Shown here piece by piece: positions 1 through 64,000 of a stretch of 64,000 bases of DNA; within the stretch, counting starts at the first letter, position 1, and every line of letters starts with the position of its first letter. The notes below the pieces were generated by a model. That model saw nothing but the letters and a program-made list of their open reading frames with translations. It was not told the DNA's origin and did no database searches. The stretch comes from Prostheceraeus crozeri (Eukaryota > Platyhelminthes > Polycladida > Euryleptidae). The position numbers and the translations under genes were made by a program. The stretch is taken from NCBI GenBank assembly GCA_907163375.1, contig CAJQUW010007759.1, positions 1-64,000 on the forward strand, in the 5' to 3' direction.

Positions 1-29
1 TGAAATTGGATATTTTAGGAAGTATTTAG

Positions 30-1063
30 TAGGGTGCGGCGATTTAAATCGATCGGAATTGAAAAATCGAAAATCGATCGGTAATCAAAAGAGATCGCGA
101 TTTTCAGTTCGATTTTTTCGTTTTGATAAATAAATGCTACATTTCCCAATTCAGGTCAATACAGGTATGGGAAGTGGTCAAACCCAATTCATTTCATGTA
201 CACGAGAACGATTTCTTAATTGAAATTATCTGTGATTCCTCCCAGCTAGCTACATGTAGGATGGTTACTTGATCATCAAAACAACCAATTCTGTTGGTCG
301 CTTCTGCGATCGATCCACGATTTCTACGTATTCTCTCTTTCACACAAGCTGATGTTGCGAAGAACATTATCGTCGCGCGTATTGTCGACTTCATGCAGAA
401 AGAATCTCACACAGAAGAGAAGGTAATTACTGCAGGAGTGAGCCAAGAAAAGTCTGATGAGAAACGACAATGTGTTTCCTTGTGGTCGCAGATGAAAATT
501 AGATCTCCGGTGGAATCAGATAGCAAAAACATCAAAGACCGAGCTATGATGGAGTGGCAGCGATATATCGAATTGGTGAAGCAAACAAATCCTGCACCCG
601 ACCACAAGAAATTTGACGTTCTTGCCTTCTGGAAGAATTCAACTGCAGAATCTTCCAAATTTGGCCAGGATTGCCCGACAATTCTAGTGTATTCCAGCAA
701 CAAACACGGCTTCGGAAAAACTAGGAAGTGTAACGGGCAACACCATAACGCCCAGTCGTGCAAATTTGAGTGGCGTGCGCGCACGACAACTGATCAAAAT
801 CAGACGCAACAGTAAAGTTTTGAATGAGTAGGGGGTAATGCGTTTTTCTAATTAGACTTCACAATATGCTTTCATATGATTCAGTATTGGCCGATATTTT
901 GAGACGTTTGTCATACATGTATCGCCCACTTACACGTAATTAGAAAATAAAGCTCAGACTGTTTTGAAATGATTTCTTTTTTGGTTTACAAAAAAATCGA
1001 AATTTTTCTGAAAAATCGAAATTAAATCGATCGTTGGGGAAAATAAAACATCGCCGCACCCTA
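30..1063 (+). mobile_element. Non-autonomous hAT transposon with 8-bp TSD
   Basis: Both ends carry the inverted repeat TAGGGTGCGGCGAT, and both sides show the same 8-bp direct repeat GTATTTAG (22-29 and 1064-1071). An 8-bp target duplication with TAGGG-type ends is the hallmark of the hAT superfamily. Sub-terminal stretches are rich in ATCGAT and AAAATCGA words on both sides, as expected for transposase-binding regions. The interior keeps only a C-terminal transposase remnant, so the element is an internal-deletion derivative and cannot move by itself. The perfect duplication suggests a fairly recent insertion. Confidence 0.9.
294..815 (+). pseudogene. hAT transposase C-terminal remnant
   Basis: An open frame of about 173 codons begins with the block ASAIDPRFLRILSF, which matches the (A/T)xLDPRFKxLxFL signature before the C-terminal part of hAT transposases, and continues with KFDVLAFWK, resembling the xxLxWWK segment of the dimerisation domain. 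The SERxFS motif normally following is not recognisable and the frame ends in low-complexity sequence. The apparent first codon is TTG, so no real start exists; the catalytic part is gone. It is a relic inside the hAT element at 30-1063. The family is fairly sure, function is excluded. Confidence 0.65.
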
Positions 1064-1072
1064 GTATTTAGT

Positions 1073-1494
1073 TGGTTGACAATGGAATTGAATGAAGTAA
1101 TGTCAGGATTCAATTTTCAGTGAGAGTAGGTGTAATTTTGAACGAATTGAAATGCTGTCCAGTCAGTGTTGTGTTGTTGTCTGATTTCTTGTGCACTCGT
1201 GTAGATTGATTTGAATGCTTCAGCTGGAAGTATAGTCAGTCACACACGCTCACCAGCATTGGTTTCTGTTGACTTGACAGAGTAGGTTGGCATGTCGGCC
1301 GCGTGGCCCAATGGATAAGGCGCCTGACTACGGATCAGGAGATTCCAGGTTCGAGTCCTGGCGTGGTCGCATTTTTGTGATAGATGATGATTTTTGTTTG
1401 AACTGGGTAAAATAATATATTTCTAAAATTGGTGATGATTTTATTGAACATGAGCTCACTATTGACTATAAGATATCAAAGTTATAGGCCAGAA
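1073..1494 (+). repeat. Duplicated block carrying tRNA-Arg (copy 1)
   Basis: About 420 bp starting at TTGACAATGGAATTGAATGA and ending near AGATATCAAAGTTATAGGC recurs at 9844-10258 on the same strand and at about 40612-41025 on the other. All three copies hold a tRNA-Arg-like sequence at the same internal position. The homology extends well beyond the tRNA on both sides, so this is segmental duplication, not independent tRNA-derived repeats. Confidence 0.8.
1297..1369 (+). tRNA. tRNA-Arg (ACG)
   Basis: A 73-nt cloverleaf. The 7-bp acceptor stem GGCCGCG / CGTGGTC closes with two G-T wobbles, the anticodon loop CTACGGA contains ACG (decodes CGU arginine codons after A-to-I editing), and the T arm CCAGG-TTCGAGT-CCTGG is perfect with a canonical box B. 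Discriminator base is G. No intron and no encoded CCA. Looks functional. Two further copies lie in the inverted duplication. Confidence 0.95.
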
Positions 1495-1638
1495 TTTTTT
1501 CATGACAGCACGACTGTATTTATTCAAGTGTCGTATTTCAAGAAATGTCAATAATGATCAAATGCTTGTAGATATTAGAAATTAGATATTATATGAACAA
1601 CAAAACTGATAACGTTGACATGGACTATGCAAAAAGTG

Positions 1639-1655
1639 CGCCCCCGGGTGGGCTC

Positions 1656-1707
<52 letters not shown>

Positions 1708-1712
1708 AAGGC
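1639..1712 (-). tRNA. tRNA-Asn (GTT)
   Basis: A 74-nt cloverleaf on the minus strand. The acceptor stem GCCTTCG pairs with CGGGGGC, the anticodon loop CTGTTAA contains GTT, and the T arm shows GGTTCGAGCCC (box B). The D-arm (TGGCGCAATCGGTTAGCGCG) is that of standard metazoan tRNA-Asn. It lies 270 bp from the tRNA-Arg gene in the opposite orientation. Looks functional. Confidence 0.95.
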
Positions 1713-2459
1713 GGCTGATGCGGTGCAATCGATCTGTTGCTATTTGAATAGATCAACGTCGTACAGTGACTGAATGATATTTCTTTTACTATCATGTTTA
1801 CAAAATCGCTTGCTGCGCGCGCACAGATCTATTCTTATTATGTTCATTAATGACTGCGTTCCTCGATGTTTTGCTGATTCAGTGCTAATTGACATCTTTT
1901 ATGCTCTATTTTAGTGAAATGCTTGTGTATGAAGCATTGATGTAACATGAGTTAATGTTAATTGTTGATGAGGATAGTGCAGCAGACAGCACTTGAACTG
2001 ACGGTGCAAGATCTAAAATAGTAGATTGCTTTCTCGATCAATGATTGTAATTGGTTATTTTAGTAATGAATTAATTTAAATGGGATTAAGAGTGATGAAT
2101 TTGAAGATGGGCGTTGGTCGAGATGGCGAGGCCTTTCCTGGCCGACTGGCTTATTGAGTAGCGTAAGTGGCAGGTCGACAACAGGCTGATTGTAGGTCTA
2201 CTTCAGACTGTTTTAATCAAGGTTGGCCCTTGGGTGATTGATACAAAACTTGGGTCTTCTATTAATGCTGCAAATATACAAATCAAGTTAAAAATAGTAA
2301 TATGTTGATTTGAATCTTAAGCGAACTACATAATAAGAGCATGAACTTCTGATCTTTTGTCAAAATTCCACTCAATTCACAGAATATTTCAAAAATGAAA
2401 TACTTGTGCTTACTAGCTGTTTCTTTTTTGGCTTGATAATACCGCGCATTGAAAGTTAG
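1713..2459. other. Non-coding, nothing recognised
   Basis: AT-rich sequence with no credible reading frame. A GC-richer segment around 2105-2230 (GGGCGTTGGTCGAGATGGCG...) looks like a fragment of a structured repeat but does not fold into a tRNA and was not identified. Confidence 0.5.
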
Positions 2460-2862
2460 TACTTATTGTATTTGCTGTAGGCTTACATGTACTTGTTTTT
2501 TGTTGCATTTGTGGATATTGAATTTTTTTATATATGTCATATATTTTATATCTTCGCAGTTATTTTTCCACCGCTAAACAGTCTGCGACAGCTAGTCGAC
2601 ATTTATCCAAACATGGAATCATTCCAATTTCGCATTCCAAATATTTTTAACCATGCACTCACAACGCGGCCATACTTTTTATTAAGTCTGCTATTTTCAG
2701 AATGATAAAATGAAAACAATTGCTTTGTCATGAGCAATGTGTAACTTAATCATAATTAAATCAATGATTTTCAATTAGTCAGTATATCAGTGTAGGCTGA
2801 ATTAAAGGAAAGTTTTATATCGTAATACATGTGCTTAGGCTACTAATTGCAGCTATTGTAAT
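2460..2862 (-). repeat. LTR-like repeat, left copy beside Ty3 element
   Basis: About 400 bp starting ACTTATTGTATTTGCTGTA and ending GCTATTGTAAT is almost identical to 6806-7211 and, inverted, to 41594-41996. The two left-arm copies bracket the minus-strand Ty3/gypsy element as direct repeats, which is why an LTR is the best reading. If so the 3' LTR probably runs on to about 2995, where a polypyrimidine run (TTTCCTCCTCTTTT) would be the polypurine tract on the coding strand; the copy at 6806 lacks this last ~130 bp. Clean TG...CA ends were not found, hence the reserve. Confidence 0.6.
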
Positions 2863-3009
2863 TGTAAACGTACATGCAAAAGAATTCAAAACCAGTTCAC
2901 ATGGAGTCATAAACGTTTCTGAATCTATTTTCAAATATTCACTCAAAGTTCAATACAATTATTTCGATATAGACAAACAATCATAGAAAGGATCACTTTC
3001 CTCCTCTTT

Positions 3010-4692
3010 TCAAGAAACGTAGTCTGAAAGATAGTTCGGCGGTCTTCGAGATCTGGGAGGTCGGGTTTGCGCACCTTGATCATACACACTAGGTGCAAGA
3101 GTTCGATTCGTCACTTCTGCAGGTTCTGTCTTTGATTGTACCGGCAATGGAGACATCGCTTCTGGCTGAACCGCTTGATCCGGTATAGGAGATAGTCGCG
3201 CGCTTGACATCCTTGTTGTTCTTCGTCTATCTTCCACTTCCACGACGTTCGGATCTATTTGCCGCACAACTTTCGCTTCGTGTCCGGTAAGCTCCAATTT
3301 ACCATGATGTGGATCTCTAACCAGAACGGAAGATTACTCTTAAAAACTCCTATTTTCGCTTCGGTGGCGTTGTGCCGCCGCATTTCTCCTAACCGCTATA
3401 TTAGTTGCTGCTTTAGAAATCATATCGTGTGGGAGGTATCTATTGCTCATTTCTTGAAAAGACAAATCGTTTACTCTAAAAGTGAACATCAGTTCTGATG
3501 GGGTATAGCCAGTCGTACTGTGAGGATCATTTCTAATAGCCATAAGGGCAACTGGGAGTAGCTCAGTCCACTTATTTCGGTCCTGTCCCGTTTCTTGTAA
3601 TAAGGCTTTTAAATTCAACCGCAAGGTACCACTTAAACACTCGCATATGCCGTTCGAGCTAGGTCTGTAACTGGTTGTTGATAGTTTCTTAATGTGGAAC
3701 CTAGACAAATATTCTTGGAATTCTCTACTTTGGAACTGCGTCCCTCTATCAGTTATTAAATTATTATTTAATTACCGATTAATAATTATTATTTAATTTA
3801 AATTATTATCAGTTATTATTATTTAATTACCGAGCACATCGTATAATTTATGATGGTGTTTCAAAGTGTACTAAGTGTGACGATACTATACATAGACGAT
3901 TACAACATTCTTTGAAACTTTTCAGACAGATTGAAAACGACCAAAATCACATCTTGAGAGACCTTCTGCCTGAAAGATCTCAACGGTCGAACAGATTCGT
4001 TTTCCCATGTATCCGTACTGAAAAATATGCCAGATCTTTTTTTCCCATTTTTACTTCAGCAACTGTGTGTACACTTTAACGATATTTTAAATGATATGTA
4101 GATGTAAAATGACCTCAGTTTGTATGCATTTATTTTTCGGTCTTCTTTACTTGTGTATGTGAAAATTTGTGATATGACTATGTAATGTGTATATGATTTG
4201 TGTATACGACTGTCTTGATTTTCATTCAACTTGAAATAAAACGGTTACTTACTTACTTACTATTAGCGCATCTGGAAAACCATACCTCGAAAAGAGTTGA
4301 TTAAAGTGGGAACACTAAGATCACGGACGGGGTAAACCTCTGGGAATCTAGAGAAAACCATCCACAATGACTAACATGTAACGGTATCCAACACTGACAG
4401 GTAAGGGACCAACATAATCAGCGGCTATTAGTTGCATGGGTGAATCCAGTAGATAAGGTTTGAGATGACCATTTATATATTTCGGTTCAACAAGCGAACA
4501 TACTCGACAACTTTTACAAAACTGAGAAACATCTGACTTCAAACCGGGCCAAAAATAAGATTTCAACAACTTCTCGTGCATGCTATCAATACCCTGATGG
4601 CCATAATGGGCTGATGTTAGAATCTTTGCTTTTAATGATGATGAGATCAATATTCGTTCACCAAAGCAGATTAACTCATTTTTAATACACAA
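3010..4692 (-). pseudogene. Ty3 integrase, interrupted by a LINE
   Basis: Retroelement integrase in three pieces on the minus strand. 4692-4348 holds the H2C2 zinc domain (HYGHQG...CKSCRVC) and the first catalytic aspartate (ADYVGPLP). After the LINE insertion the frame resumes with TDRGTQF (second aspartate, about 3745) and the SSNGICE segment with the last glutamate (3708-3340). A proline/arginine-rich C-terminal tail ends at 3010. The LINE splits the codons just before the second aspartate, so the enzyme is dead. Without the insert the frame would be nearly continuous, so the break is relatively young. Confidence 0.85.
3770..4262 (+). mobile_element. LINE 3' fragment inserted in Ty3 integrase
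   Basis: The plus strand from about 3831 to 4079 reads as the C-terminus of a LINE ORF2 (LLPERSQRSN...FVFPCIRTEKYARSFFP, typical of Jockey/CR1-type elements), followed by a short 3' UTR, ATAAA and a (TTAC)n tail at 4246-4260. It interrupts the minus-strand integrase between codons that are otherwise contiguous. A TATTA repeat at both edges could be the target duplication, although AT-rich filler at 3756-3830 blurs the left edge. Classic 5'-truncated retro-insertion. Confidence 0.75.
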
Positions 4693-4825
4693 CTGTTTAC
4701 GAAGTGACCATAAGCTATTTGTAATGCCTGTATTGTTCTGAAAATCATTTCTCGATATCGAATGAAAAAATTCCGGAATTCGTCATTATTCTTCTGTGCA
4801 CTAAGGATTTCGGAGTCACGTAGAT

Positions 4826-6112
4826 TTAATCTAGATTTTCATCAACTTCCGCAATCATATTCATTCTAGAAAGAGAGTCAGCAACTACATTGTCGGAGCC
4901 TTGAAGGTATTTAACATCGAAGTCGAATTCACTAACAGCTACTCTCCAACGTTGAACTTTTTGACTCACTTTACCGTTCGAAAACAGATACTGTAATGGT
5001 CGATGATCACTATAAACGAGAAATCGTCGACTCAACAAACAATTTCTGAACTTTTGAATGCTCCAAATTATAGCGTAAGCTTCTTTATCAATTGTGCTCC
5101 ACCTAGTTTCAACATCACTTAACTTCTTAGAGGCAAAAGAAACCGGTTGACCTGAATCGGTCAAAAGACAAGCTCCTATACAATCGTTGGATGCATCAAC
5201 CTGTAGCGAAAGACTTTCATCTGGTGATGGTAAAGCAAGAATTGAACTGGACAGTTTTTCTTTCACATCGTTGAAAGATTTCAAAGTGCTGTCAGACCAC
5301 GTTAATGATTTTTCTAATGACATAGTGTACACTTCTTTCGTTATTTCAGCGTAATCTTTGATATAGTTCCTGAAATAATTCGCCATACCAAGAAACCTTT
5401 GAAGTTGCTGACCAGTTGCAGGTGTCGGAAAAGTCAAGATGGAATTGGTTCTTTCAGCATCGGGTAAAATTTTCTCTTTTGAAATAACATGGCCCAAAAA
5501 CGAGACCGTAGACTGGTAAAGCTTACATTTCTTTAAATTCAAGGATATGTTGTTTTTCCGAATGCGGGTCAACACAAGACTTAGGATTTCATCATGTTCT
5601 TCTTTCGTTCTCGCGTGGATCAGCAAATCATCTAAATAAATAGATAATCCTTTAATTCCCCGGAATATGTCTTTCATCGTTCTGCAACAGTAGCTTACAG
5701 CGTTTTTTAATCCAATCGGGGAGCGTTTGAGCTCATACAACTCACCCGCAGCAAAAAATGCAGTTTTCTCTCTATCTTCCTTTGAAAGAGGTAGTTGATA
5801 ATAGAATTGAGTAAAATCTAGGAACGAAAACACTTTGCATTTTTCAAGGTTCTGCGGCAGATCTTGACCATTTGGAATTGGAAAAGCGTCAGGGATTGTA
5901 GAGGAATTTACTGGTCTGTAATCTATAGCTAAACGATGTCCCCCTATCCGTTTAGGTACGACTATGGGCATGTGTCTCCATGCCGACATCGAACGCGTTA
6001 CTACCCCTTGTTTCAATAATTCATCAACTTGGGACTTAGTGATCTCTTCATCTTGAGGTGAAAACCGGCTGACCTTAGCTTGATATGGTTGAGTGTTTCG
6101 TTCAATTCTCAT
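4826..6112 (-). pseudogene. Ty3 reverse transcriptase-RNase H (copy 1)
   Basis: An uninterrupted 428-codon frame. The RT domain carries VPKRIGGHRLAIDYRPVN (motif 2 region), the LDFTQFYYQLPL block with the first aspartate, SPIGLKNA, and YLDDLLIHA (YxDD). RNase H follows with DASNDCIGACL, KEAYAIIW and YSDHRPLQYL, then a connector with ADSLSRM. All catalytic residues look present. It is out of frame with the protease upstream and is part of an element lacking gag and a whole integrase, so it is probably not expressed as a working polyprotein. About 95% identical to the right-arm copy. Confidence 0.9.
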
Positions 6113-6740
6113 AATAGGATTGGGAGAAACAGGTACACAAGAGCTACTGATCGGTTTATCAAATACATCTTGAAAATTGCTGTAACGTTAGGAACTATGT
6201 TCAAAAGAAGGTCCAAATCCGGTCCTGAGTCATTCAACCGCAAAGATCCAAAGTTGTCTAACACGTTCATACCAATTATTGCATCATAGGATATAGATGA
6301 AGACACGAAGAAAGAAGTTTCGACAGTCTCTCCGCCAATTTCAAGAGGACCAGTGGAGCTTTTGGAAAAGTTAGAGATGCCCATATTTCTATCAAATCCC
6401 TCGGCTGAGTGTGAACAGTTTCTCAGACTACTGTTTAGTTTGTTACGATTCAAAAAATCTTTGGAAATTAACGAAACAGTTGCACCGATGTCTGCTAGCC
6501 CTATCATGTGACAAATGAAGAATCTACATTCTGCAAAACGCAATTTACCTGACTTGCTACTCGTGATGTTCCGAAAAGGTAAAAATGCTGTTCAATTTTC
6601 CACTACTTTTCCCATTATTGTTGAAGGCTCTGTTTGTTCGAGTATTTGGTGCAGATTCTGACATGTGTCGTTTCCTTAGAAAACAATCTCTCATGATATG
6701 GCCTTGTTTTTGACAATAATGACAAATCATTTTGTTAGGT
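6109..6740 (-). pseudogene. Ty3 gag zinc knuckle and protease (copy 1)
   Basis: On the minus strand a CCHC knuckle (CHYCQKQGHIMRDC, about 6728-6690) leads after a frame break into an aspartic-protease-like domain with ADIGATVSLI in place of the usual DTGA. The fold continues to 6109, where it overlaps the RT frame by a few bases in another phase. Its right-arm copy at 42073-42606 keeps the knuckle and protease in one frame, so the break here came after the duplication. Confidence 0.7.
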
Positions 6741-6805
6741 CTGTTTTTGACGAAGACTTAGAAAAATTAATTTCACTGGTTTCTTGCACAGAAGAATAAT
6801 GACTT

Positions 6806-7211
6806 ATTGTACTTATTGTATTTGCTGTAAGCTTACATGTATTTTGTTGCATTTGTGGATATTGAATTTTTTTATATATGTCATATCTTTTATATCTTTG
6901 CAGTTATTTTTGCACCGCTAAACAGTCTGCGACAGCTAGTCGACATTTATCCAAACATGGAATCATTCCAATTTCGTATTCCAAATATGTTTAACCATGC
7001 ACTCACAACGCAGCCATACTTTTTATTAAGTTTGTTATTTTCAGAATGATAAAATGAAAACAATTGCTTTGTCATGAGCAATGTGTAACTTAATCATAAT
7101 TAAATCAATGATTTTCAATTAGTCAGTATATCAGTGTAGGCTGAATTAAAGGAAAGCTTTATATCGTAGGCCTAATACATGTGCTTAGGCTACTAATTGC
7201 AGCTATTGTAA
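6806..7211 (-). repeat. LTR-like repeat, right copy of Ty3 copy 1
   Basis: Direct copy of 2460-2862 with a few substitutions and small indels. It follows the gag remnant immediately, so the leader and N-terminal gag of the element are deleted. It ends abruptly at GCTATTGTAAT, at the same point as the inverted copy at 41594, which shows the truncation predates the arm duplication. Confidence 0.65.
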
Positions 7212-7470
7212 TAAAAAATCGTCTCCGACTGATACCACATTTCTCATGGGCCCAATAGAAATTTTGGTCCATAGAAGTATCTTTATGTCATCACAAAATA
7301 CAAAGAATGCAATTCGTTTAGTTGATTCTACTAATTTATTGAAACTTGGGCTTGGGTTTTGGGTTTTGACTCACGTTGCTGAACAATCAAAAAATTGAAA
7401 TTAGAAACTTGTTCAGCAGCCTTGTATTTCAAATTGTGAAATTGCATTGTAGTTCTGTCTTGAAACTCCA
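7212..7470. repeat. Arm-shared spacer resembling insert end
   Basis: Shared with 41340-41593 in the other arm. The stretch around 7270-7340 (ATAGAAGTATCTTTATG... GTTGATTCTACTA) is a diverged match to 7590-7665 inside the neighbouring insertion, which suggests both derive from ends of the same transposon family. Confidence 0.4.
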
Positions 7471-7883
7471 GTCACGGTGGTCCTAAAATAGCCGATTAAC
7501 AAAAAAATTACAGCAAACATAAATGATACACCATTCAAAAGCTTATCGATAGTGAAAACTCATGAGGGCAAAATAAAAAAAATCCGTCGATATCTTTATG
7601 AGTAGTATCACAAAACGTATTTTTTGTATTTCTATAGCAATAAATCATCGTTTTAGCTGATTCTACAACTGAAATTCTGATCGAAATAGGGATCAGTGAA
7701 GCAATATAGGCCGTTTTATTTTTATTATAGAAAAAACAGAGCTACTAAAACCCTTCAACCATTCTGATGTAGTACTATATTTTATAAGTAGTGAGTTTAG
7801 GACATATAATTATTTTTATCAAAAAAAGAATAATTTATACCATATCAATATTTTCGCTGCAATCTACAATCATTATTAACTAT

Positions 7884-7996
7884 GAAAAAAACTATCTATA
7901 CGATATAATAACTATACAATATACTAACTACACAAATCACACTATACAAAACTATCTATACAATATAATAACTATACAATATACTAAGTACACAAA
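7884..7996 (+). repeat. Two-copy AT-rich tandem repeat
   Basis: Two copies of a unit of about 55 bp containing ACTATCTATAC-ATATAATAACT and ATACAATATACTAA, nearly identical, at about 7884-7940 and 7942-7996. Simple local duplication inside the 7471-9533 insert. Confidence 0.75.
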
Positions 7997-8200
7997 ATTG
8001 GTTTATTATCACTATCTCAGAAAATGACATCATTCATGGGTTGATTTTTTATAGGCCATATTCCTTTTTCCTTATTTTTCCTGATCATTCATCTTTTATT
8101 TTGCAAAACAATCGAATTGATTAATAACTATACGTTATATTATAACAAGAAATTTAGCAAAACGAAAGCTTTAGCATAACATGCATGCAATATTGTAAAC

Positions 8201-9480
8201 TTATAAATAAGATGAGTTGTATTCTTGTACAGTTCGGAGTAGACGATCATTGAATCTTTCATGCGATTGTGGTACTTTATATCTTCGCCAGTGCTTATCG
8301 AAATCAGAATGAACTGATTCAAAGGCCTGTTCCGACCAAGTCCCAAGTCCTGATTGCTTCAAATCACAAAACTTACTGACATGAAAAAAATCGAGTGAAT
8401 TTTAGGAGTCGGTCGCAGACGAAGAACTTCAAAATTTTCACGGAAGGTAGAGATCCTGTCTTTGTAGTCATCACGAAGACACTTGCCAGAACAGCCGACG
8501 ACAACGTCATTAAATGACCGGAAAGATGCCACGAAGTCCTTGTGTTCATCCGTAACAATTTGCTCAAGTTTATCGATGTGGGATAGCAGCTTTCGGCACC
8601 CATTTCCGGGAGTCCACCATGCATGGCCTCCTTTTCGATATCTAGACTTGATGGCTACTCAATCACCTCAGGCCATTTCTTCTCCAAGTTCGAATAGAGA
8701 AAGTTAACTGTTCCAAGCATGAGGTGCAGTTCTGGAGGTGGCAATATATCCAAAACGCGTGTGTTATCTGAATACATCGGCGCGTGCACACAATTTCCAT
8801 AATCTTTCGCCTTGGCAGATCCTCTCTCCGATTCGACGAATTGCCAGTACTGGGCACGAATAGACCCCAAAGTACGAAGATTGCCTTCACAAAGTAAATT
8901 ATCCTTTCGTGAATCACACCAAGTACAGGGATGAAGGCATGAGTGGGACATAAGTCCAACAACAATATTTGCCAACTTGAGATCCATACAGAATGTGAAA
9001 GGAGGCAAAATCTCGGGCGTCGTGAATTTCAGTAAATTCCACAATATGAGGACATTTCGGTAAGATTCCTGTGCCTCTGGAACAATTGCTAGTATGAACA
9101 ACTTGTTTACTCTAGTGTCCTTGAGACTTTTTGGTGCAACACCTTCGGAGAGTTTACTTCTGGTCGGCGTCATGGAATCACGGTGATCGGAGGACGATGA
9201 TGACAAACGGACAGTCAAACAAATCTTAAGAAATCCACCACGGGAATCGATCCCAATGATCGATTCAAAATTATTCTCCGGAAAATTTCGATGCGACGCG
9301 ATGCGATTTGTCAGTGTGCTCACATCACAACAATAAATAACCGGAACACCGAATGCTGTTGGCCATTTAGTTGAGGAAACGACGTCAAAATCACGAATCT
9401 CATAAAGAAAGTAACTGTCAAGTTCATGAGCCTTCAGCTGGAGAGTTTATCTGATGAATGGTTCTGTCACTTTTCGCGTC
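8201..9480 (-). pseudogene. Decayed gene of uncharacterised transposon-like family
   Basis: Minus-strand reading gives a protein in at least three frames (9323-8655, then about 8655-8380, then 8345-8201). Recognisable blocks: GIDSRGGFLKICL, LFILAIVPEAQESY, MDLKLANIVVGLMSHSCLHPCTWC, ILPPPELHLMLG, then PTPKIH and finally GTWSEQAFESVHSDF with YNSSYL before the stop at 8201. From memory these blocks recur in large families of unannotated proteins in cnidarian, mollusc and insect genomes that behave like transposon cargo. The CxWC and the H/D/E-bearing blocks could form a metal-dependent nuclease, but that is a guess. Frameshifts and the missing N-terminus make this copy dead. Confidence 0.6.
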
Positions 9481-9843
9481 CCAAATGCAGATCGAATATG
9501 CTTTCCAACAGTTTTTGTTTGATTTCATTTGCAGTTGCATTCATGAATAGGATAGGATGTGCTTGAAGTCTCCAGAAGCAAGAAAAGCTTTGAAATTTGT
9601 GTAGCACTAACAAACATGGCACAGAACAATCAGCGTTGGCACATGAATCGAAGGAGTTAAGCGATTTGTTATAATTGGAGATCGCATTATTTAATGATGC
9701 CGGTAGCCTAGTTAATGTTTGTAAAGCGATGTTTGCGATAGTTGTCAATGGAATGAAATTAATAAATTTTCTGCTAATCAAGATAATTAAATAAATAATC
9801 TCCAATGGCATAATTGAAATTAGAATATTTTTTGCAAGCATAT

Positions 9844-10258
9844 ATTTGTTGACAATGGAATTGAATGAAGTGATGTCAGGAACCAATTTTCAGTGAGAGT
9901 AAGTGTAATTTTGAACGAATTGAAATGCTGTCCAGTCAGTGTTGTGTTGTTGTCTGATTTCTTGTGCACTCGTGTAGATTGATTTGAATGCTTCAGCTGA
10001 AAGTATAGTCACACACTCTCACCAGCATTCGTTTCTGTTGACTTGACAGAGTAGGTTGGCATGTCGGCCGCGTGGCCCAATGGATAAGGCGCCTGACTAC
10101 GGATCAGGAGATTCCAGGTTCGAGTCATGACGTGGTCGCATTTTGCGATAGATGATGAGTTTTGTTTGAACTAGGTAAAATAAAATATTTCTAAAATTGG
10201 TGATGATTTTATTGAACTTGCGGTCACTATTGACTATAAGATATCAAAGTTATAGGCT
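9844..10258 (+). repeat. Duplicated tRNA-Arg block (copy 2, left arm)
   Basis: Same block as 1073-1494, in the same orientation, with scattered substitutions (for example TTCAGCTGAAAG for TTCAGCTGGAAG). Forms part of the left inverted-repeat arm; its partner is on the minus strand at about 40612-41025. Confidence 0.8.
10066..10138 (+). pseudogene. tRNA-Arg (ACG) pseudogene
   Basis: Identical to the tRNA-Arg at 1297 except that the 3' half of the T stem reads CATGA instead of CCTGG, which breaks two of five T-stem pairs and alters box B. The partner in the other arm (40728-40800) keeps a perfect T arm, so the damage is specific to this copy and later than the duplication. Probably not a functional tRNA. 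Confidence 0.85.
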
Positions 10259-10609
10259 AGCGATCGATTGAAACATGACATTCCAAGACATTGCCTTTTG
10301 TCAGACCATTTACTGGATATGGTTTTGATATCTGTTGTAATAGGTGTTGGATAATAAATTCTTAGATGTGTGCAGTCAAGTGCAGATTTCCCTGCGCTTG
10401 GCTCACTTTTGAGAATCAGAAAGATTGTCCAGATACTAAAATTCATCGATGTTACAGAGGCATTACCGGAATCTCTCCGCTTAGTATCTGAAAGATGTGG
10501 ACCGAATTTAAGCATGATTGTGGACCAAGTGCATCAAGCAGAAATTTCTTCTGAGCAAACAATTAACTGAAATAAGAATCCGAGTCAATCACCTATTTGA
10601 GATGCGAAG

Positions 10610-11308
10610 TTGATGCAATCAATCAATTTCTCCTTCTCATGGCTCACTTCGTGGGGTCATCGATGTGGATTTTCTTCCTCCACTGGACTGTGCCCAACGC
10701 ATCTTTTTTCACTCCAGTTTTCTTCAAATCTTAAGTTACACAAGGATCCGTATAAAAGCAGATTTATAGCTGGTGCCAGGGACAGCACTTCCAAAGATTT
10801 GGCCATACTTGTAAACAAAAGTTTACAACTTCGTCCGCGACAAGTTTCGTTATTGTCTTTCCATCAAGAATAATTCGTGTGTGAATGCCTTCTGGAGCAT
10901 TAACTCTTCTGGGAATTTGTAGACAGGATCTCGAGAATGAGTTGCTACTCTTTACAAGTTCATGATTTTTCCACATTCAATTAATTTAACCAAATTAATT
11001 AATTTTAACTCCTTAATTTAAGCCAGGTTGAGGACTCCTTAAGAGATTTGTGTGACATAATATTCAACAGTTCCAATAGCTTCATCTGCACTGGTCATCA
11101 GACAACATTCTTCTCGAGAAAGAAGTACAGAGGTTATCCCTGTTGGTCCAAAAACCAATTCCTCACAGCTATTGATTTCATCCTAGACAACAGTTTTGTC
11201 ACCGTCGGGGGACTTATCTTTAAACAAATTCGGGGCATTCCTATGAGTGGGAATTCCAGTTCACTCTTGGCTGATCTCTTCTTGGCAAATAGGGAGTCCA
11301 ATTCGTGA
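10610..11308 (+). pseudogene. Penelope-like reverse transcriptase relic (left arm)
   Basis: Two plus-strand frames contain blocks typical of Penelope-like RT: KLHKDPYKSRFIAGARDST (family form: xLHKNPxKxRFIAG) near 10740-10800, and FFSRKKYRGYPCWSKNQFL followed by AIDFILDN and QIRGIPMSGNSSSLLADLFL (family form: QxxGIPMGTNCAPLLADLFL) at 11110-11290. The catalytic (F/Y)xDD segment that should follow is not recognisable. Frameshifts separate the pieces. The same relic is on the minus strand at 39555-40255. No GIY-YIG endonuclease was seen. Confidence 0.75.
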
Positions 11309-12513
11309 CTGGTCTTCTTGCTTGGAAGAAATTTGGCTAAGCTAAATTTCTCTCTAGTACCACCAGGTATTTAATTACAAACACTTCGAAAAGATCCTTC
11401 CTGAAATCCATCCATCCGATAGATTTCTTGGCTAGTAGAAGCGGTGATAACAACAAATGGTAAGTTAATTGGTCTACCATAAAGTTGATGAGTTCAGCTT
11501 TCCAGTGGTGCTATATACTTCCCCGAAAGTAAAATGCCTCTGAACACTGGATGTAGTATGGATGTGGTGTGGGACACTTCATGAGTTGTCGCAACATGAC
11601 TTTGTTGACCTAGTGCTATCTGCTCAGACGATGAGGTCAGGCGAAGTCAGATCAAGCTCTCAAGGAAATTTTGAATCTTATTTGAACATTGATTTTCGAA
11701 ATTTCTTTGATTTTCTTTGATTACTAAAGCCATCCATATTGTATATTCTCATTATTTTGAGAAGGCAAGTACGACAGATTGTCATTGAACTGGTTTGTAG
11801 AGCTCCTTAAATCTGCAACCAGATAAATCACAAAAAAGGATAGTCCAAACAGGTGACCAAAACGGCAAAGAGAATGATAGCAATCAAGCTGAGCGTGTAA
11901 ACGCACCTTTTTGCAGCCTCAAACGCTATCACTCAGATTTTCCTTATTTGTCAAATTTGGTTTGAGTTCCATGAGATCGTTCTGAGCATTCTTTTTCTTT
12001 TGACTTTCTGTATTGAGTTTTAATTTGCTCATTATTGGAATACACTTTTTCCTTTGTAGATTGTCTTTTGTGATTAAGCGTCACGTTTCTTCGATGGAAT
12101 GATGAAATTCATACCACAATTTTGTTGGGAGGGATATTGCTCACCTTCATTAAAATAATATTCAACTACATTATTTAATTGGAAGCAGTGCCTGTAGAAT
12201 TGTTCTGTTTCAATCATAGTTGGAACTTGGAATCATATTTTCGAAAATACTCCTATGTTTCGAATCTTATTTCTGATCTGACTGCTTTAACTTCAAAATA
12301 CTGAACTCACAACCCCTTCGATATCATAGAAATTCCCTTCGTTTGCTTGGAGTTATCTATTCTGTCTCAGGAATTGCAAAACATACGCACATAGAAATGT
12401 GGAGATAGGCTTTAATGTATGTCAACGACATTTTGTTGATTTAAATATGGGTTCTATAGTGACAGAGTTGTGCACACGAAGAGCTAGGATAGGATTGAAA
12501 GTCAGTCGATAGC

Positions 12514-13617
12514 ATGGATGTTGCTGAATCCAATTCAACATCGGATACATTACCATCACTGACACCATCATCATTATACTGGGAAAATGTTATCGATAGC
12601 ATTATTAAGTTTTCTGCAAAAGGTATTCCTATCCTCAGATCAATATCACTCTTAGGATCGTTCATCATTTTTATAATTTCGTCATGTTATCGGAGGCGCA
12701 TGAATATAGCTAAGACAACCACCGTTGCCATCTGCACACTATTGATGGTAGATTGTTTGCATCTTGCTATTAATTTATTACTTGATTTTCTCGAAAACAG
12801 CTTAGACATATGGGTTGCAGATCACCATATCACACTATGTTACATCATCAATATGTTGATAGGAACGCTGTTAGCAATACCAGGCTATATTCAATGCATA
12901 GTATCCGTAGAGAGAGTTATTGCTATTTATTTGCCTTTAAATTTTAAGCAAATCATGACTCTGAAAAGAATGGTATTGTCATTGGTTCTGACGTTTATTG
13001 CTATCTTTGGATTTGAAATCGTACATGCAGTCCTCACTTGCGAATACACATCGTATGGAGCTTGCTTAGTGCGGAACAATCCAATCCAAGAAAGAACATT
13101 GAATATACTGGATGCCACGATCTATTGTTTTATTCCTGTTGCTATTTTGTCGATTTGCAATGGCACCATTGTTGCCTTCTTACTAAAAAGGCATCAGCGA
13201 GATCCAACCCAACAAATAAAGCTGCCTCCGACACGCATCCGGTTAGTAATAGCGCTAATTGTGATGAATGTGATATATTTGATTTCGACCCTACCATCCG
13301 CAATTGGATTGCTTGTCGATCCACTATCTTTGGACACAGCTAATTCACGTACAGAAGCCTTCTTGCTAATAGCAGGGATTTTTATGGAATTAAGTTTCAT
13401 GACTGATTGGCTTATTCTCATTATTTTGAGCAGACAGATGCAACAGGTTATCATTGAATTTGGTAGGAAAGCTACTAAAATCTGTAGCCAGACAAATGAT
13501 AAAGAAGGAAAGTCCATGAAGACTAATGCTGTTGCGAGGGTAAGAACGGAGAAGACTCGTGAAATGAAAGCGAAAGTCAGGGCCAAAACTTCTTCTTTGT
13601 ATTCATTTACAGATTGA
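12514..13617 (+). CDS. Rhodopsin-class GPCR, orphan (left arm)
   Basis: Intact single-exon gene, 367 codons, ATG start. Seven hydrophobic segments at about residues 38-58, 68-92, 107-131, 152-174, 203-225, 244-268 and 282-306. TM3 ends SVERVIAIYLPL, with ERV replacing the usual DRY; a cysteine at the top of TM3 (C109) and one in extracellular loop 2 can form the conserved disulfide. NST near residue 7 is a glycosylation site. The C-tail is basic. The usual NPxxY of TM7 is not visible, as in many lineage-specific chemosensory-like receptors. Acts in the plasma membrane; ligand unknown. A near-identical paralogue lies inverted at 37251-38351, and both remain open, so selection or gene conversion may be maintaining them. 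Confidence 0.85.
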   Translation: MDVAESNSTSDTLPSLTPSSLYWENVIDSIIKFSAKGIPILRSISLLGSFIIFIISSCYRRRMNIAKTTTVAICTLLMVDCLHLAINLLLDFLENSLDIWVADHHITLCYIINMLIGTLLAIPGYIQCIVSVERVIAIYLPLNFKQIMTLKRMVLSLVLTFIAIFGFEIVHAVLTCEYTSYGACLVRNNPIQERTLNILDATIYCFIPVAILSICNGTIVAFLLKRHQRDPTQQIKLPPTRIRLVIALIVMNVIYLISTLPSAIGLLVDPLSLDTANSRTEAFLLIAGIFMELSFMTDWLILIILSRQMQQVIIEFGRKATKICSQTNDKEGKSMKTNAVARVRTEKTREMKAKVRAKTSSLYSFTD

Positions 13618-15167
13618 TACTAATCTTGTCTTTCAAGATACTCTTTATTTCGAAGATGTCATATATGCATGTTATGCTTTATGTTAAGATATATATCTTC
13701 ATCAAGATGCTGTCATCATTTTAATTCTAAATTAGCTCAGTCCGCAGTCTGAATGTACTCTTGACCATAGAGTAAATATGATAGGTAGAGCAGCAGCTCA
13801 ATATCAATGAAATCCCCAATGTGTATGCAGTTTCGATTTTATTAAATGAACTTGAGTTGAGACCCAGTATCAAATGCCCTACTTACAAATTTATGCAGTT
13901 TTGAACAAAGTACCGCGGAATTGACTGAACATGAAAGGAATGCAGAAGGAATAATAGTATTCTTAGTATATTATGATATTACATTAGTTAGAACAACTTT
14001 GGAGAGTTAATATTCATTATCAAATCAGCAGTTCGATGGAAAAAGAGTGTTTTCTTAAGCGCGATCATATCACAGACTATCTGTCATTGAAAGAGCAAAA
14101 TGTTATCATCAAAGACAATGATGATAATTAACTTTAAAAGATGTAAATGGGTCCACATTACTATTCAGATTCAATAAATGAGACATGAATTTAGTGAATC
14201 ATAAAATAATTTAATTATCAGCGGCATGTTCTAATGATTACCAAGGTGTCATTTCTTGAATCTGAAAATCTTTTAAAGTTGATTGTGATCAGTCACTTTG
14301 ATTAGGATGATTTGCTCTTTCAGTGGCAGTTTGTGATTCGATCACGCTTGAGAAAATAATCTTATTATAATAAAACTGAGCTTTTTGTAATGGTAACTCA
14401 TCGAATTGCTAATTGACATATTATCTCTTCCAGTTGTCATGTCATGGAGGATTTGTGAATACTGTTCCTCATGCTATTCCTTATTCTGTATTGCTGTCAG
14501 TATCAGTTATTCGTTTACATTTCTCCAAGGGTGCACAAACTGCATCTCACAGGTTGTACTGCCAGTGGCGGTTCGAAGGGGGGGGGGATGCCGGGATGCA
14601 TCCCCCCACCAGCCCAAAGTGTTGTGATGTAAAATTTGATCATTCAATTTATCAATTTAACATCAACATATTCTACATTTTAGCTTCCAAGCAATAATTT
14701 GGCAATGTATCTCTGCACTGATATAGTACGAAAGTCGGATGGCGAAACAACCTCTATGTCGCTACATCATTTCCGTTTATGTCACTGATTTAGAGCTTAT
14801 CAACTTACATGTAGACGTAAAGTCATGTAAAACCAAGGAATGTAGCAGCCTACGCAATAGGTTTGTTCATCCTAAACAGCTCACATGTTGATGACTTGTT
14901 GCGATATTGCGTATCCTACATGATGCACCTGAATTAGCAGATGTTCTCCCCATCAGCTCTGCGATGCAAGAAAGCTGACCAAGTGCTTTCAAATCCAATT
15001 GGAACATCTACAGCATTTATCTGTCATTCGATTCGTTCTCAATACTTCTTAAATGTCGGTGCCGATGGATCACTTTTAACACATTTCAGGATAGAACTTC
15101 TATCGTACTTAAGTAGCGGATTTCATTATCCTAATTCTTTGAGATTCCCTGCATTTTGATTTAGATT
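13618..15167. other. Intergenic, fragment of another transposon end
   Basis: No credible coding frame. 13618-14015 is arm-shared 3' flank of the GPCR. Around 14566 the words CCAGTGGCGG and a run of ten G's resemble an isolated end of a CAGTGGCGG-type DNA transposon; no matching second end was found nearby other than that of the hAT element at 15176. Confidence 0.5.
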
Positions 15168-15339
15168 CCTGGTAACAGTGGCGGCTCGTGACATTTGGTC
15201 CAGGTGGGGCATAAGCATGAAATTTTTACATAATCAAAAATCTAGTCTAAAAGAATCTTATTTTGTAAATGAAAAGCAAAGAATATGTTAGCAACATGCT
15301 ATACATGTGTAAGTCTATGTCACTGCATTTAGTTAGGTA

Positions 15340-18077
15340 CGAGGGGGTAATTTCGCCCAGGGGATATTTCGCCAAGTTATTTACTGTTGCGATGAGCCGT
15401 TTCGCTCTTTTAATATGCAAGTGTTTGCCCCGAATGCCAGTCTAGTCATCAGACATTGTATTCGATCAGCTTATGATGAGAATCAAGCAGCCATACACTG
15501 CGTCTACTGTTGCTACGTGACGTCTCAATGGAGGAGACGGGAATCACATTGAATAGCGTGTTTGCCTCGATCGTCATTTGTCCAAGAGTTGTGTCAACGT
15601 ACCAGACGACGGTAAGTAGATCTTATCTTCATCTAACATTTGTTCATAATTTCCGAATTTAGGCGATGAATATACACTGTTTTATTGATAAGTATAGGTT
15701 GAAGTCGATGACAGAAATAAGGGGTTATTTCGCCAAAAAAGAGAGAATTTCTGAAATAATGATATCATGAACAAAAGCGCTTCATTTAGGTAGAAGAATA
15801 CGAGAGTAACAAGCAAAACTTTGATTCAATAAGAACTAACATGTTTTAAGTCTTTTCAGTACACATAAGAAAATCGGCGAAATAACCCCTTGTATCTATA
15901 AAGTCTGCCATATTCGATACACTGCCTTATACTTCTATATTTTTTGTCTTCTTTATCCTTGAACTTATGTCTTCCTATTACTAGATATCGGCTAAATCAC
16001 AGAACTCATTGAAAGTATTTTTCTTGCAGTTATGCCGCGCACTTACGTCTCAAAGAAAGCTTACCAGCAGTACGACAAAGAAAACTTGCTTGCTGCAGTT
16101 AACTCGGTGAGGGCAGGAGATCATACACCAAGCGTTGCGTCACGGGTGTTCAAAGTGCCGAGGAGGACGATAGCCGATCAACTCCAGCGTCAGCGGAAGC
16201 AGGAAAATATTGGTAGGCCTACTATATTCACGCAAGAGCAGGAAAATGAGATTTGCGCTCGTCTAATCTACTTGGAACGAAGAGGCTTCCCTCTCAGCAT
16301 ATCTGGTCTCCTCGAATCTGCACACACGTATGCTACTATTCTACAAAGAAGAAAGCAGCTAAATGGTCCTATTCCGAGCAATTGGCGTCATTCGGGGCAC
16401 TGTTCACGAGACTGGTGGTTCTCATTTAAGAATCGCCATCCAGCGCTGTCATTGAGAAAGCCAGAAGGTCTTAGTGCTGCCAGAGCACAAGCATTCAATC
16501 ACAAGCGAGTGTCAGATATTTATGAGGACCTCGAAAAAATCTATGACGAACTTGATCTTCGCGACTACCCACAGCTGGTTTACAACATCGATGAGACGGG
16601 GCTTTCCACCGTTCCGAATAATCCGACTCAAGTAATTGCAGCAAGAGGAACTCGGACCGTCCAGTCGATCAAAGTTGGTGGGAGAGGAACGCTCACAACG
16701 ATAGTCCAAAGCATTAATGCAAGTGGCGATTGCCTTCCACTTTTCGTCATTATGAAAGGTGGTGTCGTAGCACAGGAAGTTCATCAGGAATATTCTTCGG
16801 CAGAAATTACAAATTCTAAGACTGGCTACATCGACAGCGAAGTGTTTCTTAAATTTCTTCACTTCTTTCAAGAACACCGGATCAAGATTCCAGGGAAGAA
16901 GTGTTTACTTATTCTTGATGGACATTCATCACATGTGACAACGTAGGCTATTAAATATTGTGTCGAGAATAACATCGAACTGTTGTGCTTACCACCTCAT
17001 TGTTCTCATCGACTCCAACCGCTTGATACTCACTTTAACAAGTCACTCAAATCTCTTTGGACGAAAAATATTGAACAATATTTGCGTGATAGTTCTGAGC
17101 AAGCTCTTACGCGACTTTCCTTTGTGAAGGTGTTCAAAAGTTGTTTTGAACAAATGCAACTGAAGCAAGGTTTTGTTGTAGATTCGTTTGCTTATTGTGG
17201 ATTGTTTCCTGTCAACAAGGAAGCCGTTAAGATTGTGGAATTCACAAAAAGTCTGTCGTTCAGCAATGACGATCATGGTATGGAAGCAACCAGAGCAAGG
17301 ACAACTGTGGACCAAGTTCCAGACCAAGAAAGTTTGAATTATCTGCCATCAGAAATTTCGTCGCCTAATTCATCTATTCGATCGGCATTCAGTAGCCCAA
17401 AGAAAGCAACAAGAGCCATACACCAAAAGAAACATATTGCCATCGTAAGAGATTTGATGAAGAACAGAGATGAAAGCAAAAAGAAGAAACAAATGAAAGT
17501 AAAACTTAGATTTAAAGCTACAAAAACGGTTAGCAAAGATAACAAAGAAAAGCCAATGAGTTCCTCCACATGTCTCTGCTGCGTTTGTGAGACTGAGTGC
17601 TATGATCGTTACAATGTTGAGGACTGGTTTAGATGCGTTGTTTGCTCACTCTGGTGCTGTGAAAGTTGTTTTGGCGTGGACAAGTGTTTTAATTGTGAAA
17701 ATTAAGGGCAAACCAAGTATCGAGCATGTTGTTAGTGTTCTACTTAGTACATGTGGTGCTATTCTACATGACAAAAGAAAGGATGTTCATTGATTCAGCA
17801 ATAAAATATCTGCTTGTGAGGATTTGCAAATATCTCGGTTTTGCGTGATGCTAGCATACATGGCGAAATATCCCCTAATTGCTTTAAATCAAAATAATTG
17901 AGTGGTTGCATTGCAAGGCATCCCATAAAGCATATAATGGTATATTTAGTATATATCTATATCATATATTCTAGAGCACGCATAGAAGGGCTAGAAAAGT
18001 GATCACAATGCCATAGATAAATTAATAAATATTCGAAAACATCAATTGAATGAAAACATGGCGAAATTACCCCCTCG
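15340..18077. repeat. Six sub-terminal GGGGNNATTTCGCC motifs
   Basis: The motif lies at the left tip (15343-15357), 15360-15373 and 15721-15734 on the plus strand, and at 15876-15889, 17862-17875 and the right tip (18060-18074) on the minus strand. The orientation switch follows the two element ends except for 15876. Repeated copies near both ends are what one expects of transposase-binding sites. Confidence 0.75.
16032..17705 (+). pseudogene. Pogo-type DDE transposase with one stop codon
   Basis: A 557-codon frame from ATG (16032) broken only by TAG at 16944-16946. Order: N-terminal helix-turn-helix (residues about 10-50, VASRVFKVPRRTIADQL), second CENP-B-type HTH (70-140, DWWFSFKNRHPALSLR), then DDE_1 core with D187 (YNIDETG), D296 (LILDGHSSH) and D332 (QPLDTHF), a DD35D triad. 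A basic stretch at about 470-510 suggests nuclear import. The last ~45 residues form a cysteine cluster (CLCCVCETEC...CFNC) resembling a PHD/RING-type zinc module, as in some Tigger-related transposases. The stop lies between D296 and D332, so as read the enzyme is inactive; a single base change explains it. Confidence 0.85.
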
Positions 18078-18547
18078 TACCCTACACGGTTGAAGCAACA
18101 TTTTGTCTATCATTCAGGCTGATTCATGGACTGATCGCTGGTGCTAACCTCACATCACCTCACTCAGTAAAAAGGGAATCACAATGCATTGTCTTTGCAT
18201 TGACGGTTGACCAATCAGAAGCGTTAGGGCTCCCTCTCGAGTGCCCATTCTTTGACGCATTCATCGCGTGTTAATTCTGTCTATTCGCTCAGATCGTGAA
18301 ATGAACCACTCTCACGTCATCTCAATCTCGATGCTTGGGCGCGCCCATCAGTCTTGAAAACGATTGATGGATTCTGCTAGCGTCACTGTCGCGCAAATGG
18401 AATAGATGTAGATGAAGTATAGTTGAAATTTATGATCAAGAAATGGAGTCTACTACTGATGTTGCTGGTTATTTAAGTTAGACAACATTTCAATAGGTGG
18501 GGCAGTGCCCCACCTGCCCAAATGGACGAGCCGCCACTGCCTGGTAA

Positions 18548-19006
18548 GTAAAATTCAACGTGAAATGATGAAATTGATGTCTTTACATTCAAGGTCGTTG
18601 ATGCAATACGGTATGGGGTAACCCCCTCAGCGGTTCCAGAAGCCCGGTTGCTGCGTTGTAATCTGACAGCAGGTACAACTAACTTCGACGTGAGAGACCT
18701 CGGCCCGGACTTATGTCTGGGTGTTTCTCTTTAGTGGGAATGCGGAAGAGATCCGCTAATGAAGCAGTCGAAGGAAAAATAACTCATGGGTTTAGTGTAC
18801 CCCGATCCGGCCAACAGAGATAGGATTTCCTTTAAAGACGGCTGGCCACCACTTTGTGTATGTTTAATTAAAAATTTTAATATTCCTCCCTTACCTCGAT
18901 CAGATGACCTCTCTGGGTGTAGTGTCGATAAAGCAACAACTTTGACAGTCTAAGCAGCTAGCAGGGATGATCCAGAGAGCTTTTTCCACGTATCCGGTAG
19001 TAATGA
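18548..19006. other. GC-richer repeat-like block, unclassified
   Basis: No open frame. The segment 18600-18840 (GGTATGGGGTAACCCCC..., CGGAAGAGATCCGC) is clearly richer in GC than its neighbours and resumes after the MITE at 19249 (GCTAGCAGGGACCCTGATCGG). It resembles a structured LINE 5' UTR but no element could be named. Confidence 0.4.
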
Positions 19007-19248
19007 TTAAAAAAGCAAGATATTCAGCGGATACCAAATATTTATTATATAAATTGATAAATTGATATAGCTTGCTCTTAGCCTGTGTGCACCCTGCTGT
19101 GAACTGTGAACTCTTTTTACATGTAGTCCTTCTATAAATACCTCGCCATTCTCTCTGTTTCTATTGTGCCTTGATAAAGCCGTAAGGCGAAATATTGGCA
19201 ATTTATATAATAAATATTTGGTATCCGCTGAATATCTTGCTTTTTTAA
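19007..19248. mobile_element. MITE with long inverted repeats and TTAA flanks
   Basis: About 45 bp at each end are perfect or near-perfect inverted repeats (AAAAGCAAGATATTCAGCGG... and its complement), bounded by TTAA at 19007-19010 and 19245-19248. Size about 240 bp, no coding capacity. TTAA targets point to piggyBac-like or related transposases supplied in trans. It splits the repeat-like block on either side, whose duplicated word GCTAGCAGGG is present at 18957 and 19249. Confidence 0.75.
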
Positions 19249-19663
19249 GCTAGCAGGGACCCTGATCGGATCGACCGTCTGAGAAGGACCGGCCTGAGAG
19301 TGAAGGCGGAAGTTTAAAGTTGCTTTCGATTCGCCAGCAGCTCCGATCATGAGATGGCGGCACATCTCATCTTGTGGGTAGCTTTAAGGTAGGATCAAAT
19401 ATGATGAATAAATCATGTGTTTGAATTTCCGAACAAAGCGACTACGCTATTTAAAGATCCATTACTTAATTATTTAACAATATTCATATGAGGCAATATT
19501 TATAATGAAAGCATGTCATGTCTGTGAGCGCATTAGCTTTTTAGTTAATTTCCATGAATTCTTTAATACCATATTTCGTTCTATTTTTCTGTCATGTAGA
19601 GCAATTATCATAATTAATTAATCATATTCTTATGAAGTTGATCTTTTTCACAGCTGGTGTCAA

Positions 19664-20087
19664 TATGTCTGAACTACCTAAAAAAGAAAATCCGTCTGAC
19701 TTCCGACTTTTTCTCGAAACGGACGCAATCTAATGCCTTCAACAAGTCCTGCGAAAATGTGACAGCATCGACTGATGCAGCTTCTGCCAATACTGATGCT
19801 CAGCTTAATGTTCATTCACCATCTGAATAAGACGCTGCTCAGACAATGACATTGGCCGAGCTATTTCAGAAGGAAAGAAAGATTCAACTATTCCATCTAG
19901 ATTGAATAACTTGACGAAAAAAATTCAACTGACTAACCATTGGATGCCGAATAAAGATTTTGAGTTGCCATTCACTCATAAAGGTGGCAAGCGTCCACTT
20001 AAGGTTTATCTGAGAATCCAGCATATAACCGGAAAATATGAGTGCTTCAAATATTCACAAGATTTGCAAGGCTTATTGTAGGCTATA
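19664..20087 (+). pseudogene. hAT-like transposase N-terminal fragment
   Basis: Reading from ATG 19664 with stops at 19731 and elsewhere, the best block is LTNHWMPNKDFELPF followed by GKRPLKVYL, which resembles the LTxHWxPPxxYxFP...GKRKxKFxxxWL block that opens the zinc-finger (TTF-type) region of some hAT transposases. The rest is lost. Family assignment is tentative. Confidence 0.4.
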
Positions 20088-20337
20088 CGTACAGGATACA
20101 AATGATAGCATCTCATTTAGATGTGCATGTAGGCTACATGCAAATGTAATTTAAAACAGGCAATTCAAGTTAAATGGCCTAATATAACTGATATGATATT
20201 TGCAGATTATTTTACATTGTATTCTGTTTGAGGATTGGAGCAATTAAATTAATTAATTTAAATTAATTTATAAAATTTAAAAATAAATTTTCTGCGACCG
20301 CCCCTGGGTACTGCGTGTCGACCTACTCATGTCTCTA

Positions 20338-20430
20338 CTCATGTTTATTTAATGAAATCGAAACTGGATACACATTGGGGATTTAATAAATGCTGAGTTA
20401 CTACTCTACCTAATATACCTACACTATGGT
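20338..20430 (-). repeat. Diverged third copy of GPCR 3' flank
   Basis: ATCGAAACTG-ATACACATTGGGGATTT and CTCTACCTA-TATA-CTACACTATGG match 37023-37105 (right arm) and, inverted, 13795-13860 (left arm), with many substitutions. It is the only trace of the GPCR locus here, suggesting an older duplication or that this flank is itself a dispersed repeat. Confidence 0.55.
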
Positions 20431-21038
20431 TCCAATGTTAAAGACACAGTACTTTGAAAGATGCCGCGAGAAATTAGTGCATAACGAAAGCAAAGTTGCT
20501 GACTGATTGTAATTTCAATATTGTGAACCAATTTTTATTCAAACACTGGTACTACGCTTCAGGGTATCATCCATGCTGATTGAATTTTTTTGTTCCAATG
20601 GCTAACTAATTTAGCGGTTTCCAGCTATTGAAGTTTTGCTATTTATGCTATTTTTCTATTGGATGACTGGGGATAACATTTTCCCTAGGCAGCTATGAGA
20701 GAGAAGCGTTCAAAATTATCTGCTTATCTGCTGCTATTTCTGATTTTCTGATTCCTGGTCTAAATGGTCTTAAAACTTGGGTTCAGTAAAATTGTGACAT
20801 GGGAAGCCTCGATACAACAGGACTGTTTTTGGCAACTTGTGAAACCTATATTTCTGTCAAAAGTTTAGCCAAATAATGAAGCAGCCTCCAAGAGTTGTGG
20901 AAGTATGCCTATAAAGACCTACAACGAGTGAGATGGCATATAAAGCGTATGAAAATGCATGGTCCACCTAAATCAAGACATTAAGAACAGAGGTTCATCA
21001 CTCGGTAAAAAAATCAAAAAACCAATTGGTTTTAGATT

Positions 21039-21952
21039 GTGGCAAAAAAACAACAATTACTCATAATAATAATAATAATGATAATAATCCGCTTCACCGC
21101 CAGTCCTACGACGACCTCCTCCGAAGTTCCAAGCTGCTTGACCGCACGCGACTGCTCTCCTGCGCCTCAAAGGGATCGGGCGATTGGATTAACGTCCCAC
21201 TGTCCCACATCGCTCGGTCTTCATTTGACGGACGACCAACTCCGCGTCGCTTCTACCATCCGCATCGGAGCCCCCGTATCCATTGAGCACATCTGCGCTC
21301 GTTGTGGCTCTAAGGCGGACGGCGGTGGCGCGCACGGCTTCGTCTGTCCCCGCAGCAAGGGCCGACATCTGCGCCATACGCTGATGAACGAGGTGGTGGA
21401 CCGGGCGATGCACTCCATCCAGCTGCCCACTATGCTGGAGCCTACTGGACTGCTGCTGGACAAGAACCTGAAGCCGGACGGCATCAGCCTGTCCCCGTGG
21501 GAGCTCGGAAAGCCGATCGCGTGGGATGTCACGTGTGCATATCCATCCGCGAAATCCTGGAGCTCTACGACTTCAAGTGGCGGATCAGTGGCGACAGCGG
21601 TGGAGAAGAGAAAGTCGGTGAAATACTGTGACCTCTATGAGGACTTCGCATTCCAGCCCGTATCCGCAGAAACTTACGGTGCTTACGGCGAACAGACATT
21701 CTCCTTTCTGAGGAAACTTGGAAGCCGTATTGCCGCCAAGACCGGCGAGAAAGACGCATGGCTTTACTTGCGCCAACGCATCGGTATCGCCATTCAAATA
21801 GGAAACTGTGCATGCATTCTTGAGACCCTTCCGGCACCCGGAGCTGCACTTCCCGACTTGTACTGACTTTTGATTTGCTTTGCTTTCTTGTTTTTGTGTT
21901 TTAATGCTAATAAAGGCTTTATCGATAATAGTAATAATAATAATAGTAAAAC
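21039..21952 (+). mobile_element. LINE 3' end with restriction-like endonuclease
   Basis: A 275-codon open frame with no start of its own, GC-rich compared with its surroundings. It ends in the C-terminal module of early-branching LINEs: a CxxC-H/C zinc cluster (CARCGSKADGGGAHGFVC), RHLRHTLMNEVV, then KPDGISLSPWELGKPIAWDV, the PDG...WD catalytic signature of PD-(D/E)xK endonucleases. It is followed by a short 3' UTR and a (TAA)n-like tail (21922-21952). The RT domain is absent, so this is a 5'-truncated copy. Preceding (AAT)n at 21060 may be residue of another tail. Confidence 0.8.
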
Positions 21953-22028
21953 GGGGCGAGCGAGTGGCACAGGGGTTTAAGTGTCTGCCTAAGGTCTGGA
22001 TGGCCCAGGTTCGACTCCTTGCGCAGTC
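21953..22028 (+). mobile_element. tRNA-derived SINE head
   Basis: TGGCACAGGGG (box A-like) and GGTTCGACTCC (perfect box B) are about 40 bp apart, the spacing of an internal pol III promoter, within a tRNA-sized, imperfect cloverleaf. It directly follows a LINE (TAA)n tail. A full cloverleaf with standard acceptor stem does not form, so a SINE head or tRNA pseudogene is the better reading. Confidence 0.55.
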
Positions 22029-22048
22029 AACCTTATTAATAATACCTT

Positions 22049-22235
22049 CGGCCGGGTGTTTGGCTAGCACCTGTAATCCAGCTACTTGGAGGTTATTAAA
22101 GTGGATTAGAACCTTAATAACTATATTCTATTATCATCTATAACCTTACAGCCGAACGGGTGTGTGGCTAGCACCTGTAATACAGCTACTTGGAGGTCGC
22201 AAGTGGATCAGATTTTGGCTGATTATTAACCAGAC
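22049..22235 (+). repeat. Two copies of a 7SL-like block
   Basis: Two tandem blocks (22049-22090 and 22150-22230) contain GCCGGGTG/GCCGAACGGGTG, then GGCTAGCACCTGTAAT-CAGCTACTTGGAGG. This parallels the 5' Alu domain of SRP (7SL) RNA, which has GCCGGGCGCG, then GCCTGTAGTCCCAGCTAC and GGGAGG in the same order. They lie at the 5' edge of the LINE at 22240-25500, so they may be its promoter. Resemblance by eye only. Confidence 0.45.
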
Positions 22236-22258
22236 TGCAGACGCTCGAATCACAAAAA

Positions 22259-22735
22259 GTGCATACTCGGGAGGGAAAAGTGATTTCCTCCATAATCTCG
22301 TCCTCGCCCAACACCCATACACAACATATGGAGCATATTAATAAAACCGATTCCATGCCGGAACAGGCGTCGCCCGGGTTAACAAGACCTGCGTTGGACA
22401 TTGGTGTCCCACGGTGTTCAAGCGGAAGGGCTACTGGAGCGGAATCAACATCAAACAATAGACAGCGACGATGGAAATGGACAAGAAATGACAATGTCAG
22501 AGTCATGGAGTGTTACCATGGAAGTCAACCGGATGTGAGGGGCTACAGGAAGCGTATGTTTGAATTATGGCAACAAAATAACCCTGATTCGACAATTAGT
22601 GAACAGGGACTGCTAAATCAAAAGCAATCGATTGAAAATAGCAAGTTGGTAACAGACGTCGAATTAACGGGCATCGCAACCAGAATAAGAGAAGGCAGTG
22701 ACGAAAATAATGGCGAAGTAGAAAGCCTCGAATAA
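22259..22735 (+). pseudogene. LINE N-terminal Myb-like domain
   Basis: 158 open codons. After a disordered N-terminus comes RRWKWTRNDNVRVMECYHG, then YRKRMFELWQQNNPD and NQKQSIENSKLVTDVELTGI, the helix pattern of the Myb/SANT-like domain found before the RT in many R2-type LINEs; it binds DNA at the target. Stops and frame changes follow at 22733 before the next fragment. Belongs to the LINE at 22150-25500. Confidence 0.65.
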
Positions 22736-23667
22736 CCACATTCAAGATAGTGAAGGAAAATTGAACGAGTCAATAGCAAATATTGAGCAACAGCTTACAC
22801 AAGAAAATTTGACAATCCGAAACAAGATTACTGAGTATATGAACAAATGCGATAGCTCATATCAAGGCAAAATATCCGAAAAATTGACTATAACGTAGAA
22901 ACACGAGCTACAATTGAGCGCATAAATAGAATCGTCAAATCAATACCGACGAGTGATTTGACTACACTAAACCGACTAATGTATGCTGCGGCCAAAATCA
23001 GTAATCAACCAATTACCCCACGGTGGAAGATGCGACGACAAAGAAAATTAGTGGTCTCATGAGTGGTGTCAGGAGTGATGCAATCAAGAATTCAAATGGA
23101 AGAACATCTCCATTCATGCATAACAAATATCACCTTGAATCCAGAAATCTGCACACAGCATTGGAAGATGCCAAACAGAGACTAATTGCTGTAAGTCACA
23201 GGCTGCAAAGATATGAAGCGAGTCACGAGCAGTATAGAATAAACAAGATGTTCCAAAGTGATGCAAGAAAGGTGTACGACAAGTGGAGGAATAACGAACG
23301 CACACAGCAACGTCATATACAAAGTGATGAAATGTTGCAATTCTTGCAAGAAGTGTGGGGAAATCCAGTTAGCTACAACACAGATGCCACGTGGCTAAGT
23401 GATGCTATAGAAAGTAATAACACAATTGCCGAACAACCACAGACTGTAATAACTGAAGATGACATAGTAAGAAGAATTAATAGAATATAACATGCCTGCC
23501 AACAATATGGAAGCTATTCTCCGGCACAGTAGAATGGGTCATGTCACTAGTAATGATATCATATGTAAAGAACAAAAAGGAGCCCAACCTGGAAAGAGAG
23601 GCACAAAAGAACAATTGGTAATTTATCAAAGTGTTACAAGAGAATAAGAAAAGACACTAATCTTGCA

Positions 23668-24477
23668 ATGGCATGGATAGATTACCAAAAAGCGTACGAT
23701 TCTGTCCCGCATGCATGGATTATGAAATGCCTGGAAATCTACAAAATAAATAGTGTACTTCGAAATCTAATACAAACATCAATGAGATATTGGACGACAA
23801 TGATAACACACGATCGAGAAGACATTGGTGAAGTTCGGATAAGAAGAGGAATATTCCAAGGTGATGCGTTATCCCCTCTACTCTTCTGTCTGGCCATCAA
23901 TCCGCTCAGTCAAATACTTCGAAAGGCTGGAAAAGAATACACATTAAGAAATGGCAGCAAGATCAACCACTTACTCTATATGGACGATCTTAAGCTGTAC
24001 AGCAAGAAAGAAGCAGATATCGACAGTCTCATTCATACTACAAAAATATTCAGTGATGACATTATAATGAAATTCGGCTATGAAAAGTGTGCGCGACTAA
24101 TAATAAATAGAGGCAATGTTAAAGAAACACAAGGATTGCGATTAGAAGAAGGAACTATCCGTGACACCAGTTCAGATGGGTACAAGTACCTTGGTATACC
24201 ACAGCATAGAAATAATCTGGAAAGAGAGGCAAAAGACAGAGCGAAGAGAGAATACAAAAAAGCGATTGAAACAAATACTAAAGTCGAAATTATACGCAGG
24301 ACACAAGATAACGGCCATCAATACATATGCCATTCCAGTAATAAGTTACACTGGTGGAGTTGTAAAATGAACCGTCGCAGAAATGGAAGAATTATATCGA
24401 AAGACAAGAAAGATAATGACAATGTAACACGCGCTGCATCCACGGGCCGATGTCGATCGCCTACATCTACCACGTAG
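23668..24477 (+). pseudogene. LINE reverse transcriptase fragment
   Basis: Shows RT motifs WIDYQKAYDSVPHAWI (first catalytic aspartate), RRGIFQGDALSPLLFCLAI and HLLYMDDLKLYSK (YxDD), then YKYLGI. From about 24200 the reading shifts to the frame of 24161-24370 (VISYTGGVV block), so the last 80 codons here are out of frame. Upstream frame is broken at 23490-23668. Dead copy of the LINE at 22150-25500. Confidence 0.85.
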
Positions 24478-24511
24478 AAATGGAGGTAGAGGGCTTAAGA
24501 ACATCCGGGAA

Positions 24512-25442
24512 GTGATAGAGGGAGAGGACATGAGCCTCAACGAATGCATATGGAATACTCAAGACGATCCACTGCTGGCGGTGGTGAAATCAGATGAGCA
24601 GAACAAGCAAAGGCCCGAGAAATTCCTAACATGGAAAGTAGCACAAGTGGATGACAAACAAAGGAAGTGGCATGAGAAGCCTCTGCATGGGCAATATTTC
24701 AGACAAACCAAGGACATTACAACAAAAGAAACACAGTACAAATGGCTGACAGTAGTCAAATTAAAGATTGAGACCGAATCACTGCTAACAGCCGCACAAG
24801 ACCAGGCTCTGAACACGAAGGCACATAAACCACATATCCAGGTTAAGATTTCAACAGACCCGAAATGCAGACTTTGTAAAGCAACTGACCAAACGGTCTC
24901 TCACATCCTGACTGGCTTTTCAAAACTGGCAGGAACGGAATATCTCCGAAGACATAACGAAGTTGCCAAGTCTATCCATAGAGCAATTTGCAAGGACAAA
25001 GGAATTGTTGTAGTGGATCAATATTGGAAGCACGACCTTCAATCGGTGATCGAAACTAATGATACAAAGATCTTGGGGGACTTCGAAGTGCGGACTGACC
25101 ACTACATACAAGCAAGAAGACCAGACATCATCGTGGTGGATAAGATCCAAAGGAAAACTCTGACAATAGATATAGCAGTCCCCGACGACAAAAACATACA
25201 AGAGAGAGAAGGAGAAGATCACGAAGTATCAAGACCTACGCTTAGAAATAAAGAAGTTGTGGAACACAAATGTTGAAGTTGTCCAGGTTGTTGTCGGCGC
25301 CTTGGGTGCCTACACATCAAGGTTGAAGGCCTACCTCAACAAGATTCCTGGGGCACACCACACACCGGAATTGGCGAAAGCAGCACTCCTTGGCAGTGCA
25401 CATATCTTGCGTCGAACTCTTCATCTCCCTCAGGCTTGGTAA
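24512..25442 (+). pseudogene. LINE C-terminal zinc and endonuclease region
   Basis: Follows the RT after a frameshift. CRLCKATDQTVSHILTGF is the CCHC knuckle; RRPDIIVVDKIQRKTLTIDIAVPDD carries the RPD...D and ID motifs of the restriction-like endonuclease. The frame stops at 25276 and continues one phase over (25257-25442: VVIGALG-like VVVGALGAYTS, then AALLGSAHILRRTL), the standard tail of these elements. One frameshift thus separates catalytic domain and tail. Confidence 0.8.
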
Positions 25443-25499
25443 GTCTCCGAGGTCTTGAGACACTAATCCATCTGAATGTGTGAGATCGTGTGAAAAAAA

Positions 25500-26060
25500 T
25501 AAAATAATAGTAATCGTTTATTGACGAAAACCCCATTAGTGAGAATCGTGGGGACAAATTTCACACAGAATAAATCGTATAGCTTACAAGTAAAATAATG
25601 TACCAAAAAATATTAACGTCAAAAATTACACATCGAAACCACTATTCGCTAGCTTGGACATGGTATAGACAAAAGAATTTCTCGTCATATCATTGTTAGA
25701 TAAAGGAAGACGGAACTTTCCTGAGTACATCAGTCGATCAGGTGTTAGGTGATTCAGGGGATGTGAAGGACTTTCAGTCATCTGTTTGAAAAGCTTAAAT
25801 CCTAGCACAAGTCGTCGGTACTGTAGTGGTACAAAGAAAGGGCATTCACAGTTTGATGACACACAAATTATTCCGTGACATCTTTTTTGAATAGCCTCCA
25901 GCATATTTTCTTGAAAGACTTTAATGTTTGAAAATATTGGAGCACAGTACTCGAGAATGCTTCTAATGCAGGCGTAACATGTATCAACCAGATAATGCTT
26001 TGGAAGGAAACTCTTCAATCGGTAGAGAATATACATTTTGGACGCACTTTGTTTACAAAT
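25500..26060 (-). mobile_element. LINE 3' fragment, minus strand
   Basis: 136 codons (26036-25626) match the region after the RT core of Jockey/CR1-type LINEs: YACIRSILEYCAPIF, then AIQKRCHGII and RRLVLGFKLF, ending KLANSGFDV. The 3' UTR runs to about 25500 with AATAAA at 25518 on the minus strand. 5'-truncated at about 26060, directly against the tip of the Polinton-like copy at 26069. Confidence 0.75.
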
Positions 26061-26458
26061 TTGCTGGAAGTAGTGAAAACTGTGCCCTACTATGAGCGGG
26101 ATAGGTACATGTAAAATTCAGTGTTATCAATAGGAACATGGACAAGTGCATGTAGAATTCAGTGTTATTAATAGGAACATTTATGACTTCTGTTTTACTG
26201 GATAGGTACATGTGTTTGGTACACTCGGTTGAGCACATTGTGTTTCGGAACGTCTATGAGCGAACTTGTGTGACTTGGTTCTGAGTACTTGGGTACGTAC
26301 CGATAGACGTCCTCTGTTTGATTTTGAATGAGTTTGCTCAATTGCGACTATTGTGACTATTGCAACCATTGTAATGAAGATGACAGTCACATTGATTTTC
26401 CTCTTTACGTAGACAAACTATGCTATAAATATGAGATAGTTGTTTGATGACATACATA

Positions 26459-26956
26459 ATGATGACTAGTATTCCAACGTCGTGGGTTGTCGCAAGAGAC
26501 CTTGGATATTCGTTCAAAGCTATAGAAACTGTAACAAATCTCAGTGAAAATATCAACGCTGGTGATTTAGTTGATGGACTAATGGATCTAGATGAGCATG
26601 CTATGAATCACAATTTGGATCGTAGGTGGATAGAGGATTTCTCCATGCTACACTGCAATGATAGTGAAATTATGAGGATCAAATTGGAACGATATGGAAA
26701 GAATGAGACATTTGACAGTGTTTTAATAAAAAGTTCTCCCAATGAAAGTGACTTCAGAAGGAAATTAGAAGAAGTGACATTTAAATTATTATGTGAACAG
26801 AACTGCGTTAAATGTTTTAAGCAGGAACGATCCCTTCTCTTTTTACCATGTTCTCATAGCGTTACGTGTTCTACATGTTATGTACCCTTTGAAACTTCAT
26901 CTTGTACCCTTTGTGGTCAAGAAATAATTTCAACAGTCACTGTATATCGTGCATAA
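26459..26956 (+). CDS. IAP-type UBA-RING protein (B1)
   Basis: About 165 codons, start chosen at ATG 26459 by comparison with B2 (a TATA-like CTATAAATA lies at 26422). Residues about 5-45 (SWVVARDLGYSFKAIETV... DLVDGLMDL) fit the three-helix UBA pattern seen in inhibitor-of-apoptosis proteins. The C-terminus is a C3HC4 RING (CVKCF...FLPCSHSVTCSTC... CTLC) followed by a short hydrophobic tail ending TVTVYR, as in IAPs. No BIR domain. Expected role: ubiquitin ligase, possibly acting on host cell death or signalling; this is inference from the fold. The frame is intact, unlike most B1 genes. Confidence 0.7.
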   Translation: MMTSIPTSWVVARDLGYSFKAIETVTNLSENINAGDLVDGLMDLDEHAMNHNLDRRWIEDFSMLHCNDSEIMRIKLERYGKNETFDSVLIKSSPNESDFRRKLEEVTFKLLCEQNCVKCFKQERSLLFLPCSHSVTCSTCYVPFETSSCTLCGQEIISTVTVYRA

Positions 26957-27020
26957 TGAGTCATCATGCACGTCTGTGATTGGTCACTATTGTGTCTTTG
27001 TGTGACTTTTCTATATAAGG
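26957..27020 (+). promoter_or_regulatory. bZIP motif plus TATA box (B1 gene 2)
   Basis: TGAGTCATCA at 26957-26966, an inverted CCAAT (GATTGG) at about 26980 and TATATAAGG at 27012-27020 precede the ATG at 27067. The same order is found in the B2 copy. Confidence 0.6.
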
Positions 27021-27066
27021 AGGACATTGCACCGTTCTATTTCAGGCATAACTTGAGGCTAATACA

Positions 27067-27673
27067 ATGTCAATCAGCATGTCGTTCACTACCAACATTC
27101 CCATTTCAACTCTTCACCGGCAATATATTCTATTCTGCCGTAAATATAACTGGCTATAAAGCGGATTTGGTGGATTTGATGGAGGAAATAGTGAAGTATT
27201 TCCGCTGCGAAGAGGAAGTTGTGGTGCAGAGAATGTTAATGAGAGTCGTGGACAACGCTCTTACACGAGTTGCAAGATTTTGGCTCAATGAAGTATTTCG
27301 CCTACTAGCTCAAACTGAGATTGTACAGGAATACTCTCGCTGCTGCTGCAGCAGTAGCCAACGGAAACATAACACATGTCTCCATGACATTATCACCTCC
27401 AGCTACTTTGACGACAAGGGTGAGAAATGTAAATTGGACTTGTTCAGTGGACCGCCATCAATAAGCATCAATGTGGCGGCTCAAGGACATTCTGAGGTGA
27501 TCAGTTTGCGGGCATACTATGCCAATATACGAAAGACTTTCCATTCAAAGCCCTGCTGTATGTACTGTCCTATTTCAAAGCATCTAATGAAAGACATTGA
27601 GCAGCTCATAACTGCTACAATTCAGACTCTAGCCGATGTGAGTGTATATCAGTTTCCTTCTTCAACTTGTTAA
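27067..27673 (+). pseudogene. Polinton-like unknown protein (B1), frameshifted
   Basis: Starts at ATG 27067; after about 17 codons (TTNIPISTLHR) the homologous reading moves to another phase (GYKADLVDLMEEI), so one frameshift near 27120 breaks it. The rest matches the B2 gene at 35164-35800. Features: a long helical first half, a cysteine-rich part (CCCSSSQRKHNTC), the block GPPSISINVA, and a second cysteine pair (CCMYCP). The paired cysteines could bind metal. Function unknown; position between UBA-RING and core-like protein suggests a virion or replication role only by context. Confidence 0.6.
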
Positions 27674-27808
27674 GTGTTTTGTGTAATTTTATAAGTACCA
27701 GCAACAAACTATGCGTGATATGTGAATGCTTGCAAACTTTTGTGCATAATGTTGTAGGTACTAAGCAAAAATTGTAATTGTATTATCTATTTCCATATTA
27801 GAATAAAA

Positions 27809-28204
27809 ATGTCTGTAAAACGGAAGGCATCTTCTCGTCAATCGAAACGCTCCTTCAAACCTTCAGGTTAGTTTAAAAAGGCGTTGCGAAAGTGAAACAG
27901 GATACATGATAATAAGAAGAAGTGTAAATTGATTCAAAATTCAAGTGATGATTTCATTCGTGATTTAGCTTTTGCAATACACAAATGTCTACCTATTTAC
28001 AAGCCTCTATTGAATGCTGGCTCTTTGAATAGCATAAAAAAGTTTTCAAATCCAAAGAGCAGTGATAAAAAAGGCGAAACTTAATTCAGCGCGGTGGTGG
28101 TGGGTTTCTAAGTATGTTAAATGATATTGGAAAAAGTATTAATGGTGTAATCAATAGTCTGCTTGGAAGGATTGCAGCAGCTGCTGCAATGTTAATATAT
28201 CGTT
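27809..28204 (+). pseudogene. Basic core-like protein (B1), stop codons
   Basis: Homologue of the 130-codon protein at 34705-35097. ATG at 27809, then in-frame stops after KPSG and LRK, and a frame change near 28080. The basic N-terminus (KRKASSRQSKRSFKP), the helical middle and the Gly-rich RGGGGFL-type motif with a hydrophobic C-terminus remain recognisable. Inactive copy. Confidence 0.65.
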
Positions 28205-28241
28205 AACGAATCATAAAGTGACACGTCATCACTTTGATCGA

Positions 28242-28273
28242 TGAGTCATATATACATGTAGGTGTATATAAGG
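28242..28273 (+). promoter_or_regulatory. bZIP motif plus TATA box (B1 gene 4)
   Basis: TGAGTCA at 28242-28248 and TATATAAGG at 28265-28273, 85 bp before the ATG at 28358. Mirrors the B2 promoter at 34641-34667. Confidence 0.6.
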
Positions 28274-28357
28274 AAGACGCTTTAATGATATTTTATCACT
28301 TTCAAGTGACAATTCATTTGCGCTGGTTGAAAGCTCCGAATTAGTACTTGTTGAAAC

Positions 28358-29091
28358 ATGACTCAGAAAATGTATACAATCAGAGAGGAAGGTGACGCTT
28401 TTGAGCAAGATCTCTTGAAGCTTCGTCCGACACGAAAGGTGCAGGGGATTGGAAATACATTCTACTTTCAAATCTTGAATTATGGTGATGATGGCTTTTA
28501 TCTTCAAGTTCCATTTTTCCACAGTAATGGCATGTCTACATCAGGGTATAGCAATATGAGACAAATGCGAGTGACTTTTCCAAAATGGCAAAAGGTGATT
28601 CTTAAAACGATTGATTCTTTCGCCAAAGAATGTGTTGAGCTGCCTGAAAGTACTCCCACTCATTGGAGAAAGGCATTAGAGGAGAGAGTTGGTTACAAGG
28701 AATTGCCGGAATTCGATACACTGTTTTTAAAATTATCGGATCATTTCAAGCATTCGATCACTTTACAAACGCGATGGAATGTGAGGATCTCAAACGGGGT
28801 CGCTATATGGGCTTAGTGCACGTTACCGGACTTTATATTGGCTCACATGGTTCGACTGGTTAAGTCGCATCTTTACAAATGAAGGTTCTTCAACTAGTCT
28901 ATGAACCACTACCAATTGATAAATGCTTAATTAACATTGATAAGACTGCTTCAAGTGATGGAAAGGAAGAGAGCAAAAAGCGATGGCGGAAATCTAAAGA
29001 TGGGAATCTTAAATTGAAGTTGAAGTGCCAAGATGCTGACTTGAAAACTTTCTATAATCCTAATTGTGATGAGGAAACACAAATGTTTTAA
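28358..29091 (+). pseudogene. Candidate structural or ssDNA-binding protein (B1)
   Basis: Copy of 33893-34555. Opens with an ATG and about 130 codons almost identical to B2, then a frameshift near 28750 and a TAA at 28861-28863. The first half has YGDDGFYLQVPFFHS and RVTFPKWQ; after the breaks GLYIGSH and LQMKVLQLVYE follow, then a lysine-rich tail ending EETQMF. The mixture of beta-rich body and basic tail fits a capsid or nucleic-acid-binding protein, undecided. Inactive. Confidence 0.6.
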
Positions 29092-29216
29092 TTTGTAAAT
29101 GTAAATTGAAAGTTTCTATTCTGAATGCAAATAAACGTGATCTGGAACATGTGTCTGTTTTGTTGTTCTAAGCAAAATTAGCGGGATGATGAGTTTAATG
29201 TTAATGGAATTATAAG

Positions 29217-29726
29217 ATGACAGATTTTCGTCTATTCACTGATCGCACAATGTGTGTCGCTGGACCAAGTCAGTCCGGTAAAACTACATTTGTAACTCAA
29301 TTGCTACAATATAGAAATGAGATGTTTAACAAGGAAATTAAGAGAGTTAAATTGTATTATGGCATATTTCAACCACAACTACATTCTGCACTTCGCCAGA
29401 AAGGTTATGAGGTGAAGCAAGGGTTGCCATCAACTGAGGATATCAAAGCAGGTGACTTACTAGTATTAGATGATCTATTAAGTGAAAGCAAGTCTTCAAA
29501 GGATGTAACTCAAATGCTTATTCAAACTGCACATCATAGGGAAGCTTTTATTATCTACATCACCCAAAACATCTTCGATGGAGGGAAAGAGCAAAGAACT
29601 AGAAGTTTGAATACACATTATTTGGCAATATTTAAAAATCCAAGAGATAGCAGTCAGATACATCATCTCAGTAGACAGATGTTACCTCAACAACCTAAAG
29701 TACTTTCAAAAATATATGAAGAGTAA
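29217..29726 (+). pseudogene. Packaging ATPase, truncated (B1)
   Basis: 169 codons, about 95% identical to the B2 ATPase. Walker A GPSQSGKTT at residues 16-24, Walker B LLVLDDLL at about 81-88, and YITQNIF in the sensor region are intact. It ends KIYEE-stop where B2 continues for 40 residues; the DNA homology also ends there (29723), so the C-terminus was lost by the breakpoint that ends B1. Confidence 0.85.
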
Positions 29727-30672
29727 CCCGATTAACCAAAATCTATGGCACTCCTTTAGGAAACGTCCTACGGAATTATTGTAATTTTCCTATAGCGGGT
29801 AGTGCTATTGCTATGGAACTCTATTCTATGGCACTGTTGGAAAGTTTTGTCCATTGAATTTTATGGAACTTTGATCCTATTGCCTCTTGGACTAATTTGT
29901 CCCATAGACTTGTGGGAAATCCTGTCATATCGAATTTCTGGAAATCCAATCCTATCGATCTTCTGGAAATCCTGTCCCATAGAATTTTGGCAAATTCAGT
30001 GTCTATGGCATTTCCTAATGCTACAGCGTGTCTAACCCTTTCCGCGACATACTGACGCTTTATAAGTTTATGTGATCATGATTGTAAAGAATAATCAGTC
30101 TAGATTAGCAATTGTGATAATGTCAATATAAAGACAACAATATGCATGACGTATTTGCACTTTTTGCTTTCAATCCCCTTGACATGTCGGTGAAAGTCCG
30201 GCCCAGATTTCAAAAAAAATGATTGAGAATCAATCACACTATGGAGCATTATTTTTTAACTAATTTCATGATCATTCACAAAACGCCATTAATTCAAAAA
30301 ACAGCCAATGATTTTTAATATCTCTTTTTAGTCTTTTGAACACTTGCTTCGATGAAAAGTTTCTCAGAAATCATTCTCCATATTTCTTTCTCTTCCATTG
30401 GGAAATGTAGTAGGAGTTGATCTGCAACAAACAGAAAATAAATGATAAGTATGCGATAAATGATAAGCTGATGATAGAACATAGACGTTCTGCATATAGG
30501 AAGATAGACTTCGTTTAAATGAAAAATGATGCAAAATATTACAATTTAAGAATATTTGATAATTGTTATGTTTCTTGTATTGGAGATTTATATTATTTAT
30601 ATAGGTTTAATTTATTAATTATTGAATTTATTCAAAGTCAGCTTGAAGAGATCATTTATTCGTTCAAACATT
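29727..30672. other. Junction between B1 and B2, degenerate repeats
   Basis: 29760-30010 holds a decayed short tandem repeat built of words such as CTATGGCAC, TGGAAATCC and CCCATAGAATTTT. The remainder (30020-30672) is AT-rich with no recognisable gene. Neither B1 nor B2 homology extends here. Confidence 0.55.
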
Positions 30673-31080
30673 CTACCGATTTCCTTTTCTGTATCTTTCT
30701 TGCAAGCTCATTGTGGGAACCTTAGAATCAAAAGTTGACGTTGCAAATGCCTTTTGAATTTTAATCATGTTTTGGACAGATGGTAAAGATGTTGAAAAAG
30801 GATGTAAAGTTAGATGATGAAAAGCCCATGTACCATGTAGACTATTGTGAAATATGCGAAAACAATCATCCTTCTCTCGCACTTCTTTATGTAATTCAAA
30901 ATAATTGTTTTTTAGCAAACTGATATCGTTGTAATAAGTAATTTCAGTCAGAGCAACTTCATGGGGTCCATGCAGAGTAGTTGGATTAGCGAATTCAACA
31001 GAGTAGAGAGATGGTTTGTTACTTGGGAATATCTTGGGGTTGCTATTGCTTGGAAGAATGATGTCGAAGTTAGTAGACAT
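30673..31080 (-). pseudogene. Polinton-type conserved protein, truncated (B2)
   Basis: Start chosen at ATG 31080 because MSTNFDIILPSNSNPKIFPS opens the conserved block; the alternative upstream codon is GTG. The pattern (xFxxxLPSNxxxxxFPxNxxxxxxxxLAxPxxLxGxWEVALxEI) recurs, from memory, at the N-terminus of a protein encoded next to the integrase in many Polinton-like elements, where it is usually much longer. Here ALTEITYYND is followed by about 80 residues and a stop, so the protein is truncated where the element ends. Possible virion component; function unproven. Confidence 0.55.
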
Positions 31081-31120
31081 GTTGACCTCATATTTGTAAG
31101 AAGTCACATGCTATATTAGC

Positions 31121-32209
31121 TTAAAAGTTACGAGTGTCTCCCACCTCCACATTTTGTAGATCCTGGTGCGTTATCCAGCTATTGAATGAATCAGGATATC
31201 CTTTCCATTTAACTAGATATTTCCTTTGATTGCCATGACCTTTCCTCCTAATAATTTTGTCAATCATATACAACTCTTCACTTCTGTCTACTACTTGCAA
31301 TTCATAAGAGTAAAATTTTCCTTCAATTGGATTGCCATGGTAATCTATTAATTTGTACATGGTGGGTCTAAATTTTGTATTTACTTCATCTACAAAAAAC
31401 TCTTCTTCAGTCCAATTAGGTAGATACCCCTTCTCAAATGTAGACTTAACCTTTGAAATCCGAACTCTATCACCAACATTAATTTTCTTTTCATTGGAAA
31501 TGTTTTTCGCTTTCTTATCATACAATCGAAGCCATACATCCATCGCATTATCTGGGGTAACATCAACAGGTTTCATCTTAATGATTTGATGGTAGCTTTC
31601 ATTGTAATTCTTAACAAATTTCTGCAGCTCACCTATCCAAACATGTGTATTTTTTGCAGTGAAATAGCGCCATATTTTTGTCTTCAGTGTGCGATTGAAC
31701 CTCTCAACCATGGCAGCTTTATAAGCACTTTTGACACTAAACAATTCCACATTATGACTTTTAATGAGACTTCGAACATGAGAGTTTTCGAATTCCTTCC
31801 CTTGATCGGTCTGTATTCTTTGCGGAACACGCCCCTCATCGAAAATGCTCTGAAAAGCCGCTTCAACTTCTGGTCCTCGTTTAGATTTCAGCGCACGTGC
31901 CCAAGCATAGCGAGATAAAATATCTATTACGGTTAAGATGTATTTATAGCCATCATTGTACTGTGATATCTGTTGCATGTCAGCCAAGTCCGCTTGGCAT
32001 TGACTATCTATATTGTTAACAACATATTTTCTCGTTGGAAACCGCTTTCTCGCATTTTTGTGAAGAGTGTAAGTCGGTTGACTCCTTAACCACTTCTTGA
32101 CTTTCTCTATCCCCACACCTGCTGCACGAGCTAGAACCTCCGGACGACTGAAACTTGCGGGGTGATTTAAGTCGTAATAAATCTTTCTTAGTTTCACTGC
32201 TGTACTCAT
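31121..32209 (-). CDS. Retroviral-type integrase with chromodomain (B2)
   Basis: 362 codons from ATG 32209 (two in-frame ATG/TTG codons lie upstream, but family similarity starts here). N-terminal helical domain with IYYDLNHPASF and WLRSQPTYTLH; rve core with D74 or D77 (QADLADM), D135 (RIQTDQGKEF) and E169 (MVERFNRTLK); then an SH3-like segment (VGDRVRISK) and a C-terminal chromodomain (YLVKWKGYPDSFNSW). It would cut and join element ends and may steer insertion through the chromodomain. This is the integrase type of Polintons and adintoviruses. The frame is intact. A 40-codon cysteine-rich open frame overlaps its 5' end (32342-32016) in another phase and is probably spurious. Confidence 0.9.
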   Translation of the reverse strand: MSTAVKLRKIYYDLNHPASFSRPEVLARAAGVGIEKVKKWLRSQPTYTLHKNARKRFPTRKYVVNNIDSQCQADLADMQQISQYNDGYKYILTVIDILSRYAWARALKSKRGPEVEAAFQSIFDEGRVPQRIQTDQGKEFENSHVRSLIKSHNVELFSVKSAYKAAMVERFNRTLKTKIWRYFTAKNTHVWIGELQKFVKNYNESYHQIIKMKPVDVTPDNAMDVWLRLYDKKAKNISNEKKINVGDRVRISKVKSTFEKGYLPNWTEEEFFVDEVNTKFRPTMYKLIDYHGNPIEGKFYSYELQVVDRSEELYMIDKIIRRKGHGNQRKYLVKWKGYPDSFNSWITHQDLQNVEVGDTRNF

Positions 32210-32394
32210 CGTCTTTGTTTTGATTCGCATGCGTATTACTCCCACAGCAACTGCTAACACAATTGATATCAACCTCTATGCCCTCTTCTCCTTTACCTTC
32301 GAGCGCAGATTTCAAACAGCAGCAAAACTTTTGTAGTGACATGATATGAGAGAAGCAAAGCTTAATTTATATTTTCTTAATATTTACTATAATC

Positions 32395-33027
32395 CTATCC
32401 AACACGCATTGAGCGCCTAGTAGCTCTTTTTTGTTGAAGATCATCGGGATCATGAAGCTCTCGCTTGACCGCCATCGTGGGTGTTTTACTTTTTGTTTCA
32501 TATTGTAAGTGACCCTTGTCCAACTCATTCACAGTCGGTCCTCCAATAATATTGTGTGGTACATTTTGATCAGATAAAATTTTCTGAAAATATGACCACC
32601 CTTGTGGTGCACCTAGCTTTCGCCTTACATCTCTGACAGCATATTGCAGAAGGTCATCTATGTGACTATTTCTAATAACATCACCAGTTGTTTCATCTAT
32701 TATCTCCCCTCTCTCATTGAACTTCACATGTGGATCAATGAAGTCAAATAATCGCTCAGCGCACACACGATATGGTCGAGGTGTTGACAAGGTTATAAAT
32801 CGTCGCAACTTATCACGAATCTGTCGCCTCTCATCAATGTTTTCAGCTGTTAACTGCATTCGTCGATAGGGATCCTTAATCTTCTGAATTTCCATATCCT
32901 TTTGTGTTAGTTCCTTAAGTTGATTCGTAATAGGTTGATCTATACTTTTGACTTCTTGTGCACTTTGTAATGTAGTCAATTGTATATACTCCTGTTGAGG
33001 AATGACTACCATCTTTGAATACGACAT
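32395..33027 (-). CDS. Conserved Polinton-like protein, unknown (B2)
   Basis: 210 intact codons from ATG. N-terminus MSYSKMVVIPQQEY, then a charged helical segment, KDPYRRMQLTAENIDER, and a folded C-terminal half including VRDVRRKLGAPQGWSYFQKIL. Proteins opening with a short (M)VxIPxE(x)Y block, a coiled first half and a globular C-terminus accompany this integrase type in many invertebrate elements. Lies between ATPase and integrase with about 40 and 120 bp gaps. No enzymatic motif visible. Confidence 0.7.
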   Translation of the reverse strand: MSYSKMVVIPQQEYIQLTTLQSAQEVKSIDQPITNQLKELTQKDMEIQKIKDPYRRMQLTAENIDERRQIRDKLRRFITLSTPRPYRVCAERLFDFIDPHVKFNERGEIIDETTGDVIRNSHIDDLLQYAVRDVRRKLGAPQGWSYFQKILSDQNVPHNIIGGPTVNELDKGHLQYETKSKTPTMAVKRELHDPDDLQQKRATRRSMRVG

Positions 33028-33068
33028 GTTTGTAATAATAGTAAGGCAACAAAGTACATTGCTTAAAA

Positions 33069-33704
33069 CTAGCTGTGAACCGAGAAAACTGTCATTGGTT
33101 CAACGGAATTAGGTATGATATTAGTTCGAAATCGAAGTCGTTCCGGACATTCCTGGGTTAGATCAATAAATAGATAGCCATGTGGTTTCTTAGTTACATC
33201 TTCATATATTTTTGAAAGAACTTTCGGTTGTTGAGGTAATATCTGTCTACTGAGATGATGTATCTGACTGCTGTCTCTTGGATTTTTAAATATTGCCAAA
33301 TAATGTGTATTCAAACTCCTAGTTCTTTGCTCTTTCCCTCCATCGAAGATGTTTTGGGTGATATAGATTATGAAGGCTTCCCTATGATGTGCTGTCTGAA
33401 TAAGCATTTCAGTTACATCTTTCGATGATTTGCTTTCACGCAATAGATCATCTAGCACAATTAAGTCACCTGCTTTGATGTCTTCAGTTGATGGCAACCC
33501 TTGCTTCACCTCATAACCTTTCTGGCGAAGTGCAGAATGTAGTTGTGGTTGAAATATGCCATAATACAATTTAACTCTTTTAATTTCCTTGTTAAACATC
33601 TCATTTCTAAATTGTAGTAATTGACTTACAAAAGTAGTTTTACCGGACTGACTTGGTCCGGCCACACACATTGTGCGATCAGTGAATAGGCGAAAATCTG
33701 TCAT
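33069..33704 (-). CDS. FtsK/HerA-type packaging ATPase (B2)
   Basis: 211 intact codons from ATG. Walker A GPSQSGKTT (residues 16-24), Walker B DLIVLDDLL (80-88), glutamine-containing sensor YITQNIF (about 114-120) and the LNTHYLAIFKNPRDSSQ block follow the A32-like order of genome-packaging ATPases of adenovirus-like, Polinton and large DNA viruses. About 210 residues is the usual size for Polintons. It would power DNA packaging into capsids, so its conservation between B1 and B2 argues that the lineage formed, or recently formed, virions. Confidence 0.9.
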   Translation of the reverse strand: MTDFRLFTDRTMCVAGPSQSGKTTFVSQLLQFRNEMFNKEIKRVKLYYGIFQPQLHSALRQKGYEVKQGLPSTEDIKAGDLIVLDDLLRESKSSKDVTEMLIQTAHHREAFIIYITQNIFDGGKEQRTRSLNTHYLAIFKNPRDSSQIHHLSRQILPQQPKVLSKIYEDVTKKPHGYLFIDLTQECPERLRFRTNIIPNSVEPMTVFSVHS

Positions 33705-33892
33705 CCTGAAATTTCAAAAGCTTTAACGACCAACACCCACCAGTTTGCTTAGAATAAAACAAATCATGTTCCATAACAACTTTATTTACATTTAGAAACT
33801 TTCATTTCACATTCACAGCATTTGTGTTTCCTCATCAATGTCAGCATTAAAATAACTTCTCGCGTCAATTTGAGCATCTTGGCCTTTCAATT

Positions 33893-34555
33893 TCAACTTA
33901 ACACTCCCTTGGATTTCCGTCCCCGCTTTTTGCATTGTTTAACATCCTTCTCATCTTTTGAAGTAGGTTTATCGATGGTGATTAGACACTTATCAATCGG
34001 CATTGGCTCATAAACCAACTGTAGAACTTTCATTTGTAACGATGCCACTTTTCCGGTTGAGGCCTGAGCACCAATGTATAGTCCGTTGACGTGTATTAAA
34101 TCCATGTATCGTCCGCGCTTCAGATCATCACACTCCATTGTATTTCCAAGTAGATCGAATGCTTGAAAGTGATCGGACAATTTCAAGAATAGCGTATCGA
34201 ACTCGGGTAATTCCTTATAGCCACTTCCTTCTTCTAACGCCTTCCTCCAATGTGTAGGAGCACTTTCGGGCAACACAACGCATTCCTTCGCAAAAGGGTC
34301 GATGGTTTTGAGTATCATCTGCTGCCATTTCGGAAAGGTTACTCGCATTTGTCTTATGTTGCTATAACCAGATGAAGACATACCATTACTGTGGAAAAAT
34401 GGAACTTGAAGGTAGAAACCATCGTCACCATAGTTCAACGTTTGGAAGTAAAAGGTATTTCCAATCCCTTGAACCTTCCTTGTCGGTCGGAATTTTAAGA
34501 GATCACGTTCAAATGAGTCGCTCTCCTCTCTAACTATAAACATTTTTTGAGACAT
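33893..34555 (-). CDS. Candidate structural or ssDNA-binding protein (B2)
   Basis: 220 codons from ATG. N-terminus MSQKMFIVREESDSF, then a beta-rich body with GNTFYFQTLNYGDDGFYLQV, a helical insertion (LPEFDTLFLKLSDHFQAFD), GRYMDLIHVNGLYIGAQ, LQMKVLQLVYEPMP and a basic tail KKRGRKSKG. Just below the stop, bases 33892-33820 keep coding similarity to the B1 tail (GQDAQ...EETQML) in another phase, so the last ~25 residues were lost by a frameshift. Either a minor capsid protein or an OB-fold-type DNA-binding protein would fit. The GLYIG...SLQMKVLQL pattern resembles two genes of the Polinton at 42607. Confidence 0.65.
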   Translation of the reverse strand: MSQKMFIVREESDSFERDLLKFRPTRKVQGIGNTFYFQTLNYGDDGFYLQVPFFHSNGMSSSGYSNIRQMRVTFPKWQQMILKTIDPFAKECVVLPESAPTHWRKALEEGSGYKELPEFDTLFLKLSDHFQAFDLLGNTMECDDLKRGRYMDLIHVNGLYIGAQASTGKVASLQMKVLQLVYEPMPIDKCLITIDKPTSKDEKDVKQCKKRGRKSKGVLS

Positions 34556-34640
34556 AATTCAATGTTGTACTTATTCGGAGCTTTTCAACCGTCAGTGATG
34601 AATCATAGCTTGAAAGTGATTAAAGAGTACAAGCGCGTCT

Positions 34641-34667
34641 CTCTTATATACATATTCACATGAGTCA
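34641..34667 (-). promoter_or_regulatory. TATA box and bZIP motif (B2 gene 4)
   Basis: On the minus strand TGACTCA (34661-34667) precedes TATATAAGAG (34641-34650), about 86 bp before the ATG at 34555. Confidence 0.6.
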
Positions 34668-34704
34668 TCAATCAATGATGACGTTTCAATCCATGATTCG
34701 TCGT

Positions 34705-35097
34705 CTACGGATACACTGCGGCACCTGCCACAACTTTCCCTAGTGGACTGTTGAGCACATTGTAAATGCTGTTTCCAATATCATTCAACATATTCAAAAA
34801 CCTACCACCTCCACGCTGAAATAAGTTCCGCCTTTTCATATCACTGCTTCTTGGATTTGAAAATTTTCTAATGCTGTTTAGAGAATCAGTACTCAATAAA
34901 GGCTTGTATATTTGGAGGCATTTGTGTATTGCAAAAGCCAAATCACGGATGAAATCATCACTGGAGTTTTGAATTAATTTGCACTTAACTTTATTGTTTC
35001 GCATGCTGTTTAACTTTCGCAACGCCTTCTTAAACTGACTTGAAGGTCTAAAAGAACCATTCTTCCGAGAAAAAGATGCCTTTCGTTTAGCAGTCAT
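34705..35097 (-). CDS. Basic core-like protein with GG motif (B2)
   Basis: 130 codons from ATG 35097 (the B1 homologue starts at the equivalent ATG, so the longer 149-codon reading is not preferred). Very basic N-terminus (TAKRKASFSRKNGSF), helical middle (DDFIRDLAFAIHKCLQ), then KRRNLFQRGGGRFLNML and a hydrophobic C-terminus. A (K/R)xLxQ(R/K)GGxFL motif near the C-terminus marks a small protein widespread in Polinton-like elements; the GGG/GGF could be a maturation protease site, as in adenovirus core proteins. DNA-condensing or membrane-active role is inference. Confidence 0.65.
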   Translation of the reverse strand: MTAKRKASFSRKNGSFRPSSQFKKALRKLNSMRNNKVKCKLIQNSSDDFIRDLAFAIHKCLQIYKPLLSTDSLNSIRKFSNPRSSDMKRRNLFQRGGGRFLNMLNDIGNSIYNVLNSPLGKVVAGAAVYP

Positions 35098-35163
35098 TTT
35101 TATTGTGTTAAAAGCCAAGCATTTATAAAAATATACATTTTTGCTTAGTTCCATGCAACAAAG

Positions 35164-35795
35164 TCAAACGGTAACAGATGGTAGGTCGTAGTCATCAACA
35201 TCACTCAAGGTCTGAGTCGTTGCAGTTATAAGCTGTTCTATATTACACATTAAATCCTTTGATAGAGGACAGCATGAACAGCATGGTTTTGAAGCGAAGA
35301 CTTTTAAAAGATTAGCATAGTATGTTCTAAACTTGATTATGTCCCGGTCATCTTGCACTGCCACATTGACGCTCATCGACGGGGGTCCGGTAAACATGTC
35401 CACCTTGAATTTGTCACCATTTTCCTCATAGTGGCTAAATACGATTATATCATGCAAACAAGTCTTCAATTTCCGTGTTCTCATTTCACAATAGCAACGA
35501 GAACTCTGTGGAATAGCTTCCGTCAAACTCAGAGGTTTGAACACTTCATCGAGCCAAAATCTTAGTAATCGCGTAAGGGCATTGGTCAATGTCCTCATCA
35601 AGAGTTTCTGAAGTTCAATTTCATCTTCACAATGGTAGAATGTGACAATATCCTGCATCAGATCTATGAGATCAGCTTTGTAACCAATAACATCATTTGC
35701 AGGGTAGAAAATTTTGCTAGTAAACAGATTGTCTTTGTGAATAATTGAAACAGGAATGATCGTGGCAAATGGCGTGTTTATTAATGTTTACAATC
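35164..35795 (-). CDS. Polinton-like unknown protein (B2)
   Basis: The open frame runs from a stop near 35798 to 35164; similarity to B1 begins at TPFATIIPVSIIHKD (about 35785), but no ATG is present there, so the start is lost or spliced. The first ATG in frame is at 35658 (MQDIVTFYHCEDEIEL). Body as in B1: LMRTLTNALTRLLRFWLDEVF, cysteine pair region, GPPSMSVNVAVQ, CCSCCP. Function unknown. Followed 67 bp later by the core-like gene. Confidence 0.6.
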
Positions 35796-35829
35796 CTCAA
35801 CAAGTATGGTTGTAATAGAAGTGTGATAA

Positions 35830-35888
35830 CCTTTTATACAAAAGCTGCACAATAGCAACCAATCACAGACACGCATGATGACTCATCA
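35830..35888 (-). promoter_or_regulatory. bZIP palindrome and TATA box (B2 gene 2)
   Basis: TGATGAGTCATCA (35876-35888 on the minus strand, a 13-bp palindrome), inverted CCAAT (GATTGG) at about 35860 and TATAAAAGG (35830-35838). The same 13-mer occurs in the terminal repeat of the Polinton at 42607. Confidence 0.65.
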
Positions 35889-36388
35889 TGAACGATATAC
35901 AGTAACTGTTGAAATTATTTCTTCATCACAAAGGGGACAAAATGTAGTTTCCAAGGGTATATAGCATGTAGAACACATGACAAAATGAGACCATGGTAAC
36001 AAGAGAAGGGATTTTTCCCGTTCAAAACATCTAATGCAGTTCCGTTCACATAATAATTCAAACGTCTCTGCTTCTAATTTCTTTCTGAAGTCACTTTCAT
36101 TGATAGAATATTTCGATAAATCGATTGAAGGTTTCACTTTTTTATCTCCGTTTCAGAAAGTTCCAATTTCATCCTCCTAATTTCACTGTCTTTATTATGT
36201 AGCATTGAGAAATCTTCTATCCAACTACGATCCAAATTAGCATTCATGGTATGCTCATCCAGATCCCTTAGTCGTTCAACTAAATCACCAGCTTTGATAT
36301 TTTCATTTAGATATGTAACAGTTTCTATAGTCTTTAGCGAATAACCAAGCTTTCTTGCAACAATCCATGAAATTGGGAAACTCGTCAT
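35886..36388 (-). pseudogene. IAP-type UBA-RING protein (B2), frameshifted
   Basis: Same domain order as 26459-26956. From ATG 36388 the UBA-like half (SWIVARKLGYSLKTIETV) runs to about 36134, where a frameshift puts the second half in another phase (36137-35886). The RING has lost one ligand position: the PCSHS of B1 reads PWSHF here, so a zinc ligand cysteine is replaced by tryptophan. Two independent lesions make it non-functional. Confidence 0.7.
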
Positions 36389-36391
36389 CAA

Positions 36392-36849
36392 TATTCACAT
36401 CAACAAACAACTTTCACGTATTCGTAACTTAACCTAGTTATGAAAATCAATACAATTGTCATCAATGGTCACAATTGTCGCATTTGAGCAAGCAATCTCA
36501 AAACAAACATCTGTTTAAGTACCGAAATAGATGTTCGCATCCCTATTCTAATTCACATACTCTAACTCAATTTCGGAACAAGCCGTTCCGATCTCAACAC
36601 ACAAATAAGTGTACCGAATCATTAAGTATGATCTCAATTCGCCTATCAATCGGAACGCGGTTCCTGTTTACATGTTCCTATCTATGTTCGCATCCATTGG
36701 CAATTCGAAACATGTTCATATCCATGTTCGCATTGGCAATTCGGAACATGTTGCTATCCATGTTCGTATCCACTATCAGTGCGTCCGCAATACTAACTAC
36801 TCCCATCCATGTACCTATCCCTCGCAAGTAGGGCACAGTTTTCACTACT
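36392..36849 (-). repeat. Terminal region of B2 with short repeats
   Basis: Between the element tip and the first gene, the words ATCCATGTTCG, GGCAATTCG and GAACATGTT recur several times (36680-36775). Only the outer ~45 bp (ending GGGATAGGTACATG) match the tip of B1; inside that the two ends have been reshuffled. Confidence 0.65.
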
Positions 36850-37250
36850 AGCGAATATTAGCTCTCCAAAGTTGTTCTAACTAATGTAATATTATAATAT
36901 ACTAAGAATACTATTATTCCTTCTGCATTCCTTTCATGTTCAGTCAATTCCGCGGTACTTTGTTCAAAACTGCATAAATTTGTAAGTAGGGCATTTGATA
37001 CTGGGTCTCAGCTCAAGTTCATTTAATAAAATCGAAACTGCATACACATTGGGGATTTCATTGATATTGAGCTGCTGCTCTACCTATTATATTTACTCTA
37101 TGGTCAAGAGTACATTCAGACTGCGGACTGAGCTAATTTAGAATTAAAATGATGACAGCATCTTCATATAAATAATTATCTTAACATAAATCATGACATG
37201 CATATATGACATCTTCGAAATAAAGAGTATCTTGAAAGACAAGATTAGTA

Positions 37251-38351
37251 TCAATCTGTAAATGAATACAAAGAAGTTTTGGCCCTGACTTCCGCTTTCA
37301 TTTCGCGAGTCTTCTCCGTTCTTACCCTCGCAACAGCATTAGTCTTCATGGACTTTCCTTCTTTATCATTTGTCTGGCTACAGATTTTAGTAGCTTTCCT
37401 ACCAAATTCAATGATAACCTGTTGCATCTGTCTGCTCAAAATAATGAGAATAAGCCAATCAGTCATGAAACTTAATTCCATAAAAATCCCTGCTATTAGC
37501 AAGAAGGCTCCTGTAGGTGAATTAAATGTGTTCGAAGATAGTGGATCGACAAGAAATCCAATTGCGGATGGTAGGGTCGAAATCAAATATATCACATTCA
37601 TCGCAATTAGCGCTATTACTAACCGGATGCGTGTCGGAGGTAGCTTTATATGTTGGGTTACATCTCGCTGATGCCTTTTTAGTAAGAAGGCAACAATGGT
37701 GCCATTGCAAATCAACAAAATAGCAACAGGAATAAAACAATAGATCGTGGCATCCAAAATTTTCAATGTTCTTTCTTGGATTGGATTGTTCCGCACTAAG
37801 CAAGCTCCATACGATGTGTATTCGCAAGTGAGGACTACATATACGATTTCAAATCCAAAGATAACCATAAGCGTCAAAACCAATGACAATACCATTCTTT
37901 TCAGAGTCATGATTTGCTTAAAATTCAAAGGCAAATAAATAGCAATAACTCTCTCTACGGATACTATGCATTGAATATATCCTGGTACTGTTAACAGCGT
38001 TCTTATCGGCATATGGATGATGTAACATAGTGTGATATGGTGATCTTCAACCCATATGTCTAAGCTGTTTCCGAGAAAATCAAGTAATAAATTAATAGCA
38101 AGATGCAAACAATCTACCATCAATAGTGTGCAGATGGCAACGGTGGTTGTCTTAGCTATATTCATGCGCCTCCGATAACATGACGAAATTATAAAAATGA
38201 TGAACGATCCTGAGAGTGATATTGATCTGAGGATAGGAATACCTTTTGCAATAAACTTATAAATGCTATCGATAACATTTTCCCAGTATAAGGATGATGG
38301 TGTCAGTGATGGTAATGTATCCGATGTTGAATTGGATTCAGCAACATCCAT
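37251..38351 (-). CDS. Rhodopsin-class GPCR, orphan (right arm)
   Basis: Intact 366-codon single-exon gene, paralogue of 12514-13617 with about 6% amino-acid changes and one residue fewer in the C-tail. Same seven membrane segments, ERV in place of DRY after TM3, and same N-terminal NST site. Changes cluster in TM3 (IHMPIRTLLTVPG for INMLIGTLLAIPG) and in the loop before TM7 (SSNTFNSPTGAF), positions that often touch ligand, so the two receptors might differ in specificity. Introduction of an arginine into TM3 is unusual and may instead mean relaxed constraint. Confidence 0.85.
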   Translation of the reverse strand: MDVAESNSTSDTLPSLTPSSLYWENVIDSIYKFIAKGIPILRSISLSGSFIIFIISSCYRRRMNIAKTTTVAICTLLMVDCLHLAINLLLDFLGNSLDIWVEDHHITLCYIIHMPIRTLLTVPGYIQCIVSVERVIAIYLPLNFKQIMTLKRMVLSLVLTLMVIFGFEIVYVVLTCEYTSYGACLVRNNPIQERTLKILDATIYCFIPVAILLICNGTIVAFLLKRHQRDVTQHIKLPPTRIRLVIALIAMNVIYLISTLPSAIGFLVDPLSSNTFNSPTGAFLLIAGIFMELSFMTDWLILIILSRQMQQVIIEFGRKATKICSQTNDKEGKSMKTNAVARVRTEKTREMKAEVRAKTSLYSFTD

Positions 38352-39554
38352 GCTATCGACTGACTTTCAATCCTATCCTAGCTCTTCGTGTGCACAACTC
38401 TGTCACTATAGAACCCATATTTAAATCAACAAAATGTCGTTGACATACATTAAAGCCTATCTCCACATTTCTATGTGCGTATGTTTTGCAATTCCTGAGA
38501 TAGAATAGATAACTCCAAGCAAACGAAGGGAATTTCTATGATATCGAAGGGGTTGTGAGTTCAGTATTTGGAAGTTAAAGCAGTCAGATCAGAAATAAGA
38601 TTCGAAACACAGAAGTATTTTCGAAAATGTGATTCCAAGTTCCAACTATGATTGAAACAGAACAATTCTACAGGCACTGCTTCCAATTAAATAATGTAGT
38701 TGAATATTATTTTAATGAAGGTGAGCAATATCTCTCCCAACAAAATTGTGGTATGAATTTCATCATTCCATCGAAGAAACGTGACGCTTAATCACAAAAG
38801 ACAATCTACAAAGGAAAAAGTGTATTCCAATAATGAGCAAATTATAACTCAATACAGAAAGTCAAAAGAAAAAGAATGCTCAGAACGATCTCATGGAACT
38901 CAAACCAAATTTGACAAATAAGGAAAATCTGAGTGAGAGCGTTTGAGGCTGCAAAAGGTGCGTTTACACGCTCAGCTTGATTGCTATCATTCTCTTTGCC
39001 GTTTTGGTCACCTGTTTGGACTATCCTTTTTCGTGATTTATCTGGTTGCAGATTTAAGAAGCTCTACAAACCAGTTCAATGACAATCTGTCGTACTTGCC
39101 TTCTCAAAATAATGAGAATATACAATATGGATGGCTTTAGTAATCAAAGAAAATCAAAGAAATTTCGAAAATCAATGTTCAAATAAGATTCAAAATTTCC
39201 TTGAGAGCTTGATCTGACTTCGCCTGACCTCATCGTCTGAGCAGATAGCACTAGGTCAACAAAGTCATGTTGCGACAACTCATGAAGTGTCCCACACCAC
39301 ATCCATACTACATCCAGTGTTCAGAGGCATTTTACTTTCGGGAAGTATATAGCACCACTGGGAAGCTGAACTCATCAACTTTATGGTAGACCAATTAACT
39401 TACCATTTGTTGTTATCACCGCTTCTACTAGCCAAGAAATCTATCGGATGGATGGATTTCAGGAAGGATCTTTTCGAAGTGTTTGTAATTAAATACCTGG
39501 TGGTACTAGAGAGAAATTTAGCCAAGCCAAATTTCTTCCAAGCAAGAAGACCAG

Positions 39555-40255
39555 TCACGAATTGGACTCCCTATTTGCCAAGAAGAGATAAGCCAAGAGT
39601 GAACTAGAATTCCCACCCATAGGAATGCCCCGAATTTCTTTAAAGATAAGTCCCCTGACGGTGACAAAACTGTTGTCTAGGATGAAATCAATAGCTGTGA
39701 GGAATTGGTTTTTGGACCAACAGAGATAACCTCTGTACTTCTTTCTCGAGAAGAATGTTGTCTGATGACCAGTGCAGATGAAGCTATTGGAACTGTTGAA
39801 CATTATGTCACACAAATCTCTTAAGGAGTCCTCAACCTGGTTTAAATTAAGGAGTTAAAATTAATTAATTTGGTTTAAATTAATTGAGTGTGGAAAAACC
39901 ATAAACTTGTAAAGAGTAGCAACTCATTCTCGAGATCCTGTCTACAAATTCCCCAGAAGAGTTAATGCTCCAGAAGGCATTCACACCCGAATTATTCTTG
40001 ATGGAAAGACAATAACGAAACTTGTCGCGGAAGAAGTTGTAAACTTTTGTTTACAAGTATGGCCAAATCTTTGGAAGTGCTGTCCCTGGCACCAGCTATA
40101 AATCTGCTTTTATACGGATCCTTGTGTAACTTAAGATTTGAAGAAAACTGGAGTGAAAAAAGATGCGTTGGGCACAGTCCAGTGGAGGAAGAAAATCCAC
40201 AACGATGACCCCACGAAGTGGGCCATGAGAAGGAGAAATTAATTGATTGCATCAA
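39555..40255 (-). pseudogene. Penelope-like RT relic (right arm)
   Basis: Mirror copy of 10610-11308 with the same blocks (KLHKDPYKSRFIAG; AIDFILDN; EIRGIPMGGNSSSLLA) and the same frame breaks, showing that the element was already dead before the arms duplicated. Here the motif reads GIPMGGNS, closer to the family form than the left copy. Confidence 0.75.
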
Positions 40256-40727
40256 CTTCGCATCTCAAATAGGTGATTGACTCGGATTCTTATTTCAGTT
40301 AATTGTTTGCTCAGAAGAAATTTCTGCTTGATGCACTTGGTCCACAATCATGCTTAAATTCGGTCCACATCTTTCAGATACTAAGCGGAGAGATTCCGGT
40401 AATGCCTCTGTAACATCGATGAATTTTAGTATCTGGACAATCTTTCTGATTCTCAAAAGTGAGCCAAGCGCAGGGAAATCTGCACTTGACTGCACACATC
40501 TAAGAATTTATTATCCAACACCTATTACAACAAATATCAAAACCATATCCAGTAAATGGTCTGACAAAAGGCAATGTCTTGGAATGTCATGTTTCCATCG
40601 ATCGCTAGCCTATAATTTTGATATCTTATAGTCAATAGTGACCGCAAGTTCAATAAAATCATCACCAATTTTAGAAATATATTATTTTACCTAGTTCAAA
40701 CAAAACTCATCATCTATCGCAAAAATG

Positions 40728-40800
40728 CGACCACGCCAGGACTCGAACCTGGAATCTCCTGATCCGTAGTCAGGCGCCTTATCCATTGGGCCACGCGGCC
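40728..40800 (-). tRNA. tRNA-Arg (ACG), right arm
   Basis: 73-nt minus-strand copy identical over the cloverleaf to 1297-1369, with perfect acceptor, anticodon (ACG) and T arm. Its partner in the left arm is damaged in the T stem. Looks functional. Confidence 0.93.
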
Positions 40801-41593
40801 GACATGCCAACCTACTCTGTCAAGTCAACAGAAACGAATGCTGGTGAGAGTGTGTGACTATACTTTCAGCAGAAGCATTCAAATCGATCAACAAGAGTGC
40901 GCGAGAAATCAGACAACAACACAACACTGACTGGACAGCATTTCAATTCGTTCAAAATTACACTTTCTTTCACTGAAAATTGGTTCCTGACATCACTTCA
41001 TTCAATTCCATTGTCAACAAATATATGCTTGCAAAAAATATTCTAATTTCAATTATGCCATTGGAGATTATTTATTTAATTATTAGCAGAAAACTTATTA
41101 ATTTCATTCCATTGACAACTATCTCAAACATCGCTTTACAAACATCAAATAGACAAACCTACCGGCATCATCAACAAAATATGATCAAAAATTATAACAA
41201 ATCGCTAAACTCCTTCGATTCATGTGCCAACGCTGATTGTTCTGTGCCATGTTTGTTAGAGCTACACAAATTTCAAAGCTTTTCTTACTTGTGGAGACTT
41301 CAAGCACATCCTATCCTATTCATGAATGCAACTGGAGTTTCAAGACAGAACTACAATGCAATTTCACAATTTGAAATACAAGGCTGCTGAACAAGTTTCT
41401 AATATCAATTTTTTGATTGTTCAGCAACGTGAGTCAAAACCCAAAACCCAAGCCCAAGTTTTAATAAATTATTAGAATCAACTAAACGAATTGCATTCTT
41501 TGTATTTTGTGATGACATAAAGATACTTCTATGGACCAAAATTTCTATTGGGCCCATGAGAAATGTGGTATCAGTCGGAGACGATTTTTTATT

Positions 41594-41996
41594 ACAATAG
41601 CTGCAATTAGTAGCCTAAGCACATGTATTAGGCCTACGATATAAAGCTTTCCTTTAATTCAGCCTACACTGATATACTGACTAATTGAAAATCATTGATT
41701 TAATTATGATTAAGTTACACATTGCTCATGACAAAGCAATTGTTTTCATTTTATCATTCTGAAAATAACAGACTTAATAAAAAGTATGGCTGCGTTGTGA
41801 GTGCATGGTTAAAAATATTTGGAATACGAAATTGGAATGATTCCATGTTTGGATAAATGTCGACTAGCTGTCGCAGACTGTTTAGCGGTGCAAAAATAAC
41901 TGCAAATATATAAAAGATATGACATATATAAAAAAATTCAATATCCACAAATGCAACAAAATACATGTAAGCTTACAGCAAATACAATAAGTACAA
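41594..41996 (+). repeat. LTR-like repeat (right arm)
   Basis: Reverse complement of 6806-7211, next to the second Ty3 copy. Ends at the same truncation point. Confidence 0.65.
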
Positions 41997-42072
41997 TAAG
42001 TCATTATTCTTCTGTGCAAGAAACCAGTGAAATTAATTTTTCTAAGTCTTCGTCAAAAACAGACCTAACAAA

Positions 42073-42606
42073 ATGATTTGTCATTATTGTCAAAAACAAG
42101 GCCATATCATGAGAGATTGTTTTCTAAGGAACCGACACATGTCAGAATCTGCACCAAATACTCGAACAAACAGAGCTTTCAACAATAATGGGAAAAGCAG
42201 TGGAAAATTGAACAGAATTTTTACCATTCGAAACATCACGAGTAGCAAGTCAGGTAAATTGCGTTTTGTAGAATGTAGATTCTTCATTTGTCACATGATA
42301 GGGCTAGCAGACATCGGTGCAACTGTTTCGTTAATTTCCAAAGATTTTTTGAATCGTAACAAACTAAACAGTAGTCTGAGAAACTGTTCACACTCAGCCG
42401 AGGGATTTGATAGAAATATGGGCATCTCTAACTTTTCCAAAAGCTTCACTGGTCCTCTTGAAATTGGCGGAGAGACTGTCGAAACTTCTTTCTTCGTGTC
42501 TTCATCTATATCGTATGATGCAATAATTGGTATGAACGTGTTAGACAACTTTGGATCTTTGCGGTTGAATGACTCAGGACCGGATTTGGACCTTCTTTTG
42601 AACATA
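42073..42606 (+). pseudogene. Ty3 gag knuckle and protease (copy 2, 5' part)
   Basis: Continuous frame with the CCHC knuckle CHYCQKQGHIMRDC, a linker rich in N/S/R and the protease-like domain (GLADIGATVSLI). At 42606 the Polinton is inserted; the pol frame resumes at 60103 with GTTCCTAACGTTAC, the sequence that follows directly in copy 1. Confidence 0.85.
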
Positions 42607-43421
42607 AGTAGTAACCCCGTGCCAAATTCAATTCCAAAATGTGAAATGATGAGTCATCATGCTGACTGAAGGTGATGTGTGAGGGATAGAGTGAGGAAAG
42701 GGCGGGTGTTGGTGGTTTTGGGATGAGAAAGTCCATGTTTCGATATGAAGGAGACCTCGGATGAGAAAACGGAGGCCAGATTCGGACTCTACGTGAAATT
42801 TTGGGTTAGGAAGGATGTTTCCAGCGACATTGGAGAGAGAAAGTTTTGAAGACCTCCCCCCCCCTCGGCAACGATCTTCCAACTTTGGTGTTAGTCGTGC
42901 AATAGCTCATTTGAAAGCTGAGAATGAGAAAAAAGTAGTGGAAAGCTCAGTTTGGACTAATTTTCCTGGGTTTAGGGAGGAAAATGGCAGGAAAACGTCA
43001 GAGTTGGAAAAGGCAGGTGTTGGTGGTTTTGGGATGAGAAAAGTCGTTTCTCGGGCAGAAGGAGGCCTCGGATGGGAAAACGGAGTGCAAATTCGGACGT
43101 TTTGGTCAAAGTTGGGTCTAGGAACTTCTTCCCAACTCAATCGGAGAGAAAAAGTTCTGACCCCCCCCTCGGCAGCGATCTTCTAACTTTGGTTGTAGAC
43201 ATCGTAGAAAGTCGTGCAATAGCTCGTTTGAAAGCTGGGAGTGAGACAAATTCAGTGGAAAACATGGCTTGTTCGTATCTGCCTTCGTCTAGAGGTGAGA
43301 CGTTATTGAAAATTTTGGACCTTGGCGAAAAACGATAGAGTTAGAATGTTTATGAAAATCGCTCTAGCGGGTGAAGCAAGCCTCGGACGGGAAAACAGAG
43401 ACCAGATTTGCAATCAGCGTC
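42607..43421 (+). repeat. Polinton left terminal inverted repeat
   Basis: Pairs with 59147-60096. Internally built of diverged tandem units: GATGRGAAAACGGAG recurs at 42760, 43071, 43386 and 43546, the last lying beyond the end of the inverted repeat. The 13-bp palindrome TGATGAGTCATCA sits 41 bp from the tip (42647-42659). Confidence 0.88.
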
Positions 43422-44209
43422 AAATTCTGCTTCGGCATGGTAAATTTGGAAGTCATCGGAGAGAAAAAATTTTTCATCATTTTTCCGAAAAACGAGTTAG
43501 AATTTTTGCGATGGCTGTGGGCTGTAGAGCCAAAACGAAGCATCAGATGGGAAAATGGAGGGCAGATTCGGATTCAGCGTCAAATTCTATACGATAATGG
43601 TGAATTTCCAGCTCAATCGGAGCACTAGAACCGGAGATAGATGGGTTTTTAGTGTTTGGATGATGGGTATTACGTCATCAGCTGATCGCCACACACTATA
43701 TAAGTGGAAACTCGGCTTGTGGAAATCAGTTCTCCTCCCGACTGGGTTGGGGTAGGTGAACTCCGGAGCTCCGATGATAGCATTGGAAATCTGAAAAACC
43801 GGGTTTCTGTAAGAAACCGACTTAGAAAATTTCATTGCTGAAGTCAGCTAAGGCGTCAGACTTAGAGGTTTGCCAGGAGATGGCCTTTGTCTCCAGGCCA
43901 TAAAAGACTCCAAAACTTTAAAGGCTTGTAACTTTGCTTCTACAAGTCCGTTTGACTTGATTCAAAAAAGGTTCGGTCGCTATTGTCCTGCTCTAAGTGA
44001 TCGACTACTTATAAAATTTCATAAGTAGTGCTAAAAAGTTGAAAAATTTAAACTCGCTAGTTTTGGAGGTTTTCTGGGGTTTTCGACCCTGCTGAAGGCA
44101 ATGAAAGGATTTTTAATGATGTCTGAGCCAGTCTTCTCATGGTATAAGCAGCTTTTTACTGAAAGCGAGCAAGACACGGAGAGTTTTGCTGTAATATTCT
44201 ACTGACAGG
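43422..44209 (+). promoter_or_regulatory. PolB upstream region with CRE-like site and TATA
   Basis: Downstream of the last terminal-repeat unit, TTACGTCATCA (43670-43680, an ATF/CREB-type bZIP site) lies 16 bp before CTATATAAG (43696-43704), a credible promoter for the plus-strand polymerase gene. No ATG-initiated frame joins it to the polymerase frame; either a 5' exon is spliced on or the original N-terminus is lost (stop TAA at 44192). Confidence 0.5.
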
Positions 44210-46948
44210 GTGCTCCTTCGGGACGGCGGACGATGCCGTAGTGATAAGTGTGGCAAGGGAGTGTGTCATAGTTTAGACCGAAACCGGGTTGTCAATCTTC
44301 TCCTAGTGTATAGCGACAACCACCCAGAATGGAATTATTGTGGCATTCCCAAAATTTCTAGATTGTATCGCCACCAACAAAGTTATGATGACAAACATTA
44401 TTACTGTGATCGCTGCACACGGCGCTTTAGGTCAAAACCATATTTTGAACAGCATTACGAGTGGTGCTCTCGGGGTAAACTTCAAATGGAAGTCATGCCC
44501 AAAGATAAATTTTATAGGTATGAGGAAAACGGCAATGAGCTCAGTCCCATATGTACCATCTATGCGGACATTGAATGTTATATTGAACAAGAAGACCTAA
44601 GTCATGAGCCAGCAGCCATTGCCTGCTATGAAGTTTGGCATCCATATTATAGGAATCAAAATCAGATGCATGTGTGGCAAGGCGAGGAGTGCGTTGAAAA
44701 CTTCCTCAACTTTTTAGATAGGAAAGCCCGTTTTCATCAACGCTATGAAACGGAGCTGACTAGAAAACCCATGTGCTTCACAGAAGCCGATAAAATCAAA
44801 TTTGATAAGACCACGTAATGTCCCCGCTGCTGTTCATCCTTTGATGATTAGCAACATAAGAAAGTGAGGGACCATTGCCATCTCAGTGGTAAATTTAGGT
44901 CTGCCTTATGCAGTAAATGCAATATGAAACTTAGGCTCAAACGGCGAACGCTCCCCGTCATCTTTCATAACTTTAAATGTTATGATGCTCACATCATCAT
45001 TCGCCATGGATTCGGTAAAATAAAATCCTGGTCATCCAAAGTGATTGCACAAAGTAAGGAAAAATTTATGTGCATCAATGCTCAAGTGCAAGTCGATAAG
45101 ACGAAGGAGGGGAAGCCTGTCTTCTATGACATAAAGTTTCTAGACAGTTTTCAATTTATGTCTTCTTCCTTAGCCGCGTTGGCTAATAATTTAGAAACAC
45201 TTCCCGTCACTCAACATTTAAAGAAAGACTATCCCAACATAAGTGACAGTCTGATACGACGGAAAGGGGTGTTTCCATGTAGTTATTTTAGTTCAATGGA
45301 TACATTGAAAGAAACATCCCTTCCGTCCATCGATAAATTTAAAAATGATTTGACGGGTGAGGACTGTTCGCTGGATGACTATAGGCATGCAGAGCAAGCA
45401 TGGTTAGAATTTAGGTGTCGCACGTTTGGTGACTACATGCTTGCCTACTTAAAATTAGACGTCTATCTGTTGGCTGACGTGTTTGAGCCTTTTAGGAAAG
45501 TTACATTAGAACAGGACGCCTTAGACCCCGTCCATTTTGTTATTCTGCCAGGTCTGTCCTATCAGTCAGCCTTCAAGATGACGAAAGAGAGCATTCATTT
45601 ACTGCAAGATGCAGAAATGTACACGTTATTTGAACGTGGTATTAGGGGTGGCTTGACATTTGTTAACAAACATGTTGTCAACAGCACCCAAGACATAGGA
45701 TCGACCACGCATTTAATGTACATAGACCAAAATAATTTGTATGGGAGTGCACTCTCCAAGCCTTTGCCACAGTCTGACCCTCAATGGGTAGAGCCCCATG
45801 ACATTGAACACTTCTCCAATCCAGCACACATTATGGCACTGGGAGATGAGGCCGACATAGGTTATTTATTTGAAGTCGACCCCATCTATCCAGACTGTAT
45901 TAAGAATAGGACCGTTGATTTTCCTCTCGCACCCGAATCTGGCATAGTCAGTCCAGATATGTTCTCTCCCTTTATGGAAGAACACAATAAGCAGTATGAG
46001 GCGGAAAATGACTTTAAGTATAAAGCCACTAGGAAGTTGTTGCTCACCCAATTGAACAAGCAGCATTACATCGTGCACTATTCCATCCTCAAATTCTATC
46101 TAGGTATGGGGATGCAACTTGATAAAGTCCATCGCGCTATCCAGTTTAGGCAGAAGCCCTTTCTAAAACCGTATATAGAATTTAATAGCAAGAAACGGGC
46201 TGAATCCAAGAATCCTTTCGAAAAGGACTTCTTTAAATTTAAGAATAATGCCCTCTTTGGTAAAACCATGGAGGATGTAAGAAAGCGCATGGACTATCGC
46301 ATCGTAACTGATCCGGAAGCGAGTATCAAGTTATGTCGCTCGCCGTTGTTTTGCCACCATGATGTCATTTCCGAAGACATCACTGGTTTTAAAATGTTAA
46401 AATCTAAAGTAGAACTTTGTATGCCCATTTATGTCGGTCAAGCTGTCTTGGATCACCCCAAGTTAGAAATGTATAAGTTATTTTACCACACTTTTTAGAC
46501 ATGTCCACTTCTCCAACGTGCGGAATTAGTAGGATGTGATACAGACAGCTTCTTCCTAGCTTTGACAACCACGAGCCAAGTCAAGCAGGAAGATATTTTA
46601 AAATATTTAGCACCCAAGTTTGATAGTTCCAACTATCCCACTGACCATCCGCTTTACTCTACCTCAAATACAGCGAAGCTTGGCTGCTTCAAGGATGAGT
46701 GTACCGGCAAACAGATAGAGGAGATGATCTTGCTTCGCCCCAAGATGTACTCCATGAAGCTAAAATCCTCAGAGCTTTCTATAAAACGGGCGAAAGGCAT
46801 CTCGAAGTCAATCGTTAGAAAAATGACACATAGGGACTATGAAGATGCCTTAGATTCTCTTAAAATTAAAAAAATAGAAATGACCATTTTAAAATCACAG
46901 TCGCATCAAGTCAGAACGACGTTTAGGAAACGAGGTCTCTCAGCTTAG
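44210..46948 (+). pseudogene. Protein-primed family B DNA polymerase, three stops
   Basis: One 913-codon frame without indels, interrupted by TAA 44816, TAG 44849 and TAG 46496. Order: zinc-finger-like start (YYCDRCTRRF...H...C); exonuclease motifs I (YADIE), II (FHNFKCYD) and III (YLKLD); a zinc/HNH-like C..C...VRDHCH block; polymerase motifs A (YIDQNNLYG), B (KFKNNALFGKT), C (CDTDS, just after the third stop) and the KMY motif near the end. All catalytic residues are present. This is the PolB of Polintons and adintoviruses, which copies the element from a terminal-protein primer. The first codon here is GTG and the real N-terminus is not visible. Point nonsense mutations only, so inactivation is recent unless suppressed. 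Confidence 0.9.
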
Positions 46949-47430
46949 GAAGACAAGCGATGCTGGATGAGTCCTAACCACTCATTACCGTACGGCCATA
47001 CCGACACTCATCTACCTCCACCCGAGAGACAGAAACTTTCTCTTCTTCCGTCCGGCGATGTCTGATGATGAATGCTTCCTCTCTGTTGTGGTTGATGTTT
47101 TGCTTTTTTGCTCCATGGCGTTTTATATGGGATGTTGTGAGTGAGTGCCTTGTGACGTACGTCCAACTCCTGATCACTTCATATCATGTCTTACATATCA
47201 ACTGGTTTTTCCCGACGTTGTTTTCTCCCTGCACATGAGTGACTTTGTTTTCTCCGGTGATGTGAGATGTAAAAACTTTGTTTTCTGCTACCATCAGTAT
47301 TAACTGCATGTGGCTGTGATGAAAATCGGTTGTGTTGATGAATAACATATCATGTACATACAGTGTCGTTTTTCTTTTGACATAAAGATGGGATTCTCAC
47401 TCATTAGACAGAAGTAAAAGTTTTAATCAT
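46949..47430. other. Spacer between PolB and satellite
   Basis: No convincing gene; a 67-codon minus-strand frame (47177-46974) has low-complexity composition. From about 47220 the words TGACTTTGTTTTCTCC recur, then the satellite starts. Confidence 0.5.
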
Positions 47431-50400
47431 TTTGTAAGATGGGTGGGGTTAGAAATAAAGTTGTTGATTGTAAGTTAAAAATAAAGTGATCACCATGTCG
47501 CTGTTTGTAAGATAGGTGAAATATAAATGAAGTTAGAATTACTTCACTGTTTGTAAAGTTTGAAATAAAGTTGATGTTTGTAAAGTTAGAAATAAAGTTG
47601 ATGAATGTAAAGTTTGAATTAATGTTAGAATCATCTCACTGTTTGCAAGATAGGTAAAGTATAAAATAAATTATAACCATATCACTGTTTGTAAGATAGG
47701 TGAAATGTAAATGAAGTTAGAATCACTTCACTGTTTGTAAAGTTAGAAATAAAGTTGACTGTTTGTAAAGTTAGAAATAAAGTTGATGAATGTAAAGTTT
47801 GAATTAATGTTAGAATCATCTCACTGTTTGCAAGATAGGTAAAGTATAAAATAAATTATAACCATATCACTGTTTGTAAGATAGGAGAAATGTAAATGAA
47901 GTTAGAATCACTTCACTGTTTGTAAAGTTAGAAATAAAGTTGACTGTTTGTAAAGTTAGAAATAAAGTTGTTGATTGTAAAGTTAGAAATAAAGTTATAA
48001 CCATATCACTGTTTGTAAGATAGGTGAAATGTAAATGAAGTTAGAATCACTTCACTGTTTGTAAAGTTAGAAATAAAGTTGACGTTTGTAAAGTTAGAAA
48101 TAAAGTTGATGAATATAAAGTTAGAATTAATGTTAGAATCATCTCACTGTTTGCAAGATAGGTAAAGTATAAAATAAATTATAACCATATCACTGTTTGT
48201 AAGATAGGTGAAATGTAAATGAAGTTAGAATCACTTCACTGTTTGTAAAGTTTGAAATAAAGTTGACGTTTGTAAAGTTAGAAATAAAGTTGTTGAATGT
48301 GAAGTTTGAATTAATGTTAGAATCATCTCACTGTTTGCAAGATAGGTAAAGTATAAAATAAATTATAACCATATCACTGTTTGTAAGATAGGTGAAATGT
48401 AAATGAAGTTAGAATCACTTCACTGTTTGTAAAGTTAGAAATAACGTTCACGTTTGTAAAGTTAGAAATAAAGTTGATGATTGTAAAGTTAAAAATAAAG
48501 TTATCACCATATCACTGTTTGCAAGATGGGTGAAATGTAAATGAAGTTAGAATCACTTCACTGTTTGTAAAGTTTGAAATAAAATTGACGTTTGTAAAGT
48601 TAGAAATAAAGTTGATGAATGTAAAGTTTGAATTAATGTTAGAATCATCTCACTGTTTGCAAGATAGGTAAAGTATAAAATAAATTATAACCATATCACT
48701 GTTTGTAAGATAGGAGAAATGTAAATGAAGTTAGAATCACTTCACTGTTTGTAAAGTTAGAAATAAAGTTGACTGTTTGTAAAGTTAGAAATAAAGTTGT
48801 TGATTGTAAAGTTAGAAATAAAGTTATAACCATATCACTGTTTGTAAGATAGGTGAAATGTAAATGAAGTTAGAATCACTTCACTGTTTGTAAAGTTAGA
48901 AATAAAGTTGATGAATATAAAGTTAGAATTAATGTTAGAATCATCTCACTGTTTGCAAGATAGGTAAAGTATAAAATAAATTATAACTATATCACTGTTT
49001 GTAAGATAGGTGAAATGTAAATGAAGTTAGAATCACTTCACTGTTTGTAAAGTTAGAAATAACGTTCACGTTTGTAAAGTTAGAAATAAAGTTGATGATT
49101 GTAAAGTTAAAAATAAAGTTATCACCATATCACTGTTTGCAAGATGGGTGAAATGTAAATGAAGTCAGAATCACTTCACTGTTTGTAAAGTTAGATATAA
49201 AGTTGATGAATCTGAAAATTGAATTAATGTTCGAATCATCTCACTGTTTGCAAGATAGGTAAAGTATAAAATAAATTATAACCATATCACTGTTTGTAGG
49301 ATAGGTGAAATGTAAATGAAGTTAGAATCACTTCACTGTTTGTAAAGTTAGAAATAAAGTTGATGAATGTAAAGTTTGAATTAATGTTAGAATCATCTCA
49401 CTGTTTGCAAGATAGGTAAGGTATAAAATAAATTATAACCATATCACTGTTTGTAAGATAGGTGAAATGTAAATGAAGTTAGAATCACTTCACTGTTTGT
49501 AAAGTTAGAAATAAAGTTGACGTTTGTAAAGTTAGAAATAAAGTTGATGAATGTAAAGTTTGAATTAATGTTAGAATCATCTCACTGTTTGGAAGATAAG
49601 TAAAGTATAAAATAAATTATAACCATATCACTGTTTGTAAGATAGGAGAAATGTAAATGAAGTTAGAATCACTTCACTGTTTGTAAAGTTAGAAATAAAG
49701 TTGACTGTTTGTAAAGTTAGAAATAAAGTTGTTGATTGTAAAGTTAGAAATAAAGTTATAACCATATCACTGTTTGTAAGATAGGTGAAATATAAATGAA
49801 GTTAGAATCACTTCACTGTTTGTAAAGTTTGAAATAAAATTGACGTTTGTAAAGTTAGAAATAAAGTTGATGAATGTAAAGTTTGAATTAATGTTAGAAT
49901 CATCTCACTGTTTGCAAGATAGGTAAAGTATAAAATAAATTATAACCATATCACTGTTTGTAAGATAGGAGAAATGTAAATGAAGTTAGAATCACTTCAC
50001 TGTTTGTAAAGTTAGAAATAAAGTTGACTGTTTATAAAGTTAGAAATAAAGTTGTTGATTGTAAAGTTAGAAATAAAGTTATAGCGATATCACTGTTTGT
50101 AAGATAGGTGAAATGTAAATGAAGTTAGAATCACTTCACTGTTTGTAAAGTTAGAAATAAAGTTGACGTTTGTAAAGTTAGAAATAAAGTTGATGAATAT
50201 AAAGTTAGAATTAATGTTAGAATCATCTCACTGTTTGCAAGATAGGTAAAGTATAAAATAAATTATAACCATATCACTGTTTGTAAGATAGGTGAAATGT
50301 AAATGAAGTTAGAATCACTTCACTGTTTGTAAAGTTTGAAATAAAGTTGACGTTTGTAAAGTTAGAAATAAAGTTGTTGAATGTGAAGTTTGAATTAATG

Positions 50401-53400
50401 TTAGAATCATCTCACTGTTTGCAAGATAGGTAAAGTATAAAATAAATTATAACCATATCACTGTTTGTAAGATAGGTGAAATGTAAATGAAGTTAGAATC
50501 ACTTCACTGTTTGTAAAGTTTGAAATAACGTTCACGTTTGTAAAGTTAGAAATAAAGTTGATGATTGTAAAGTTAAAAATAAAGTTATCACCATATCACT
50601 GTTTGCAAGATGGGTGAAATGTAAATGAAGTCAGAATCACTTCACTGTTTGTAAAGTTAGATATAAAGTTGATGAATGTGAAAATTGAATTAATGTTCGA
50701 ATCATCTCACTGTTTGCAAGATAGGTAAAGTATAAAATAAATTATAACCATATCACTGTTTGTAGGATAGGTGAAATGTAAATGAAGTTAGAATCACTTC
50801 ACTGTTTGTAAAATTAGAAATAAAGTTGATGAATGTAAAGTTTGAATTAATGTTAGAATCATCTCACTGTTTGCAAGATAGGTAAGGTATAAAATAAATT
50901 ATAACCATATCACTGTTTGTAAGATAGGTGAAATGTAAATGAAGTTAGAATCACTTCACTGTTTGTAAAGTTAGAAATAAAGTTGACGTTTGCAAAGTTA
51001 GAAATAAAGTTGATGAATATAAAGTTTGAATTAATGTTGGAATCATCTCACTGTTTGCAAGATAGGTAAAGTATAAAATAAATTATAACCATATCACCGT
51101 TTGTAAGATAGGTGAAATGTAAATGAAGTTAGAATCACTTCACTGTTTGTAAAGTTTGAAATAAAGTTGACGTTTGTAAAGTTAGGAATATAGTTGATGA
51201 ATGTAAAGTTTGAATTAATGTTAGAATCATCTCACTGTTTGCAAGATAGGTAAAGTATAAAATAAATTATAACCATATCACTGTTTGTAAGATAGGAGAA
51301 ATGTAAATGAAGTTAGAATCACTTCACTGTTTGTAAAGTTAGAAATAAAGTTGACTGTTTGTAAAGTTAGAAATAAAGTTGATGATTGTAAAGTTAAAAA
51401 TAAAGTTATCACCATATCACTGTTTGTAAGATAGGTGAAATGTAAATGAAGTTAGAATCACTTCGCTGTTTGTAAAGTTAGAAATAAAGTTGATGAATGT
51501 GAAGTTTGAATTAATGTTAGAATCATCTCACTGTTTGCAAGATAGGTAAAGTATAAAATAAATTATAACCATATCGCTGTTTGTAGGATAGGTGAAATGT
51601 AAATGAAGTTAGAATCACTTCACTGTTTGTAAAGTTAGAAATAACGTTCACGTTTGTAAAGTTAGAAATAAAGTTGATGATTGTAAAGTTAAAAATAAAG
51701 TTATCACCATATCACTGTTTGCAAGATGGGTGAAATGTAAATGAAGTCAGAATCACTTCACTGTTTGTAAAGTTAGATATAAAGTTGATGAATGTGAAAA
51801 TTGAATTAATGTTCGAATCATCTCACTGTTTGCAAGATAGGTAAAGTATAAAATAAATTATAACCATATCACTGTTTGTAGGATAGGTGAAATGTAAATG
51901 AAGTTAGAATCACTTCACTGTTTGTAAAATTAGAAATAAAGTTGATGAATGTAAAGTTTGAATTAATGTTAGAATCATCTCACTGTTTGCAAGATAGGTA
52001 AGGTATAAAATAAATTATAACCATATCACTGTTTGTAAGATAGGTGAAATGTAAATGAAGTTAGAATCACTTCACTGTTTGTAAAGTTAGAAATAAAGTT
52101 GACGTTTGCAAAGTTAGAAATAAAGTTGATGAATATAAAGTTTGAATTAATGTTGGAATCATCTCACTGTTTGCAAGATAGGTAAAGTATAAAATAAATT
52201 ATAACCATATCACTGTTTGTAAGATAGGTGAAATGTAAATGAAGTTAGAATCACTTCACTGTTTGTAAAGTTTGAAATAAAGTTGACGTTTGTAAAGTTA
52301 GGAATATAGTTGATGAATGTAAAGTTTGAATTAATGTTAGAATCATCTCACTGTTTGCAAGATAGGTAAAGTATAAAATAAATTATAACCATATCACTGT
52401 TTGTAAGATAGGAGAAATGTAAATGAAGTTAGAATCACTTCACTTTTTGTAAAGTTAGAAATAAAGTTGACTGTTTGTAAAGTTAGAAATAAAGTTGATG
52501 ATTGTAAAGTTAAAAATAAAGTTATCACCATATCACTGTTTGTAAGATAGGTGAAATGTAAATGAAGTTAGAATCACTTCGCTGTTTGTAAAGTTAGAAA
52601 TAAAGTTGATGAATGTAAAGTTTGAATTAATGTTAGAATCATCTCACTGTTTGCAAGATAAGTAAAGTATAAAATAAATTATAACCATATCGCTGTTTGT
52701 AGGATAGGTGAAATGTAAATGAAGTTAGAATCACTTCACTGTTTGTAAAGTTAGAAATAACGTTCACGTTTGTAAAGTTAGAAATAAAGTTGATGATTGT
52801 AAAGTTAAAAATAATGTTATCACCATATCACTGTTTGGAAGATAGGTGAAATGTAAATGAAGTTAGAATCACTTCGCTGTTTGTAAAGTTAGAAATAAAG
52901 TTGATGAATGTGAAGTTTGAATTAATGTTAGAATCATCTCACTGTTTGCAAGATAGGTAAAGTATAAAATAAATTATAACCATATCACTGTTTGTAGGAT
53001 AGGTGAAATGTAAATGAAGTTAGAATCACTTCACTGTTTGTAAAGTTAGAAATAAAGTTGACGTTTGTAAAGTTAGAAATAAAGTTGATGAATATAAAGT
53101 TTGAATTAATGTTGGAATCATCTCACTGTTTGCAAGATAGGTAAAGTATAAAATAAATTATAACCATATCACTGTTTGTAAGATAGGTGAAATGTAAATG
53201 AAGTTAGAATCACTTCACTGTTTGTAAAGTTAGAAATAAAGTTGACGTTTGTAAAGTTAGAAATAAAGTTGTTGAATGTAAAGTTTGAATTAATGTTAGA
53301 ATCATCTCACTGTTTGCAAGATAGGTAAAGTATAAAATAAAGTTATAACCATATCACCGTTTGTAAGATAGGTGAAATGTAAATGAAGTTAGAATCACTT

Positions 53401-53690
53401 CACTGTTTGTAAAGTTAGAAATAAAGTTGATGATTGTAAAGTTAGAAATAAAGTTATACCCATGTCACTCTTTGTAAGATAGGTGAAATGTAAATGATGT
53501 AAGAATGACTTCACTTTTTGTAAAGTTAGAAATATAGTTGATGATTGTAAAGTTTGAATTAATGTTAAAATCATTTCACTGTTTGTATAGTTTGCAAGAT
53601 AGGTGAAATATAAAATGAAGTGATAAGTATTTCACTATTTGCAAGATAGGTAAAGTATAAAGTAAAGTCAAAACCATGTTTGAGTTTGTA
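47430..53690 (+). repeat. 6.3-kb satellite array inside Polinton
   Basis: Tandem array built from short related modules: GTTTGTAAAGTTAGAAATAA-type (about 27 bp), ATGTAAAGTTTGAATTAATG-type (about 36 bp), and two ~46-bp modules with GATAGGTGAAATGTAAATGA and GATAGGTAAAGTATAAAATA, all separated by CACTGTTTG words. They combine into higher-order units of about 140-195 bp repeated dozens of times with high identity. Almost every module contains AATAAA on the plus strand. There is no open frame. The array makes up more than a third of the element and lies between the convergent plus and minus gene sets. Confidence 0.95.
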
Positions 53691-54061
53691 AGCTAACATC
53701 CTCACCAACGAATGTGACATCATGGCAATTTCTTCGGCTTAGGAAACATCAACCACTTTGCTGACTCATGTCTATAAATTCCTCTGACTCATGAAGGGGT
53801 AAGGCGCCAGTTATACGAATCTAATCAGTCTTGTTCAACCTTTTCACCGACACATGTGTGGGAGTTATTTATCAGACAAAGCGATGGCGCCTCACGTCAG
53901 ACAGCGTGACCTTTTCACCAACAGGTGTGTGTGGACATCATTTCATGTCTATAAATAGAGCTGACTCATCATAAAGCGAAGAACCTTGTTGATGACCTGC
54001 TCACCGACAAGAGTGTGGGCGATAGTTCATTGCGATGACTCATTAAAAACACATCATGTGA
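53691..54061. promoter_or_regulatory. Repeated TATA and TGACTCA cassettes
   Basis: CATGTCTATAAAT with TGACTCA occurs twice: TGACTCA 53762-53768, TATAAATT near 53772, TGACTCA 53785-53791; and TATAAATAG 53950-53958 with TGACTCA 53962-53968. A further TGACTCA is at 54036-54042. TTTTCACCGACACATGTGTG / TTTTCACCAACAGGTGTGTG is repeated between them. No gene follows on the plus strand, so these look like decayed or duplicated promoter cassettes. Confidence 0.5.
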
Positions 54062-54601
54062 TTAACACGATTCTATCAACTGTGACTCATACAGATAACC
54101 CATTAAAGATTTAACAATGTCAGCTACTTTACTGATATCACGTAAACCAGTCATGATACAATGTCCATTGTGAAACACTGCAATATGTACAGGATGCCAC
54201 TTCCGAATCAGAGCAGCAGGAAAGAGTTCAATTTCATAAAATATACAATGATTACTGGTTTTAATGTTGGCTAGATTCACTAACATCTTCAATTGAACAG
54301 ACACTACTATATTCTTCAATGTCAGGGGACTGAGGCTGAGATGAGGCATGAGTGTTCGCATTTTCTTGACGACTTCGTAACACATGGACTGCATCACGAA
54401 ATGAGAAAGGTTTCCTAGGACTTGGATCTTGCCGCAGCGAAAGATTTGAAGATTTCGACCGTTGCTCATGCGAATGACGAACATTTGCGGACGACCGCGA
54501 TGATAGACTGAATCGGGTAGATGGGTATGCAACTGTTCTAAATCGATGTCTCTTCTGAGATTCATTTCGCGCATGGCGTTGATGATCCGGATGGGGAGCA
54601 T
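54062..54601 (-). CDS. TATA-binding-protein-like protein
   Basis: 179 intact codons from ATG, the length of a TBP core. Two repeats: residues about 5-85 and 95-175. Repeat 1 has MFVIRM and LQIFRCGKIQVLG; repeat 2 has KNIVVSVQLKMLVNLANI, YEIELFPAALIRKW and IAVFHNGHCIMTG, matching the TBP pattern NIVxSxxL...YEPELFPGLIYRM...LLIFxSGKxxxTG. The four phenylalanines that kink DNA in TBP have equivalents at F41, F54, F127 and F143. A TATAAAAGG box lies about 35 bp upstream (54630-54640 on the minus strand). Expected role: nuclear, directing transcription of element genes. TBP is not part of the standard Polinton gene set known to me. Call rests on motif pattern and symmetry, not on a search. Confidence 0.7.
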   Translation of the reverse strand: MLPIRIINAMREMNLRRDIDLEQLHTHLPDSVYHRGRPQMFVIRMSNGRNLQIFRCGKIQVLGNLSHFVMQSMCYEVVKKMRTLMPHLSLSPLTLKNIVVSVQLKMLVNLANIKTSNHCIFYEIELFPAALIRKWHPVHIAVFHNGHCIMTGLRDISKVADIVKSLMGYLYESQLIESC

Positions 54602-54890
54602 GACTCACAAATGACATGAGGATGGAGTGAACTTCCCTTTTATACTTTTCCCATGAGGGTTTTGGAATCACAATGTAGCAGTGATCATTATGTAGAATCA
54701 TCTCTTGAATGCGAATAAATACAATGCCGTCTCCTACGTTAATGATACGGCAAGACTGGGATAGGATTGCGCGATGTAACCTTCGTAGATGAGAGCGTTC
54801 TAGAGTTATCTGAAGTTGACGTTTCGTATCATGAAATGTAACACACTGACTTTTCCATGATACTTGGAGCCATGCTGATAATTTCCACAT
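54261..54890 (-). CDS. Unknown protein overlapping the TBP-like gene
   Basis: 209 codons from ATG 54890. The first ~100 residues look folded: KSQCVTFHDTKRQLQITLER, then GIVFIRIQEMILHNDHCYIV and IPKPSWEKYKREVHSIL. The alternation of beta strands with a (K)xxIxL...xxLxxxI helix recalls PC4-type ssDNA-binding coactivators, but weakly. The second half is Ser/Arg/His-rich and overlaps the TBP-like frame over 340 bp in another phase, so the C-terminus may be disordered or simply a shadow. The TBP-like gene's TATA box lies inside this frame. Confidence 0.5.
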   Translation of the reverse strand: MWKLSAWLQVSWKSQCVTFHDTKRQLQITLERSHLRRLHRAILSQSCRIINVGDGIVFIRIQEMILHNDHCYIVIPKPSWEKYKREVHSILMSFVSHAPHPDHQRHARNESQKRHRFRTVAYPSTRFSLSSRSSANVRHSHEQRSKSSNLSLRQDPSPRKPFSFRDAVHVLRSRQENANTHASSQPQSPDIEEYSSVCSIEDVSESSQH

Positions 54891-55042
54891 GATTAAAACC
54901 TGAGTGAAGAAGGGTATGCCTAAGAAAGAAGGAGAGACTCATGTTCATGTGTGGCATGGTGAGTGTACATTTTCTTGATACGGTGGCCGTTAGGCCGTGG
55001 TCTCATAAAGACCGATGGTGCGTTCTCAGTGTGTGGAGAGTG

Positions 55043-55642
55043 TTACTGTAGTTGATCATCATCAACATGGACATCATTTTTAAAGGTGATGGAGACAAGA
55101 TGGGGATTCAACGTAAACAACCTTCCGTCCCTGCGCGGACCCATGTAGATGGTTTGAATTTTAATTTCGAAGGAGTAGAATCCTTTTCCCAAAATGGGGA
55201 GTGGTTTGCAATTGAGTAAGTCGAATTCGCTGTCCTCCTTTTCATGGATGATGAGACAGTGTCTATCCATATGCACATACATGTATCGTCTTTCCATGAT
55301 GGGAACTTGTGGCCGCTTCCCATTGTGTCGAACAATTTCTTTGGGAATGGTGAGATTTTCTTTCAGGAATGTTTCAAGAGTATTGAATTGTAACCGTGTC
55401 CAATAGTCTAACGGCACACACACGGCCAGTCCATACTTTGCTGACATAATCTTTAGATAATCTATCCGTTGACTTGGAGTTTTTATGGTTACGGCTTCTC
55501 CATGATGAGTTATCTTTTGATTGAAAGCATTTTTACCCGATGCTAAAGTAAGGGAGTCCAGTGTACCCAGTGCGAGAGCAGAGGCGTTGATGGCTTCGAG
55601 CAACTGCATGGTTAGCGCAAGGACGGAAATGATTGCCATGCT
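55043..55642 (-). CDS. Polinton family-Y protein, copy 2
   Basis: Start set at ATG 55642 because a TATA-like TTATAAAACGG lies just before it (about 55655); a longer reading from 55678 would include the TATA. 199 codons. Hydrophobic N-terminus (MAIISVLALTMQLLEAI), a middle with YGLAVCVPLDYWTRLQFNTL, and a beta-rich C-terminal half with YMYVHMDRHCLIIHE and GFYSFEIKIQTIYMGPRRDG. The last block matches GFYSFHIELPAVYVGPHQSD in copy 1 (57366-58094), so the genes are ancient duplicates. Function unknown; an OB-like or capsid-like beta fold is possible. Confidence 0.6.
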   Translation of the reverse strand, partial: SMAIISVLALTMQLLEAINASALALGTLDSLTLASGKNAFNQKITHHGEAVTIKTPSQRIDYLKIMSAKYGLAVCVPLDYWTRLQFNTLETFLKENLTIPKEIVRHNGKRPQVPIMERRYMYVHMDRHCLIIHEKEDSEFDLLNCKPLPILGKGFYSFEIKIQTIYMGPRRDGRLFTLNPHLVSITFKNDVHVDDDQLQ

Positions 55643-55854
55643 CTCAGTCGTCCGTTTTATAAGCAGACCTAGCTCCAATCACATGCGTTTCCCTTTTCTC
55701 ATTTTCCCTGTCTTTGTTATGTGACAAAGAGTTATCGTACGTGAACTATTGACTGCGTGGGTGGAAACCTTCCCTCCTACAAAGTCGTTCTTGTCCTCAC
55801 AAAGACTTGAGTGACACGCCCCTTCTAGCGAACAAAGACGCATTCATTTATCTA

Positions 55855-55985
55855 ACAAAGAGCCTGATAGTAATGCACAAAGCGCAATGACTCATGTTGT
55901 GACACCCCCTTTTCTCGAACACAGACGCATTCAGTTATCTAACAAAGAGCCTGATAGTAATGCACAAAGCGCAATGACTCATGTT
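55855..55985 (-). repeat. Tandem ~87-bp regulatory duplication with TGAGTCA
   Basis: TATCTAACAAAGAGCCTGAT...GCGCAATGACTCATGTTG occurs twice in a row; TGACTCA lies at 55888-55894 and 55975-55981. Placed upstream of the family-Y gene at 55642 on the minus strand, it looks like a duplicated enhancer-type module. Confidence 0.65.
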
Positions 55986-56035
55986 GCTCTATACACCATT
56001 ACAAAATACTCAGTGAAAAGAAATCTTTATTGCAT

Positions 56036-56458
56036 CTACACAATGTGTCGACCATCAAACAAAGTCATGGATGTAAACACACTTAGTTGAATCATGATAT
56101 GTTTAACAACGTATGCATTTCCTTCCAACGTCTCAGCTATTCTCTCCATAATTTTCTCCATATGACGACCATAAAATTGATCACTAAGAGTAATCCATTC
56201 TGAGCAATAAGATCCAAAACGAAGTGGTTTTTGTAAATCTTTCAACTCTATATAAGCAACGAGTCTACCCTTTACATCTTGAGGTTGTAAACTCTCCATC
56301 AATCTTTTGAAGAGAGGAAGGCTTTCAGTGAGCACTACTTTCATATCATTCATCTTCATTTTAAATGTAAGTTTCCAATCTTGTAAAAATCCATCGAATC
56401 CTTGTTGATCAAGTGTCAAATGACACATGTGGTTACTTAAGGTACGATGCGCCATCAT
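56036..56458 (-). CDS. Polinton family-X protein, copy 2
   Basis: 140 codons from ATG 56458 (upstream codon of the longer frame is GTG). Blocks: FDGFLQDWKLTFKMKMNDM, PLFKRLMESLQPQDVKGRLV, a beta segment (AYIELKD...LRFGSY), FYGRHMEKIMERI and VVKHIMIQLSVF. The same blocks occur in 58674-59078 (copy 1), about 35-40% alike by eye. Predicted mixed alpha/beta, no known motif. Function unknown. Confidence 0.55.
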   Translation of the reverse strand: MMAHRTLSNHMCHLTLDQQGFDGFLQDWKLTFKMKMNDMKVVLTESLPLFKRLMESLQPQDVKGRLVAYIELKDLQKPLRFGSYCSEWITLSDQFYGRHMEKIMERIAETLEGNAYVVKHIMIQLSVFTSMTLFDGRHIV

Positions 56459-56628
56459 AAACGTTGTAACTATAGATTTCACATTGCTTCAATGACTTCC
56501 ACTATGAATAAAACAGAAATAACAATCATGTTCCACTGCAAGTTTATTCAACACCAGACAAAATTCACAAGTACAGAATACACTTCATAAAATGATCATC
56601 ATTCATTCACAAGGAGTAAAAACATGTT

Positions 56629-57394
56629 TTACATAGACCCATGCTGTTGACAATAATATAGATACAGTTCATAAACGTCATAGAGACTACAATGCCAGCG
56701 TGAAGAGAGTTTTGCAATGTAGGTAGCTTTATTTCTAGTATTACAATGAGATGGTGGTCTGTACAGGTGATGTCTCTCACCGAAACATATTGCCATGTCA
56801 AAAATCATTTCATCTCTAAACTTCTTTTGATCACAATGCATATGATAGTTTTGTCTTACACGATCTACCCAACATGGTAAATATAAATTATCAATGTGCA
56901 ACTGAAGTGTTGTTGCTTCTCGTTCAGAATCATTTCCTAATATTTTAAAAATATGAAAACCTGACAGCCACCGTTTGAAATCACTTATCAAATACGTTTC
57001 ATTTGCAAATCCAATATGAATCAAAATAGAAGGATCAAGTCCATGCACATGACGTCGTGACCATTCGTCTTTGTGTGGAGGACAGTAGGCAAATCTATTA
57101 TATACACTAACAACAGTTTGATCACTTTCTCTCATTGCAATAGCACTCAATTCCTGCATGGGTGTTCCCTCACTGTCTATGAAGATGACAACCTACAATA
57201 TCAAAAAGACTTCATTACAAAATAATACATTGAGCAGGAACTTTACAAGGATGTCTGTCCTTTACATAACAAAAGATAAATACAACATGATTACAATGTT
57301 TTATTTGAACATAACGCGCAAGGCCGCGTTTTCCACATTCACTACATACTAACTGATTACAATACTTAAGATTTCTCTTTGGTGGTAGCACCAT
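56629..57394 (-). CDS. DEDDh 3'-5' exonuclease-like protein, probable intron
   Basis: Exon 2 (57192-56629) codes for hydrophobic strand VVIFIDSEGTPMQELSAIAM with the D-x-E of exonuclease motif I, HIFKILGNDSERE (motif II aspartate) and WHCSLYDVYEL, an H-x4-D motif III. This is the DEDDh order of DnaQ/ISG20-type exonucleases. A stop precedes VVIF in the genome, but TTGTAG acceptor at 57193 and GTAAAG donor at 57265 bound a 73-bp stretch whose removal keeps frame with an upstream frame from ATG 57394, which encodes a small zinc cluster (CNQLVCSEC...KHCNH). Exon 1 overlaps the end of the family-Y gene by 29 bp. Without splicing, ATG 57159 would make a protein missing motif I. Role: nuclease in replication or RNA decay, undecided. 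Confidence 0.6.
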
Positions 57395-58094
57395 CTTTCT
57401 TTGATGTGCGACGACGTTTAGGTTTAGTGACAGGTTCTTGACACTCTTTGACACAAGAATCAATGACTTTCTCAATGTGATGAAGTCCTGTTAACTCAGG
57501 TTGATGATGAATTTGAGCAATGCGCAAATTGAGAGAAATCAAATTATCGTCAGATTGATGAGGTCCCACATAAACAGCAGGCAACTCAATATGAAAGGAA
57601 TAAAAGCCTGCACCTAACGATGACAATTCTGTTTCAACTGATTGTTCAACTGTCACTCCTGAAGTGACTTTACAATACTTGCTTTGTAAAATATAGCAGC
57701 GAGTACCGCGATACAAAGGTTTATAATAAGAAGTTTTCTTTTCTGGCCACAACTGTAATAGTTCAGTAGAAATAAGAGCCTTTTGCCTCACAAAGTCTTC
57801 TAAAATGTCAAGCTGCTGATGCAACCAATTATGAATAGGGATACTCAGGTTTTGACCGCAACGATTTACTTGCGTATCCACTTTTGGTAAGTATACCGCC
57901 GGCGTTTGAAGATAGAGTCGAACACCGTTGTAGCGCACTTGTTGTTTGTAGGTAGAATAGCCGTGAATTACCTTTTCAATTTTCGGATTCCACAACTCGA
58001 GATGTTGATGATTCAGTGATGCAGCAGTTGGAGTAGGATTCATGGCCATGGCAGTCTGTAACGAAAGAATACCGCTAAGTACATTCATGATCAT
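57366..58094 (-). CDS. Polinton family-Y protein, copy 1
   Basis: 242 codons from ATG. Moderately hydrophobic N-terminus (MIMNVLSGILSLQTAMAM), VRYNGVRLYLQTPAVYLP, a helical region (IHNWLHQQLDILEDFVRQ), then GFYSFHIELPAVYVGPHQSD and SLNLRIAQI, closing with a basic tail KPKRRRTSKKDG. The order beta body, helical insert, (Y/F)xxIxxxxxYxG(P/A), SLxxxxxQ(I/L), basic tail parallels the B2 protein at 33893-34555, though identity is low. Candidate DNA-binding or capsid protein. Confidence 0.6.
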   Translation of the reverse strand: MIMNVLSGILSLQTAMAMNPTPTAASLNHQHLELWNPKIEKVIHGYSTYKQQVRYNGVRLYLQTPAVYLPKVDTQVNRCGQNLSIPIHNWLHQQLDILEDFVRQKALISTELLQLWPEKKTSYYKPLYRGTRCYILQSKYCKVTSGVTVEQSVETELSSLGAGFYSFHIELPAVYVGPHQSDDNLISLNLRIAQIHHQPELTGLHHIEKVIDSCVKECQEPVTKPKRRRTSKKDGATTKEKS

Positions 58095-58172
58095 CAGAGA
58101 AAAGAAAATTGTTAGCTTAGCAGTGACATATGAGGTGGCCCTTAAGAGGACCTTTTGGAGCGTTCACAGGAT

Positions 58173-58337
58173 TTAATGCTTATCACCAAAGTCTAAGTCT
58201 TCGTCATCGTCCAGTAAATTAAATGTGTTGGGCTTAGGACCCGAATTGAGTTTCAATTCCCTAAAAGACTTAAACGTAAAGCGTCTAGGTGGTGGAGGCG
58301 GTGGCGATGGTTCAACAAAATAAGCTTGTACAATCAT
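58173..58337 (-). CDS. Small proline-rich acidic protein
   Basis: 54 codons from ATG. A polyproline stretch (PSPPPPPP) is followed by RRFTFKSFRELKLN and an acidic-hydrophobic end FNLLDDDEDLDFGD. Such acidic tails are typical of transactivation domains or of peptides docking on DNA-binding partners. A TATA-like TTATAAAAGCAG at about 58530, CCAAT (58570) and TGAGTCA (58636-58642) lie upstream on the same strand. Short, so only moderately sure it is translated. Confidence 0.4.
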   Translation of the reverse strand: MIVQAYFVEPSPPPPPPRRFTFKSFRELKLNSGPKPNTFNLLDDDEDLDFGDKH

Positions 58338-58529
58338 CGGTCACACACTCTCCTGCGTCTCTCTTCTAAAATGCTGGTAAGGTTTAGGCCAGACAGTCAT
58401 GACACTCACTTGTAAATTTTCAAACAGGATTGATCAGAAAAAGTTGAGAGGGGAGAATGGCTTCAGCAAGTCACACACGCTTTCCAAGTCAAGAGAATGA
58501 AATGAAGAGAAAATGGGGAGACGTCTGCT

Positions 58530-58642
58530 TTTATAATCTCCTGCGAATCCACATTTGACACTATGTGAGCCAATCAGAGACCTCCGTTTCTCCCCTGACT
58601 TCGTTGCGTCAGGGAAAAGGAGGCACGCGGACGTCTGACTCA
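58530..58642 (-). promoter_or_regulatory. bZIP site, CCAAT and TATA box
   Basis: On the minus strand TGAGTCAGACGTC (58630-58642), TGATTGGCTCAC (inverted CCAAT, about 58570) and TTATAAAAGCAGACGTC (about 58530) are spaced like the promoters of elements B1 and B2. ACGTC is present at both ends. Confidence 0.55.
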
Positions 58643-58673
58643 TGAATGCTTTTCCCAAATCTTGTAGTCGAAT

Positions 58674-59078
58674 CTAGTTTAACACATTGAGTTGAATATG
58701 AATGTGTTTTATGTGACATAAGAGCAAGTTGGATCCATGCTCATGAAATGAATCTAGTCGAGATGCAATTTTTGCCATGTGTCGCTGATAGAAATCTTTG
58801 GGATCATGTATCGTCTCTGCAGAATAGGATGCAAAATGAAACACTACACGTTCACCTGCATGTTCATCAGTCACTTTCTCAAATTCAATCTCTGCAACTA
58901 ATCGTCCTTTCACATCTTTATTCATCAAACTGTCCATCAGCTGTTGGAAAACGAAGTAACCTTTAGCGATAGCAATTTCTAAGTCTGCCTTTTCATGATG
59001 AAAGGAGATGATGTAGTCCCTAATCACACCACGAAGACTTTGTCGATGAAAACGTAGTGAACAAAATTCATTCGTAAA
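58674..59078 (-). CDS. Polinton family-X protein, copy 1, start unclear
   Basis: Open frame from a stop at about 59080 to 58674; homology with copy 2 starts at EFCSLRFHRQSLRGVIRDYI. No ATG is in frame there (first candidate codon GTG 59027), so the start is lost, frameshifted or spliced. Blocks: FQQLMDSLMNKDVKGRLVAE, FHFASYSAETI, FYQRHMAKIASRL and CHIKHIHIQLNVL. First gene of the minus-strand block, just inside the right terminal repeat. Function unknown. Confidence 0.5.
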   Translation of the reverse strand, partial: FTNEFCSLRFHRQSLRGVIRDYIISFHHEKADLEIAIAKGYFVFQQLMDSLMNKDVKGRLVAEIEFEKVTDEHAGERVVFHFASYSAETIHDPKDFYQRHMAKIASRLDSFHEHGSNLLLCHIKHIHIQLNVLN

Positions 59079-59146
59079 CTTCTGTCATCTTTCTTCCTTT
59101 CACTTCGGAGACATAGCATGAATGACATTCAGGTGTAACATGGCAC

Positions 59147-60096
59147 GCTGATTCCAAATCTGGTCTCTGTTTTCCCGTCCGAGGCTTGCTTCACCCGCTA
59201 GAGCGATTTTCATAAACATTCTAACTCTGTCGTTTTTCGCCAAGGTCCAAAATTTTCAATAACGTCTCACCTCTAGACGAAGGCAGATACGAACAAGCCA
59301 TGTTTTTCACTGAATTTGTCTCACTCCCAGCTTTCAAACGAGCTATTGCACGACTTTCTACGATGTCTACAACCAAAGTTAGAAGATCGCTGCCAAGGGG
59401 GGGGGTCAGAACTTTTTCTCTCCGATTGAGTTGGGAAGAAGTTCCTAGACCCAACTTTGACCAAAACGTCCGAATTTGCACTCCGTTTTCCCATCCGAGG
59501 CCTCCTTCTGCCCGAGAAACGACTTTTCTCATCCCAAAACCACCAACACCTGCCTTTTCCAACTCTGACGTTTTCCTGCCATTTTCCTCCCTAAACCCAG
59601 GAAAATTAGTCCAAACTGAGCTTTCCACTACATTTTTCTCATTCTCAGCTTTCAAATGAGCTATTGCACGACTAACACCAAAGTTGGAAGATCGTTGCCG
59701 AGGGGGGGGGGGAGGTCTTCAAAACTTTTTCTCTCCAATGTCGCTGGAAACATCCTTCCTAACCCAAAATTTCACGTAGAGTCCGAATCTGGCCTCCGTT
59801 TTCTCATCCGAGGTCTCCTTCATGTCGAAACATGGACTTTCTCATCCTAAAACCACCAACACCCGCCCTTTCCTCACTCTATCCCTCACACATCACCTTC
59901 CTTCCCACCCCTTGCCTCAGCACTCCTCCTACGTTCCTTCCTTCCAGAGGTGGGGGACCCGTTTCTTCCTCTCGGACCCATCCTTTCATCACATCCTTGA
60001 GGCTCTCCCTCACATTCCTTCCAGAGGGGGGGCTGAGTCAGCATGATGACTCAGCATTTCACATTTTGGAATTGAATTTGGCACGGGGTTACTACT
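59147..60096 (-). repeat. Polinton right terminal inverted repeat
   Basis: Complement of 42607-43421, with an extra ~135 bp at about 59900-60035 containing two copies of CCTTCCAGAGG-GGGGG. Near the tip GCTGAGTCAGCATGATGACTC carries two bZIP/Maf-type sites. Long G runs (59398-59405, 59702-59710) are shared with the left copy. Confidence 0.88.
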
Positions 60097-60102
60097 AACA
60101 TA

Positions 60103-61850
60103 GTTCCTAACGTTACAGCAATTTTCAAGATGTATTTGATAAACCGATCAGTAGCTCTTGTGTACCTGTTTCTCCCGATCCTATTATAAGAATTGAACGA
60201 AACACTCAACCTTATCAAGCTAAAGTCAGCCGGTTTTCACCTCAAGATGAAGAGATCATTAAGTCCCAAGTTGATGAATTATTGAAACAAGGGGTAGTAA
60301 CGCGTTCGATGTCGGCATGGAGACACATGCCCATAGTCGTACCTAAACGGATAGGGGGACATCGTTTAGCTATAGATTACAGACCAGTAAATTCCTCTAC
60401 AATCCCTGACGCTTTTCCAATTCCAAATGGTCAAGATCTGCCGCAGAACCTTGAAGTATGCAAAGTGTTTTCGTCCCTAGATTTTACTCCATTCTATTAT
60501 CAACTACCTCTTTCAAAGGAAGATAGAGAGAAAACTGCATTTTTTGCTGCGGGTGAGTTGTATGAGCTCAAACGCTCCCCGATTGGATTAAAAAACGCTG
60601 TAAGCTACTGTTGCAGAACGATGAAAGACATATTTCGGGGAATTAAAGGATTATCTATTTATTTAGATGATTTGCTGATCCACGCGAGAACGAAAGAAGA
60701 ACATGATGAAATCCTAAGTCTTTGTGTTGACCCGCATTCGGAAAAACAACATATCCTTGAATTTAAAGAAATGTAAGCTTTACCAGTCTACGGTCTCGTT
60801 TTTGGGCCATGTTATTTCAAAAGGGAAAATTTTATCCGATGCTGAAAGAACCAATTCCATCTTGACTTTTCCGACACCTGCAACTGGTCAGCAACTTCAA
60901 AGGTTTCTTGGTATGGCGAATTATTTCAGGAACTATATCAAAGATTACGCTGAAATAACGAAAGAAGTGTACACTATGTCATTAGAAAAATCATTAACGT
61001 GGTCTGACAGCACTTTGAAATCTTTCAACCATGTGAAAGAAAAACTGTCCAGTTCAATTCTTGCTTTACCATCACCAGATGAAAGTCTTTCGCTACAGGT
61101 TGATGCATCCAACGATTGTATAGGAGCTTGTCTTTTGACCGATTCAGGTCAACCGGTTTCTTTTGCATCTAAGAAGTTAAGTGATGCTGAAACTAGGTGG
61201 AGCACAATTGATAAAGAAGCTTACGCCATAATTTGGAGCATTCAAAAGTTCAGAAATTTTTTTGTTGAGTCGACGATTTCTCGTTTATAGTGATCATCGA
61301 CCATTACAGTATCTGTTTTCGAACGGTAAAGTGAGTCAAAAAGTTCAACGTTGGAGAGTAGCTGTTAGTGAATTCGCCTTCGATGTTAAATACCTTCAAG
61401 GCTCCGACAATGTAGTTGCTGACTCTCTTTCTAGAATGAATATGATTGCGGAAGTTGATGAAAATCTAGATTAAATCTACGTGACTCCGAAATCCTTAGT
61501 GCACAGAAGAATAATGACGAATTCCGGAAACTTTTTCATTCGATATCGAGAAATGATTTTCAGAACAAGACAGGCATTACAAATAGCTTATGGTCACTTC
61601 GTAAACAGTTGTGTATTAAAAATGAGTTAATCTGCTTTGGTGAACGAATATTGATCCCATCATCATTAAAAGCAAAGATTCTAACATCAGCCCATTATGG
61701 CCATCAGGGTATTGATAGCATGCACGAGAAGTTGTTGAAATCTTATTTTTGGCCCGGTTTGAAGTCAGATGTTTCTCAGTTTTGTAAAAGTTGTCGAGTA
61801 TGTTCGCTTGTTAAACCGAAATATATAAATGGTCATCTCAAACCTTATAA
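60103..61850 (+). pseudogene. Ty3 RT, RNase H and integrase start (copy 2)
   Basis: Continuation of 42073-42606 after the Polinton. RT with ARTKEEHDE, YLDDLLIHA and LDFTPFYYQLPL; frameshift near 60725; RNase H with DASNDCIGACL; second frameshift near 61262 after RNFFVES; then YSDHRPLQYL and ADSLSRM; finally the H2C2 zinc domain (HYGHQG...CRVCSLV) up to 61850, where homology with copy 1 ends at AAACCTTA and LINE sequence starts. Copy-specific frameshifts show decay after duplication. Confidence 0.9.
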
Positions 61851-63300
61851 CCAGGAATGGAGGTAAAGTGACAGTCATGCTTGTCATCCAGCCATGTTTC
61901 TGTGCATGCAAAAACATCAATTTTCAAGGAGGGACAGTTTAGGGTAGCTGACTTCATCTATCTTCAATACAACGGAGCGAACATTTGAGCAAAGGATGCT
62001 GGGGTAGCATTAGTCAACATTCGAGTTCTTGGGGTGTCGGGAACGTGTTAAAAGCGTTGATGAAAAACCTTCACTTCTCCTCTCAACATGACCCGCCCCC
62101 GATAGATGACAACGTCTTCTCCTTCGTCTTTCCTCTTCCTCCATTCTTTCGTTACGACTTGATTTTCTTGACGTTGCTGTGACGTCATATCAGGGTTTAT
62201 AAATACAGTCTTGTATCTATCACATTTGCGGAGTTGCTTGGCATTTCGCAGAATCTGGGATTTGACATCAACATTGGAGCACTCGACCTTCAAAAGTCTT
62301 GGTCTTTCACCGCCTTGCTTGCCAATTCGCCTGGAAGATTTCACAATATTTTGATCAGTAATTCCAATTTCACTGAACAGTTTTCCAATGGATAATGCAT
62401 CATGCTGGTTTCTCGTTTCATGAGAGCCAGAGGAAAGCTCAGCAAGACCGGATATGACAATATTGGATCTCCTAGCCAAACGCTGAGTGATCTCATTCAA
62501 ATCAGTCTGAGTACTGTCGATATCACCATTACATCGCAAACTTTCAAATTTGCATTTCAGTTCATCATAATTCGTTTGCAGTTCGTTTTGCTTTTCAGCA
62601 AGCTTCGATATTTGAGCCATTAACGGCGATATGGTCTCTGACAGTTTTTCTTCCAGTAACTCAGAAAAGGCTGTCAGAGAAATCGACTTGGCTCCATCTT
62701 TACGCAGGTTGATTACTGCATTTATGAGGTCTTGCTTTGTAAAAGTGTTCTTCTTGGACATCAATTCTGAATCAGACATAATGAGCAATGTATCAATATC
62801 CATGATGCAATAATTTAGCCAACGAATGCAAAAAGCGAATTGTATCAAAAATGTTCCTGCAGGGGTTCGAACACAGACCGTCCAAATCAACTTCCAGAAA
62901 CGATGGCACACGACCAGACGCTAACTGTCAACCACGTAAGTTATTGGAACCGCTTGATCGGAGATAACAGAACCAGTGTGCAGTGCGTGTACGATCAGCT
63001 ATTGTGACTTCAGCGGTTACAACATTTACGAACAACGTCATGGAAAAGAAAATCACTGACACTGAATGTGAGCACTGATCAATCTGCCACAAAACGGCGA
63101 CGGCGATGATATTTGATGATATACGAATATGAAACACTGATAGAGTTGTAGACAAGGTGATGCCAATTCCGACGATAGTTTCACGAACCAAAATGATGCG
63201 AGAAAACACGCTAGAACGTCCAACAGTTGACCAAATGCAAGAGCGCCACACACGCACGACCAGCCAGCAAGACAGCAAGATCAAATGGTAATATGGCAAT
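61851..63300 (-). mobile_element. LINE 5' half (ORF1 and start of ORF2)
   Basis: Minus strand. ORF1 occupies 62803-62048. Below it, about 61930-61856 reads DVFACTETWLDDKHDCHF, the TETWL block near the N-terminus of an apurinic-type endonuclease that opens ORF2. The element stops at 61851 against Ty3 sequence, so it lacks its 3' end, the opposite of normal 5' truncation. The 5' UTR is somewhere up to about 63300 and possibly includes the repeats further right. Confidence 0.7.
62048..62803 (-). CDS. LINE ORF1 RNA-binding protein
   Basis: 251 codons from ATG 62803 (MDIDTLLIM; the frame is open further upstream but that part is low quality). Helical N-terminus (TKQDLINAVINLRKDG), coiled coil at about residues 65-110 (ISKLAEKQNELQTNYDEL), then RRSNIVISGL, SSRRIGKQGGERPRLLKVEC, AKQLRKCDRYKTVFINPDMT and RKRKDEGEDVVIYRGRVM, the RRM-like plus C-terminal pattern of CR1/L2-type ORF1 proteins. 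Trimerises and binds LINE RNA in the cytoplasm in known relatives. Frame intact. Confidence 0.75.
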   Translation of the reverse strand: MDIDTLLIMSDSELMSKKNTFTKQDLINAVINLRKDGAKSISLTAFSELLEEKLSETISPLMAQISKLAEKQNELQTNYDELKCKFESLRCNGDIDSTQTDLNEITQRLARRSNIVISGLAELSSGSHETRNQHDALSIGKLFSEIGITDQNIVKSSRRIGKQGGERPRLLKVECSNVDVKSQILRNAKQLRKCDRYKTVFINPDMTSQQRQENQVVTKEWRKRKDEGEDVVIYRGRVMLRGEVKVFHQRF

Positions 63301-63324
63301 ATTACTATCTATGGTAATATGTTA

Positions 63325-63965
63325 GCAGATTGTGCCATTTCATTAACATTACATGTTCCAATGCTTCCCTTCTAGTCAAACAAAAGAAGAAACGACCTGT
63401 TTAATTCTGTGCTTTCAACACATTAGCAGGTAGGTTGCAACCACAGAATTAGATTGTTTAATCGTATCACTTTGCTAGAAGTGCAAACTGAATCAAACAG
63501 ATGGCACATGTAGGAACTTAATAAGTGGGCAAAGAGAAATTTTTAATACCTTACAGAGATAGGAAAAATAGTCGTGCGTCGCTTGCGGATTGCTCTGAAT
63601 TCCTTTAAAATGCTCAGATCGCCACGACTCCTTCAGATTCGAAGAATTCAGATCATTGCGCAAAAGTTTTCTCGATGATGTTGGTCCTTCGGATCATTTT
63701 AAAAAAAGCAGGCGCACGAAAAAACGTTCACAAACTTCTCTTTAGAACTTGAGATCGTCTGTGTATCTTTGCTGTGTGATCCGGTTGATAACAGTCACTG
63801 AAACTTTGCACAATTTAGCGTGTTTAATGTTGAACTGGCTGCTCATTGTTCGATTGCTATGGTAATTAGTCAGGAGAGTGTGCCATTTCATTTACGCTAC
63901 ATGTTCCAATGCTTCCCTTCTAGTCAAACAGAAAAAGAGACGAGCTGTCTAATTCTGTGGTTACA
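63325..63965 (+). repeat. Direct repeat pair of ~90 bp
   Basis: GTGCCATTTCATTAAC..ACATGTTCCAATGCTTCCCTTC..AATTCTGTG at 63333-63408 recurs at 63878-63960 with few changes, 545 bp apart. The start of a longer tandem array running off the window is possible. No gene is visible between the copies. Confidence 0.7.
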
Positions 63966-64000
63966 ACATTCCTTTTTTGGATGGAAAGACTTCTTGCAGA

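Follow-up and report, generated by a model that had tools for sequence, protein, structure and literature searches.

A strongly diverged TATA-binding-protein homologue encoded in an incomplete Maverick/Polinton-type element of Prostheceraeus crozeri

A Maverick/Polinton-type element and its surroundings

The window, by which we mean the whole stretch of 64,000 nucleotides analysed, contains a gene for a homologue of the TATA-binding protein (TBP) on the minus strand of a transposable element that has inserted into a retroelement, presumably of the Gypsy type (Table 1). Both flanks of the element belong to this one retroelement, with a protease match on the left and reverse transcriptase and RNase H matches on the right, and an inverted duplicate of the retroelement (protease, reverse transcriptase) is intact at the same point, near 6187-6201. 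The element is bounded by a 6-bp target duplication, a conserved end motif and terminal inverted repeats, the features by which Maverick ends are recognized. The left and right inverted repeats are 98-100% identical in aligned stretches, apart from an indel of ∼ 0.14 kb. A scan for like ends with 6-bp duplications, 8-40 kb apart, returned only this element and one hit within the inverted duplication described below. Intact vertebrate Mavericks, in the passages of PMC8097293 that describe them, have (AGT)2//(ACT)2 ends, a 6-bp target-site duplication (TSD), lengths of 12.7-24.6 kb (mean 16.9), inverted repeats of 46-1,447 bp, two convergent gene blocks and accessory genes near the ends. The ends, length and layout of the element match this description and we therefore assign it to the Maverick/Polinton type. 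A host TBP gene lying beside a transposon was considered and ruled out, because the gene sits between the target duplications of the element.

On the plus strand, a frame change and a stop disrupt a polymerase-like gene. The motifs YADIE, HNFKCYD, DQNNLYG, LFGKTMED and DTDS in its pieces are, we assume, those of a Maverick-type DNA polymerase B. The pieces matched no DNA polymerase profile and no PDB entry; they gave a match to the Endonuclease_7 zinc module at E = 7.5e-4, under the Pfam cut-off, which is weak in PHROGs too. Pfam was run on 10 of the 13 ORFs of at least 100 aa in the element, the three inside the terminal inverted repeats being left out. No integrase was matched in these ten, and none of the element's ORF segments of at least 60 codons matches the integrase of the neighbouring element. 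The scanned ORFs, several of them unassigned, gave no match to capsid proteins (which diverge fast), packaging ATPase or protease, and neither a TFIIB gene nor RNA polymerase subunits were found in them. Since an integrase was not found, we class this copy as an incomplete element of Maverick type; it is probably inactive, given the broken polymerase gene and the integrase, ATPase and capsid genes that were not found. An earlier note on this DNA had called the TBP 'Polinton-encoded': the class of element is right, but the label leaves unsaid that the copy is incomplete and its polymerase gene broken.

Where one would look for the core genes of a Maverick, there is a 6.2-kb tandem-repeat array with a higher-order structure, in which subunits of ∼ 27 bp are arranged in 184-, 295-, 323- and 452-bp units. 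The minus-strand genes run in the order TBP, p209, p211, p148, p176, p242 and p136. We take p176 to be a possible DEDD-type exonuclease; fold prediction for p242 gave a pLDDT of 37 and no usable fold. Several element ORFs start directly after acceptor-like ...TAG or ...CAG sites, so that introns are possible in some of the genes.

The large inverted duplication (4453-14015 and 36853-61848) is 94-99% identical in ungapped stretches, most of them 97-99%, and holds the Gypsy-type retroelement and a rhodopsin-type receptor gene whose two copies share 92% protein identity. The TBP element interrupts the right arm only; ∼ 2 kb near 7.5-9.5 kb are peculiar to the left arm. The neighbouring Polinton-like region (26.4-36.4 kb) encodes an integrase with a chromodomain in its longer copy (rve 6.2e-12, Chromo 1.5e-9) and a P-loop protein (AAA_14 2.8e-5, under cut-off). 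An ORF at 30673-31107 in the longer copy is, on our assumption, possibly penton-like. The transposase fragment is presumably pogo-like and the reverse transcriptase at 23668-25276 presumably LINE-like. An animal host is made probable by the contents of the window, namely the rhodopsin-type receptor genes, the DDE_1 fragment with its weak Psq match and the integrase with a chromodomain.

Table 1. Positions of the features discussed, in the numbering of the window
Feature	Position	Strand	Remarks
Whole Maverick/Polinton-type element	42607..60096		17,490 bp; ends 5'-AGTAGT...ACTACT-3'
Target-site duplication AACATA, left	42601..42606		Direct repeat flanking the element
Target-site duplication AACATA, right	60097..60102		Direct repeat flanking the element
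Left terminal inverted repeat	42607..43420	+	∼ 0.8 kb
Right terminal inverted repeat	59145..60096	-	∼ 0.95 kb
Uninterrupted retroelement target site (empty site)	6187..6201	-	In the inverted duplicate; repeat pairs meet here, sequences compared
DNA polymerase B gene remains	44195..46945	+	Three pieces: 44195-44815, 44852-46495, 46499-46945
Nested tandem-repeat array	47392..53587		Mid-element; units of ∼ 27, 46, 111, 138, 157, 184, 295 and 323 bp
TBP homologue	54062..54601	-	179 aa, ATG start; repeat 1 ∼ residues 4-88, repeat 2 ∼ residues 94-172
TATA box TATAAAAG	54637..54644	-	43 nt before TBP ATG; read from 54644 down to 54637
p209	54261..54890	-	Overlaps TBP ORF in another frame; without TBP similarity
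p211	55043..55678	-	Paralogue of p242 (E = 1e-11, 23%)
p148	56036..56482	-	Paralogue of p136 (E = 1e-21, 32%)
p176	56629..57159	-	No profile match above cut-off
p242	57366..58094	-	20%, E = 7e-5 to neighbouring Polinton-like protein at 33893-34555
p136	58677..59084	-	Paralogue of p148
Rhodopsin-type seven-helix receptor, copy 1	12514-13617	+	One open frame; Pfam 7tm_1 5.7e-13
Rhodopsin-type seven-helix receptor, copy 2	37251-38351	-	One open frame; Pfam 7tm_1 4.6e-9
Transposase fragment	16032-16946	+	Pfam DDE_1 1.2e-8; Psq helix-turn-helix 0.0088, below cut-off
Reverse transcriptase	23668-25276	+	RVT_1 2.1e-19, then weak zf-RVT match 0.0086
Second Polinton-like element, two facing diverged copies	26419-29722 (+), 36431-30676 (-)		RING protein, p237/p207, P-loop protein

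The TBP gene and its product

The TBP ORF is open throughout and begins with ATG, in agreement with the intact 179-codon gene of the earlier note, and the whole TBP core is contained in this one frame. The ORF is present in the span given there, 54062..54640, but its true end on the minus strand is 54601, and 54640 runs into the TATA box. The G+C content by codon position in the TBP frame is 0.50/0.29/0.57 in the half that p209 overlaps, with the second position lowest as in coding sequence, and 0.46/0.34/0.28 in the half free of this overlap. The p209 frame (0.57/0.50/0.29) is not coding-like in the overlap, and hhalign finds nothing between p209 and TBP; p209 was therefore discarded as an N-terminal part or third repeat of TBP.

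Pfam PF00352 (TBP) matches the protein with 72.4 bits (E = 2.8e-20, cut-off 22.9) in two stretches, which confirms the two TBP-like repeats reported before and is also the Pfam check that had been proposed for them; no other Pfam family matches at E up to 10. A custom profile made from 27 other TBPs, with the window protein excluded, scored 76.6 bits against it versus 7.3 for the best of 1000 shuffles, and none of the other ORF segments of at least 60 codons (243 in the window) matches this profile at E up to 10. With a full-length TBP profile (176 positions) there is one unbroken match over positions 1-175. A PDB sequence search gave 35 distinct matches at E up to 10 (best 3eik_A, 1.9e-10), 34 of which are named TBP, TFIID or fusions containing TBP; the remaining one, 4wzs_D, is named only ECU04_1440. 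Ten TBP models of NCBIfam, archaeal ones of the PRK00394 set, match (best E = 1.2e-17), and all ten stay under their curated cut-offs (best 64 bits versus 181), as is expected of a distant relative. PHROGs returned a single weak match of unknown function (E = 0.01).

The predicted fold is a TBP-like saddle, with TBPs in the input alignment, which favours that fold. Structural comparison gave 18-24% identity to cellular TBPs over the fold (19% to human, 1cdw, and 19% to yeast, 1ytb); the alignments cover chains ranked by Foldseek, and the absence of a chain from them is not evidence. Weak fold matches include the replication initiation proteins 4cwe and 4cwc. In a viral fold library the matches include TBPs of giant viruses and a homologue of B263R; several rows, the best among them, are without names. 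We conclude that the ORF encodes a strongly diverged TBP homologue. Two outcomes had been named beforehand as refuting this, a predicted structure without the saddle and a lack of a significant profile score; a saddle was predicted (from an alignment that favours it) and the profile score is strong. These matches and the location of the gene inside a Maverick/Polinton-type element uphold that part of the earlier note which describes a TBP homologue encoded by a Polinton.

Residues were compared with 27 other sequences, namely 26 archaeal loci (chosen from 80) and one IMG/VR contig. Four aligned phenylalanine columns are taken by us to be the DNA-kinking positions of TBP structures. F54, F127 and F143 fall in columns that are Phe in 27 of 27 others, as had been proposed, but the fourth residue named with them, F41, was wrongly placed: the first intercalating column, also Phe in all 27, is Pro38 in the window protein. 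F41 lies three residues past it, in a column of 25 Leu, one Val and one Ala. The protein therefore has three of the canonical four phenylalanines. A displaced intercalating role for F41 would need a local insertion plus a deletion, and the alignment disfavours it: anchored by Arg44 and F54, the register calls for a single deletion, just like that of repeat 2. For ASFV (B263R), Plasmodium, Toxoplasma, Cryptosporidium and Perkinsus, the relevant passages of PMC5825884 describe TBPs that have three phenylalanines.

Among columns with a conservation of 85% or more in the other sequences, repeat 1 retains 12 of 27 and repeat 2 retains 18 of 30. Both conserved asparagines, N8 and N97, are present. 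The sequence pattern previously ascribed to repeat 2 is found as Y122-E-I-E-L-F-P128, G146 and T151-G152; E123 and E125 sit within its YExELFP motif. Counting from the Phe, E125 corresponds to yeast E188 and E123 to yeast E186, which we assume to be the other TFIIB contact. The glutamates numbered E184 and E188 in yeast TBP are critical for TFIIB binding and are lacking in KSHV ORF24, according to the portion of PMC12529657 that deals with them. Judged by the alignment, repeat 2, including the TFIIB-side glutamates, is better conserved than repeat 1. On our reading of TBP structures, the DNA-facing Thr and Val of repeat 1 are replaced by Leu62 and Met10, and the TFIIA-side residues presumably differ from those of TBP as well. 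Canonical DNA bending is not assured, given these two replacements and Pro38 in place of the first Phe.

TATA boxes, relatives and known systems

From the position of the TATA box (Table 1), transcription of the TBP gene is predicted to start ∼ 13 nt before the ATG. The motif TATAAAA starts 30-60 nt before an ATG in 4 of 586 cases (< 1%), counted on both strands of the element minus the array. A TATAWA box at most 70 nt before the ATG was found for two of the seven minus-strand element ORFs checked, TBP and p211, that of p211 lying 52 nt before its second ATG and 22 nt before its first. TATA boxes of the neighbouring Polinton-like region are scattered. The claim that many genes have clear TATA boxes thus holds for TBP and p211 but fails for the other five ORFs, and widespread boxes are not borne out by this small set.

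The collections scanned for relatives comprise viral, prokaryotic, phage and plasmid records, and no animal genomes. No second copy of the TBP element was found in them, and the exact pattern of the element end had no match. No relatives came up when single proteins (TBP, a polymerase piece, integrase, ATPase, p176) were compared with viral contigs. TBP alignments led to one contig only, and phage records gave no match at E up to 1. An IMG/VR contig carries a TBP gene of 182 aa (L001:5983-6531) beside a 1151-aa ORF and a second ORF, which we take to be a restriction-modification-like enzyme and a helicase-like protein, respectively. This TBP is perhaps carried by an archaeal virus or provirus.

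Cellular TBPs of eukaryotes and archaea share with the window protein the two-repeat saddle, the 179-aa core, three of the four intercalating phenylalanines, N8 and N97, and the glutamates on the TFIIB side. They differ from it in sequence (18-24% identity), in the position held here by Pro38 and throughout the strongly diverged repeat 1, and the window protein is transposon-encoded. Large DNA viruses (giant viruses, ASFV with B263R, nimaviruses with wsv303, KSHV with the ORF24 mimic) likewise have a TBP on a mobile DNA genome; wsv303 is listed as a TATA-binding protein in the relevant part of PMC10871703. Their genomes are, however, far larger than the 17.5 kb of the element and some include their own RNA polymerase, and the window TBP has the TFIIB glutamates that ORF24 lacks (PMC12529657, same portion). 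Measured against the description of vertebrate Mavericks in sections of PMC8097293, the element is typical in its 17.5 kb length, 6-bp TSD, (AGT)2//(ACT)2 ends, inverted-repeat length within range, two convergent gene blocks and accessory genes near the ends. It is unlike them in carrying a TBP and a 6.2-kb array in its middle, and no integrase, ATPase or capsid gene turned up in this copy.

The terms TATA and TBP are absent from the main text of PMC8097293, as from the main texts of PMC11071308, PMC10328495 and PMC10120064. A passage of PMC10675990 speaks of TBPs in connection with elements whose capsid genes are mirusvirus-like, and no TBP in a Polinton was seen in the sections consulted of that paper or of PMC11464507, PMC12085832 and PMC12220804. 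More generally, full-text searches of open-licence papers brought none to light for a Maverick/Polinton, in a body of literature that leaves most subscription journals outside and so does not show absence from print. Viral TBPs are already known; a TBP in a Maverick/Polinton may be new.

Possible role of the protein

On balance we lean towards a Maverick/Polinton cargo gene whose strongly diverged TBP most likely serves as the element's own promoter-recognition factor. The protein would bind TATA boxes of element genes, including the box before its own start, would kink DNA with its three phenylalanines and would use repeat 2, the better conserved one, to recruit host TFIIB and RNA polymerase II. 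The divergence of repeat 1 may also free it from host TFIIA, TAFs and further regulators of TBP. That it binds DNA, uses host TFIIB, regulates its own gene and evades the host's control is in each case predicted from sequence features. The residues kept in repeat 2, the gene's own TATA box and the precedent of viral TBPs speak for TATA binding and for recruitment of TFIIB and RNA polymerase II; the TFIIB would be that of the host, the scanned ORFs having yielded no gene for one. Full TBP function in this copy is doubtful, given the lost Phe, the divergence of repeat 1, the lack of boxes at most genes and the damage to the copy. More tentatively, an animal Maverick lineage may long have carried its own TBP and fired TATA promoters with host TFIIB and Pol II outside TFIID control, which we consider possible rather than probable.

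The gene could instead be a passenger, acquired long ago, unused now and still open by chance in a decaying copy. The broken polymerase, the core genes that were not found and the loss in repeat 1 of 15 of 27 conserved columns, a kinking Phe among them, are what such a relic would show, and a single copy was seen in the window and the viral, prokaryotic, phage and plasmid records. From the two to three lesions in ∼ 2.75 kb of polymerase, the chance that 540 bp escaped unharmed is estimated at ∼ 0.55-0.7; chance could readily leave an ORF of such length open, and its survival beside a damaged polymerase does not by itself speak for selection. A relic would not, however, be expected to combine a fully open ORF with a consensus TATA box 43 nt upstream, a coding-like codon-position pattern in the p209-overlapped half (though not the 0.46/0.34/0.28 of the other half) and retained residues of known function, mainly in repeat 2. 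We regard disuse as unlikely. A retroposed copy of a host TBP mRNA that landed in the element, and is not an element gene, might be suggested by the several retroelements in the window and by the TBP core in one open frame. Animal TBP cores are very similar to one another, yet over the aligned fold the window protein shares 19% identity with the human (1cdw) and with the yeast (1ytb) protein. An upstream TATA box would not have come along with a copied mRNA, and the copy's arrival would have to predate by far the insertion of the element, whose terminal repeats are ∼ 98% identical. This origin is scarcely credible.

Function might also lie elsewhere than at element promoters. The protein could interfere with the host instead, by sequestering TFIIB or occupying TATA boxes of host genes. 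The retention of TFIIB-facing residues while repeat 1 diverged would suit a decoy, and TATA boxes are rare at element gene starts. Its own gene nevertheless has a consensus TATA box, and other viral TBPs are thought to serve viral promoters (KSHV ORF24 in the excerpted text of PMC12529657, the CpV-BQ1 TBP in that of PMC12085832); we hold interference to be improbable. The TBP fold is a generic DNA-bending platform and could be used at the element ends or origin, not at promoters; the replication initiation proteins among the weak fold matches (4cwe, 4cwc) fit such a role, to which we give a slighter chance still.

Promoter recognition is the role that we prefer. If a Maverick lineage does use its TBP in this way, a 17.5-kb element would carry a portable promoter-recognition factor, one that might connect Mavericks to the TBPs found in larger DNA viruses. 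Dependence on host transcription is the usual view of Mavericks; if one of them has a TBP, even an integrating DNA element of small size would be able to supply a promoter-recognition factor itself, for which giant viruses, nimaviruses and some herpesviruses are precedents. One could then test directly if promoters of the element are read without TFIID, and a natural two-repeat TBP with unequal halves would be useful for separating DNA kinking from TFIIB recruitment.

Directly downstream of the TBP gene, at 53740-54060, lie two degenerate repeats, each with TATAAAT beside TGACTCA in plus-strand orientation; no plus-strand ORF of note follows them. The more general motif TGASTCA, which we take to be an AP-1/GCN4-type site, has 12 occurrences in the element when the array is set aside, versus 2.8 on average and at most 7 in 300 simulations, and 11 outside the element versus 8.9. 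Five of the sites fall between 53762 and 54083, and one shares a single base with the start codon of the TBP gene.
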